Part shown: positions 1 to 64,000 of the stretch, one piece after another
Layout: each line of letters starts with the position of its first letter
Numbering within the stretch: position 1 is the stretch's first letter
Origin: Coptis chinensis
Taxonomy: Eukaryota; Streptophyta; Magnoliopsida; Ranunculales; Ranunculaceae
Assembly (NCBI GenBank): GCA_015680905.1
Contig: CM027378.1
Coordinates: 930,001 to 994,000, forward strand
DNA length: 64,000 nt
Direction: 5' to 3'
Program-made: the position numbers and the translations under genes
Notes under the pieces: generated by a model
What the model was told of the DNA's origin: nothing
The model's input: the letters and a program-made list of their open reading frames with translations, nothing else
Database searches by the model: none

Positions 1-1153
1 TGCTCTTCTCTTTCTCATTGTTTTAATGGTTTATGGTTTTTCCCAGAGTTCCATATTTTTGTCCTTGTCAGCTGGAGTTGGTGATTTGGAACCTCTTACG
101 ACTACTACTACTACTACTACTACTATTACCAGCAGCGATCGTTATCATGGTGGAATTAAATTGGTCTCTTCGGCGCAAGCACAAGTTCCTTACTTGCTTC
201 CAGTTGTTCAGCGTAGTCCATTAATGGCTTTTACCCTTCCCAGTGTTCCATTTGTCTCCTCACAGGTGAGACTTTTGTTTCCTTTCTCTCCCTTAATATG
301 CATAATTTGCAGAGATTGGATTTATTTTGAATTAGAATGACCAAATTGCAGTGTTATCTTGTTCATATATGTTTGTCCTGTTTGCAGAAAGATGTATTCC
401 TCATTGCCAAAAATGCAACCCATTAACAGTAATTGAATTATCTTTCAATTAAGTATTGAGGCTCGAAAAGCCAATATGCCATATGACTGGTCACTGGTCT
501 TTAGGGTAAGTGTCCAGCAGCTCAGCTGTGGTCCCTGGTGGTTTACTAGGAGGTCTTGGGTGGTGGTGGTGGTTTGGGGCCTTGAATGACTGAATGAGCA
601 TTTACTTCATTTTAACCCATTTTCTATTTCAATTTTTTTTATCGTGGTCAAGGTTGCAAGAAGTGCCAATTTTTTAATGTTTTGTTTCTTCTTTACCAAA
701 CTGAGAAAAAACACTTTTCCAAGAATTAGTTTGCTAAGCCCCAACATTTGATGAATGTGTCTCTGCCATCTGCACTATGTTCTGGCCTTCACAAAAGGAT
801 TGACTGGTTGTTACCTTGTGCAGTCTCAGTTACCCCAAAATATGAGTAGTCCATACTATCACTGGGGACATCACGCGGTGGGCAGCTCAAAGCAACAGAT
901 GGAGCAGTATCTCTGGTGTGGGCAGCAGCAACAATGGGCAGCTCAGCTGGCAATGCAGTGCAGGCCTGGAGTCTCACAGCATGACTCTCCTCTCAACCAT
1001 TGTGCTCGGCCCAACCTTTCCTGTTATTTTCCGGAGATGTGTGATGCAAAGGGTTCCCAACAACAGCAGCCCTTTGCTATTTCCCCATCCTTACGCAGCT
1101 ACGATGAAGGTGGTGGAGGGCTCCAGGTTGTTTGCAGTGCTGAACGTACATAG
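1..1153 (+). CDS. 3' end of an unrecognised plant gene (two exons, partial)
   Basis: Two open segments join in frame. The first is open from the window edge region to a good donor (CACAG|GTGAGA) at 265/266. The second starts after a pyrimidine-rich TTACCTTGTGCAG acceptor at 824 and runs to a TGA at 1151-1153. The joined tail reads through LVSSAQAQVPYLLPVVQRSP and VPFVSSQ into SQLPQNMSSPYYHWGHHAV. It continues as a Gln/Ser/His-rich stretch and ends in CSAERT. An ACT trinucleotide run at about 101-127 encodes nine threonines in a row. Composition suggests a disordered regulatory-protein tail, but I do not recognise a family, and the 5' exons lie outside the window. The gene converges on the TRRAP gene. 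Intact frames on both sides of a plausible intron favour a real gene. A pseudogene or non-coding transcript remains possible. Confidence 0.4.
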
Positions 1154-3199
1154 GTGGGGAGGAATAAGACTATGGATCCTAGTTCATTCTTCATTGCTCT
1201 TATGCAGCATCGCGTTGCAGATGCATAGTGTATCAGATGATTTGTTTTCAGCAATGGCAAATAACAATTGGTCTTTGCCAGCTTTCGGAAGGGCCTTAGA
1301 AATTTGTGTAAGATTGCTGTATTGGAAGTGTGAAGAGTTATCAAAGAAACCAAGCCTCAGAATTTAATGCATGGAGTTGACGAGTACGTTGTAGGGCGAA
1401 AAAGAAAGTCTTTCTGCTATTTATACACTGAATTGTTTTTGTTGTATTACACGCAATTTTGCCTTAGGCTTGTTATTTACGATGTTTGGGCTCAAAAGTA
1501 CTAGAATAAGGAAAGGCACATCAAGCGGTACAACAATAATGTTAATGCTGCACTTTTGAGCTGTAAAACAAAACGACTAGTATATACTGATTATTATATT
1601 ATGCTGAGAGGTCTATATACTGATCATTATATTATGCTGAGAGGTCTTCGACATCTTTCAGTGTGTGAGTTTTTGGTAATGGAGCTAAATGGTCTTTCGA
1701 GCACAATATTGATTATTCAAGCTTGAAATATTAGTTTCCACGGATATTTAAATCTGGACATGGTTTTGCATCCTTTGGCTTTTCGCCCATCAAATCCTCA
1801 GGTTGTCTTGGTGAAGTTATGGTATGCAAGCAATTATCTTTCAGGCACGGAGACATTTTAATCCTAGTACAATATTCTCTGTCATTCCATATAGCCTTCC
1901 AACATGGCTTCCTTGCTTGAGGTATACCTTGTAAGCTATTGCGTTTACTACGATACGATACCTTCAAACTTATGACTTTTTATGCTTTTACTAATTGTTA
2001 TGATACTTTTCTCTGTTTTCTTTTGGTATAGGTTTTCTCGTTTTTCTGTTACATTCTGTACTGGATTGCACTTGTCTATGCATTCTGTTGCACCCTACTA
2101 AGCTAAGATTGTTAGTGATGGAATCGTGGAGGTTTTGACATTCGTAACACTCATTGAATTATTGTGGATTTGTCACTGAATCATGCTTGCAGGAAGCAAT
2201 CTGAGCTGCCGAAGTTGAGGAGATGCAAATACTAAAAGAAGGAATACGCAGATTACACAACAGTAACAGTGCTGCGCTTGGGAGCTGTAGCATAGTTATC
2301 TACATAAAGAACTTAGCAGACGTAGCTCCTCTTTGAGCAGCGATCAGTTCACCAGTGCAGGGGTCTACGTGTATAAACCACTAAGCTTTTTTTATCTGTT
2401 ATAAGATTGCCATTGCCTTCTGTCAATGAAAAATGATTATCTTCCAGTTAAAGGCAACAAGATGGAACCCGGGTTTCAGTTGTTTGTTTAAATTGTTGTG
2501 GTAGATGTCAATAAAATTGGATGAATTTGTACCGTCAAGTGTCAGCAAAGGCTGCCAGAGTGAATTTGCATGTACAGGGAAGTAGCGAACTATGTTTACT
2601 AGCTTGGAATCCTAGGATACAAATATCATCATTTTATGCAATATATTCTCAGAGTATCCTGATTCCTGAGTGCATCTCGAACTGTAATTAGTTCATGAGA
2701 GTTTCCATATCTGAAAACTTGTTCCAACTAGGCAACTTAGGCGGATCGTTTGTAGTACCTGAAAATGATTGTAAGTTAAAGGCTAGAATCAAACTCGCAA
2801 GTCATAAGGGACCTGATATGAATCCAGTTTTGCTATCACAGGGAAACTTGGAATCATAATTGGTAGAATACGAACCATAAGTGACGTTACGATGCCCGTA
2901 CCAATTTGTTCAATTGCCTGACAATCTTAACTAGCATTAGCATGACCAATTTTTAACTTGTTCCTTCCTGTTAAAAAGATCTCAAGGCAAAATTGCTAAC
3001 ACGAATATGCGCATTTGCTATTATAAAGCTTTTAACACTGTACAAGACTAGCAATCAGCCTTCCCTCAACTAATAGATCTGTACAAATATACAAGATACA
3101 CCCCGTTAATACAATACTGGCCTGACATCTTCTGCTTACATAATGGCTAGAAAGCTCCTAAATTACTTCGATTACTTCACTATGTAAAGAGTATCAAAG
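1154..3199. other. Intergenic region between two convergent genes
   Basis: No convincing coding region on either strand. The left part should be the 3' UTR of the + strand gene; the right end should be the 3' UTR of TRRAP on the - strand. The only structure I see is a 33-bp direct tandem duplication at 1581-1646. Short open frames here have no family resemblance. Confidence 0.5.
1581..1646. repeat. 33-bp tandem duplication (2 copies)
   Basis: The unit beginning TATATACTGAT and ending GCTGAGAGGTC occurs at 1581-1613 and again at 1614-1646 with a single T/C difference. It lies in the presumed 3' UTR or intergenic DNA. Confidence 0.9.
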
Positions 3200-6100
3200 T
3201 TAGAACCAGGGATGCCACGTTGGATCCATCATGCATAAGTTCCTGGGTGTCAGGGCAGCTTCAACCAGCTCGGTCACGCCCCTCTGTACTGAATGCGGTG
3301 GGTCCGTCGTATTCTCCTCCTGAATGACAAAAAAGAAATACAACTTGATTAATACTTTAATAGTATAACGGAATACAAAAGTCGGGAACAGATGATAGGA
3401 TCCATGTCCAAGTCCTTTCCTTCTGCCATACATTTTGTTCTTAAGTACGTAAAAGTCTTGCTAAAATTCGTCTCTCCTGTATCGAGGAGGGTGTGCACTT
3501 CCAGCTCATGTTAAGAGTATTCTAATGTTATAATGTGTGAAACTGTACATGATACATCATATCATTGGTTGCACCACCAGTTTCGACTCAGCACATTCAT
3601 CATGATTGTAATTGGTAGATTATTTCCTACTCTCTCCTAGACCCCAAGTAAAAGCTCTCTTAAACCCTCAGCACTCATTGACACCTCGACATCTAATCCC
3701 TACATATGAAAGATAATGTTCTTGTGGATAAATTCGTAGTTTGGAAACCCATTAATACCAGCTCCTACAAAATACTCTCACAGTACATCGGATAGTCCTC
3801 AAACAACCTCAAGCCAACTGACCTCCAATGAGTGTATTGATTCAAAGACATTCTGCACCGTGGTATAAAACTTCTGGTTTGTGATCTAGTATATCAAAGG
3901 TGTTGTAACTCATCATGGACACCACAAGTAATAAGATCCAAGTATCAGATATACAAAGTTACCAATTTGTGCAATTGTTGCCATTCAATTCCTCAACTAC
4001 CAATGCTGGATCATTGTTAAAGATCTTTCAGGCTCCTTTCAATATGTCACACACACGTTATTGATTCCATATAAACTTGATCATCGTAAGACTTCCACAA
4101 TGCTACAATTGTCACTATATACCATGACAGCTCCAATCCTTCCTCATCCACAAGGAGGCCACAAGGGCCTGTTCCTTGTCTCTGTTCCTCTTGGGCTCTG
4201 GAAGTGAAAAGAGCAAGAGAAGCAAGTGTAGCCAGTTTGGCCCAACAAATTACGCTGTAACTTGGTAGTTGGTAGTATCTTTGTCGGTGTTCTAGGCGCC
4301 ACTTTTAGCACCTTGCTAAGGTGGATCCATCCTAACCGCATAACATTACTTTTGGGAATGAAATATACATTTTATTCATTAAAACAGAATTGACTTGAGG
4401 AATTTAAACCTCACTCATAATGGGGTTACACAACCCTATCAATAATCATGTTGTAATTATACGATATTTATTCTCCCATATTGTATATAAATGAAGGGTC
4501 TTACAGAGCAGTCTTTCTAAAGCAGTAAAGGTAGTTACCTCTTCTGCATACTGCGGGGCGATTCCTTTGATACGGGTAATAACATGCTCCACGTTCGTGG
4601 TGACCTTAAACTTGAAATCCATGGGATTCATGCCACCTCCTCCAGTAATCGGAGCTGAAGGCATCACTAGAGGTCTTCTCCAGGACCAAGATAACAGCTC
4701 ATCACGGAAAAACATCGCTAACTGGTGCCACAAGTGCTGACTTTGCTGCAAAACCGAATTGTGAAAACAGTTAGCGCCTATATGTAAACTCGTCCTGAAT
4801 AGTACCACAAATTTCAACCACGGAACTCACTTTAGGTGAAACCACAGCTTGTGCTGCAGAGCACATGGCAGACACAATCAAACCTTCCACTCCAAAATGG
4901 GAGAAGAATGCTTGCATGTTCCTCGTCAATCGGAAAGGCACTGGTTCGCTGAATTCAATCATTCCATTGGCATCATAAGCAGGATGGAAATCAGTCTGAA
5001 ATATTTTTCCAGTGTTCTTAGCAAACAAAATCTTGTTTGGCGATCTTCCCCCAATCTGTAGCATGAATGACATGAAGCTTGAGAGAGCCAGCTGAATAGC
5101 AAATTGTTTTTTGAAAGCCCAAAGATGGTTCCCACTTGGAAGAGTCTTGTACATGTATTGTGAAAATACATTGTCATTAACAAGTGTCTTTGTTATATCA
5201 TAATACGCTTGGAGACGGAGATCCACAACAGCTTCAGGTGAGATCTGCCCGGAGATGGCTTGATTTAATTGCTCCTTAAAATGGGTTATTGGGAGGTCTG
5301 CTTCCCTGTTATTTCTTGCACAGTTGACCTCATAGACCTCAAGAAATGTGCTATACATTAAATCATCTTCGACCATTCGAACCTGGAATAGGTAGACATT
5401 TTAATTACCAGAGAGTAAGATACATAAAAATAAGAATAACTCACATCCATGTAGGAAGATGATTAACTATACTCCCCAATCTGTGGCACACATGGCAACG
5501 CTGTACATTGGTCAGGTCTGGCCTAAAAGATGTCCTAGTAAAATGACGAACAGGAAAATTTTATTCAAGAGTTTAAATGCTGTTAGAGTTCTACGGGACA
5601 TCAACCGAGAGCCCAGTCCACCCCTAATCTTTTAGGAAGTTTCTAATATGAAAATCTAGTATTTTCCTATATATGGACTTACAGTTATGTGAGAGAAGGC
5701 CAAAACTAATTAAGACTGTATACTCTTTCCTCTCTTCTTCTCCAGATGTATTCATCTTCTCTTGTTCAATAGCTAAATATAATTTTACTAATACTTAGTC
5801 ATCCACTTTTTCTTTTTTTTTTGGTCGGTAAAACAATAATTTTAATAATAATAATAATAAGTTTTGTTAATAATAATACATAGTCATCCTTATTTATTTT
5901 TTGACTCATATTTGTCACGTTTCAGTAACAAGTGTTCAGCAGGCAAGCCATGCCTACTGCTAGTCATGGTCAGACCGAATGGAGTTAGAAACCTTAAATT
6001 TCCACAATCAATATTAAATAAAGCAAGAGCTGGACAAAGAGAAGATTCATCACCTGGGACCAAACAGGGATAATGATCGGGGTGTGAACACAAAGGTGGC

Positions 6101-9100
6101 GTCGTCTTGATTCCTTGTGTTTATCAAACATTTTATTCATCACACGGAAAAGCTGAAGAATGCGTTCATCACTTCGAGCATTAGGCGTTAAAGATGTCTG
6201 AACAATAAAATGGCGTTGAGAACCATCAGAACCAATGAGAGTCAAACGGCGGAAGCTGCTCCCATGTCGTCTTACAATTGGAATATCAGCACCAACCCTG
6301 TCCAGCTTTACTGTATGATCAGGTGCAACTTCCTGGGAATCATGAAAACAAGAATCAATATGTGAATCTCAATTACTCAAGAAACATGAGGGACTAAACA
6401 AGTCAACATCCTGATCGCGTATAGCCAAAGATTTGATGAAGTGCCTTTTGTTTGGCAAAGATTTAATGGGAATACTTCTTTAGCTGTGCCTCTGTTACTT
6501 TCATAAATCACAACCAGCTACTGTATAAGAGTCATGTTTAAGGACAATCTGTTTCTTTGACCAGTCATCTATGTGCCTTAAATATCAGTAGCTACATTAA
6601 CAAATTACAAATATTAGCATAGACTTATATGCCTAACCTTAACCAAGACTCATTTTTTAATACAGAACTTTTGAGGGTCATATTTCTCAATTTTGCAACA
6701 CATTTTTGACAAGGTTAGACAAATTCTAGATTTGCAACTCTCTTTTGACCCGTAAAGTCCAAAGACGCATTGAGCTGAACTTAGTGATATTCTCCATCCT
6801 GTGGAGAGGCCATATTCACCAAAATTCAGCCCATCATTCTTTTCCATGTTGGGCATTTGAGAGTATGTTATAGTAAGCCATATTTCCACGTATCACAATA
6901 ACCTGGCACGTATCTACCTATGTCCAAGGATATCGGTAATATGTAACGGAAAATCAGGTAAGGAAATTGAAACTTCAAATCTATGTCATCCATGGCCTCA
7001 AAATATTGAGATCAACTATAGATCCAAAAACCAGGGGTCTGCTATATCGGTACATGTCGATCTTTTGGGCCTTGCTCATATACATTACTGTTAGATGCTT
7101 TGTATTAATGTCTATACAATGTCTTTATTCAAGCTGATTTTGGTTTTGAGTAGTATGTCCTTTTTAGCAGTTAGTAAACTTGCCTGGTCAGTAAAATATT
7201 GCCCTGGAACTTCTACATCAACAACATGAAAGTCGCGCAGCACCCTGCTCTCCTCCTCCAGCTTCAACACGGCAGGAAACCGATCCTCAACATTGGTTTG
7301 AAGAACATTTTTCCAATGCTTCAATCTTTCAGTCAACTCAGAAAGAGTGCCTGGGAAAGTAGATGTGCTCTCTGGATCGAGATCTCGCTCAAAGTCCTGC
7401 TTATACTCTCTGACAAAATCAACATGTTTGTTAATGGCATCTGCCGAAAAACATGCCCTGCAGACACCGGAAAGCTCTTTTTTCAAAGACTGAGGAACCT
7501 CTGCCGTAGTTGCAGTTGGGTATTTGTAGCAGCGGTGAAGTAGAGCATTAACAACTGCCAAGAGCCTCTCCTCAGGAAGGGTTACAAATCTCGAGCCAAT
7601 TTCTGTGAGAAGAATCTGCAAATCAAAAAAATTCAAACATTTTTACATGTATACCCAAAATTTTCACTCTGGAAACTGAACAACAAGGGATAACTATGTT
7701 AAATTGGCATGCCGAGATTAAGTAAACACCCATTCAATTGCTGTTATTTCTACATATAGAATTTCAATGATCAAGAGTATTAATACAAAACAAAAGTGAG
7801 GGACATTGCATTTACACAACCCAAGGCATCCCAACTTGACAGGCGCTTCTTAGACAACATATCATGCCCTCCCTTTTTTTACTTATTTCATTTTTCCGGT
7901 AGAAGATAACATTTGCTATAATTGGATAATCATATCAACACCCTAGAAGGTAACGTGAAGCTAGACTCCTAGGACCATAGCCCAAAGAACCAAGTACAGC
8001 TACAACACATACTACCAACCAACTTAACAGACACGAGAACAAACCTATTACAGGAAAACAAAAACATAAGGCAAAAAGAAGCCGAAGTACCGCCAGAGAA
8101 CCATGGCAACACCACCAGACCCAACTATAACCATATTTTGCTTTATGATCTTATGTTATGTTTTGTTGATGCTTGCTATATTAACGAATATAATCTATTA
8201 ATCACCAACCAAACTGCCCTGCACATCCACCCACCACAGTAAATTTTCATCAACATCATAACCATCATCGTCAACAACATCCTCCGCTCCAAAATATTCT
8301 AAGTCAACTTTGTATTCGTCATCCGCAGCATCATCTCTGTCTACTTTTAATTTGTTAACCTCGTCTTCTATATCATTCTCGACGTTATCATTACCATGTC
8401 CTACCCAAAGGAAGACTTGCAATATACTAGCAGTAACTCCTACTATGCCCCTCATTACATTATTAGTGCCTTTGGGATCACTCAACATGCACACGATATA
8501 AATGCCTTTTCAACTAGCCAACAAAGCATTAATTCATAATTTTCTTTCAAAAATTGGCGTCAATGAAAAGTCCAGGTCATGTCGAGACAATTCCAAAAAT
8601 ATAAATTCTGTCGAAACCTTGCCAGAAGATTAAAATCTATGGGATATAGAATACTGGGGATGATCTCCGGAGTTGAGAGATTATCTTCACCAAAAATAGC
8701 GTTCAATTCATTGTGCAGGTTTATTTGTTTGTGGTGGACTACGGAAGGAGGTTTGTTAGGGTGGAGTTTATGCGTATATATTAGACACGTAAACAAACTG
8801 GTGATCGTTGGTGCACTTTATTAATTTAGATGGGCCACTTATTTCAGCGCCTAATCTCTATCTATGGTAACACCTTAAAAAAAGATTAGTCAGATCCGAA
8901 ATTTCTACCCAACCATTCATTTTTACTGTTAATTGCAGACTATGGTTGGTATGATTTACAATATATAAATAATTTAAATTTTCTGTTGAGAAGATCTACC
9001 TCAAGTTCGCTTGCCAAATTGGCATGCTTGCTTCTAAGAGCTTCCATTATATCCTTGGCAGCATCAAATGCAGTAGCAGCAGATGCAACTAAGTCAACTG

Positions 9101-12100
9101 GACCACTGCGCTTTATTGTGCTTTGAGCACCTTCAATTACGGTTGAAGAAGCTTGTTGTAGGGGTTGGTCTTGCACAGAATGCATACTGCCTTCTACAGC
9201 AGTAGACCTTTCGGGTTCCTGTCCATGAGAGTTTCCAGTGTCATGAGACCCACCAGATTGAGGACCCGGGTGAACCTGATTGTCACCAACGTGGTTCTGA
9301 ACCCTCGCACCCCCATCGGCCAAGCCTATTGAGCCTGCATTGCCCCCAGCAGCATTTTGCTGCATCCTCTGCTGAGCCATTGCTATATTTCTTCCAAGTT
9401 CAGATTTGTTTGCAACATCACGGCGTTCCAATAAATATGTGCGTAACCAGTAGTAGAGAGCCTGCATAATTTTGAAACAAGTAAGCATTGGTTACAAAAT
9501 GTAAACCTTTTTATGGGTAATTAGAAGATGTAGACTTGCTCATATAATTTCAAGTCACCATGAAACCTAGAAGATTATAGAGTGTACCTGTGGATACACA
9601 GTGGCAATCTTTAGCAAAACAAGTTTGCAGTGGGGTGCTTCTGTCCTTTGCAAAGAAAGCAATAGCTGTGGGACCCATGAGAGCCAAACCCAGTGTGGTA
9701 TCTGCTCCAAGTACTTATCAAATGCTCTTCCAACTGGTTCATTTGCAGTATCAAAGCTGAGAAGATAAAGAACTCGGGCAAGATGGCTTCTAGAGTTGGA
9801 AACACCAAATTTGATGCCCTGAAGAAAGCAACTTACAGCATATTCTAACCAATACTCTTCCTGGGTTTCTTTGTAGATCTGGAATGATTAAAGGAGCCAC
9901 TTCAAATAAACATTCAGGAGAATAGCATATAAATGAAAAATTATGTGGAAAGTGAGTACCATGTCACAATAATTTCCCCAGCTTATCCACCCTTTAGGCA
10001 AATGCTTAAAAAGGCTGATGGCATTGGAATATGCACGATTAGCATTTTCACCATCACTTAGCTTTAATAGGAAATCCCCCTTGAGACGAAATATTTCTGC
10101 TTTATGTTTTACAGGAAAGTATTCAAGATTAGTACTATTAATTAAATTAAGACCACTAGTAAGTTCTCCCTTCATTTCCAGATAAGCCTTTGCTTGTTCT
10201 CTTATTTTTACGAAGGCCTCCTGAATAAAATACACGTGTGTCAGAAGTGAGGTGAAAAAGGTACAAGGGTGGGGTATTAAAGCATTCACGTGATCCAGTT
10301 CACAGTTTTCATACCTGGACTTCCATGGTTGAGTGGCCATACATCTTTTCAAGTATTGTAACACAAACATCATAAATGCCTTGCTTACGGGCAATGTGAG
10401 CAAGCTTATTGACGTTCCATGCCTTGTCACGGTAACCAAGGTGATGAAGTTGTGGATTTGTGGAACCAAAATCCTTGAACGCGTCAATGACAGCATTATA
10501 CATCTCATTCCTCCATTGAAGCAAATCATACCAAACAGATAAATTATCCCATTCATTTGGAGTTCTCAGACGCCAGGTCTCAAGGATGTCCTTCAGTTCC
10601 ATGTATCCACTATGAGCCCCCACAGTAGAATTTCCTGAAAGTTGCTTGTTACCATTGGCAATGTCCACAATAATTCTAGCTGACTCTTGAACTTCAACTA
10701 GTTGCTGGAACTGTTGCAGCAGTGGGATCCGGGACTGAACAGACATTTCAGGCAACTGCCACCACTGCTCTAAAGCAAGATCAACACCTTTTCCTACTAC
10801 GTTATCAGCATCTGTGACACCATTTGTGTTTCTATCATGAAGGGAGAAAAAGGCTTGAATTATACGGAGCTTTGGAGTATCTTCTACTTGGGCTTTCGGA
10901 ATCACATTATCTTTCATATATGGCCAATCTGGAACTTTCCAAAGACAATCAAGTAACACCTCGTAGTTTTCCACATTCTTGCCAAAGTCTGCCAACACAT
11001 CCCACTGACTAAGTTGGCAGGCACAGTGAAGCCATTGCTCTTCCCAGAGACACATTTCAGCCTTTGGAACTGTGTTGTTGTAAGTGCCTTGAGTTGCTTT
11101 AACCATGGCTTGATAAAAGAGGCTTTGAGCAAGCTGCCAGTAACCATGCTGAACTAGCGAAAGGCCAGCTCTAGTTTCAGCTGTAATGGATCTCTTTTTC
11201 CACAAACCACATCGCATATCTTCTTCATTGAGTAACCGATAAAGCTCAGCAAGAGACTCAGAACATTTTGTGTCATTCATAAACAACATTACATGACTTT
11301 CTAGCAAAGCCAAAGAGATATGCCAAGCATTAAAAGTCTTCCCAATGTATTTGATAAGCTCACTTGGCATTCGAGGTTGAGGGTGACTTAAGTGAAGACC
11401 TTCTAGAAGCGCTTGCACAACATTTGGTCTACTCGCCTGCTGTTTCTTGTGGTAATCTTTTGACAAAAGAGCTATCATTGGCTTAGCAAGTGCGACCTGT
11501 TCTTCCTTTTGAAGAGTAACCCAAACAATTGGAAATACCAATACCCACATGTGGTACGCTACATTTGCATCTACATGAGCAAGTTCTCTCAAAGGAATAA
11601 TAAGATCTGACACCTATAAAAAGAAAAGAACCAAAATAAAACAAACAAACATTACTCTCATAATGAAACAAAAATATAATCAATATTAACTTCCCATCAA
11701 GACGACCCTAAGGATGGTCAATCTAAACCATTCAGCACATTAGGCGCCTATGCTGAGGAATTAGATCCTATTTGTCTATTATGTATTTTGTATGCAGGCT
11801 TTCTCTTAAACGGACTGTCCGTTAACAGACATGTTATATAGTGTCTTGCAAAGCTTATATAGTGTCGTATAAAAGCTGCCCACAAACAAGTTAATAAGTG
11901 TAAATTAAAAAGCCGTTCAAGACACTATACAAGCTGTTCAAGACACTATATAAGCTGCCCCACGAACATGTCCATTTAAGAGAAAGCCTGATTTTGTATG
12001 ACCTGATGTCATTACTTTCCATCCCCATATCTTTGCACAGAAGTACCAGTATTTCATAGGCCATGTCCCCCAAAAAAATTTGAAATTGGATTTCATTCAT

Positions 12101-14060
12101 TGTCCAAATCTATGGGAATATAATGAGCTCATGGACCAAGATACAAAATGACAAATCTATTCTATATATAATGCCAAAACTTCCATTACTAACAGTTGAA
12201 GCTTTAATCAAAAGTTTTTTCGCATAAAGGTACAGATTTATTCACCATCAAACTTGAAAAGAGAAGTTAAAGCTTAAGAAGGGAGGTCAACGTTGTCTTC
12301 TAATTAGTTTATGAGCTTTGTATTCCACTCTTCCCTAACTCTCTACCCAACGGTCCCACATGCATTTAATGTTCTGTCAATGGAGATTACCAAACAGAAT
12401 TTCCCGGCTAAATTGAAGGACAAAATATTAGGTGACCATATTTTATCTTACTTACTTTAAAGATAGATGGGTGAGCTACAGTAATTTATTCTGTATTGGT
12501 TCAATGGTTGTCACATAAAATGTAATCCAGTGATCTTCATCTCACATTAGACTTGATCTAACATCCTCACATGGGTTTTAATTCAGTGGTCCTTACTTTA
12601 CAAGGGATATGATACAATAGTCATATGAATACAGAAATGGGTAGACCTCGGTACAAAAATTACTAGAAAAATAGATAGAAAAAAAAAACACCGCCGCCTC
12701 AAATAACAAGATAGGAATGTGAGCTGGCCTACTAGTAAATTACAATGTGCGTATACAGAACTCTTTCTTCCTTTCGTTGCTAATTGGAAAATAAACTATT
12801 ACTTTTTCTTTCCCCATAAAAATAAGAAAGACTAAATTTTAAAATTTAAAGATACATTCTTTAGTCAAATAAATTTAGAGACACTTAATGGATATGATTT
12901 GTCTATTTCTTTCAAGTTACTTGTCTAAAGTGGCATACTTAGGAATAGTAATTGAGCCACTTTCCTATTATCCAAATGGCATACTCACAAATAAGCAATC
13001 AACCTAGAAAAGTGAGTAACATAAAAATCTAACTTTTTATGATTTTAGTTTCAGTTGGACATGCAACACATGTGCACATACTCTAGTTGAAATTTAAAAC
13101 GAAAAAAACAATATTTTAACAACCTGAAGTCTGCTCATCTCGTTCAGAAACTGTGCATGCTTATACAGAAGGTTGCCTAACGTTAGCGGACCTCCTTCAG
13201 AATCCACTGGAGCATCAGTAAATTGCTGAATTATTCCAGAACAATCCGAAAGAGATGATTCTGCCACCAGAGGCGGTACCCTTGCAGAATTTGGAGCAAG
13301 TGCAATCGGCTCATTCTCAACCAATATAGCTAAAAGAAGATCTAGTCCTTGCTTAAGCCAGAAGACATCACTAAGTGCTTCCCAGTCTTGAATTTGGATA
13401 ATATACTGCAACCTTGTAAACAATGTCTTCCCAAGGGACTCGTGATAAAGCAAGAAAAATTTCTGTCTAACCTCATGGTCTTTTGCTCGTAATCCAAGCA
13501 TGAATTGTCTTTCAACCTTCTGAAAAACCTCCTGCGGCATGGACTGGGGGTATCTGTAAAGAAAGCAGATAATCAGTACAAATTGTTAATAGAAATACCC
13601 TGATCAAAAGATATCTCACATACTAAAACTCAGAACATGTATCTCACTTGTTAGAATCAGCACAAATTCCATAGAGAAGTTGAAGATACTTGGTCTCCCA
13701 CTCTTCAAGAGCCTCTGGGGAAAAGTTTTGCTTATCAACCTGTGAGAGCTTCTGAAGATAAGAAACTATTTCTTTTTGGGTGAGAACAGCACTTGGAATA
13801 CCAGTTGTGACTTGCTTGCTGAAGTTATTTTCAATCCAACCCTTCAGTACGTCAAGTATACAAAGAAGTACACTGGTATCGATATTATTCTCTGACAGCA
13901 GCGTGTTCAGTATTTGACTTGTAGATCGCTTGCATTCGGGAACAAGCATGACCCTTTCACTGATAAGTTCCAAGACAGATTTTAAATTAGAAGTTACTGA
14001 TCCGATATCAGCAGCTGAACGAGTAGAGCTAACAGCAGAATCTGGATCTGCTCTCTGTCC
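3200..14060 (-). CDS. TRA1: TRRAP exons 25-35 (FAT, pseudokinase, FATC)
   Basis: Coding exons in transcript order: 13648-14060, 13124-13553, 10315-11613, 9960-10220, 9588-9878, 9000-9461, 7184-7615, 6054-6332, 4831-5382, 4539-4745, 3200-3319, encoding residues 2318-3898. Exons 27-29 carry the FAT domain (for example [20 protein letters not shown] and [12 protein letters not shown]). Exon 30 holds a Gly/Gln/Ser-rich linker of about 90 residues that is probably disordered. Exons 31-34 carry the pseudokinase and exon 35 the FATC tail. The exon 31/32 intron has a GC donor (GACCAG|GCAAGT, GC at 7182-7183); all other junctions are GT-AG. Confidence 0.93.
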
Positions 14061-17000
14061 CTGAGATTGAGAATCATGTCATGTAGCTCATAGAAAATGA
14101 AGTTCTCACAGTATCATTTTCTAAAATCTTAGATGCAAATACAGATACGACTATGCCAATTGATAGGTTGATACAGTTTTTTTGTTTTCTACCATACTCA
14201 GTCAGGTACTATGTCAATTGCAATTATGACTGCATTACATGTGACATAGCATAAACATGTATATTATCTAACATATACGATTGCAAACTTTTTCTCAGTT
14301 TCTATAATAGTATATTTTATTATTATTATTTTTTAATATTTTTGCAACAACCGAACAACGTATTTTAAAATCTCTGTCGGCAAAACAAGTAAACTAGTGT
14401 TGTGCTAATAAATGCGGATACGATACCATACGTATCAAAGAAATATCCATAATGTATTTATTATAGGAGCCAGTGCCCTAGTATATGGATACAGATGCAT
14501 TCGGCATATTAAATATCCAGGTATCATGGGCCATAACATGCAAACATGAGAGTAGAGACCAGGTGTTAGACTTTCCAGATTGTTAATACACCAACTATGT
14601 TTGTAAACAAGTTATCATAGAAACAAGGAGATTGCTCTCAATTACTAATAGAAGCTGGGACAAGATGGTAACAGACTCTGCCCACCAGTCTAGAGAGTTC
14701 TAAGTAAGGATGCATGGACGGTTGGAGACAGACAAGAGTTTTTTTGTCTAGCACAACACAATGGTAATATACTTCGCGATAAATAAAAAGGAAAAAGCAT
14801 TCCATTTCGATGGAATAACCAGTTACACCAAAAAGTGCAGTCAATACAGCCAAAACCACACCCGTAACCCAAGTCAATTTGCAAGGTTTTTTAAACCCGC
14901 CGGTGAGATACACACAAAATACGTGCAAGATCATCATAAGGACCATCATACTCACCGACCATCGATGAACTGATCGGATTAGCAAACACACAAAGACTGT
15001 AAATTTTGAATCTAGGAAACAGTTACACATGGAAACCGCCATAAAACAATGATAAAAGGAAAACCTCCATGCATTATAAATCCATGCTCTTCAACTAAAC
15101 TCTCTCCTTTTTCTCTTTGTTTGAGTTCAGATTTAACAATGAAGACCTATGAAGTTACTAAGTCTACAATATATATAATAGTAAAAAGATGTGTTCAAGT
15201 TTTACAATGTAGCTAATGGTCAACAACTCAACACAACACTCATTTCCTACTGTAGGACCACTTTTGGGTAAGGGTGTCCATTTGGTGTATCTACCAATGG
15301 TGTTGATCCCCATTTCCATGCCCATGTGATCCAACACCTATGATACCTTTTCCCCTCAGCACACAGCCACATAGCATGTAATTTCTAATAGAGTTAACTC
15401 CCACCTTGTCGTTGAATTTGTTTCCCTTGGAATGGCACAAATGTTGATGTATTGACTTTAGATGGTAAAGAATTATCAATAGAAAATGATAAAACATGTG
15501 GCCACGAATGACAGCTACACGTGACAAAGCGAGGACGTTGTTGTACTTGTTATTTTCGAAATTCTAAATGGTGTATATCTTTAAATCCACTAGTCAGTTA
15601 TCAATAAAATCTACATATTTGTGAAACCTTCCCGGTGAGACTGGACAACACCAAAAAAAAAACAGATAAATGCTTCATAGGTGAATTTAATTGTGTAAAA
15701 GGCATGGTCATCATGGAAGCGCTGGCCGCCAAACCACGGTCCCGAAGGCATGACTTTTCTCAATGATTGGATGGCAAGCCGGGGTAACATTGAAGTCATG
15801 GCATTTATGGGGGAGCCTGAGGAGATCTTGAATTAATAGTATAACAATAAATTGTAGGTAATATTTGTGTGTGTTTTTTTGTATAGTTAGAACTTATTCC
15901 CTAGACCTTCACTTCCCTTTTTTCCCTGTGTCAAACCCAAGACCTTGGGCCCAACCTCCCAAGTTTTGACCAGTAAGTCACTGGACGCCTTCAAATATAT
16001 GTTTCTATCAAGTCAGACTACGGATATGTTATCCTTTTGAATTCCAGTACTACGAGACAAAGTTGATAGTCAGCACCCAATAATAAAATTGTAAGGACTT
16101 CCTATGGGCATCAAAGAGCTTTTTTTTAATAAAGTTATAAACAAAGGAAAGAGTATCTAAATGATCAAGTAGCATACTTGTCTAACATGAGAACCAGCAG
16201 ATGACCCCATATCTCGTGCAAGGCGTTGAAGGACACGAGCCAAGGACAAGATAAACCGATCAATATAAGTTTTCTGCACTTCTGTCAATGTTTTAATGAC
16301 AAGGAGTGCAAAGCTAATCATGACGTTTGCTGAATTAGGTTCGAGTGATATCTGAGGGGCTGTCACAGCAGTAAGATGCTTTGTTATGAGATCTTCAACC
16401 CTTTGGTCCAAAATTTTCACATCTTGTGGTGTATTAGCCGCTTCTAGAGGAAAGGCTACAAAAATCATCTTCAACAAGCAGCACAGCGACCTCCCCTCAT
16501 CCAACAATTTATGGTTAAAGCAGGGCTCAAGTATCTAGCAAAAGTATATCAAATAGAAAAGGCAGTATATTAGAAATATTATCTAACAAAAACAAAATAA
16601 ATAAATAAGACTTCTGGAAGCTTACTTGAGAAATCTGGTTGATATTGTTCCGTATGAAAAGATGTGGTTGCTTCTCTAAAACCTTGTTCATAACATCAAG
16701 TCCTTGTGCAAGAGCCATTGCTGGGTCCTTCGACTGAGATGGTTGGAGACTGCTCAGCAATTTCTCTAGATAATTAAACTTGACATTGGCATTTGGCCAC
16801 ACTTCCAGAGCTTGCGACAATAGCTCCAAAGCTTGCTTGTACATAGAAGTTGCTTCTTTATCCTTGGGTTCTATGACCACCGCAACCTATTTGTGAAGAA
16901 AAGTGATGAACATGAGCATGAGTTTGTGATGTGCTTGGGAACATCCAGGCAGAGGATTTTCTTCAGTCAATTAATGCATAAAATAAGCTTATGTGATTGT

Positions 17001-20000
17001 CAATTTATATCGTAATAGAACACAAATGTATCTTTAAAACACATAAGAGAAATGACTAAAGAATTCAAATCAAGAAGCCTGATGCTGGGAAGAGAGACAA
17101 AATAAATAATTCACCAAGTAAAGCAATCAAATTGTACCAGACATGAGTCGAGAGGCATATAATACAGCCCCTATGTTCTTTCATTTGGGAACGTAGTAAA
17201 ACCAGGCTGCTATCTCAAACTACTTGCAAACAAACACATAAAATTTTATAGATCACAACTACAGGGAAAAAAACACAGATGAGAAAATCTTAATTTGAAT
17301 CATTTCAATTGCTTCATAGAGTTTGTTCTTGATATCACTTTATTGTTTGGGAGAACCATTATACTCGAGCTACTGGAGTCATGGAGAAAGGCAACAACAA
17401 TACATATCTAGGATTTCTCCAAATTTACTCCCTGTTTATACTCCATGTTGTCTGACCCACTCAGAGTATACACTACTGTGCATTTAGTTCAGCATGTGAT
17501 GAAGATCATCCTCACCAAACAGTAATCCAATTAGATACTCAAACCTTTTGGACAATTCACCTAAAATTGAAAATCCAAAGCACTGGATATTACCGTTACG
17601 TTGTTTTGATTTTACGAAGGGTCGCAAGTTTCCAATTGCGTAAACATTTTGTGAGGATGACCATAAGAACAAGGAGATCTAACTCTACAGTTGGGTTGAC
17701 AAATGTCATATGTATGGGTGTCCAAAAAAAAGGGAGTAAGAACAGCGAGTAAGAATAGGGAATATTTATGCATACAGCAATATATACCATGGGTATAAGA
17801 AAGGAAAAGATGCACAAAATAAAAATAACCGGGGGGACACACTAACCATCAGCGATGGTGCTGAACCGAATAGTCGAATCTTCTACCTCTAAGGGTTTGT
17901 ACTCCATTACCATGTTGTGCCAATTTCCACATAGAGGCAGATCCAGAGACCAACCAGAATACCCTAGGGAAATACCATAACAATTGTTCTAATAAACTTA
18001 CTAGTTTCTTTGTGGTAAGAAAGTACTTACCAAAGATTATAAAGGAAGGAATTATAGAAAAAAGGCAAATTAGTTGCAGCGCCAAATAATGAACATATGC
18101 CAAAAAACAAGCATACATTTTCTTATTGACTGATAAAAGTAACTTAAAATGAGACTTCTACACTTTTTACTTATGTTAGGAAAAGCAAAAAACAAAAAAC
18201 AAACAGTTTTCCTCATCTTCCACCTACAGTTTGCTGTTAAAAACAGACTGCCATGAGAAGCTTTGGGATAAACAAAGAAGATACTGAATTAAGAAGACGA
18301 TTTTTCTTTATCCAAAAAACAGAGATCAAAATATATCGACTAATAAGAGAAAGACTTACCCTTATAAGAAAATTTATAATCATTTCTTCCATTGCCGCAT
18401 TAGGTTTGAATTCTTCATCAGGTTGGCCAGACGATCCAGGTGTTTCTACGTTGGGGATCGATGATGCACCACCAGGTGACATGACACAAAGTGACTGAAG
18501 TCCAGGTTCAACCTTAACTCGTTTGCTTAAATCATCAGGTAATGCAGATCCATCCGGACGCTTTATATCGCTAGCCATGGACCCTGGATTAAATACATCA
18601 ATGCTCTGACTAGAGCCCTCTACGTTATTGTCAGGCATTACTTTCATTTCACTTTGTCTCTGTCTTTCCCAACCAACAACCAATCCAGCAAGCTCAATGG
18701 CAAGACGCCTATTTTCTGCTGTAGTGTTGTATGGCAATCCAAGGCGACTCAAAGAGTTTACCATTTGTGGTACAAATTGCGCTCTGCAGCTGTAAAAGAG
18801 ATCTGAATGCCGAACAATGAGCTGGAATATATGTATCAAATTAGGAATTGAATGCCCTTCCTCAACAAGAATTTTTTTTGTGTAGCGTATCCAAATAGGC
18901 ATACGAAAATCCCCGGCAGGCAATCTTCGTGGTAGTGCTGGCATTAGGATGTCAAGGGCTTGCTTAACAAGCATCTTATTCTCTGGCTGGCATGTTCTAA
19001 GAAGAGCAACAAAAACCTGCACTCCAAGAGAGCAATGGATGCCTTTTCACTAGATATAGGACTATTGTAAAAGAACTATAAGACTAATGTAGCTTCGCGT
19101 AATAAGAAAGAGATTATGTACATGAAAGAATAGACAGGACATTTAAAAATATGTATGAACTCTATATTTCTTTACTTCTTTTTTTGTTCCCCTTTGTTTT
19201 TACTATTTTCTAAAAGTGAAAGTTAAGATTTTACTTATACAACCAAATAAGCGCCAACTTCTTTTTTTCATTGGAAACGGTAATACATATATTTCAATAC
19301 TATCCAAAAGATACATTCCACAGTTAGCAAGATGCTCCCATGGTTTAAATTGTTTTTTATTTCAGGGTAAGCTGGGGTAGGGCAGTAATGGGAAATTGTC
19401 TTCCACTAACACACGAACTCAGACTTAATATTACAAGACAACGCTAACCCAATTACATACAAAGTCTTGAAATGTTTTATTCTCCCTTCCCTTCCCTTCC
19501 CCCTCAAAAATCACCACCAGCTACTGGTATGCATGTGAACAAAGCTTTTTATGAATGTTTAGATAACCGCATTCATAGTTTACTGTACAGCTACCTGGAG
19601 AATGATTTTTTCCGGAGCCTGATAGGCCTCCAAGAAGTGACAAACGTTGACAAAGGCCCATTGCTTACTGGCACTCTCTTCCCGCTTCAGATGATTCCAT
19701 CCAAATTTAATAAGCTCCTTTCGATGGTGTACAAGATCATTTTGCAGATATTTGAGAAGCAATGTAGCAAGCTGCAGAAGTTCAATTCGAAGAGGCTCGT
19801 CGTATTCTGCTGTTACCTAAGAAGCCGACAAAAAACACGAGTTGGTATTCACTGTTATGAAGTGTTGGGAGATGAACAAGCTAAAGCAGAAATTTCTCAT
19901 GTAAATCAACAAAAAACCTCTTCTGGAGGATCAAGAAGCTTGTCAACAATTGTTTTCACGATAGCTGGGTCGACAACCTCCCAGCTTTGTCCATTCTGAA

Positions 20001-23000
20001 AAGCATGTGCTAGCATTGGAAGAATAAGCATTTGCATCGCAACAACCAAGTGATCAAGACCTAGTTGTTTTGATTGGAAAAGTTGCAAAAAGTGCAAGAG
20101 AAGCATTTTTTTCATATTTGGAAGATAACCTTCAGCAACCTAACACCAAAAAAATGTTTATCATTGGCAAACAGAGACATTGCAAATTCACATCAATCAA
20201 CTGAAAAGTCAAAAATTTGCCAAACTGTATATAGAACCTACCTCAATAATATAAAACTCCTTCAAGAAAGTATAATCTATTCGGCTATGAAACAAGAAAA
20301 TGGAGAGCATATCAAACAGAACATTGACTTCTGTTTTATCATGCCTCAAGTAATTGAGAAAGCATTTGACAAGCCATTTGCTCTCCTTCACCTGCGTATT
20401 TAAACCATGTTGAAAATTGATTCTTACATTCAACTATTCAAGCAACATAAATACAGTAATTCACACACTATTTTAAGAATGCATGTATTAAATTAAATTT
20501 AAAGAAGGGGAAAAGAGGTACCAATTGAGTAGAGAAAAGGGAAAAGGAATATTGTGTTACTTGCTACTACTACAAAAATTTATGAAAGATATACCAACAG
20601 AAAAATGATAAGAGCAAAAAATAGTCAAATTCATTATTTAAAGCATAGTGGTTGCACATTTCTTATTAAGGAACGAGTCACAAGATTAAGATATGGGATG
20701 TAGATATATGTGCGACCGGCAACGTCACTATCCATTGTCAATATCCTAACCGTTTCAGCAATATGTATGTGTGTGCAAAAATGATTGTTCTTGAGAAAAA
20801 ATCAACGACAAAGATGTGCTTGTCTTTCATCCAAAACAAAACAAAGACATCTTTATCTTTTGCTTGTTTCATCCAAAGCAAAGCAAAGACATCTTTATCT
20901 TTTTGCTTGTTTTCATCCAAAGCAAAGCAAAGACATCTTTACTCAAAAAATAGAACCTAGAAGTCATTGTCGTGCATAAGCAAGAAAACTTACTTCCACC
21001 AAGCTCAGTTCCTGCTCTTTCTGCAGACGAGTGATTCTTGCTGGAGATTTCCAAACAAGCACTAAGGTATCAAACACAACACGATTAGACTGCAACCACT
21101 CGGGCATTAACTTAACCAATGCTGAAATAAGAGCAAGTCCCTGAAAATGTGCATCTGTGCTTGCATTCAGATTTGCAGAAGGTGGATTAGAGATACTTTC
21201 GGATAATTGGTCAACATTGCTTTCATCATTCATTGAGGAATCAGCTGGAGTTACTGATGCAGAAGTCACTGACCCTTCTGGTTGGGTAAAGAATTGAGGA
21301 AAAGCACTAGCTAGAATCTTCTGAGGTGACTTTGCAAGTTCTTCCCTTAAGGGCTGGCCGGCATCTGAGCGTAATATGTACATAAACCTGTAGAATAACA
21401 TAAACAAAAGCAATACTGGTTGACGACCAAAAGAGGCAATACAATTATAAATGTTTCAATAAATTACAGGTTGACACCTACCTCCGAAAATATCTGGGTT
21501 GGTTTAACCGAGACAGGAAATAATCCACAGCATCTGTTGCATAACGATTTAAGAACTTAGTAAGAGGTAGGCGATATGGGCTGTTAATTTCACTATAAAA
21601 TTGTCCTTGGGGTAGTGCTGCATCCAAATCCATTGTCAAGGTGACAAGTTCGTCTAGGAATTTGCCTGCCGCTGGAGGAAGAAGATGGAAAAGCTCAATA
21701 ATAGCTGCATTGGCAAAATAGTTAACGTGATCAGTATAAATATAGGTCGAAATGCCATATAATGTCGCTAAATGACATAAAACTAGATGAGACTACCTGC
21801 TGCAATTTTTGGTTCCTCACCAGCCTTCCATGACTTCTGACATTGTGCCAGTTTTTCAGGTTCCAACCATTTCTTTAGGTGCTCTAACAACTTACCACCC
21901 AGAGTGACATTAAACCAGTTGGAGAGAAGTTCAAGCAGGCGAGCAAGGCCTTGCAGAAGAGGCATACTGAGACTTTTTGTATGCGCCAAGTTAACCAGAA
22001 TAGGCCTCAGGCTGCTTTGCAAAAGGTCTTTGGGCATCCTTTGTTGTTGGATAACCTGAAAAAAGGTTGTGTAATAAAGACAACAGATTTAAAAGCTGGG
22101 ACCGGGGTTGAATGCTATATTCTCGAGATAAGAATCTCACACATTTACAATAACAAGTATCTAGACCCATGCTACGCACCAATTGTAGTTTTTTTAGCAT
22201 GGAGGTAATCATAATTAATTAATTAATTAATTAATTCAGGTAGGTAATTATTTCTATAATTAACTGAGGGGGATTATTATCAGTAAAATACATAGGAAGG
22301 AGGTTATCCTAAATATCAATAAAAGGGAGATTAGATTTACATAATACGGTTAAAATTTGTGGCTCTGAAAGGTCCGGCTATCTTATAGTGTAGAGAAGTG
22401 GGAAGATTCATTCTCAGACTCAATAGCCAAGTTGCAAATTGAAAGGCATAAAAGTAAAACTATGTACACTAAAAAAAATGCACATGTGATGGGATCAAAT
22501 ATAGACAAGTGGCAAAGTGAGTGAGTGTTCTAACAATCGTTCGAAGAGTAAACCATCCATAAGATCTATTTATAAAAGTACTTGTAAGAAAAGCAAACGG
22601 GAAACTCAACAAACCTGACGTAAACCCTCCTTTGCTACAGCAACAATATCTGGTGTGCGACAGGTTAAAGATTTGAAGAACATAGAAATGATCTTTGCAC
22701 GCAATTCAGAATGATTTGGTGTTCTAAAATCTGCCCATGCCATTGCAGTACATAGCAATTCAATGCACGCTGTTCGAAGTTTGTTCAGTGATGTTGCCAC
22801 CTTAGGATTCATAAATTTCACAACCCATACAGTCTCATCAGCCTCAGCAATTTGCAGAGCTTCTTGCAAGAAATTAACTAATTCTTGCGTTAATTTAAGA
22901 AGAGGTGGTCTTAAAGCCAAGCAGAAGTTCAAAGCTGTAACCGTCCCAACCTGTAAATTTAAACAATTGCTTGAAGTGATTAATAAAAGTGTATAAATAT

Positions 23001-26000
23001 GGGTGTGAAGAAAATTGTTAGCAAGCTATACCTGCTGATCAACACTCTTAGACCGAAGCGACCGCACTATAAGGGGTTGAAGCAAAGGTTGGTACAGAGG
23101 CTCGAGCAACTCAGAGACCTCACTGCCGGTCCTACTAGCCAGAAGGGCCAAGCATGTTTGTACATTCTTTCTCACAATGATAGATGCATTTGCATTAAAT
23201 AATTCTGTTGCAAGAAACTCAACAACACTCTGAAAACTCTTCCTACGGGCCTCACTGTTTGCTTCATCAACATTGTTCACCACACGGAGAACTTGCACAA
23301 GCACTTGACTTGTCTCTTCTTGCTCTTTATTAGCATGCACAGGAAGTCTTTTAAGAACATATACAAGGCCACGGAATATCCTCAGTTGAAAAAAACATAA
23401 AATCTCAACAGTGACTTTACCCACCAAAGTCCCAAGTCCCATCACACCACCAATTTGCATCTGCCATGTACTACCATAGCAACAATGTAAAAGACGAGGT
23501 AAAAGTTGCTCAAACACAGGGATCCGAACAACTGGAGGGGGTGAATAAACAAGAGTTGCTGACGGACTAGAAACTATCATAGGAGTGCCAGGTCCTGCCC
23601 TTGAAGTCAGAGCACCAGTCTGTTTAGAATGTGCAAGGAACAAAAGTGTTTCAGCAAACACATTAAGAGCATCCAGAGCTGCTTTAGCGTGCAGCCTGTT
23701 TTCATCTGCTAGAACATCCACCAATGCATCTAAAAATATTGATGGATCCAACTCTTTTAGATTGGAAGTAGTAGCATTTCTTGACCTTGAACTCATGCTA
23801 CTACTAGATGAAAGCATAGAACCAAGCTGAGCTGCAAATGAACTAGCACAAGACACATCTAGATGGAAAATCATCGCAAAATGACGGCAAATATTAACTA
23901 CAAAATCGTCCTTAATGTCGTGGAGTTCTGGCTCTGCACTAGCAGCAATGGTGGTCATCAAGAGAATCTTAAAAACGCACCTCTCAGCCATAAGTTGAGT
24001 TTTAGTCTTTACACCCAAGTCAGCCTGTAAAATATTTGGAAAATAGAAAAGTTAAATATAAAAATCGACAGAGATTATGAAAAAGGGCAGCATGGAACAG
24101 GCTTACAAAAAGTATAATCATATGACCTGTCCGGTCATATAAAAAATGTATACTACCTACTAATAGCTCAAAACTTTGGATCGATAGGAGGCTTTCAACT
24201 TCGGATTGGTCCGCACAGTTTTCCTTTTTATTTGCATTGGAATAATATAATCGCAAAATTTTAATTTAGATGCTTGGGCCTGTCAATCTCTTCCGTAGAA
24301 ACTCATTTTGGCTTTCTGCAAAACCATTCCTTTCATGTTCTATTTCTATTTTTTTATTAGGACAAGATAGATAAGTTGTATTGCTACGGTGTCTTGGGAC
24401 TTTGTGTTAATTAAAACAAGATGAAGAGTGGATTAAATTTTTTAAACTTCTTCCACAAACGGCTCATCAGTCTTTTAACTTCCAGGAAAAAATAGTTGTG
24501 CAGCCCTTGGACAAAATGAAGTCCCAGCTAGCAATATAAGTTTATTCTACTTGGAAATATGCAAGAAATCCGTAAGCAACCTCTATGAAGAGATGCAACA
24601 GTGCCACTCAGGCTAAAACAATCAATAATTGTATTCCACGAACGAAAAACTGATACATCTGATAATCACTACACACTTGATTTGTCATCTATAAGCTCTA
24701 TTCTGTGAAGAAGAACAAAAAAGTATCAAATCTATTGCAGCACGTTACAGAACCATTTCATTCTTGATGTGTTAGTCCAACTACGCAAGATCCATAGTTT
24801 TACCAACTTGTACAAGTAGTATGTGAAAATAGTTGTCGCATGAAATTTACACCGCCAAGATACTGGTTCAACTCTTTAAACAACCAAATTTCTCGTTCTA
24901 TTCAAACGTAAAACCTTATCTTTTTTTAGTAGAAAAAATGTATTCATATTTATAATTTGGAAATTACATCAAGAAGATTATATATGAATGATCAGCAAGT
25001 AGCTAATTCTCCATAGACACCAACCCGCCCAAGCACAAAGTAATTACATGTACGCCATGATTAAATTAAAACCAACATTAATCAAGGTTAAGATATAGAT
25101 GATAATAATTCATATTGGGCAAACATTAGTTGAAAAACAAGTGGAGAGTAAAGAAAAATCCAAATAACCATAAGCTAATTCTCCCTAGACACCAGCCCGC
25201 CAAGTACAGAGTAAATACATGTACGCCATGGTCACATTATTAACCAACACCAAAACATTGATCAAGATTAAAATATATATGATAAGAATTCATATTGGGC
25301 AAACATTAGTTGAAAAACATGTGGAGAATAAAGAATAAAACAAATAACCATAAGCTTTCTAGCCAAAAGTGTTGCACGGCAAGGATGGGTGGAGTTGAGT
25401 CGAAGGCAAAAGCGCAATATCCATCATTGAAAGAAGGTAAACAGTTTTTAACCAGGGTTTTGTCCCCACTGATGGGAAACAAAGGGGTGGTTCAAACTTT
25501 GGAAGTAAGGCCTGGGTGAGAGATTGACATGTAGATTGTAGGTATTCTTGTTGTAATCGGGGCTTCTTAAGAACGGGGGGGAGGTCAATAATTTTAAACC
25601 GCCACGTACATGTAATTTCTTTGTACTCGGTGGGCTGGGTCTATGGAGAATTAGCTACTTGTTGATCATTCAAAATTAACCTTCTTAATGTAATTTCCAA
25701 ATTATACCAATGAATACATTTTATCCAAGAGTTTAAATAAAAATAGAGAACAAAATACAAAAATAAGGCAAACTGGAAAAAATATAGTAAAACCAACCTT
25801 CACATCTGCTGCCTCAGCTCGGTGCAAGGAGGGATTCACTGATGACTCTAACAATGAAGCCAGCAGTCCAGGTGTAACTCCCTCCATGGTAAAATTTCCA
25901 CGCAAATTCAGCTGAGATGATAAGCATACATGAAGAAACTTCAAAGCCTGCTTTCTATAGAAAGAATCCATGCCGGGACTGGCGTGCAAGACTGTGGCCA

Positions 26001-29000
26001 CAGCCAGGGAAATGCAGCGATCCAAAGGTACCAGAAAAGGGGTTGAAGGCTCAAAGGTAAGAACCAAACGGAGCCCATGCTCTGGGTTCTCTTTGCAATC
26101 TAAGGCAAGGGGCTCCTTGAGGAAGCGCCTGTTACGACCACCTAACTTACCAAGGAGCTGCAAAGCTCTCTTGCCCCAAGGATAGGGCAAAGGCCTCAAG
26201 TGCGACCATAAAACTAAAATCACCTCAGACATCACATTTGCCATACTAGGTTCCAGGAAATCAGGATTTAAACTGTCAATCCAAAATTCAAGTGTCCTTA
26301 GACCTAGAGTCACTAGTTCATCGCTGCTACCTTTTAGAGTAAAAACTAGAGGCTTCATGAGACGAGGAAGATAAGGTAACAAAGAGCTTAAGCGTGCCGG
26401 CAAAATTAAGCAAAGCTCCAAAACAAGCTCCTTCATATCTTCACCAGTGGGCCCCTCAACCATACCCAATAACATATTTAAACACGGCTGCAATGAAGGA
26501 ACCAGGTCTCGTAATAAAATTTCAAACTTGCCACCATTAAGAGCCCGAAACATTGTACGGAGAAGCTGCAAATATCCAAGTGGCCTATCAACTTCAGCAG
26601 CATTTTTCATGCAAACTTCCATTATAACAGGCACATGAGGCTGCAAAATACGTTCGCAATCTGGAGCCTTGGCCACGGCACCAAATAAACACCGAAAAAG
26701 TTGTAAAACAAGCTTTGCTGCAGGTGTGTCAGGATGCTTCAGCACATCAAGTTTGCTACTAACAAGAAAATTGACCAAAACATCAGCAAAGGGCCGAAAA
26801 ACTTTTGGCAATTGCAAGAGAGCCTGAAATATGTGAAGCAGCTGATTGTTGCTAATCATGCACTCGAAAAGCTCAGGCATACACATCGAAAACATGTCCA
26901 TCAGATCACGGGGCTCCATAATGGACAAAATCTGAGAGAATAGATGAAGCATTTCTCTTTCCTCATCTTTCTCTTTAAAGAGAGCCAAGCAATGTACACC
27001 ACTCTTTAGAACACCGGAAGCTTTCCACACCTACCATAACAATGTCAGATCAACTTGATCATGACTAAATATCTAAAATGAAAGACAATCTTCACTTGTA
27101 ATACCTCGTCTTCTTTCATCCCTTTAAATACTTGGGAAAGTGGCATACTAGATTGCGGAGAAACCTGCATCTGAGGATGTGCTCCATGTGTTGATGGTGA
27201 AACCTGAACCACAAGAAGACCATATGAGATGACAAACGTCATTTCTGCATTCTAAAGCTGTTTACTTACTGATTCTTAATACCTGATTTCGAGGTAAATG
27301 TGCATGTGTAATGCTCCAGATTATAGTCTTCATTCCTGCAAGACATCCAAGTGTAGCCTTTGAACAATTTTAGGGTATAAACATTTTCTTTTCTTTCTTT
27401 TTTATCTTTTTAGTACTTTGACCGCATTGCTCTTTTTAGTACTTTTATGGTTTTATCCCTTTGCCATCCCAAATCAATATATGATGATTTGACATCCCCC
27501 CACCCCACCCCCTTTCGCCCTTTCAGGCAGAGACATGCCTCCCGAAGTGACGTAGTAGACCAGTACACGACTGTTCGCTGGCACCTTGCTGATCAAGGGA
27601 CTAAAAAAATACTTAGATGCCGTTAGGGCATCTCCAATGGGGGGTGTAAAATTACACTCTACATAGGCTCCTCCTAGGTGCCATTAGGATTTTACAACTC
27701 TAATTACACACTACTGTATAGACTACAAATATCCACACTCTATAGTTCCCAATGGAGAAATGTAAAAAATATAAAATTTTAAACTCGGGCGTCACTTAAC
27801 ACCCAAGCTTAAAAATTACAAATCAACACTTTTAGAACTAAAGAGGGACACCACTTGGAGTGATGTCCGGACATATTTTAAATTTTGCGCGTCAATTGGA
27901 GCGACTCCCAAGCCTTTGACCAACTTGTATCCAAGATGGGGACTTACCCACTCCGTTTAGAAGTTAATAGCTATTTCCTACTGTTTACATCTCCCATTGG
28001 AATGGCCTTTTTGAGATTGTGGGTGTAAATTTTACACCCCCCATTGGAGATGCCCTTATTCAGTTAAATGGTGCCTACCCACTGACTTGAAAGACCATTT
28101 CCATATCTCATTAGCAATTTGGCATGTAACGGCATCGTACACAATTTGTTCGAGGTGTAGAATCTGATCTCTGGAAATTACCATTTTTTCCTTAGATGCC
28201 TTAGATATAGGAACTACTAAAGCAACCTCATCTCTAGGGTACACTGGTTCATTCTCTACCATTTGTACCAAGATATTGAATTTTCTTGTGATGGTTTAGG
28301 CCTTGTTGTTTGTTGGATTGATGATAAATAGGGAGTTTTGTTATAAGATCCAGCTTCATACCGTCGCACTTAGGATTTTCTGTTATATATATTAGTGGAT
28401 CTTGTAAAAGTGTTCGTAGACTATACAGGTAAAGAATAGACTTGTTTCTTTACTGTTTCTAGCATAGACTCGTTTCTAGCTCTTGATCATAAGTTAAAGA
28501 ATTACAATACTGATTCCTATGAGCATGTTTGGTGTGCACAAATAAACAAAGGAACCTTCAACCATTAGTGCAAGCGGTGAAATTAATCATTGTAACTGTG
28601 ATTATTTGTTTGTTAGATATGGGTAATATATCTATGTAATTCTTGACACATCTATGAAGGTGTGATATTGGGGATTGAAGTTGTGAAACATGGAAGTCCC
28701 ATGCTAGACTTTCTCTTGAGTTTCTATGGTGTTTCCTTTACTGTGGGCCATTAGATAGAGATTACATGTACGTATTCATCTCTGCATTTTTAAAATAAAT
28801 AATCAGTGTTTTTTTAATTGTGAATTTGATAACTACTAAGTTTCCTTACTAATTAAGACCTTTTTCAAAATCAATGTACACAAAATATATAGAATGGTAG
28901 CATACGCTGCATACTTGCTAGTAAATTGGTTGTATAATTTGGTAACTATGAAGTTTCCTTATTTATTAAGACCTTACTCTAAAACACAGTACTAACCTAC

Positions 29001-32000
29001 TAAATTCTCAAATTTAATGTTTTTCCTAATTATCGGTGAATTTAATGCTTCTACTAAATTTTGACTAAAAAAGAGCTAGATATAAATGTCGGCATTAAAC
29101 TGTTAGTGGATTTAAACATCAATCGAGGCATGAGAACAAATCCTAACCACTATTCAGACCACTGTAGGATTAACTGGGACCGCCAAGTATAAATCATTTC
29201 AGTTTTGTCACATAGATAATGTCATATTAATGAAATGAATTTTACAGATCAGAAAAAATAATAAATAAATAACTAAAGGTAGGTAAAAGAAAACCATTTG
29301 TTTTCTTTCTCTTTTGATTTTTGTTAGGTTATAAACCTCTTACTCTTAGTTTTCTTCCCTTAACAGAGACTAGCTATTTGCACGTGATCCCAGTGAAGAA
29401 CTCCATGCCAACGGTTTCTATATGCGTTGGACTCATTATCGGAAAAAATAAACAGTGTACGTTTTTTTCGACAAGTAAAATTTATTAATGAGGATGTAAA
29501 GAGGATACAATGTGAGAGAGAAACTCACTTACATGATACACCAGCTGTACACTGGAGGACCAGACACATCCCAAGTCCTAATGCCCATGCTAAAGAACTC
29601 CTTAATTAAAGTTAAACCCCTATGACGACCCACATACAAAGTCCCAACTAACTACATTCCGAATGTTGATATGAAATCCCCATTGTCAACCCTATCACTA
29701 GCAGTTATGTCATCGCTAGCGAGCAAATTCTCTTAGTCTACATGATCAACTTCATGTTCCCTCTCCATGTTAAGCTGATAATTGTCCAAACCCAACCCCA
29801 TCACTAGCAAATAAACAGTGTACATGTTGGAAGATCAGCAGATAATATGATGAACGTGAATTTCACTCAAATGAAACATTTGCACCAATGACTACGATCA
29901 TCAATTCACCATCACATACATAAAGGTACCATTTCACAAGTGTGTACCAAAATACGAGAGAAACTAGTGGCCCACAACAAGTGAGCTGGACCAGCAAATT
30001 TTTTTATTTTATTTTACTGTACTTTTATTCGATTTCTTAACTCAACTTAGGATTATTAAATAGAGAACACTTCAACGTATAACATGTGATAGTGGGTCCA
30101 ATGGCAGTAGGCCCAATTTCCTTTTTCTCTCTGAGGGTGTTATATTTATTAGGGGTACTTTCGGTATCATGAAAAAATGGCATTAAAAAAAAATCCGTTA
30201 CGTGCTTTATAAGAGCAGAGACACACAGTGCAAATACTTTAGGGCTGATCTAAATAATAAGAAATAACATACACGCCAAAAAAATTAATAAATAATTTAC
30301 CCATGATCAAGGTCTTAATCAGATGCTTGCAGTCACTGACTTCCTTAGAGTGCTCCAAAGGGACTTGCAAATTTAAGACTGCCTGCAAAGGAATTGAGAG
30401 TAAAATCAGATCTCACATAGCTAATTACCAAAAAAAGCACAGGCACAAATCTTATCTCACATAGCTAATTAACACAAACACACACGCCACACCCCACCAG
30501 CGAGTACACAAAAAAAAACATTATAAAACAAAACTAGAAATTGAGACGGAACATTTTTTATATCAATAAAGATATTCAATTAATATAGTATGCAATGTTA
30601 CATCAACACCTATAACCAATAGTAAGGACTTAATCATAGACCACCCTCGACCCCAAGTCCCCTACCTAAGCTGAAAGGACACAGACAATAAATAACATTT
30701 TGAAAAGAAAGCAGAAAGAGCTATTTAAAATAGAACCAAGAAGGGTTTAAAAAGAACAACTGTGCCAACTAACCTGCACAGGGATCTCAAGCTTTGACCG
30801 CAATGTTGATCGTTCTTTTCCTTCTTCACCTTCTTCTAAAAGCTAGTATATAACAATGACATCATCAATAACCATTGAGAGAGATATTTATCCCCATCAT
30901 TAAATAAGAAAATGCACGCGATGGATAACACAATTCACAAGAAAAAAGGGGAGGACATTCAATATTTGCTGAATACCTTACTATTCAAAAGAAGAAGCAT
31001 TTAACTTACTCCATTTTATTATAATCATATAAGATAAAATAAATCCAATTACAGATTTCCGAGAAAACTAGTTTTTCTGAGGATGACCATGGTTGAAGAG
31101 TCATTTCCATGATCACCTAATTCATGCATATGTGAACTCCATGCAGGTGCAGGTGCATGCTTATACATGCTACTTATGGTCGTGCCTTATGGCATTCCTT
31201 GTTGTTTTCTTCAATCATTTGTCAAATTTATGTAACTAATGGGTGTCTGGGCCTCCGACCCTTCTAAACACAAATGCGTTAGAAAGTGTGGGCTTAAAAA
31301 TAATATGAGCCCAAGTTTTTTTCCAGTTACAATTTTATTACTTTAAACTACCTATTCAAATAGACCTCTAAGTCTCTAACCTCTGGATTGCAAGTTGCCC
31401 CAAAGACGAATCGAGGGACATCACTGGGCTTGTGAATCACTACCTCGATTCTATATTAAAATCATTATTTGCAAGTGAAATTATTTAGTACTTTTGGGAG
31501 AATACAATTTATAAAAATAAAAACAAATGGATCTATTTGTATTGCCTTTTGGTTCATACTTTTAGGTTTGTATTAAGACCAAAATTAAAATGGGGCAATC
31601 TAAACTCACGTGGGTGGGTATTAACACGGATAGAAAGTGTTACATAAGAAATCATATATAAGCTAAAAGAACTTGTAAACCTTAAAGAGTTGGAGAACTT
31701 TCGAGGTTTTCATCTTAAAACTATCAACAACAAAAGAGGGTTTTGATTAGGGAGAATTTAGGTGGTTTAATTTATCCTCAAACTAGTTTTCTTGTCCAAC
31801 AAATCGAGGCAAGTACTTCTTCTCTAAGACAAAAAATCTTCATCTCAAAATAGCCTTTCAGAGTTTGAGGCCTGTGCTCAGCACATGCCCACAATTCGCT
31901 TACACGCATGTCTTATCGCAATCTCAAAAAACCTCTTCGTTAAGAAAATCTTTAAATCATTATTTCCAATCAGTAAAAGACAATTTCATTCAATTAAAAC

Positions 32001-35000
32001 AAATAACACATAATTACAAAGTAGCTATCAATTAGCAGGCACTAAGACAAGTACAACTCACTTACACTTGATAGGAGCTTAACAGCTTTACAGCCATTTA
32101 CAGTTTGGGTTAAGAAAAAAATTATTTCAACCATAGCAAAAATGAGAAATTGGGGTATACATTTTGGTCCTGAAATGGAGTGGACCGACAGATATTTCTC
32201 TGACACACAAGGATTAGTCTCTTACTAGTATGTGCATTATACATTTTCATATCCTTTCTGCTTTTGTACTCGTAAATACATAGGTCACCATTACACAAAA
32301 TGGGTGGCAATTAGTTGCAGCCCTACAACTTCAAGTGGCGCTTTATCCCATACAAGAAAAACCATAAATGTGAGTAGTTCAAAACCCTACTATGATTTCA
32401 TGCTTCATATAATTCTGTTTGATAGTTGGCATACCTGAGGAATAGTGCGCTTGAAAGTGCTAAACTTCCCAACAAATGCATCTAGAATTCTCCCCTGTAT
32501 GAAGTGGCAACCAAATTTTATTCCAGATCGAGAAAATATAAGTGTTGAAAAAGAAAAAAGAAAAAAATGCAAAGATGGTATCAGTCCAATTAATGAGCCC
32601 AGCTCTAGATATAGGCAAAACACGAGTCATACCAATAAAACCCGAGCTTCATCCATCGATGGTTGGTCAACACCTTTCTCGAATATAGGCTCCACCTAAG
32701 ATATATGATAAATTGATTCATGCCTCAGATATCCCAATTCACAAGCCAGACAAAAGTACTAGATCAAATCAAACCTAAATCAGAATCAATCCTGAAGGAG
32801 AGGAGTGCATATGTACCAGATTAAGCATTAAGCGGGCACAAGTCGTGTGAATACTGAGGGACAAGGATGCGTCATGCATGTTACTGGAGAACAAATAAAT
32901 GATTCGCGACAACTGCACAACAATCAAGAAATCAAAACATGCTCTATAGGTTACAAAAATATCGTGACAGATGTATGAGACGATAGCAACATGTAATAAT
33001 AAGATAATACACTTCTGACCTAAAAATTTAGGGTTGTGTTGAGTTCAAAACCTAAAAAACTAGTATTTTGGGACTCGCAATAAATATTAGTAATTTTACA
33101 TCTTCTCAAGGCTACCTTGTATGGGGACTAGTCTTCCACTCTTCCTCTTCAAAGTGTGCATAGTAGGCCTTAGTTGTATACGACCACACACTTTAAGATT
33201 AGTTTTCATCAGTGTGAATCCAAACTTAACCCTATCTCATCTAGTCACTTTTAGCATCCATCTTAACATTCTAATTTCCACATGGAAGTTTTTTGCATGT
33301 TTCTTTTAAAAAACACCCAACAGTCTGCTTCATATAAAATCGTTCGTCTGATAACTGTTGTATAAAACTACCTTTTAACGTATACTTTATCTTTTATTGC
33401 AAAAGAATGCAAGATCCAATCTAAATACAGACCAACAAATAAGCGCAAAACTAACATAACAATTCATCTAATGATGCAAGAAACAAAACCTGTGACAAGG
33501 AAAGATCTCCCCGAACATGATGGACAATTTCTGCTAGTAAACTGTAAGCCAATGGTCTCAGTGTCTCAAAGCACGCCCTCCCAGTCCCTACAAGAACCCT
33601 AATATCCAGAAACAAAATATATATACATATATATCAGTTGCAAAAATGTTTCAAAATCATATGCAATTTCAAAAGCTATGCCAAGCAAATTTTTTAAACT
33701 TGATAACATCAAGTACATCGCAAGACTTTCCGAGAAAGAGTGGGGAATTTACGGGAAGTAAATCCACCCACACATATGAGATGTATTATGATTGCACTCC
33801 ATTTTGAGTTGAATGAAACAGAAATGGTGGGAGATTCATTAATGAAATTAAACTATTATAATACTTAATACCTCTCTTCTAATAGAGTGTCAATCAAAGG
33901 AAATAAGCCCCTCTTGAAATCTGTTCCAAGAACGTGCTTCAGAGCTACTAGTAATTCCTGCGTCAAACAAGTTACATTTCACTAACAGGAGAAAGGGAAA
34001 AAAAACAAAAAAAAAAAGGCAACAAGAGTAAATTCATCATACTCTTACCTTGCGAATAGATACAGAATCAGGACAAGTAACAAGCAGATTAACAATGCTT
34101 TTACATATACTTTCTTCGTGCGGCCTGATATAATCAGCAAAACTCTTCAATAGGTACGTTAAAAAAGAAACTGTCTGCAACAAAAAGGACGAAGGAAAAC
34201 ATTGGTACACAAATGAAAGAAAATAATTTTGATAGCTAATCTGTCATGATCCCAATACTTTTCCGTTTTCCAGTTAGAGTGAGATGAGGTATAGAACCAA
34301 GTTGCAAATTAAAAGACTGAAACAGGGCAACTTGAATTAGTAAAGCAACAATAATGTAGCAAACATACCTTGACTTGTGCACCCTTCAATTCAATGAAAT
34401 GGTTCTTCAAATGAGGAGGAACCGATTCAGGACCAGGAACAGATATCGCCGCAACCATCAACGGCAACAAATGTGGAATATTAGTCTGTACTAACCGGTT
34501 GTACAACTGAAACAGAAACATCACGACCAACGGACTCTCGGTAACAATCTTAAACGAGCGAGTGCTCGGATTAAGCTGCCCAGTGGCAATATACCCAGTG
34601 GTTAAAGCACTGGAACCATCTAACGACGAAGACTTAGTATCAACATCTCCAGTCAAACTCCCGACTCCATTCATCAACCCTCCAGCACCTTCCTCAAAGA
34701 AATAACTAACAGTAGCCCTAAAATTCTGGTAAATCTTACAAACAAAGTCCAAAAAGGGTTGCACCTCGTTTTCGAGACTGGGTCTAAAATTCCTCAAGAG
34801 GTCGAAAATAATGCGAATACAAATCAATCCGTTTTCCTCATTATCATTAGTAAGTAGTTGAAGAGCAAGTTTCAACAAATCCTGAACAAAAGGTCTGAGT
34901 ACTTCACTGTGTGGTAAGCGATTCAAAATCTCGACAACAATGTTTCGTAACTTGTGTTCATGATTATCGGTAAGTTGAGGTGTAGTGATTTGAGTTAAGA

Positions 35001-35171
35001 TAACTGAAAAGACACGGAAATAACATTTCAAAAAGTTTAAATACTCTGCTGTGTGTGCTATTTCTAGACTGTCTCTCACTTCCATTGCCATTTGCAGTCT
35101 CTTTTGTATTGCTGTGTTCAGAACAAATAATAAACATAATAAATAATAATAATAATAATATAAAATCACAA

Positions 35172-35202
<31 letters not shown>

Positions 35203-35267
35203 GGCTTACGTTGATTGAGTTCGAGGAGATGGCGAGCGTGTTGCTCGAAGTTCTGAATTGGACTCAT
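3200..35267 (-). CDS. TRA1: TRRAP/Tra1 homologue, PIKK-family pseudokinase (35 exons, 3,898 aa)
   Basis: This encodes the plant homologue of Tra1/TRRAP, the giant nuclear scaffold that brings sequence-specific activators to the SAGA and NuA4 histone acetyltransferase complexes. The start codon at 35267-35265 gives [19 protein letters not shown], matching the known plant N-terminus. The stop is at 3202-3200, after [14 protein letters not shown]. All 35 exons join in frame to 11,697 nt, close to the roughly 3,800-3,900 residues usual in plants. Order: HEAT-type helical repeats (about 1-2600), FAT domain (about 2780-3190), pseudokinase (about 3510-3830), FATC (last 33 residues). Catalytic motifs are absent: GGRSPNK (3717-3723) stands where active PIKKs have GDRH..N, and QTDFHP (3735-3740) replaces the DFG region. 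A basic KRVKVE (2057-2062) could be a nuclear signal. The gene spans 32 kb because of transposon-loaded introns, and I see no break in the frame. Confidence 0.97.
5580..5790. mobile_element. Possible solo LTR or TRIM remnant in TRRAP intron 32
   Basis: This AT-rich stretch begins TGTTAGAGTTCTACGGGACA, like many plant copia LTR starts. It has a TATA-like CTATATATGG about 95 bp in and a pyrimidine-rich tail. I could not find a clear CA end or a target-site duplication, so element type and borders are uncertain. Confidence 0.25.
8198..8494 (-). other. Acidic open frame in TRRAP intron 30, origin unknown
   Basis: An open frame of 98 codons lies in the 1.4-kb intron 7616-8999. Its second half is strongly acidic (about 20 Asp/Glu in 50 residues, with [16 protein letters not shown]), unlike random AT-rich intron sequence. 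It may be the end of a degraded transposase such as a hAT-type one. I see no catalytic motif and cannot assign a family. Confidence 0.25.
11795..11990. mobile_element. Mini Mutator-like MITE with 10-bp target duplication
   Basis: A 196-bp element begins CAGGCTTTCTCTTAAA and ends with its reverse complement TTTAAGAGAAAGCCTG. It is flanked on both sides by ATTTTGTATG (11785-11794 and 11991-12000), a perfect 10-bp duplication. TIRs with a 9-11 bp duplication are the hallmark of Mutator-like elements. Inside, TTCAAGACACTATA is repeated twice on the right and its complement occurs on the left, so the element can fold into a hairpin. It sits in TRRAP intron 26 and has no coding capacity. Confidence 0.85.
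14061..16177. other. Large TRRAP intron 24, no recognised content
   Basis: This 2.1-kb intron is AT-rich. Its open frames on either strand resemble no family I know. I see no clear terminal inverted repeat or LTR in it. Confidence 0.5.
16178..24024 (-). CDS. TRA1: TRRAP exons 14-24 (central HEAT region)
   Basis: Coding exons in transcript order: 23032-24024, 22615-22950, 21797-22055, 21482-21704, 20994-21387, 20242-20391, 19918-20139, 19595-19816, 18360-19016, 16626-16886, 16178-16534, encoding residues 960-2317. The 16/17/18 junctions use phases 1 and 2 and return to frame. Exon 22 (18360-19016) contains the KRVKVE basic motif and a Ser/Pro-rich linker ending in [10 protein letters not shown], joined to [11 protein letters not shown] of exon 23. 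The donor of exon 20 (GAG|GTTTTTTG at 19917) is weak, but reading on would hit a stop two codons later. Splicing also gives the expected [14 protein letters not shown]. Confidence 0.92.
20827..20941. repeat. Minisatellite, about 42-44 bp unit, 2.7 copies
   Basis: The unit starting TCATCCAAAGCAAAGCAAAG and continuing through ACATCTTTATC begins at 20827, 20869 and 20913; the last copy is partial. The differences are a few A/G changes and T-run length. It lies in TRRAP intron 18, about 50 bp downstream of the exon 18 donor. Confidence 0.9.
22210..22236. repeat. (TAAT)n microsatellite
   Basis: A tetranucleotide run of about six AATT/TAAT units in TRRAP intron 15. Confidence 0.85.
24939..25718. 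mobile_element. Foldback/TIR transposon remnant in TRRAP intron 13
   Basis: The left arm (about 24939-25055) starts ATGTATTCAT and includes TAATTTGGAAATTACAT and AGTAGCTAATTCTCCATAGA. It recurs as reverse complement in the right arm (about 25605-25718), giving an imperfect terminal inverted repeat of roughly 115 bp. Inside, a 172-bp segment is tandemly duplicated (25003-25174 and 25175 to about 25358). The core is GC-richer than the intron around it, but no transposase is visible. The long TIR suggests a non-autonomous Mutator-like or foldback element. I found no clear target duplication. Confidence 0.7.
25003..25358. repeat. Tandem duplication of about 172 bp within the TIR element
   Basis: Both copies run from CTAATTCTCC through TACATGTACGCCATG and CATATTGGGCAAACATTAG to ACCATAAGC, with scattered substitutions and small indels. 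The start of each copy overlaps the inner part of the terminal inverted repeat. Confidence 0.85.
25798..35267 (-). CDS. TRA1: TRRAP exons 1-13 (N-terminal HEAT region)
   Basis: Coding exons in transcript order: 35210-35267, 34369-35111, 34049-34174, 33872-33957, 33490-33598, 32817-32912, 32633-32695, 32435-32494, 30774-30842, 30301-30382, 27283-27335, 27105-27203, 25798-27030. Together they encode residues 1-959. Every junction is GT-AG and keeps the frame; exons 1/2, 4/5 and 10/11 split codons. Recognisable stretches are [20 protein letters not shown] in exon 2, [13 protein letters not shown] in exon 11 and [20 protein letters not shown] in exon 13. Intron 8 (30843-32434) and intron 10 (27336-30300) are the long ones. 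Intron 10 contains a Harbinger-type MITE. Confidence 0.93.
27626..28055. mobile_element. Tourist-like MITE (PIF/Harbinger) with TTA target duplication
   Basis: A 430-bp element starts GGGCATCTCCAATGG, and its end is the exact reverse complement. The perfect match continues through GGGGTGTAAAATT, about 28 bp in all. TTA flanks both ends (27623-27625 and 28056-28058), the 3-bp target preference of PIF/Harbinger elements. No coding capacity. It lies in TRRAP intron 10. Confidence 0.88.
35112..35209 (-). other. TRRAP intron 1, 98 bp, dominated by simple sequence
   Basis: In the sense direction the intron reads GTAAGCCCTC, then 26 T residues (35174-35199 on +), then TTA repeats up to the CAG acceptor. 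Almost the whole intron is low-complexity, so its length is likely polymorphic or error-prone. Removing it joins MSPIQ...ELNQ to PIQKRLQM in frame. Confidence 0.85.
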
Positions 35268-35530
35268 TTTATTCTAGGGTTTTGATTTGAATTATTAATA
35301 ATCTAATAACGTTGTTTTAAGGTAAAAGTGTTTTGTTTTTCGAGGCTTCATTCAGAGCAAACAAATGGGAAAAAATTTTGCTTATTATTATTAGCTTTAC
35401 ATTTTTACTTATACTCCTTGCCTGGGTGCCACTCTCTTTCTAGGTGCCAAATTAAAAGATGCCACGTAGGTGTCATGCATATATGATTTCCAGTGCTACC
35501 GAGATTATAGAGCCTCACTCGCACTAACTA

Positions 35531-35908
35531 AGAGTGTGTTTGTTAAATTTTAACTCATGGAAAGGAAAGAAAATAAAATGGGTGGTCCACTATGGAATGG
35601 AATGGAATGGAATAGAAAGGAATAATTTTAAATGGTATAAAGCTATGGAAAGGAATAATTATATTGTTAGGTCATGGGTGTATTAGTAGTAACGCTCTAT
35701 CTATCTATTTCCTTTCCTTTCATTTCCACAAAAATTTCAGGAGTTAGCTAAGGACACAAAACCTTTTCTATTTCCATGATTTTGTTTCCATATGGAAAAG
35801 CTCATTTCCTTTCCATGGGTAAACAAACGCCTTACAAACTATGGAAAAGGTGAATCACTCTTATTTTCATTTCCTTTCTATAGTGTTTCCATCATAACAA
35901 ACACACCC
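35531..35908. mobile_element. hAT-like MITE upstream of TRRAP
   Basis: GAGTGTGTTTGTTA near the left edge and TAACAAACACACCC near the right edge form terminal inverted repeats. Flanking ACTAACTA (left) and CCTAACTG (right) could be a decayed 8-bp duplication (6 of 8 match), the hAT size. The inside is AT-rich with repeated GGAATGGAAT and its complement. It lies about 265 bp upstream of the TRRAP start codon, within or near its promoter. Confidence 0.6.
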
Positions 35909-36399
35909 TAACTGTGCCTCAATGCCTTTTGAAAACCTCTCTCGGCTATAGAAACACTGATCAACTCAAACACTCACCGAATACCTCTATAAATTTGTTG
36001 ATTTAAAGTCTTCTAACTTCCACCTATCTAGCATTGAAATCCTCTAACACAAGTGTGCACGTTGTAGTATGACTTCATCAATTTGGATTGGACATGCATT
36101 ACATATCCCCCACCCTTAGAGAAGATACGGCTGTTACCCTTTCTGATTCATTTTTCTTAACCTGAATAAGGTAACCATATGCTACTCCATAGTCTCTAAG
36201 ATAGTCCTTGAACTCTTTTTACTTGTAAACCCCACACCCCAATGCGGGATTTCTAATGTCTTAATGTAATGGTTGGGCTCCAAAAACTTTCTCCCTGGTT
36301 CATAGTTAAACCTCTCTTCGCATCAGTTCCAAAATTTGCTTTACGGTAGGTGTGAGATAGTACGTCTCCAGTGAGCAAGGTTTTGAGATAGTACGCCAC

Positions 36400-38380
36400 G
36401 GAGAGGAGGGGGAGGATGAAGAGGTGGGTGAGGAGGAGGACGATGTCGAGGTAGCCCATGTACCTCCACCGGTTATTGTGAGAAAGTCTAAGAATGATTT
36501 GGAGTTCCAGAGAAAAATTTATGGAGGTGGCCCTTACGGGTCAAATCTTTTGTATGACTATGCAGTGCACATGGCTCGCGGTGTTTAGGAGGGGCAGGTA
36601 ATATCATATAGTATCTATTAGTATTTAAGTTTTTTATTATGAAACCTTGTGCATACCTTAATACTAAGTTTTTGTTGTACGTTTTAGGCGGATCGAGGAG
36701 CGTTAAAGCGCAATGGGCACCTAACCAAGTTGGTACAATGGGATATCATCAAAGAGTGTTCAGACTGCTCAAATTTTCACGAGGAGCTTCAAAGGACCAG
36801 CTTATGTGCTATAGTATTCAGTGGATATAGGCAACATGATCTTGTGTCGGTCTCTGCGTTTGTAAACAGGTGGCATCCAAAGACCAATATCTTTCATATG
36901 CCATGGGCGCGAGATGACAATCACGTTGGACGATGTTTCCCAACTCCTAGGAGTTCCGATCAGAGGCAAAGCAGTGAATGGGGCCACTGATTTGAGTCTG
37001 GAACAGACAAAGAAACTCTTCCACATAGGTCTTGGCATACCCATGGACAATAAGATAGATGCGGAGATGAAAGCCAATAAGTTCACTTCCAAAGTTATGA
37101 TGAAATTATTGTTGAAGTAGTTTGCTGAGAAGGTGACGGATCAAGATTTACGCGATGGAAATGAGGTTGTTGTGAAGAAAGCGTCAACCCATAAAGAGTT
37201 GCAGTTTGTTGTGAGAGCTTATCTCTTATTTTTCTTTAGATGTACTGCCTTCACCAACACGCCTGGAATTGCAGTTCCTATTTGTTATCTGAGGCTGCTT
37301 TTGAAATTTAACTAGATTAGAGACTACGCGTGGGGTGCAGCCCTACTGGCATACTTGGGACTGCGACAAGTGCCAAGGTGAATGGTGTTTCAGACTATTT
37401 AACTCTCCTACATGTATGAGTATTCTCGTTTTTCTTTTCATTGTTAATTTTATCTATCTATTAAAATGTTAATTGAATGTCTATATTAATTTAGGCATGA
37501 TCTATTAGTATTTCCTGAGGTTCAGGCCATTCCTAAACTTGAATTATAACTTGAGCATGTCGCGTACTCATAAGCACTCAGTTACTCAGTTGAGTTATGC
37601 TAACACAACAGAAGCATTGAACTATATACTCGAGCGATACTTGATGATTTGACCTATTCCGATGTAAGTATTTTGGGTTTGTAAATAATTATATTTATTA
37701 ATTGATTATTGGAGTACGTGGTTAATGATTGATTTCCTCAATCATATGCTATTTGACAGGTTGAATGGTATCCCTATGATAATGTCCAGGCCACACGCCC
37801 GATGGATGAAATAGTTTTTTTCGAGGGATTTATATGTTTTATTGATGTTGTGGAGCATTACAAGGTTTATAGGGTTATGCATCAGTTGGGACACGTTCAA
37901 TTTGTACCCTTATATCCCCCAAGACCAAAGACCTCGACAAGAACCCTCTCTGGATGCGGCTACGACGTGAAATATAGTATTGTGCATGCCTACTGGGGTA
38001 GATGACAAAATCACGTGATACAACCCCAAAATCGATGACATACTGCTACTTATCCATGAGAGTGTGAGAATAGGTATATGTATTGGTATGAAAAGCAAAC
38101 TCATATTCGAATAATTAACCGTGATCTTCCTATTCACTAGCTTCTTCTTACAGAGTCATCCATTTCATAATCTGGTGAGTTAATATTCGAACTTTAGTTT
38201 TTTTTTTTCTTTTGGTCTTTTGGAAATGTATATACTAATGTAGTTTTGCATTTTAATTTTGGCAGCACCCCATCATCGATGAAACTACTTGTTTGCTTAA
38301 AAGGGGACTTTAATTGGGTGGGACTGTGATTCCAGAGGAAGCACGGGATGAGTTCATGAATGCATACAATTTGACCTAGC
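36400..38380 (+). pseudogene. Broken plant mobile domain (PMD/MAIN-like) gene
   Basis: Pieces of a PMD protein appear in order. They are an acidic leader and DYAVHMARGV; after a probable intron (36598-36688), RGALKRNGHLTKLVQWDI; then SGYRQHDLVSVSAFVNRWHP, MTITLDDVSQLLGVPIRGKA, AYLLFFFRCTAFTNTPG, DYAWGAALLAYLGLRQ, and a C-terminal part with FGYVQ-like LGHVQFVP. PMD proteins occur in MULE and gypsy transposons and in host MAIN-type genes. The copy is dead: a TAG at 36586-36588 sits where Trp is usual, there is a frame change near 36912 (HMPWA|EMTITL), a TAG at 37118-37120, and further stops. It runs towards the MULE transposase remnant, which lies on the opposite strand. Confidence 0.8.
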
Positions 38381-38679
38381 AAGTTCTTTGGTGGACGATA
38401 TTGCGCTGATACATCTTAGATAGGAATTTTGTTGTGTTTGGATTTAATGTATTTGGTGTCTAATGTATTATGAGATTTGATATATGTAATTGTGGATCTT
38501 GATGTATTTTTAAGTTAAACGGATGTCTTCGTATTTGTCTTAATCTCTATTGGTTGTTTTATATTTGTCTTAATCTTTATTGATTGTTTTGGATTTGACA
38601 GGAATATGATTTTGTTTGGATATGAAATTAAAGTTCCAAAAAACCAAATGAATTTTGCTAAGTTTTTGTCCCAAACGAT

Positions 38680-38980
38680 GTGGCCACATTGAGAAATCCA
38701 CTCCCCAACGATCTGATGGGATCGTTCTAGAGCTAAAATTCTAACATCATCAATTTTTTTGTCTCAAACGATCTCACCACATCAGGGAATTTACTTCCAA
38801 ACGACCTTGTCATATCATCCCAGAGTTAAAATACCAGCAGCATCATTTTTTTGGTCGTGAACGATCTCCTCACATCGAGGGACTTCAGCACCAAACGATC
38901 TCACCGCATCAATGGGCTTTAGTTCCAAACGATGTGACCACATCGAGGGACAGTAAGTCCAAACGACCCCATCACATCGT
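38680..38980. repeat. Iterated CCAAACGATnnnnnCACATCG array, left arm
   Basis: About eight degenerate copies of a 20-bp motif (CCAAACGATCTCACCACATC and relatives) repeat every 35-40 bp. The motif is itself partly palindromic (CGATGTGGCCACATCG). Matching arrays in inverse orientation occur at 39890-40150 and 42150-42360. Confidence 0.85.
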
Positions 38981-39471
38981 TCCAAAGTACACTTGAAATT
39001 TTTATACTTTAAAACAAATTAATTGATATTTGTGCAAGTTTTCAAATAATTTTAGAAAATTTAAAATTATTACTATTTAAATATTTTTTTATTTTAATAT
39101 AGTTATTCTATGAAATATGTTCAAAATTTCGATTTGGACACGAATTTTTCATACGAAAACACTTATTCATAAACCCTAATCCCTAAATCTGGTGCAAGTA
39201 GTTTTTAATGATAAAATGAAAAATAACAAGTTTATATTTAAAAATAATAATATTATATTAGATTTGCTTTGATTACAGTTATTCTCATTCAATTTGTTTA
39301 TGTAAACCTTAAGTTGGTCATACATATATTTCGTGCTAATACCATCTCATAACTGATAAGTCTTACATGCAAAATTTGCTATGATTTTAATTTTTCATAA
39401 TTCAATTTTTCAAATCAAATTACAATTTTTTTATCTTGATTGGTTGTGTTGATATGTTATAAACTTATAAG

Positions 39472-39818
39472 ACATATGTCAAAACACTAAACGTACTAAG
39501 ATATACACTGAGTCGATGTAATTTGGTCGATAATTAATCCATTTTAATCGATTATTGTTCAATTAAGTATTGTTAATTGAATTTATAAAGTTTTAATCAA
39601 TTTCACAATTTGTAATGTTCAATTAGCGTAAATTGTGTTGAATACATATGTCAAAACCCTGAACTTGCTAAGATATACATTGAGTCGATGTAATTTGGTC
39701 GATAATTCATCAACTTTAATCGATTATATTGTTCAATTAAGTATTGTTAATTGAATTTTTAAAGTTTCAATCAATTTTACAATTTATAATGTTCAATTAG
39801 CATAAACTGTGTTGAATT
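39472..39818. repeat. 172-bp direct tandem duplication
   Basis: ACATATGTCAAAAC starts each copy, at 39472 and 39644. Both continue through ATACA(C/T)TGAGTCGATGTAA and a series of TCGAT/CAATTAAGT motifs, with few differences. It lies in the core of the long-TIR element. Confidence 0.9.
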
Positions 39819-39889
39819 TTGAGTTCATTAATCCAATATTAGGCACAAATGGATGAACACGAGAATGATTATAGCGGTGTGGGTGGGTT

Positions 39890-40150
39890 GTTTGGAACAT
39901 AGGATAATCGATATGTCCAGGTCATTTGTAACGAAGGTTGATCAATATGGACACGTCGTTTGAAACAAACCTGCTGGAATTTTGGCTCTGGAACGATATA
40001 TCAAGGTTGTTTGGAACTGACTCCCCCGATGTGGTGAGGTCGTTTGAGACCAAAAAATTGATTATGTTGGAATTTTGGCTCTGGAACGATCCCATCGAAT
40101 CGTTTGGGAGTATATTTCTCGATATGGCCACATCGTTTGGGACAAAAATT
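39890..40150. repeat. Iterated CGATGTGG...TCGTTTGG array, right arm
   Basis: About six degenerate copies of the motif run in the opposite orientation to the array at 38680-38980, for example CGATGTGGTGAGGTCGTTTG and CGATATGGCCACATCGTTTG. The array is part of the right terminal inverted repeat. Confidence 0.85.
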
Positions 40151-40396
40151 TGGCAAAATTCATTTGGATTTTTGGCCATATCCAAACAAAATCATATACT
40201 ACCCTGTCAAATCCAAACAAAACCAATTTACTATAAATATCAAACCAAACAACACATATACATACATCTAAACCATCCAAATCAAGCAAATATACATCCA
40301 TACATCAAATTCCACCAAAGAATACCATCAAATTTAAGAAAATTGTATCAAAAACCAAATTACAATTCCAACCACATGAACATTAATTAAATAGAC

Positions 40397-42592
40397 TTAT
40401 TTGATAACATGTACTATTGGTGTTTCGGACCCATCATTAGTGTGCTTGTATTCCAATACTAAACTGGGAATATTCAATGCCGTAAATTGCGTTTGTTTTG
40501 CTTGTAATGCAGTATCCCAACTATCTGCAATTAAGTGTCGAGCTCGATCTATGCCCATTCGCATCGGTTTTGGAACCAGACAATCATCAGCAAGTTCAAC
40601 ATAGACAAAACGACATCCATGTATGTAAGCGGTACCCAACACTTTATTCACTATTTCAGGATTTGCTTGGGTTCTTAGTGGCAAGATAAGATAGCAGTAC
40701 ATACTTCCTAAATGTACATGAACGACATTAAATCTTGAAGCAAATAGAAATTCAGCAAAGGGCATGCTCATCCACTTATCAGGGGGTGCCCAACCTTTTT
40801 TCATGTGGAATTGTAGGTTTCACAAAACTAACCTCTCTCGTATATAACTAACAAAATTGAAGTACTCAACCCTATATTGTTTTTCCAAAACAACAAATCT
40901 ACGGTTAAAGATATCCTCAGTCCTCGATTTCACTACAGTGTTCCACGAGAATTGACCTTTCTCAACAAGTTATGTGGTTGGGAAAAAATCATGGCATTGC
41001 TAAAGGATACACGTAGCGATATGCCATCTACAGAGATGTTTGTATGCGTCAGGGAACACAATATCAACGACACTCATCAAGGCCAACTCCCTATCAGACA
41101 TGATCACAGATGGCCTTTCATCACCCATTAAGCCGTTAAACTGACGCAAAGCCCACTCATAGTCTATCTCTATTTCAGACCGAAGCAACACACTGACAGA
41201 CCGTGAAAGACTTCCAGGTTGAAGTCACCGCCACAAACTGTACAAAAGGTCATCGATACCTATTGGTTTTGTAGGTGGCATCTATGATGATAACTTTTGG
41301 AAAAGTTCGAGCCAACTTAACACCCTCTGGATGGGCCATAGTAACCCCGTTATCTCATCCGTATTCGTACCCTCTCTCACCTCCTTGAAATAATGGTTTT
41401 TTGCTAACATCTCACACAATCTCTGCATTTGCGTGCAACCGTTCATATCCAACATCCTCACCTTATGCGCATTATAGACTTGATATATGTTGGATAGGTT
41501 TTCAGGATACCTATTCCTGATGGACTTCAAAACTTCTTTAGGCTTAACTGAATTTTGAGTCGTCTTTGACAAGTACTCGAATTATGGAACGGTCAGCCGA
41601 GTAGCAAATGCATGTCCTTCAAGGGTCTTCGTCAGTGGATGGTTGTGAACACTATTAACAATAACAAATTTTCAACTATTGACATTGCCGCTTTGGAAAA
41701 AACATCTTAACTTAAATGGACATCCACGTTTTGCGGTTCCTGTATTTTTCTTATTAGCCTTGTCTTCACCTACCTTTTTGTGTGAACGATACACACCCGA
41801 ACTCTCACAAGTTAAATCCAACCTTGGTACTCGGTTCCCCTTAGCATTCTGCGACTTTCCAATTACTACAACCACATTACATAGTTTTCCCCAAGCAGTT
41901 GCCCAACCAATTATCTCATTATGTGTATGAAATACCTAAAGATATGAAGAAAACAACAATTAATACACTAATATTATTTCATTTAGAAAATAAAATCAAT
42001 GTCTAATATGTACCTCATTTGTAATAAATATTTTTGTTGTATCCATTGAAAGCGGTTCAACATCATCCACGTCATTCGAGTTTCCAGGGTTTTCGGAACC
42101 CCGCAAAGGATTCTGCATGAAGAACAATTGTTAAGTGATGTATTATACAGATGGTGAAACTAATCGATGTGGTTGGGTCGTTTAAGACTAATACAGTTCG
42201 ATGTGGTTGGGTCGTTTGAGACTAAGACAGTTCGACGCGGTTGGGTCGTTTGGGACTTACCCAGCTCGATGTGTCTGGGTCGTTTAGGACTCACCTAATT
42301 CGATATGGTTGAGTCGTTCGGGATGACTAAATGCGATGTGGCTGGGTCGTTAGGACTGGAAATCTCGGGTTTACACAAACACATAATCTAGCTAGCTAGG
42401 TTTACCTTTTGTCTTGGTCATTGACGATTTATTGGCATCTCCATTGTCTGACTAATCATATCATCTTCGTCTTCACTTCCCATTGCAACTTATTTAGTTT
42501 TCATTACAATTTTTTCACTCTCAACATTTTCTCTCATTTGGTTATCTTCAATTCCTCTATCTTCTTCATGTTCTAAAAAGTCCGGGTATTCC
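40397..42592 (-). pseudogene. Broken MULE transposase with OTU-like C-terminal region
   Basis: Reading the - strand from an ATG at 42592, the following appear in order: an acidic leader (MEYPDFLEHEEDRGIEDN); a FAR1-type DNA-binding region (LTCESSGVYRSHKKVG, KRGCPFKLR) after a probable intron at 41938-42010; KPKEVLKSIRNRYPENLSNI; the first catalytic-Asp region (IIIDATYKTNRY); DRELALM...FPDAYKHLCRWHI, the MULE domain second Asp and C-x2-H; and PPDKWMSMPFAEFLFASRFN, typical of the protease-like tails of some MULEs. The frame is broken repeatedly, including a stop soon after IDATYKTNRYR and a frame change near 41280, and part of the region between CRWHI and the tail is missing. It cannot encode an active transposase as it stands. 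Confidence 0.82.
42150..42360. repeat. Third iterated CGATGTGGTTGGGTCGTTTG array
   Basis: Six copies of a unit of about 36 bp with core CGATGTGGTTGGGTCGTTTG lie between the leader codons and the DNA-binding region of the MULE pseudogene. It has the same motif and orientation as the array at 39890-40150, and better conserved copies. Confidence 0.88.
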
Positions 42593-43408
42593 ATTTTAGC
42601 GTTTCGAAGTTTAGGATTTAGAGTATAATTTATGAATTAGGGATTAGAAACGTGGGAAAAGAGAAAGAGAAAGGCTAAACAGGTTGGCTACATGTTACCT
42701 TGATTTAGTTCGGAGTGCCCAATACAAATTATGATTTTTAGGTCAATGACAAATTTGTAATAAAATGTTTTTTTTTGGAAGTGCCCATAGCGAGTACATA
42801 TTTTTACCATTAGTCACCGTAAATCTCGCGCACCACAAATTTAGCATTAACGAAATCTAAGGCAACAGACAAAATAATCAAGACCAAAGTAATCAAGGAA
42901 TTATTCCATAGCAAAAAATCATTTTGTAATAATAGACAAATCATCTTTCAGGGTAAAAAATCCTTATTATTCCAATCATTCTACATCTTCTTTTTTTTAT
43001 ATATAATAAATAATAAATAATAAGAGAACATACAAATAAGAAACTATAAAAGCTCTCAAATCAATTTTGCCTCAACAACAAGGTCTTAACTGTTGTAGTG
43101 TACAAGCTAAAACCAACAAGGTCTCAAATTATTATTGCTATTATTGAGAAGAATGTTATTATCGCTATTATTATTTGGCAGTCTTTTACTTTTTGGCAGT
43201 CTTGTTCAGCTCCTCTTGCAGTGACCAATAATTTAGTTGATAAAAACGATAGTATACATCCCCTTTGGACCATATGGCTTTTTGATACCTACAAATATAG
43301 GACAACAGATCAAATGAAGTCCTGAATGCAGAGTGCCATCATCATTCTGACTGAATTGACAATCATGTGAACTATTGGTAGAAGAATCACAGGTAACACA
43401 TTCAAGCA
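42593..43408. other. Intergenic region between transposon island and TRM6
   Basis: AT-rich DNA without a supported gene. The right part must include the TRM6 3' UTR and polyadenylation region on the - strand. The end of the MULE is expected in the left part, but I could not identify a terminal repeat there. Confidence 0.4.
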
Positions 43409-46400
43409 CTACTCTGGTTTCTGCTGAGCTTCAGTACTACATATTTTGATCCCACTTAAAATATATCCACCAAAAGCACTCATCTGCATGCATGGGTGCG
43501 TTCTCGATGGCAGAACCTGTAGGGTTACCAAAAGAGCTCCAGGTATTACTATACAAATCAACCACCTGTATCGCTAAACCAATGGGAAGTATACCCAGAT
43601 AGATTTTAATGCAAGATAATACAAGTAAGTTTGCCTCTATGTTCGCATCAAGCCCAAATATTTTGACATCCTAAGATTGAACTTTAAGAAATATCCTTTT
43701 GATATACGTCTAGAAAGAAGAGCAGAAGATAAAGACGCTCTAAGATTGAACTTTAAGAAAAAAGGGAATCACAACCACCGCTATTAGATTTACCTGATAT
43801 TCACGTAACCAAGGTTCTGAAATTTGTAAACCAATTGCAAGTTTAGCAACCTGAAGATTGTGCATGCATGTTGTAAGAGGCTGCGCTCAAACAGAAAAGA
43901 TGTCATTGAGCGATTTTTTCCATAAAGGTGTGCATCCAAAAACTAATTATGGAAAAAACAAACATTTGCAGATCAATGTTATCTCGTAAGACAGTTGCAT
44001 TGAATCACATTGACCAGTATACAATATGTGCACTATGAAGATTAACATCAGATATAAGCCCAAATGTTATAATGGGGTGACCTAAAATCTTTCAATTGGT
44101 ACATTTGTTAGAAAGAGTTCAACTTCCCAGTATTTACTTTTCAGAAGTTTTCCTTCCATAGACTGAGTACAATAAAATACATCAATCAAACCTTGCTCCA
44201 TCGTCTGTCCTTATGGTATGACATACATGGCACCATACCATCATATCACATGTTTTTATTGGTAACAAGACAAGCAGTCCCAAGTATATTTACAAATTGG
44301 GTGGTTGATCATTCCATCGGGTAAAGTTTCACATGTTTTTAACTACCAGCATGTTCAAACAAATGGTTGTATGCCAGGTCTACATCATTATCCAGAATTT
44401 ATGCTAGTTCGGTAGATCCCCCCCTGAAAGAATATATAATCCTAATCTATAATCATTTCAAATTAGAAACCATAAGATGTCAAAAAGAATGACGCAGGTA
44501 TCTTCAAGGATAAGATATAGGTGGCACATTAAGTACGTACGCAAAAAATATTATTCCTACATACTTGTTTATTGAAAATGAGCTACATATTAAGACACTA
44601 TCTTTTCTTTTCTGTTCTAGATTCCTTCTTTTTCACTACAAGTTAATGACCAAAAAATACAACGAACTTTGGATGTTGTTTCAAAAAATATAACATATTT
44701 TTTATTATTAAAAAAATACAATGAACTTTCAATTTGTTTCAATTGATACATTCCGTTAAATTGATTTAAAGGCTTATGTGGACAGTGAAATGTGATGTGT
44801 CTATTATCAAATAAATTAGTTGGACAATGTTGGTTATCATCCACCTCACGATATTTTGGTGAAGACAAATTTGGGGTTTTCTTTTAACAGTCCACATAAG
44901 CATCCAGTCCAATTAATTGGATGGAATGTATCAATTGAAACAAGCTGAAAGCTCGCTGTATTTTTTAAAACATAGAAAGTTCATTGTATTTTTTAGTCAT
45001 TCTCTCTTTTACTATCTGTCTATCTTTGAGTCAGGATTGCAATTTCTTTGATTTTTTTTTTAACTCTACTGAATTCTGCAGTATTTATTATCACTATTCC
45101 ACACACACAAAAGATCTATATCAGAAGTTACTACAGGTCTTCATCTGCGGTCTGCCTAACGTAATTTTGTCTAAGAAAGAGCATTTGACAGAACTATCAT
45201 ACTAGGAATAATTTTTTTTACGAATATAGGAATGTAACACTTTTTTTTTTGCTGGAAAGAATGTAACACTCATGAGGTAATCACCTGTAGATACTGATGA
45301 TACACAGCAAATGGTGCTGAATACGATAAAAGCGGTAAAAGATCTTGAAGAGTGCTCCAGGTATCCAGCTCTGGAGCAGCAATAATTAAGCTGCAAATAT
45401 GAGTATACATTTAGGTTTATATTGAATATTAACTGGTATTTTAACCCATAACAATAGTTCTAGCAGACCTGTATTTACTATTTACCTAGAAAAACCACTT
45501 GCTTTCCACAAGTTAATGACTTCCTGCGTTGCCTTTTCTCCAGATTTTGTGGGTTTGCAAACTCTGCTAACTGAAGATGAATCAGTTTCATCCATGAATG
45601 TAGTAGGAGCCGGACCTAGATTTTCATTTCCAGATAAAAAAGATGGATGCGCATTGCTGACAGAATGTAAACATGACGGAGAAGATACTTGATTTTGAAT
45701 CACCACAGCTTCTAATTTAAATAAGGAGGGTGAGGAACTTTCATCTCCATTTGATTGAGATTGTAAAGACAAATTTTCTTGCTGTCCAAAATGTTCAACA
45801 TTGTTGCTTGCAGCTAAACAAAGATCAGAAAAAGGAGATCGCACTATGCTGCACCACAACAATCAAAAGCATCAATTACTACGCGTCATATAGTAAATGC
45901 TGATAAATAACTATTATAAGCATATTCTACCATTCATTAGACAATAAATACCACAAAAGTAACTGCTTCCACTTTTTTCAAAGGCAACGACCGATTTAAT
46001 CCATGGTGTACAACAAAGGCAGAATGATTACAATTGATCAAGGGTATGGATCATCAAACTGGTTTGAAAACGGAATCTCCTATCAAAAGTTAGAACAAAA
46101 AGAAAGCATTCCTGAAATGGCAAAGAAGCAATTTGGACAGCTAACCAATAGATTTGGGGTCCAAGAGGGTGGTGGACCGGTGCTCCCACAGTAAAGCTCC
46201 AGGTTTCAACCGTTTGCAAGCAAACTTAGGTCTCTCCTCCCCACTCCCCCCACAAAACCACGTCGATCCGACTTCCAGACGCTTTACTAGTGCCTAGCAT
46301 CGGTAACAACTTGTAATGGCAAAACTACTCACAGCCTGTCAATCGGTGAATGAATGGTTGGTTCATGGTTAATACTAGGCACTAATATTTTTGTTAATGG

Positions 46401-49400
46401 AGAAGAAGTTGGACAAAAAGGGGATACGGTGCCAGTGGGTGCAGGTTACAAAAACAAGCAAGTATGGGATCCTGTACTAGAAAAGTGCGCCAAGAGGCTT
46501 AGCGGTTGGAAAAGAAAGATGCTGTCTAAGGGAGGTTGACTCACACTCATCAAAAGCACACTTGCTGCCATCCCTATCTATCACCTCTCGCTTCTTACCA
46601 TTCCGATGAGCGTAGCTAAGAAATTGGAGAGAATCATGAGAGATTTTCTATGGGGTTCTTCGGCTGAGAGTAGAAAGTACCATCTGGTGGCATGGAAGAA
46701 TGTTTGTAAGCTTAAGGAGATGGGGGGCTTGAACATCAGAAATATACACTTGACCAACATGTCCCTCTTGGGTAAATGGGTGTGGAGATACGGCAGAGGT
46801 GAACCAGAATTATGGAAGGAGATCATTCAGGACAAATTTGGTGTGCCAGAGGTGGGGGGGCTGGCCACCCGATGTTTCTAGTTCTTATGGGTGCAGTTTG
46901 CGGCGTGGCATTCTCGCTACCAAAGGTAAGCTTAAATAAAATGTCACATACCAGGTGGGGCAGGGACACAAAGCAAAATTCTGGAAGGATGCTTGGTGCA
47001 CGGATAAACCTTTCCAAGAGGATTTTGAAGAGCTTTTTCGATATGCGAGTGACAAGGATGGGCTGGTAAAAGATCATATGGTTTGGGAGAACAATGGATT
47101 GACTTGGAACTTCAAATTGAGGCGCGGTGTAAGGGAGTGGCACATAGACGGTGTCATTTTGCATGTTGGATGCTCTTGCAGGGTTAACCCCTTCGGTGGA
47201 AGAGGATAAATGGGTATAGAAGCAGTCTAGCAACGGTAATTTCAGTTCTCAATCATATTACAATCTACTGGCCAGCTGCATTCCCTACCCACCACAACCT
47301 ATAACTCCGAAGCTCCTATCGATGGCGTGGCGCAGTGGTGTACCTCCTAAAGTGCAGTTCTTCCTTTGGTGTTTACTACAGGGAAAGATACTGACAACGG
47401 ATCAACTGCGCACAAGGGGTAAGGAGGTGGAGGTAGAGTGTGTGTTGTGCACTCAAGTTGATGAAACTGCAGACCACCTTATGCTACACTGCAGCTTCAG
47501 TAAAGGTGTGTGGCAAAACATACTACAACCAGTGGGCATTGATATCAACCAGACTATCTGCCCTCATTCAATACTCTCTTGCCTTCATAGTTGGGTGTCA
47601 CCAAATACTACGGCCTATGGGAAATGCATTTGGCCTTTAGTTCCTTATGCCACGTGGTGGTCTATCTGGAGAACAAGGAATGATGCCATCTTTAACAGCA
47701 AGCCCACATCTATTGAAACCACTATTCGTAACATTAAAGCGAACTTGTGGCTTTGGACATTGATGCTTTCGGAGAGAAGGGACTACTATTTTGGGAACTT
47801 AATGTTAGAGTGGGGATCTGTTATTTCAGGTGTATCTTAGCTAGGATTTTTCACTTCTATGTTACTTCTTTGTTAACACCTCCTTGTATTGGTGAGTCTC
47901 TTACTCACTTTTTTCTTTCTTTCTTCTCATATGAATAAGATGCATATTTATCAAAAAAAAAAAAAAAAGGGATACGGCCTTACTAGTTTTGACCTTGTAT
48001 CACTTCAATATATATATGAAAAATAAGGGTTTACAATAATAGAAACTGCCTAAAATATTCGGGTAGATATCCTCTTAGAACTCAAACAATACTTAAAGGA
48101 GGTATAACCCTTCGTATCTTCTAACACAAATCCTAAGCAATTGGCATAAGGCCAGGATTTAGTAAGATACATATTCCACTAAAATCTGCACATTTTCATT
48201 GTACTAGAATTAGTAATAAGTAGCAAAATACCCAACTCGCAGCTAATACTATCCAAAAGATAACCACAAAATGCCATACTACTAGCTTCCTGTCACAAAG
48301 AAGAAAACGGAAGTGCATGAAAAAACTCACTGCCTAATACAACAAAGGCACAAAGCGCACAACTGAGCACATACCTGCTGCAGATAATATTGTTGAAGTT
48401 GAAAATCCTAACTATATCCATTGGGTACTGCGTGACTCCAAAATATGTATTGCATACATAACCAGTACCTGTTGAACAAACAATGTGATTGCGAGGACCA
48501 AACAAGACTGAGGAAATAATCTCTAACTATATTGTAAGAAAAAACAATTTTGCAGCAACCCAATGCAACCTTTCAGGAAAAAATAAACAAACCAAACAGT
48601 CACAAAAAAGGGATTCATAACCTGTAAGCTTACGGATCAAATTTGTTTCTGATTATTGATTATCAAAGAGAAAACATCAAACACTTTCGTATGGAAATAT
48701 GAACCAACTATTTGTGTCAGTTGTCTAAAAAAAGTTGATCTTTCACATCTAAGATCTCTGGCATGAGATATAAACGGAATGGAATAAAGTCGTGAAATAC
48801 ACAAGTATAACAACTAATACAAACCAGTTGAAAGCAAGAAAGCCTAGACGAATCAATCTTAACTTTCTAGCTGACGATTGCTTTCCTTTTAAAAGACTTC
48901 AGGCAAAAAACAGAAAACAAAAAACAATGAGAATACCTCCCAAACGTTCTGCCACAGCCCCAGTAAGGATACCTCCAACCATATCCACCACAAGGACATC
49001 TGAATATGGACTAACGTTAGCCATCGAAAGAAGAAGAGATAAAGTATCCATCCTCAAGTACCTGAGAAGCTTAAACAAGTAAGAGTTCCACAAAATCAAA
49101 CTGTGAATCCTTAAAAAACCAACATTTTTGTGGTTTCCTATTAATCATGGTGCAAATATCAGCTACAGACCACAAAATGATTACAAAGATATGTAAAAAA
49201 AAAAAATGTTTTCTTTTAGTCTATCGAGGGCCTGTTATTCTTTTGGTCCAAGGTGCATGATGAGATGAGGGATATTCCTTTCAGCCATTTTATGTTTAGA
49301 TGGATTCCTTGATGTGTTGATCTGGGACCTTTGCTTGGTAATTTTTTGCTTTTATCTTTCTTTGTTTTCTTTGTCGTTGTAGTAGTAGGACGCCTCATCC

Positions 49401-52400
49401 TACATTCTTTTGATTGGTTTCATATCAACTAACAAATTATACTTAGCGATCCGCAAAAAGAAAAGAAAAAGAAAGATATGAAACAAAAAACAAAAATACG
49501 TGTCTGGATGCCTAACACAGTAACAAAATGACAGTTACATTGAACCCCACAAATGTGGCAAGAAGTTGATTTCAAGTTTCAGCATAAAAATCAACACAGT
49601 GATTTCCCAAATAGAATAATCATGTAATTAAACATTTAGAGGAGATTTTAAGCAGTTATTACCCAATTCTAGCTGGATACTTCTTGAAGTATGCTTCACA
49701 TATACTGCAAAGCAAATAAAGGAAGGCTGGAGTCAGTCAGTACCAAAGGACACTAGCTGTTTAATTATTTTAGTAATAATTTTTCAAATACACATAGCCG
49801 AGCAATATAAAAAATTATAAACAATTAAAAACAGAACTGGGGATATTTATATAATCTACATGAAGTACAACAGTAGAAGAAAGTAACAATGAGGGTATTT
49901 CTTATTGCCTGAAAATCTCAGACAAGCTCATTCCGTTTTCCCTTTTGGTTCACTTCTTATTCCGTTTACACGCGACTTCAAGCAAATCAGAAGAACACAC
50001 TTCCTCCCTTTGCGACTGACAACACAAGCTTATGTTTTCTTATTATCTCTAATCTTTCATTTCTTTAGGTAACAGCTATGACAGTAATAAAAAATTTGTA
50101 TAATTAATTCTTTACGCTCTGTTTGATTGCTTGGAAATTTTCTCAATATACACTTTCTCATGGTAATATTTCCGATGAAAATTTCCTTGAGAATACGCAT
50201 TGTTATTATGTTTCATGCACGTGTCTTGGAATGGACTTGTAGCATCTTGCTCCACCTATTACCATTATTGGTGAATTGTACGATATTGTACTCTATCCTC
50301 AAATTGAAAGGAATGAGAGAATTTTACTAATCAAAGAAAAATAAAACGAAATTTTGCATTGGAAGAATACATGATTAATCTACTGAGATTTAAGTATCGG
50401 TGGCGTTGTATTTGTTAATCTCAAAGAAATTTCCCCAGAGGCAGAGGGTATAGGATTGTGATACATTTCTTTCTAAAGGTGGGAAAATCTAAAATTTCCA
50501 GAGAAGGAATTCCTGCCTACGTTTAGCATTATGTTTCCATCACCAAATTCAATTCCTTCAGATACCCTCTCATATCTTTTCTTTCTTGGCTGTGTGATCA
50601 TTTAAATATTTTGAAATATGAATCCTCTCCAGAATTCATATACTGAAATATTCTAATCCATATCTTCCCAAAATAGTATTAGCATGTTCACATCACCAAT
50701 GGTAGGATTAATACACACTTACAATGTCAGTTAGTGGGGAAGATTGATAAAAACAATGTTTATTTCCAAATATGTGGAGTTTCTTCTAGAGGAGAGCTCT
50801 ATGTGAATAAAAAAACGAGTTTTCCATATAGAATACATACAAGAATCTGAATTAAAAATGGCAGAAAAAATTCCAGAACTTGAAATTGAGGAATAAAAAA
50901 CTCAGAGAACAAGTGCACATCACAATGGGGCTTAAAAAGTCAAAAGCATTCCAAACACCCCCCCCCCAAAAAAAAAGTTTGAAACTACCTTCGAGCAAAA
51001 GGTCGCCTCAATAGCACCCTAGGTGCATATTTCTTTTGCTTTCTAATCCTGTATTTTTCCTGCAGATGAAATATAAATTAGCAAAGCCAGAAAGAAAGCT
51101 ATTTCTAAATATGAAATACCTTAAATCGAACTTACTTGTGAAAACAAAGTCTTTTTCTCAAATGTTGAGCTGTTAGCTATAAGTGCTTCAACTATTTGAT
51201 CACCTGTTGCACCCTGCCTGCAGCAATAGTAATCATTAGTCAGAACTCACAACTCAGAAGCTTGAAACAGAAATTTAAAGAAAGAAGTACAACAAACAAC
51301 AAAAATCTTGGATAGAACAGCTTGAACCATTTTTTCAATTCCCACCGCAACAAGTTAACTAGAATTACAGAGAAAATGATCACTGTAAAGGCTCAAAAAA
51401 AAAAAAGGAAGTTGATCTACATCTAATTAACCCACAATTAGATTTTGTTTTTCATTTCTCATCAGAAGTTTCCATGAGCAGGAAACAAATGTGCGTGAAA
51501 GTGAAACAGAATACAATAGCTATTTGTTGAGAGACAATACCAAAACAAACATAATTTTGGCCCATATAGGACACCTGGTGCCATCTTTAGAAAAAAAGGT
51601 AATGAGCTGAAGCAACAAAACAACTTGTTCCATTTCGATTTCACATATGTAAGGCAGTAAGGAGTAATTACTGATGCAGTAGAACCAAAAATGTAGCGAA
51701 AAGTTACAATATCTTCAATGTTTTATGATACATGTATGGACAATCCTTGCAGATGTATACCTTATCCAGAGAGGAAGTATACAAACACAACATGGCCCTA
51801 TAATACAACTTAACCGCTTCCCACACAAATCAGTTAAAGTTCTGGACTTTTGGTAAATAAGAAACTAATGATGTGTCAACTAAATAAAGCCATGCACCAG
51901 TTTACAAGTGACATTTGGCATGCAGAAGTGCAAAGGGACTGACATAGACACTTATGCTTATTTACTAACCAGGTGTGACACAAAGAAATTCAAACTGCTG
52001 CACTGCCATCAAGCTGCTCATTAGCACATAAACTTTGATTTCTCGATTTATTATCAAACTACTCCAGATCCTCCATGTAAAAGCACCATATTGACGTTTA
52101 AATTTTTATGCTTCCCCTTATTCATAACTTGGCATGAATCTTTTAATACTTGTATTATAAATATTTGCTTGTCAATGAGCCTCACAGCGAAATTTAATAG
52201 GGAAGGATGGTAATTCATTCATTTCCTCCTGCTGCGAAACCCAGATGAATTACATAATATATCAATTACATAGTGTCTCTGCATGCATTTTATAACAATG
52301 CCTACGTTCATAAAGTTAACAATTACCAATTGGCAACAAGATAACAAAGGAATATAAGCCAGACACAAATAAACAAGTACAATTACATAAATAACAATAT

Positions 52401-53049
52401 ATTCCATAGCCATCATCATACACATGTTGAAGTGAAACACACTATTCAAAGGAAATCTCGTAAATCAACAAGGAGTTAACCTTCGCAATGCATCAATGTC
52501 TTGACCGGAAAGACTCTGCGCAGAATTATTATCAACTAAAGCTCTATTATCTCTACTCTCCTCTTTTAGTTCGACTTCATTTTTCCCCTCCACAACATCA
52601 ATATCACCTACACACACACACACAAAACAAAAATATAAACTATAAAACAAACCATAAACAACAATCTTGAAACAAGCAAAGCAAACCTTGATTATTGTTT
52701 TCGACAAGAATGCGAGACAAGTAAGGAGCACTGGATCCAGTAGAATCAAGTTGGAAAGTAGAACCGAATGGGCAACCAATTAATTGACCAAGAGAACACT
52801 TCTTATCACCAATTTTCAGTGTCCTATAAGTAAATAAAAACACATTAGTTAAATATTTTGATTGAATGAATGCAAGTAAAAATAAAGATTTGGTCTTTAC
52901 GATGAATTGGAGAGACGGGCAAAGACTAAACGGTCCCCGTCATTGATGTCTAGTAATACACTGCAACCTTCCCATGTTATTCTACTACTACTAGTACACT
53001 TTTCAACATTATCATCTTCACTCTTCTCCATCATCATCTTGTCCTTCAT
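43409..53049 (-). CDS. TRM6: tRNA (adenine(58)-N1)-methyltransferase non-catalytic subunit TRM6 (12 exons, 496 aa)
   Basis: TRM6 (Gcd10) binds tRNA and, with catalytic TRM61, forms the nuclear enzyme that makes m1A58 in the T-loop. Exons in order: 52901-53049, 52687-52823, 52481-52607, 51136-51217, 50989-51059, 49663-49704, 48937-49061, 48375-48468, 45486-45848, 45285-45390, 43794-43880, 43409-43516. All introns are GT-AG and the frame holds for 1,491 nt. Hallmarks are TWEGCSVLLDINDGDRLVFA near the N-terminus, GATGDQIVEALIANSSTFEK, YRIRKQKKYAPRVLLRRPF, VLVVDMVGGILTGAVAERLG (Rossmann-like region) and the C-terminal APELDTWSTLQDLLPLLSYS and SAFGGYILSG. The start is the first ATG, giving MKDKMMMEKS; an internal Met start is possible. 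Exon 9 adds a Ser-rich linker of about 120 residues. Length fits the family (roughly 450-500). Introns 8 and 10 contain transposons. Confidence 0.94.
44645..45001. mobile_element. Foldback MITE in TRM6 intron 10
   Basis: AATGACCAAAAAATACAACG at the left and the complement of AATGACTAAAAAATACAATG at the right begin imperfect inverted arms. The arms extend over about 115 bp and share TTTCAATTGATACATTCC and GCTTATGTGGAC. The 357-bp unit has no coding capacity. Target duplication is unclear. Confidence 0.75.
46415..47977 (+). mobile_element. 5'-truncated L1-type LINE with poly(A) tail and target duplication
   Basis: The body (46430-47968) contains the end of a non-LTR polymerase ORF. This includes VWDPVLEKCAKRLSGWKRKM, SVAKKLERIMRDFLWGSS and GGLNIRNIHLTNMSLLGKWV, then the zinc-binding reverse-transcriptase C-terminal domain (PPKVQFFLWCLLQGKILTTD, CVLCTQVDETADHLMLHCSF with its Cys/His pattern). 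It ends with 16 A residues at 47953-47968. AAAAAGGGGATACGG precedes the body (46415-46429) and AAAAAAGGGATACGG closes the poly(A) side, consistent with a target-site duplication. The ORF is dead: SKGG is followed by TGA where the family has Arg, and there are frame changes near 46880 and 47210. It lies antisense in TRM6 intron 8. Confidence 0.88.
47322..47840 (+). pseudogene. Reverse-transcriptase zinc-binding domain remnant of the LINE
   Basis: The longest intact piece of the LINE polymerase is 172 codons to the natural stop. It carries WRSGVPPKVQFFLWCLLQGK, the C-x2-C...H-x4-C arrangement in CVLCTQVDETADHLMLHC, and WWSIWRTRNDAIFNSKPTS. This is the conserved end of plant L1-like ORF2. It is not an independent gene: upstream coding sequence is frame-shifted and the 5' part of the element is absent. 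Confidence 0.85.
49705..50988. other. TRM6 intron 5, no recognised content
   Basis: A 1.3-kb AT-rich intron between exons 5 and 6. The start of a possible MITE (GCTCTGTTTGATTGC near 50117) is visible, but I found no matching inverted end. A C9-A9 homopolymer pair near 50960-50976 is the only other feature. Confidence 0.45.
51218..52480. other. TRM6 intron 3, no recognised content
   Basis: A 1.26-kb AT-rich intron. No transposon ends, RNA gene or supported coding sequence seen. Confidence 0.5.
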
Positions 53050-54099
53050 TGGTGTTTTTTTTTTTTATCAGGGTTTTTGGGGTTTAATGTTTTTAGAAGG
53101 AGGCTAATAAATTGGGGAATTGAGTGTTGTGATGTCACAAAATAAAAGAATCACAATTCGAGATTTACGCATAACAATCCCACGGTTGTTGACAGCAAGT
53201 ACGCACGGTTATGTCCTGGTCTTTATATTTTGTCTACATATCAAACTTTGGAAATTTTAGTTTTTCTACTCACTAATTAGATACTGTTGATTTTTGCCTT
53301 GGAAATTATGCAAATTGTTGTAAATTTTATGCTTAGTGAGATTTGGGAAGTAATTTTTGAGTAATGCTTTACGGACCTGCTTTTAAACACACTATTTAGA
53401 TAAAGTTAGTTTGTTTTGCAATACACACATACACACATACACGTATCTTTATGTAAATTAATAATTAGGACTTTTGACACATTAGTAAGTTCAAATAGTA
53501 AATCAAATAAATCGGTCGGTATAATATTACTGGTAATTTTTACTAAGGTGTATTTGGGGGTGACGCCTAAAAATAGTTTTATGCTTAATATTTGTTCTCT
53601 GAGTGGTGATAATGAAATAGTATAGAAAGTGCCTATAAAAGAAATAGACAAATCCTAATAATAACAAGCCCATTTAACGAGTTGCCAACGCTTTCTAGGC
53701 CTATAATATCTCATAATCTACTATGAATAGGAGAAAAGCAGGCAATTGGAACAATATCCCCTCTGCCCAGATATATAGAATTATTGTTGCTGGATCAAAT
53801 ACTGTGACGTTAATTAGTAAATATCGTTGTCTCTTCCTTATCAATCAATGTTTAAGTTTGGTTAAGGTAAGCTGGCATGTAAGTAAGAGGAGAGAGAAGT
53901 TTGGTGCATATATAAAGGTATAAATGTGACATTTGCTAGACGAAATCAAGAAGCACAAGTGAACACAACAAATATCTCCCTCCAACTTTCAATCAAACCC
54001 GACTTTCTTGATTTCTTCCCTACCACTTTCATCACATTATTCGCTATAAAAACTACTATTTTTACTTCCATACATATCATTTGAGATTTCAAAATATAT
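53050..54099. promoter_or_regulatory. Divergent promoter region of TRM6 and the GDSL lipase gene
   Basis: About 1,050 bp separate the two divergent start codons. On + there is a strong TATA-box candidate, TATATAAAGG at 53909-53918. It would place transcription start near 53940-53950 and give the GDSL mRNA a 5' leader of about 150 nt. I see no clear TATA box for TRM6, as expected for a housekeeping gene. A short ACACAT microsatellite lies near 53423-53441. Confidence 0.5.
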
Positions 54100-55671
54100 A
54101 TGGCACATTACTGCACCATGCCATGGCTCTTTTTAACCCAATTCTTATTACTAATTTTTCACATCAGAGCAAAAGTTCCAGCAGTCATCATCTTCGGTGA
54201 CTCTTCAGTTGATTCAGGTAACAATAATCATCTTTTGACAGCACTTAAGAGCGATTTCAGGCCATATGGACGTGATTTCGCTGGAGGTAAACCGACTGGA
54301 CGATTTTCAAATGGCAAGGTCCCTGGTGATTTCATTTCCGAGGCCTTTGGGTGCAAGCCGATAGTACCAGCATACTTGGATATATCACAAAATATTTCAG
54401 AATTCGCAACTGGTGTTAACTTTGCTTCTGCCGGAACTGGCTACGACATTGCTACATCTAGTGTTCTGGTAAATTATACATATTACCATATAACGCAATT
54501 ATACATAAAATATACAGTAAGTTTGACTATATAATTAGAATGAATGATCTTAACATTTGTGTTATTGGCATTGGACTTCTAGAACGTAATGCCTCTATGG
54601 AGAGAATTGGAGTACTATAGAGACTACCAAAAGCGACTTAAGGAGTACCTGGGTGACGAAAAGGCGAACGAGACAGTGCGTGAGGCATTGTATCTTGTAA
54701 GCCTTGGGACAAATGATTTCTTAGAGAATTACTACAGACCAACCAGCATAAGAGCATCTCAATTCACCGTGGAGCAGTTTCAAGACTACATCATTGGACT
54801 CGCCAGAGATTTTGTTAAGGATTTGTACAACCTTGGAGCTAGAAAGATATCTTTAACTGGGCTTCCCCCCATGGGGTGCTTACCATTAGAGAGAGCGTCA
54901 AATTATGTTTTCTGGAGTGGTGGTTGTAATGAGAGATACAATCAAGTTGCTACAGACTTCAACAGGAAATTACAAGACATAGTAGTAGAATTAAACAAAG
55001 AACTACATGGGATTGCTTTGGTCTTTTCAGATACTTATGGTATCCTGTTTGATATCATTCAGAAGCCACAGAACTATGGTGAGTGTTACTTTCAAAAAAA
55101 AAATCTTGATTTGCTACGTAACCATGAATGCTGGCGTTATTTGGGTCCATTCACAGTGCCGTCCCTTGAAATATTGGTATATACCAATATGCAGACACTT
55201 AAAGCCAAAAATACCAATACCATTACCACCGGAAAATATCATACGATTCCCCAAAGTTTGACAAATAACGCATTCTGTTTTATTCCACACATCAGTCATC
55301 ACTCACCACTATATGTTTAGATACACCTCGGCGAACCATACTCTGTAGTCTAAAACTTGGTCTAGTTGTTTGTTGGTCATTTTTGTTATATATTCAAGCT
55401 TATGATAACGATGTTTTTATTCCAATTGCTAAATACCAGACTGAGAGTTTTTTCACTTGTGTTATTGTGTACTATAGGATTTGAGAATGCAGCAAAGGGA
55501 TGTTGTGGAACAGGAATGTTTGAAATGAGTTACCTGTGCAATCAATATAGTCCGTTTACATGTACAGATGCAGGAAAGTACGTATTCTGGGATGCATTCC
55601 ACCCAACTGAGAGAACAAATTACATCGCCGCAACTCATGTTGTGAGCAAGTTTCTGGCTAAGTTCTTGTAA
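54100..55671 (+). CDS. Secreted GDSL esterase/lipase (3 exons, 352 aa)
   Basis: Plant GDSL (SGNH) hydrolases are secreted or apoplastic esterases acting on lipids, cutin precursors or acyl sugars. The substrate cannot be told from sequence. Exons 54100-54468, 54583-55078 and 55478-55671 join in frame through GT-AG introns. The first 24 residues (ending LLLIFHIRA) form a hydrophobic signal peptide. Block I is [11 protein letters not shown] with nucleophile Ser35. [12 protein letters not shown] (block II) and SLGTNDF (block III, oxyanion Gly165/Asn167) follow. [11 protein letters not shown] is the usual signature, and block V DAFHP supplies Asp327 and His330. Length and three-exon layout fit the family (about 350 aa). 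The catalytic set is intact, so the gene should be functional. An LTR element starts about 420 bp beyond its stop. Confidence 0.95.
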
Positions 55672-56094
55672 CTTCGAAGAAGCACTGTAATTGGGCTCTG
55701 GTGGTGTACAAACTGATTTTATAATGTTCTAAGTGCATTGATGTTATGACTTTTAAAAACTTCTTTTTCCTCTCTTAAAAATCTATTGAAAGGAATTGGG
55801 AATGTACTTTTATGTAAAGTATGAGAACTTTATAATGTTTAGATGTTTATATATACTTTGTCTGTACTCTGTATGTAGACTATTTTTCTTTTCTCCTGGA
55901 ATACAAAAAAAATTCAGGATAAATAATGACTTCTAAAGTTCTACCAGCCTTTGATTCTTTCATTTTTGTTTTGCTGAAGGGTAATTGTATAAATTAATAG
56001 CAAAAGATTACAATGAAGAAAAAAAATGTGTAAATCTAAAGTAAGTTATATCTGGTTTCCTATCCTATTTAGAAAGTCCGCTTTGCCACCCGAC
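55672..56094. other. GDSL gene 3' flank
   Basis: AT-rich 3' UTR and downstream DNA up to the left LTR. GATAAATAATGA near 55919 is the best poly(A)-signal-like stretch. No coding sequence seen. Confidence 0.45.
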
Positions 56095-56648
56095 TGTAAG
56101 GGAGTGATATTCTCCTTCAGGAATATCAAGCACGTGTTCAATGGTGGAAATACCACACTGACCTCTGACTTACTTTGCTGACCTATGTCACTAGATCGCA
56201 TCCACAAGCCAAGAGATCGCTCTAGAACAGGTCGTATCATTACACAAATCGTTCTATATTATGACTCAGCTTACCTTCTAGAAGCAATTATGTATAAAAC
56301 TACACATACGCAAATCACTGCCTCCAGCTACTGACCACTGCCGCAAGCTACTAACCCATGCTACTAATCTCCATCATTACAGCAGACCTACTAGCACAGT
56401 TCTCACACGAATCAGCAATCTCCACCCTACATTTGTACTGATTTCTACACGTGTTGGGTGAAGATACACTTTCATCACCTATAAATACTCTCCGTATGAA
56501 CTACGTCAGACCTGATTATTCTCTCACCCCAGAATCGAGAGCAAGATACGTAGGCAGTTCGCTCATCAACGAACTCGGTCTTTCCCAAATTCAATCTCAT
56601 TCTCCTTCATCCCTTATATGTAAAGGTGAACTAAAATACGCCTTTACA
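56095..56648 (+). repeat. Left LTR
   Basis: Begins TGTAAGGGAGTGATATTC and ends CCTTTACA. A TATA-type promoter CCTATAAATACTC lies near 56478. The first 175 bp differ from the right LTR at about six bases plus a 3-bp gap, indicating an insertion that is not recent. Confidence 0.9.
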
Positions 56649-56999
56649 TTGGCGCCGTCAGTGGTCTCGATTTCTTGAGACACCACTTAAATAATCTTAA
56701 AACCAAAAAGCAAAGTTCTCAAGCCCACGAAGCATGGCAAGCCTCGAAGTTTAAATCCAAGGTTTAGCTGATCAGTTAGGAATGGTGAACGAGCAAATCA
56801 CCTTGCTCAGGCAGGAGAACGTTACGCTACGCGCTCAAGTGGACACGCAAAATCCACCAGGTACCTTACCAGAAGATGGCATTAACGAGGTTAATCAACA
56901 GATTAACGAACTGTCATAACGGATCGACCAAAGCGCAATCAAGAAGGACGCCACCTAGATCATCCAGAAAATACTGAAGACATACCGCTCATCCCCGTT

Positions 57000-58071
57000 C
57001 ACTTCTGAGGTACTTAGTAGAGCATCTCCTCCAGATTTCGTACAACTACGTTTTCTAATGTATGATGGCAGCACGTGTCCTGGTCAGCACGTCGCTCGTT
57101 ACATTCAAAGTCTCGCACTTTATAGTGCACCAGAGTTTGATCATCTTCATTGTCGTTTGTTTCCCACCAGTCTCAAAGATAGCGCACTTGATTGGTTCTT
57201 TTCACTCGAGCCAGACTCGATAAAGACCTTCGAGCAACTCACCGATCTGTTTGCTAGTCAGTACGTCCACAACAAATGTAAAAAAACTGATATGGATTCA
57301 CTCTTCTAGCTATCATTTGGTGAAGATGGAACCATTCGCCAATTTCTAGGACGGTTCAAAGCCGAACTGTTATGCATGGAAAATGGTCTTAAAGAATCCT
57401 TTGCCACATTGGCATTCTCCAACGCCTGTCGAGTGCGCAACACGGACCTCTCCAAGTCGCTGATGAAGGAACGTCTAGAAACGCTATCCGAGCTATACGC
57501 TCGAGTGGACAAGTACATTAAGTTACAAGAAAGCCTGAAACTTCACGGCTTAATAGAGGAACAGGAAGTCGCAGCGATCTCCGACGATGCCCCACCTACC
57601 AAAAAGCGGTCCAGACCGCAAGAGCAGAAGCCAGGGAACATGACAAACAACGACCGAGAGTTCGCTGTCCTCACACGATATCCCAGCTACATACTGGACA
57701 AGATCAAGCGAGCTGCGTATTACCGACGGGACGTGCGGCAACCGACAGATCGATCTGACAAGCCTTACTACGCTTTCCACCGAGCAAAATGTCACGAAAC
57801 TGATCCATGCTGGGGGCTAAAGTATTACCTCCAGGACCTCATTGAAGCATGCCATATCAAGCAATACACCAACATTGTTGATGGCGATCTGCGCCACAAA
57901 CTTATGGCTCGAAGGGTGTGCAGTAGGTCTCCACCTTGCAATGATCGCCACAATGTCCAGGCTCACCCATATAGCAGAGGGCGTCCCAGAGATCGTTCCT
58001 GTCATGAGCGATGTCAACACTCTTCCGATCGCGATAATGAAAGAACTATTCATATTCACTTTTCCAGATGA
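57000..58071 (+). pseudogene. Gypsy gag remnant
   Basis: YDGSTCPGQHVARYIQSLAL, FPTSLKDSALDWFFSLEPDS and FASQYVHNK match the retrotransposon gag (capsid) region. Further on, FHRAKCHETDPCWGLKYYLQ corresponds to the degenerate zinc-knuckle-like segment usual in this clade. TAG at 57307-57309 interrupts the frame, and the leader starting at an ATG near 56734 has several stops. A second open stretch of 231 codons (57376-58071) continues the same protein. An Arg/His-rich tail precedes the protease region. Confidence 0.82.
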
Positions 58072-58810
58072 CAGTTAGTTTGTCTAGAGAGAAAAGAAGG
58101 CGCGTGGGTGCCCTTCAAGAGATCTACCACTTTTCTTCACAAGCGGCACCTGCCCTGCGAAGTTCAAGTCGCAACACAGGGGATATCACTTTCATAGAGG
58201 TCGACCTCAATAATGTTTGTCTCCCGCACAATGACGCGCTCGTAGTCCACGTCAAAATCAGTGACTGGACAGTCAAGCATGTTCTGATTGACCCTGGTAG
58301 TTCATGCGACATTTTGGACTATCATACAATTCAAGAGATGAACTTGCCCAAGTCAGTCTTCGTAGATCTGATTGCTCTTCTTTATGGGTTCAACGGCTCT
58401 AGAGCCGACCCAATTGGTGATATCATACTCACCGGTTCGATTGGGATCGCGAAGATAAAATAAAGTCACTTCAATACGGCGTTTGGCGTCCTTGACATTA
58501 AGTCGTCCTACAATGCCATCTTAGGACGACATTGGATTCATCAGATGCAGGCTATATCGTCAACACTACATCAAGTTCTCCGTTTTCCAGGCCCTAGGGG
58601 TATGATGGAGCTTCGAAGCAACCAGCTCGAGGCCTATCACTGTAACCAAATCCTCTTAACGAATAAGACCACCGACTCACTTGTCCACACACGGAACGAG
58701 CCCACTAGTTACACAATGGCCAAAGACTTGGTCGCGGAAGTCAGTGCCAAAGCACACAAACAGAACACTAGGGGATCCAGCAAGAAGGTCCATTCGCCAA
58801 TCTAGATCCT
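58068..58810 (+). pseudogene. Retropepsin-like region and truncated pol linker
   Basis: ALVVHVKISDWTVKHVLIDP followed by GSSCDIL is the aspartic-protease active-site region, with DPGSS where families have D-S/T-G-S/A. After a stop near 58460 and a frame change, the sequence continues YNAILGRHWIHQMQAISSTL and LRFPGPRGMMEL. This is the conserved stretch between protease and reverse transcriptase in plant gypsy pol. The reverse transcriptase itself never begins. Confidence 0.75.
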
Positions 58811-59452
58811 GAAAGTCTCTAAAGTAGTTGGAGACCCACCAGTCAGGAATCCAGAAGTCGCTCCAACAGTCGCAGATCCACATATCAAAACCCCAGCAAT
58901 CGCCCCACCATGTCTCACACAACCAATACGAATGGAAGATCACTTCGGCCGATGTTGTCACGACCCACGAAGTCTTACGGACACTCGTTGTCGTGAACCA
59001 CGTAAGACGCTCGAGAGCGTAAGATCAACAATGATAGAAAACTAACCTGAAGACTCTTAGGGTAGTGAGATTTTTTCTGCAAAGCGAAGCAACAAAATGG
59101 CAATTCAGATAGCCAGCGTGGTTTTTGTATAACCGCCCCTCCAGTTCCCAAAGTGTTATAATTACATCCTAGCCTTAGCCGTACACGACTTCCAACAAGT
59201 TGTCCTGTCTTTTCAAATCTTGAAAAATTGGGGCGTCACGTTTTATTTGTAACTGCTCAGATTTGCTCACGTGCCGTACACGTGCCAAATGTTATCGCAC
59301 ATCCGATCACCAGATAGCACGAATCGATCTCCATAGTTCATTGGGTATTTTCACTTCCACCAGTTTGTCTCTTTATGCATGCTCCACACGCGCTACTGTG
59401 TTCTCTCAGCAGATCGCTTCACCGAGCGGCACGACCTACTGAGAGGGGGCTG

Positions 59453-60014
59453 TGTAAGGGAGTGATATTCTCCTTCAGGAATATCAAGCATGTGCTCAGC
59501 ATGGTGGAAATACCACACCGACCTCTGACTTACTTTGCCGACCTATGTCACTAGATCGCATCCACAAGCCAAGAGATCGCTCTAGAACAGGTCGTATCAT
59601 TACACAGATCGTTCTATATCATGACTCAGCTTACCTTCTAGAAGCAATCATGTATAAAACTACACGTACGCAAATCACTGCCGCCAACTACTGACCACTG
59701 CCGCAAGTGACTAACCCATGCTACTAATCCCCATCATTATAGCAGACCTACTAGCACAGTTCTCACACGAATCGGCAATCTCCACCCTATATTTGTACTA
59801 ATCTTTACACGTGTTGGGTGAAGATTCACTTTCATCACCTATAAATACTCTCCGTCTGAACTATGCCAGACCTGATTCTTCTCTCCCCCCAGAATCGAGA
59901 GCAAGATACGTAGGCAGTTCGCTCATCAACGAACTCGATCTTTCCCAAATTCAATCCCATTCTCCTTCCTCCCTTGTATGTAAAGTTCAACTTCAACTAA
60001 AACACGCCTTTACA
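59453..60014 (+). repeat. Right LTR
   Basis: Direct repeat of the left LTR, 562 bp, with the same TGTAAGGG start, CCTATAAATACTC promoter and CCTTTACA end. A purine tract lies immediately upstream. Confidence 0.9.
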
Positions 60015-60909
60015 CCCACCATTGTTGAATTCCTTTAGGCAGTTGCACACCTTTCTTAGCACAACATATCTGGACATATTGTTGAAAGTCTGCTTTGATT
60101 CTTTCATTAATTGATTAATGAACTCCTCTTCTAGATATATCTATCTAAAGCTAAATTGAAGCCCTTGATAGTTATGTTCTAGCTTAGTTCAATTACCTTA
60201 TTGGTACAAAGTGTAACAAATCATACTATACGTCTATATTTTGATGAAGAGTTGGAGGTCGATAGATCTGGCTGTTAGTGTGCGGTCATCAGTTTTGTAC
60301 TTTGTACGAATACCACTCAGCTTTGTGATTTTTAGGGGTCACCCCAGCAAATTTGTATAGCTGAAACTTGGAGTAGAATTTTTAGTACAGGTAGTAGACC
60401 GAGTCACTTATTTGGATCATGCATTCATTCATTTCTAGCTCTTATTGAGTACTTGTACTGGAAATCATACATACATTTTAAGCCTAAGATGACATGCTAT
60501 GTACTAATGCACATATGCTCTTCCTTCGATCATTCTCTCTGTCAAATTGAGTTACACCTCACCGAAAACAAGTACTCCAAATTAAACCTTACTGAATCAT
60601 GAATCAAAGTATGAAACTATTACTCCTTCAACAAATAAATTGTGGAAGTCACAATAGTATCTAATTGTTTCCACAAGCACACTTGTAATTTTGATAAGAT
60701 GATAAGAGAAAGAAGAAATCAAAGCCTATACAACAATAAAATGCACACCCGGTCACTTTAATTTCAATGAGAAGAGATACCTGCTTTCTCAAAAGGACCA
60801 AAAATCTAAAAAGAGAAAAGATTATTGCACAGCTAACTGTATTTTTGACACACTTCTGTGAACTATCTACATTCATCTCACACATAACTATCACCAAATC
60901 AAAACTACA
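60015..60909. other. Intergenic, nothing recognised
   Basis: AT-rich, with no supported coding sequence or repeat. The right end should be the 3' UTR of the small - strand gene that follows. Confidence 0.5.
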
Positions 60910-61269
60910 TTACATCACAGACAACACCGGGAAAACATTTTGATCATCAGAATTCATAGAACTACTAGCATAAGAGTCACGGTTTTCTTCAGGAGACGCG
61001 GACTTCTTGATGAATTCTATACAGTCTGCTACAGCATCGCTATTATGCTGGTCTTGGTGATAGTAAGGCCGCGACCTGGGTACATGGTCTGAACCATTGT
61101 CGCAACCACGGGTGGTCTTGGAAAGGGCTGTTAGCATAATCAAACGGAAGACGGCTTCTCGAAAACGCTCCAACAATGAAAGGGGTGAAACCCTTGTGTT
61201 CTTGCTGTTGTTGATGCCTCTTAGCCTAGGAATGCATAGTGAGCTCTTCATGTTTCTTCTCCCTTTCAT
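60910..61269 (-). CDS. Small Josephin-like protein (119 aa, intronless)
   Basis: One uninterrupted reading frame encodes a basic N-terminal half and an acidic, Ser-rich C-terminus. The core SDAVADCIEFIKKSA resembles the D-CIEFI-SS motif of short plant proteins annotated as Josephin-like. Those proteins lack the Josephin protease catalytic region and have no known activity. Start is the first Met (MKGRRNMKSS); Met7 is an alternative. An AT-rich TATATTATA stretch lies about 75 bp upstream on the coding strand. Function unknown. Confidence 0.6.
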   Translation of the reverse strand: MKGRRNMKSSLCIPRLRGINNSKNTRVSPLSLLERFREAVFRLIMLTALSKTTRGCDNGSDHVPRSRPYYHQDQHNSDAVADCIEFIKKSASPEENRDSYASSSMNSDDQNVFPVLSVM

Positions 61270-62455
61270 CTTCCTCTATGTTGGAGACTTGGAGTTAGTT
61301 GTTGGTCTTTCAATTGAAGTCAGAATATATGTTTACGCAAATAATATAATATATGGATCAGTATTTTAAAATGCTCAACATGCTAGCTAGAGGTGGACAA
61401 CTACCTCATAGACCACTTGGAAAGCTTGGCTCAGTTAATTCGGCTCAACTTCAAGAGAACCTTGACATTAAACTAGTTCAATATTATCAAACAATTAGAT
61501 GTTATTATAAATTTTAAATACTGCATTTGACCAGATTTTTCCAGTTTTTATGCTGAAACAGCTAAACACTTCCAAGCTTTTCTGATTTTCTTATTTTGTA
61601 GGAGCTTTGGTGTTTTCATATAATGAAGCGAAAAATGTGCACTGAAAGGAAAAACAAATGGCCAACAGCCCAATAACCAATCCATTTTAAAGATTTTTTA
61701 TCGAACCCAAACCAATTAATCATTTTCCTCTAGATATCTAGGCCCATGCATGAAGATTGTTTTTCCGGATTCTGGTCTTCTGGGGAACAACACGCCTTAT
61801 CTCTGAGGAAATGGGACCCTATGCCTTCTTTGCACTCTAGAGTCCAGTGAGCTAGTCCTACTTTTTAGTATGTGAAAATTGAAAGATACAAACCATGTAA
61901 GAGATTCAAACGTAAAAGAAGAGTTGGATCAAGTCTGTTGGTTCTTACTAAGCTAGTTAATATGGAATGCTTAATATGATACTCTTAGGTTGTTGGATAG
62001 GATATGAGACATTGATCGAGGATTATATATGAGTAAGGTCTTAACATTGGGATCCACGATAACATTAGCCCTTCATCGATATATATGAAATTTACATCCC
62101 ATTTTATTGGTCTAATTCAGGCTTTCTCAAGAGGACAGAACCTTCACAATGTTAGTATATTAGTAAATTTAAGCTTCCCAAGTCCCAAAATACTGATCTA
62201 CTCGTTGCTCCATAGCAAGTGCTATGTTTGGCAGTTGGCTAAAATCTTTCCTACCCTGCATCTTCTTAGCTAGCTCTAGACCGCAGAGGATGCATGCCTC
62301 GAGCCTCTTCCTTTTCAAGACCATTGCGTTCCTCTAGCTTGTCATGTTTTATAAGAATAACATAAGAATGTTACAGAGAGTGTAGGGAGGATCCTTTTAC
62401 AACATGGTCTCATTAGAACCTTAGGGTGAACGTAAAGTAAGTTCTATGAGGGCAT
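61270..62455. other. Intergenic, nothing recognised
   Basis: AT-rich sequence upstream of the small - strand gene. Short open frames without family resemblance; no repeat ends seen. Confidence 0.5.
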
Positions 62456-62459
62456 TCTA

Positions 62460-62770
62460 TAACTCTTGCAAACTCAGGCCTACTGCCAAGTGTGATCCCT
62501 TTTTTGCTGCTGCTTCTGTAGCAACAATCGCTTCTCGTAATACATGAGTTAGCCTAACCTCCTGAAGCTTGTTGGTTGCCCTGACCCATCTCTGCCTCAC
62601 TTGCTAAAGGAACTTTATTCTCTTTAAAGGAACAAATAGCTGTAGAAGAGTCAGCTTCAATCCATATTTTCCTCCATCCATGTCGTGCTGCAATCTCAAC
62701 TGCAAGTACAATGGCCATACTATCTGCTTCGAAGTTAGTAACAACTCGTAAGGCATCAGTGAACGTGTAA
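62460..62770 (-). pseudogene. Orphan RNase H-like fragment of a retroelement
   Basis: On the - strand FEADSMAIVLAVEIAARHGW then RKIWIEADSSTAICSF matches the plant RNase H-like (RVT_3) domain, with its E-D catalytic neighbourhood (IEADS). After a frame change near VPLAS, the other frame gives RWVRATNKLQEVRLTHVLRE and ATEAAAKKG, which resembles the end of the same domain (SHVFREGN...AD-LA). No other retroelement part is adjacent. Probably a scrap of a LINE or of a domesticated RNase H-like gene. Confidence 0.6.
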
Positions 62771-63566
62771 AAACAAGTTGGTCTACGAAGGGCTAATAGT
62801 CGAGCAAGATATTACTGGGAATCGATTGCATAGACAATAGAGATAAGTCTTGGCTTCAAGAGTTGATTCATGTGGTAGTTGAACATATCATTAGCAGTTT
62901 AGCACAATCAATGACTATATCAAGTTTATAACATCAGGAAGATCATTGTTTGATTCCCTGCTGGTTCATGATACCTGAACTCCTAGCTGGGGGTCTTGGG
63001 ACCACAAGAATAATCAAGTTATCAATGTATACATATTGATTATCACCAGTTTTAATAAGTGTTAGTTGGTGAACAAATAGTTCTTAGTCCACCCATGGTA
63101 TGGAAAATTGGTGCAACATGGGCACTGTTCTGAAGTATTTGGCTCGCTCATGATCCTGGCTAAGCTGAGCTTAAAGGGGTGGCAATTTGTCTCAAGTGGT
63201 GGAAAGAGGTGTCACATGGTTACATGTGCACAGTACAGTTACATCTTTTATTAATTTCATGCTTTCCCCATAACTCTATTCAATTCAACCGACCACCTAA
63301 ATTAAAATCTTTACGTGAAGTTCATTCTTTCACTATAATGCTACTAAATCGTCAGAGGGTAGTAATCTAATTAAGGGGGCGGGGAAAGAGGCCAAATATG
63401 GTTGAACACTACATTCCAACAACAACTTATTACTAATAATCCAATCGCTAGTTCCTTATGAGATATATATATCTCCACGTCTCCACATTCCCTAAATTGG
63501 ACCCTGTTATCATATTCATATATATCACCATAAATCTTACAAAGGGCTGCCAACACGAGTAATATT
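62771..63566. other. Intergenic, nothing recognised
   Basis: AT-rich, no supported gene or repeat on either strand. Confidence 0.5.
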
Positions 63567-63954
63567 ACACTGACGAAAAATGACAGTCAAGACACAATGA
63601 CGTAACATATTGCAATATCAAAATTGCAGTGGTGAAAATAAGAGCTAAAAATCTCTTTTCTCTCACTTAAAACATTTATTCTCTTTCCATTATCATATTT
63701 TCATTCTTATTTTGTCATTCTCATCTTTTTTTCATAGCAAACCATCTATTTAATTGATTTTTCATAGTGCAATATTGATGTTGTAGTGGTTTTCATGGTG
63801 CAACATTGATATTAAAGTGATATTTCTCGGTGCAATATTGACGTTGCAGTGATACTTCTCGATACAACATTGATGTTGTAATAGTGGTTTTTCATATTGC
63901 AATATTAATGTTGCAGTGCCACATCACTGTGTCAAATTCTCCGTGTGTCAGTGT
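63567..63954. mobile_element. Inverted-repeat (MITE-like) element with internal minisatellite
   Basis: ACACTGAC at 63567 and GTCAGTGT ending at 63954 are the outer ends of imperfect inverted arms. The arms also share TGACA...GACACA-type sequence. The right half holds about five degenerate 33-36 bp units of the form TTTTCATGGTGCAACATTGATGTTG (63757-63920). No coding capacity and no definite target duplication. Confidence 0.5.
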
Positions 63955-64000
63955 AGAATTATTGCTGCCCACACCCAACATGCACAAAAACAAAATACTG

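Follow-up and report, generated by a model that had tools for sequence, protein, structure and literature searches.

The closest functional analogue of the arrays described here is found in Arabidopsis, in the VANDAL-element arrays targeted by VANC. In the account given in PMC5735166, the targets of VANC21 are tandem repeats in the introns of VANB21 and VANC21 and upstream of VANA21. Table 1 of PMC6446971 lists half of the VANDAL-group members with a plant mobile domain (PMD) and/or a DUF, and the same source gives TIRs of 46-174 bp for part of this group. According to that table, MULE groups with an antisense PMD are MUDR, MDR, MUDRAVI2, MULE-Monocots and MULE-Solanaceae_1; FAR1 at the N-terminus is described in PMC6446971 for a subgroup of group 36. 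An anti-silencing use of PMDs captured by MULEs was put forward as speculation by the authors of PMC5418596. As described in PMC7156037 and PMC8616336, the host PMD proteins MAIN and MAIL1 silence transposable elements, and whether these proteins touch chromatin at all is termed an open question there.

Three arrays of one palindromic site

An initial annotation of a 64,000-nt stretch of Coptis chinensis DNA (the window) had described one motif iterated in three arrays. We confirmed the motif and all three arrays, which are as follows:

38668..38979, minus strand: array 1, 7 units; left arm of an internal inverted repeat
39875..40143, plus strand: array 2, 7 units; right arm of the same repeat
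42165..42357, plus strand: array 3, 6 units at 34-bp pitch

Scanning both strands of the 64 kb with the 20-letter consensus CGATGTGGNNNNGTCGTTTGGGAC uncovered 20 sites matching at 14 or more letters, every one inside the three arrays and none elsewhere, against a mean of 1.74 and a maximum of 6 in 50 dinucleotide shuffles. At 15 or more letters, 19 sites were observed versus 0.18 in shuffled sequence, and at the loose cut-off of 13 letters, 38 versus 11.4, many of them scattered over the window. The repeat period, previously put at about 36 bp, is in fact 34 bp: the steps of array 3 are 34, 34, 34, 34 and 33 bp, and those of arrays 1 and 2 are 34 bp interspersed with 33, 51, 60 and 93 bp. The literal pattern first proposed, CGATGTGG N4-8 TCGTTTGG, has a single exact match in the window but 904 across the genome, where its reversed control has 1.

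Each unit is built on a 26-bp palindrome, CCAAACGA-N10-TCGTTTGG, at a pitch of 34 bp, which agrees with the dyad symmetry noticed earlier in the core. The 16-bp core CGATGTGGCCACATCG occurs at 3 places in the window, each with one mismatch, and 26-bp palindromes of the form CCAAACGANNNGGCCNNNTCGTTTGG occur at 127 places genome-wide versus 0 for the reversed control. With each palindrome scored from both strands, the dyad partner was found at a single fixed offset for 17/20, 61/87 and 38/65 exact half-sites in three groups. Among 31 half-sites of the window-type family, 4 retain the outer partner, which is mostly gone there. Half-site pairs numbered 2899 versus 81 in the control, and the spacing was exactly 34 bp in 73 of 100 pairs among those listed.

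The window contains a dead copy of a PMD-carrying MULE

Arrays 1 and 2 lie between the PMD gene (plus strand) and the transposase gene (minus strand) of one large MULE, and array 3 fills a putative intron of the latter:

36404..42797, no strand assigned: remnant of a single PMD-MULE element without its left end; right terminus at about 42797
36404..38005, plus strand: PMD gene remnant, interrupted by stops
38604..40197, no strand assigned: intergenic region between the convergent genes, with the mirrored arms and an AT-rich middle
40397..42112, minus strand: transposase (MURA) gene remnant from exon 2 onward, with FAR1/AFT-type finger homology, a MULE domain and a C-terminal OTU-like tail
42113..42405, minus strand: putative intron 1 of that gene, with donor AAAAG/GTAAACC and acceptor TTCATGCAG/AATCC; mostly array 3
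42406..42594, minus strand: putative exon 1 (MEYPDFLEHEED...), which two stops interrupt in this copy

The window is collinear over 36404-42772 with L016, a relative in the same genome, and the terminal sequence of the remnant, ...GTGCCCATAGCGAGTAC, is common to L016 and L029. The copy is dead: its left end is lost (no TIR was found in 30000-36500, and the PMD gene of relatives extends about 480 bp further left), about 1.26 kb is absent from the transposase gene at about 40834 relative to L016, and stops are present. It is a MULE by its transposase domain; TSDs, of the 8-11 bp class, and TIRs are seen in its relatives only.

The transposase remnant recognized in the initial annotation was verified by a Pfam match to the MULE domain (E 5.9e-11; E 1.2e-14 in L015). 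Its finger region is homologous to the FAR1-type finger of the L015 transposase, which scores 6e-6 for Pfam FAR1, just under the cut-off, and 3.3e-7 for AFT. The PMD region shares 80-88% DNA identity with L015 and L016 and has three partial Pfam PMD matches (E 4.2e-5, 0.0034 and 0.00042), all below the curated cut-off, while one exon of the L015 PMD gene scores E 2e-19. The PMD and transposase genes converge in the window and in relatives alike. DUF1985, the domain of VANC, was found in none of 9 window ORF pieces, 5 L015 MURA/PMD ORF pieces, 1 L018 ORF and 10 other L015/L033 ORFs. In PDB sequence searches, the transposase finger region matched AFT2 (E 0.0037) and, implausibly, one entry at E 0.11, and the PMD gave no match; these results are therefore silent on which protein binds.

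Array 3 had been located between the leader and the DNA-binding region of the transposase, consistent with its position in putative intron 1. The donor context is common to L016 and L018 only, and the acceptor context to L016, L018, L017, L015 and L028; a leader homologous to putative exon 1 of the window is open in L018+L030.

The arrays are internal to full-length relatives

Arrays 1 and 2 had been regarded as the arms of a long TIR. They are indeed mirror images, 86% complementary over 205 nt (38636-38840 / 39971-40175), but they are internal to a larger element: no TIR and TSD candidate flanks the arms of the supposed long-TIR element at 38583-40200, and the same region lies between the genes in relatives. 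The complete relative L033+L028 (7,198 bp) has a perfect 9-bp TSD, TTACTTTTT, and TIRs of about 44 bp that are free of the motif. An intact member lacking the motif in its TIRs was the refuting outcome named in the initial annotation, so for full-length elements the TIR reading does not hold. In L033+L028, about 4 kb separates the left TIR from the first array and about 0.5 kb separates the last array from the right TIR; since about 4 kb at the left is without any unit, the arrays are not sites at both ends in this element. The large L015 element has the TSD TTTTCAAAA. Joining it with a 790-bp unit as one element with the TSD TTTTCAAA was rejected, the two being neighbours that, in L032+L015+L031 coordinates, span 563-1352 and 1363-11878. 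For L016 and L018, no TIRs were found on the left side.

An array-bearing intergenic region separates the two genes in 13 of 13 motif-chosen relatives in which both are present. Units also occur 5' of the transposase match in 9 of these 13, and the remaining stretches may end too early. Given these 5' units, an alternative origin of array 3, as the remains of a nested TIR, is not supported; we also rejected it because the array is in a single orientation, has splice-like boundaries partly shared with relatives and is present in other families.

The mirrored intergenic layout of the window, whose AT-rich middle includes a 174-bp tandem duplication at 39472-39817, recurs in L013, L016 and L018. 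Such complementary arms between convergent genes could form a hairpin upon convergent read-through, so that double-stranded RNA would silence the family or make it self-limiting, in the manner proposed for Mu killer in maize as described in PMC3440606. This is very improbable as the role of the arrays: a hairpin is not the common feature, because the intergenic array is single and lacks a mirror image in L011, L019, L020, L022-L025, L015 and L028.

Half-sites are better preserved than their surroundings

Within the arrays, the half-sites are better preserved than the core and the linker, and the units fit a dyad site at 34-bp pitch. The right half-site is more uniform than the linker (n=10 arrays, p=0.014), although picking units by motif threshold somewhat favours that outcome. 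The CpG of the half-site is mostly retained, with 18 in-register CpG-transition variants versus 236 exact half-sites. CpG observed/expected within the arrays exceeds that of the remaining element in 5/5 comparisons; with exact half-sites taken out, the arrays are CpG-richer in 3/5 only, the opposite being seen in L028 (0.53 vs 0.65) and L015 (0.59 vs 0.63). Moreover, L011, L019, L020 and L022-L025 keep the motif, while the window intergenic and intron queries have no blastn match there and both genes match.

These data bear on the view that the arrays are a passive tandem repeat without a binder, spread by slippage and gene conversion. Expansion and homogenisation are indeed seen, in that the two arms of the window are nearer to each other (87%) than to any other arm (support 0.979) and higher-order periods are present in the L015 and L028 arrays; in addition, the compared families are only moderately diverged, their transposase DNA being 71-78% identical to L015. 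An apparent persistence of the motif at 34% transposase identity (L019, L007) was discarded, as it reflected decayed frames of genes that are 71-74% identical in DNA. Against passive spread stand the uniformity of the half-sites relative to the linker, helped somewhat by the choice of units, their persistence beyond the alignability of the surrounding intergenic DNA and the retention of their CpG. We consider passive spread improbable.

The arrays recur in non-coding parts of one family and in gene-less derivatives

Our data show that the arrays recur in the non-coding DNA of a large PMD-carrying Mutator-like family. They occupy two positions there: one is between the genes, which face each other with their 3' ends, and the other is 5' of the transposase gene, within putative intron 1 in the window copy. 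None of 296 array units falls in coding matches (67,358 bases of such matches). Among 12 loci chosen by PMD protein rank alone, 11 have an array downstream of PMD (shuffle mean 0.033 units per 5 kb), L040 being the exception. The genome has at least 151 PMD matches, with 150 of 2804 first-look candidates scored.

Arrays also fill short derivatives that have no genes and end in TIRs of the same kind, giving a TIR-array-TIR structure: L001 (808 bp, perfect 8-bp TSD AAACTGAA), L009 (about 736 bp, 10-bp TSD) and L010 (about 812 bp, TSD 9/10 bp). No clean TSD was obtained for L002, L003, L012, L014 and L026. The arrays of L001-L008, 7 distinct places among the matches listed, are each inside an element with family TIRs or genes (3 with both TIRs, 3 with one TIR seen, 1 with genes); for the L021 array, neither genes nor TIRs were found. 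Many relatives in the same genome carry the motif, and an unrelated satellite was rejected, since at every assignable place, L021 excepted, the arrays are within this transposon superfamily.

This distribution also bears on the identity of a binder. A host transcription factor or chromatin protein might bind the palindromes, with the transposons exploiting them as promoter or enhancer; the sites do resemble factor sites in their dyad and fixed pitch, and one array is just within the 5' end of the transposase gene. However, the other one adjoins the 3' end of each gene, and the 7 places listed for L001-L008 are all in family elements, L021 again excepted, and we regard a host binder as quite unlikely. 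Alternatively, the arrays may be subterminal transposase-binding sites, required in cis for transposition and bound by the FAR1-type finger. The finger in the L015 transposase, the arrays near the ends of small elements and the retention of TIR, array and TIR in L001, L009 and L010 are consistent with this possibility, but the motif-free TIRs and distant arrays of L033+L028 and the location of arrays in a putative intron and between genes, away from the ends, make it somewhat unlikely.

Proposed role of the arrays

By analogy with VANC in VANDAL elements, we tentatively propose, at a little under an even chance, that the arrays are landing strips for a dimeric binder encoded by the element, with a job in anti-silencing or autoregulation. 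A protein made by the element, the PMD protein or else its FAR1-fingered transposase, would bind the palindrome as a dimer, in regular rows. Its likeliest job would be to keep the non-coding control regions of the element open, as VANC does at VANDAL arrays. Acting in trans, this protein would also serve gene-less derivatives, which would retain arrays for that benefit. The window-type family would have undergone an inverted duplication of its intergenic array and decay of one half-site in its outer part. In favour of this reading are the position of the arrays in relatives, their absence from coding matches, the dyad and fixed pitch, the raised CpG ratio and the persistence of the motif beyond alignable DNA. 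Counting against it are the mostly lost outer dyad partner of the window-type family, the CpG excess in 3/5 only once exact half-sites are taken out, the lack of DUF1985 in the scanned ORFs, the silencing action of host MAIN and MAIL1, the arrays near the ends of small elements, and the exceptions L040 and L021. The earlier interpretation is partly supported overall, and its suggestion that array 3 is an autoregulatory site is close to this reading.

A more specific version, unlikely as it stands, is that the transposon-borne PMD protein differs from VANC but likewise acts in anti-silencing with sequence specificity, its targets being rows of a 26-bp CpG-bearing palindrome at 34-bp pitch in intron and intergenic DNA of the element. 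If so, host MAIN and MAIL1 would be relatives of a DNA-targeting chromatin factor encoded by transposable elements, and the gene-less array elements would be parasites of the PMD system. This family bears on the molecular action of the plant mobile domain: it couples many PMD copies to a precise candidate cis target. This candidate makes the anti-silencing speculation voiced in PMC5418596 directly testable.

Comparison with known systems

Like the VANDAL/VANC system, the family has a short motif in tandem repeats in non-coding regions and introns, varying by subfamily. Different from VANC, which has DUF1985, the scanned ORFs of the PMD-MULE family are without this domain and the second gene is PMD; the VANC21 motif is 9 bp (YAGTATTAY), whereas that of the PMD-MULE family is a 26-bp palindrome at 34-bp pitch. 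TIR length does not separate the family from VANDAL, because the TIRs of L033+L028 are about 44 bp and those given for part of the VANDAL group 46-174 bp. The family shares with antisense-PMD MULEs a transposase with an antisense PMD, 9-bp TSDs and TIRs of tens of bp or more, but has iterated motif arrays, which go unmentioned in the description of those groups in PMC6446971. As in the captures described in PMC5418596, the PMD is borne by a MULE; in that account it is fused to the transposase in grasses and Amborella, whereas here it is a separate convergent gene. Inverted repeats and membership of the Mutator superfamily are shared with the Mutator elements whose long TIRs hold transposase sites and with the multiple-TIR MULEs of PMC3310237. 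In contrast to long-TIR elements, the mirrored arrays here lie inside the element, and the complete relative has TIRs of about 44 bp free of the motif. If the proposed role holds, the VANC strategy of iterated self-recognition motifs in non-coding DNA would extend to elements with a different second protein.

A single motif arranged in three arrays

In the 64-kb window (positions 930001-994000), 20 sites matched the consensus CGATGTGGNNNNGTCGTTTGGGAC at a threshold of at least 14 of 20 letters, compared with an expectation of 1.74 from 50 dinucleotide shuffles. All 20 fall within three arrays (7, 7 and 6), bearing out the initial annotation, which had seen one motif there. The arrays belong to a PMD-MULE remnant (36404-42797), as follows:

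38668-38979, minus strand: array 1
39875-40143, plus strand: array 2
42165-42357, plus strand: array 3, a tandem repeat with a 34-bp period
Left of the arrays, plus strand: broken plant-mobile-domain (PMD) gene, with three Pfam PMD matches, each under the curated cut-off
Right of arrays 1 and 2, minus strand: broken transposase gene, with a Pfam MULE domain (E 5.9e-11)

Array 2 mirrors array 1, with 86% complementarity across 205 nt. Both had been taken for the arms of a long TIR; the mirror symmetry stands, but they are not TIR arms, as they lie between the 3' ends of the convergent PMD and transposase genes. The AT-rich middle of this intergenic region contains a 174-bp tandem duplication (39472-39817, copies 90% alike), with related repeats in the relatives L013, L016 and L018. 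Array 3 occupies the putative intron that separates exon 1 from exon 2 of the transposase gene, both exons being putative as well; the acceptor context of this putative intron is common to the window, L016, L018, L017, L015 and L028, and the donor context to the window, L016 and L018 only.

The MULE domain match confirms the suspected transposase remnant. The window PMD gene is 80-88% identical in DNA to those of L015 and L016, and an exon of the L015 PMD gene matches Pfam PMD with E 2e-19. The L015 transposase has an additional FAR1/AFT-type finger (Pfam), and its translation includes stretches that we take to be SWIM-like and OTU-like (CGCYLRTSHGLSCAH, GDGNCGYRA), names without a Pfam match.

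The window copy is dead. Its right end lies at ~42797, with terminal letters common to L016; its left end is missing (relatives have ~480 bp more PMD exon leftward), and its transposase gene is ~1.26 kb short at ~40834. Left of the broken end are a possible small TE, recognized by eye only (35530-35910, inverted ends AGAGTGTGTTTGTTA ... AACAAACACACCCT), and a large open exon (34309-35205, minus strand) that resembles a TRRAP/Tra1-type host gene. To the right is a compact foldback (44645-45001) of nested inverted repeats (84 nt, 79%; 33 nt, 88%).

Arrays accompany the element in its relatives

The genome (935.6 Mb) was searched for relatives, and 20 loci were picked around motif matches. In thirteen an array separates the PMD gene from the transposase gene, one (L017) showed the transposase 5' side alone, and six (L009, L010, L012, L014, L021, L026) gave no PMD or transposase match. 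At the L021 array no TIRs turned up either, which leaves it unassigned to any element. L016 is collinear with the window over 36404-42772, indicating that the mirrored arms are part of the element. Among the first eight motif matches listed (7 distinct places), three were arrays with both TIRs, three arrays with one TIR visible, and one lay between PMD and transposase matches.

Because these 20 loci had been picked by motif, a motif-independent test was made on 5-kb stretches at 12 loci down the PMD protein ranking. An array begins 0.6-2.4 kb past the PMD match in 11 of them, followed by the transposase inside the stretch in eight of the 11; the twelfth (L040) had neither array nor transposase in its 5-kb stretch. 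In 28 sequences, none of 296 units (11 of them from the small element adjoining L015) fell within coding matches, which totalled 67,358 bases and exclude transposase exon 1. We are highly confident of this anatomy of arrays and element.

Element ends and gene-less derivatives

A complete element, 7,198 bp long, is present in the joined stretches L033+L028; its TSD is a perfect 9 bp and its TIRs measure ~44 bp. These TIRs contain no motif units, contradicting, for full-length elements, the earlier view of the motif as part of the TIRs. Gene-less elements with a TIR-array-TIR layout were found at L001 (808 bp, 8-bp TSD), L009 (~736 bp, 10-bp TSD) and L010 (~812 bp, TSD 9/10); both TIRs are present at L002, L003, L012, L014 and L026, where no clean TSD was found. 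The TIR-array-TIR layout speaks for end-binding by the transposase at the arrays, the unit-free TIRs of L033+L028 against it; we rank this reading second, at about half the probability of the favoured one.

The large L015 element (10.5 kb) is flanked on both sides by TTTTCAAAA. Another gene-less TIR-array-TIR element abuts its left end (563-1352 in L032+L015, numbered with the first 600 bases of L032 placed before L015). The two have the target word TTTTCAAA in common, which points to an insertion in, or next to, a target duplication that was already there. Left of PMD within the large element lies a DUF538 gene fragment (L015:2352-3118; matched by Pfam in two pieces, with E values of 2.1e-8 and 1.5e-5), a probable host gene capture.

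The unit is a palindromic site

The proposed palindromic nature of the motif was upheld: the palindrome CCAAACGANNNGGCCNNNTCGTTTGG occurs at 127 places genome-wide and the control at 0. Half-site pairs 19-49 bp apart numbered 1505+1394 versus 47+34 in the control, and 73 of 100 pairs listed had exactly 34-bp spacing. Starting from exact right half-sites, allowing at most 2 mismatches in the left and counting each palindrome from both strands, the left half-site was found at a single offset in 17/20 cases in L015/L028, 61/87 in the L011-type group and 38/65 in the L001-type group, which includes L007 and consists mainly of gene-less loci. In the window-type group it was found in 4/31 only, the outer left half being TTCGA or similar.

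Across 10 in-register arrays, majority agreement was 0.90 for the left half-site, 0.81 for the right, 0.74 for the core and 0.65 for the linker (right half-site versus linker, p=0.014), a comparison in which picking units by motif threshold somewhat favours the 26 motif columns. CpG observed/expected was higher in arrays than in the rest of the element in 5/5 cases, and in 3/5 only with exact half-sites removed. Host factors binding the sites, a passive repeat or a hairpin jointly take up what probability the two readings with an element-encoded binder, a regulatory or anti-silencing protein or a transposase that binds ends, leave over.

Array evolution

The window arms are closest to each other (87% identity, support 0.979); in L013, L016 and L018, left arms cluster together (0.951) and right arms weakly so (0.503). 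These groupings suggest that the mirrored layout probably predates the window copy, whose lineage probably homogenised its arms. In L030, which continues L018, the intron-1 array side is inverted-duplicated (units 1526-1617, mirrored 2162-2253), which suggests repeated origins of the mirrored arrangement.

In L011, L019, L020 and L022-L025, both genes match the window and motif arrays are present; blastn with the window arms, middle and intron found no match in these loci. Compared with L015, the transposase DNA is 74% identical in L019, 76% in L011, 72-78% in L027 and 71% in L007, and the PMD DNA 64-68% in long pieces; the genes of these relatives are not deeply diverged. The 34% protein identity of L019 and L007 reflects decayed frames.

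Candidate function and comparison with known systems

We tentatively favour, at slightly under even chances, binding of the arrays by an element-encoded regulatory or anti-silencing protein. MULE transposases with antisense PMD are already known (PMC6446971, Table 1), and PMC5418596 describes PMD capture by MULEs and speculatively suggests an anti-silencing role. A literature search, with most subscription papers outside its reach, found no description of iterated target arrays in PMD-MULEs.

The PMD-MULE has no DUF1985, the domain of VANC proteins, in the ORFs scanned, and partly for this reason we do not class it as VANDAL. In Table 1 of PMC6446971, PMD and/or DUF occur in half of the VANDAL group and TIRs span 46-174 bp, leaving room for a link that the element may have to this group. 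According to PMC5735166 and PMC10398659, VANC target motifs lie in VANB21 and VANC21 introns and upstream of VANA21, and evolve through tandem repeat formation. The arrays resemble VANC targets in lying in a putative intron of the element's own gene and in intergenic DNA, outside coding matches, and in showing group-specific motif variants and tandem expansion.
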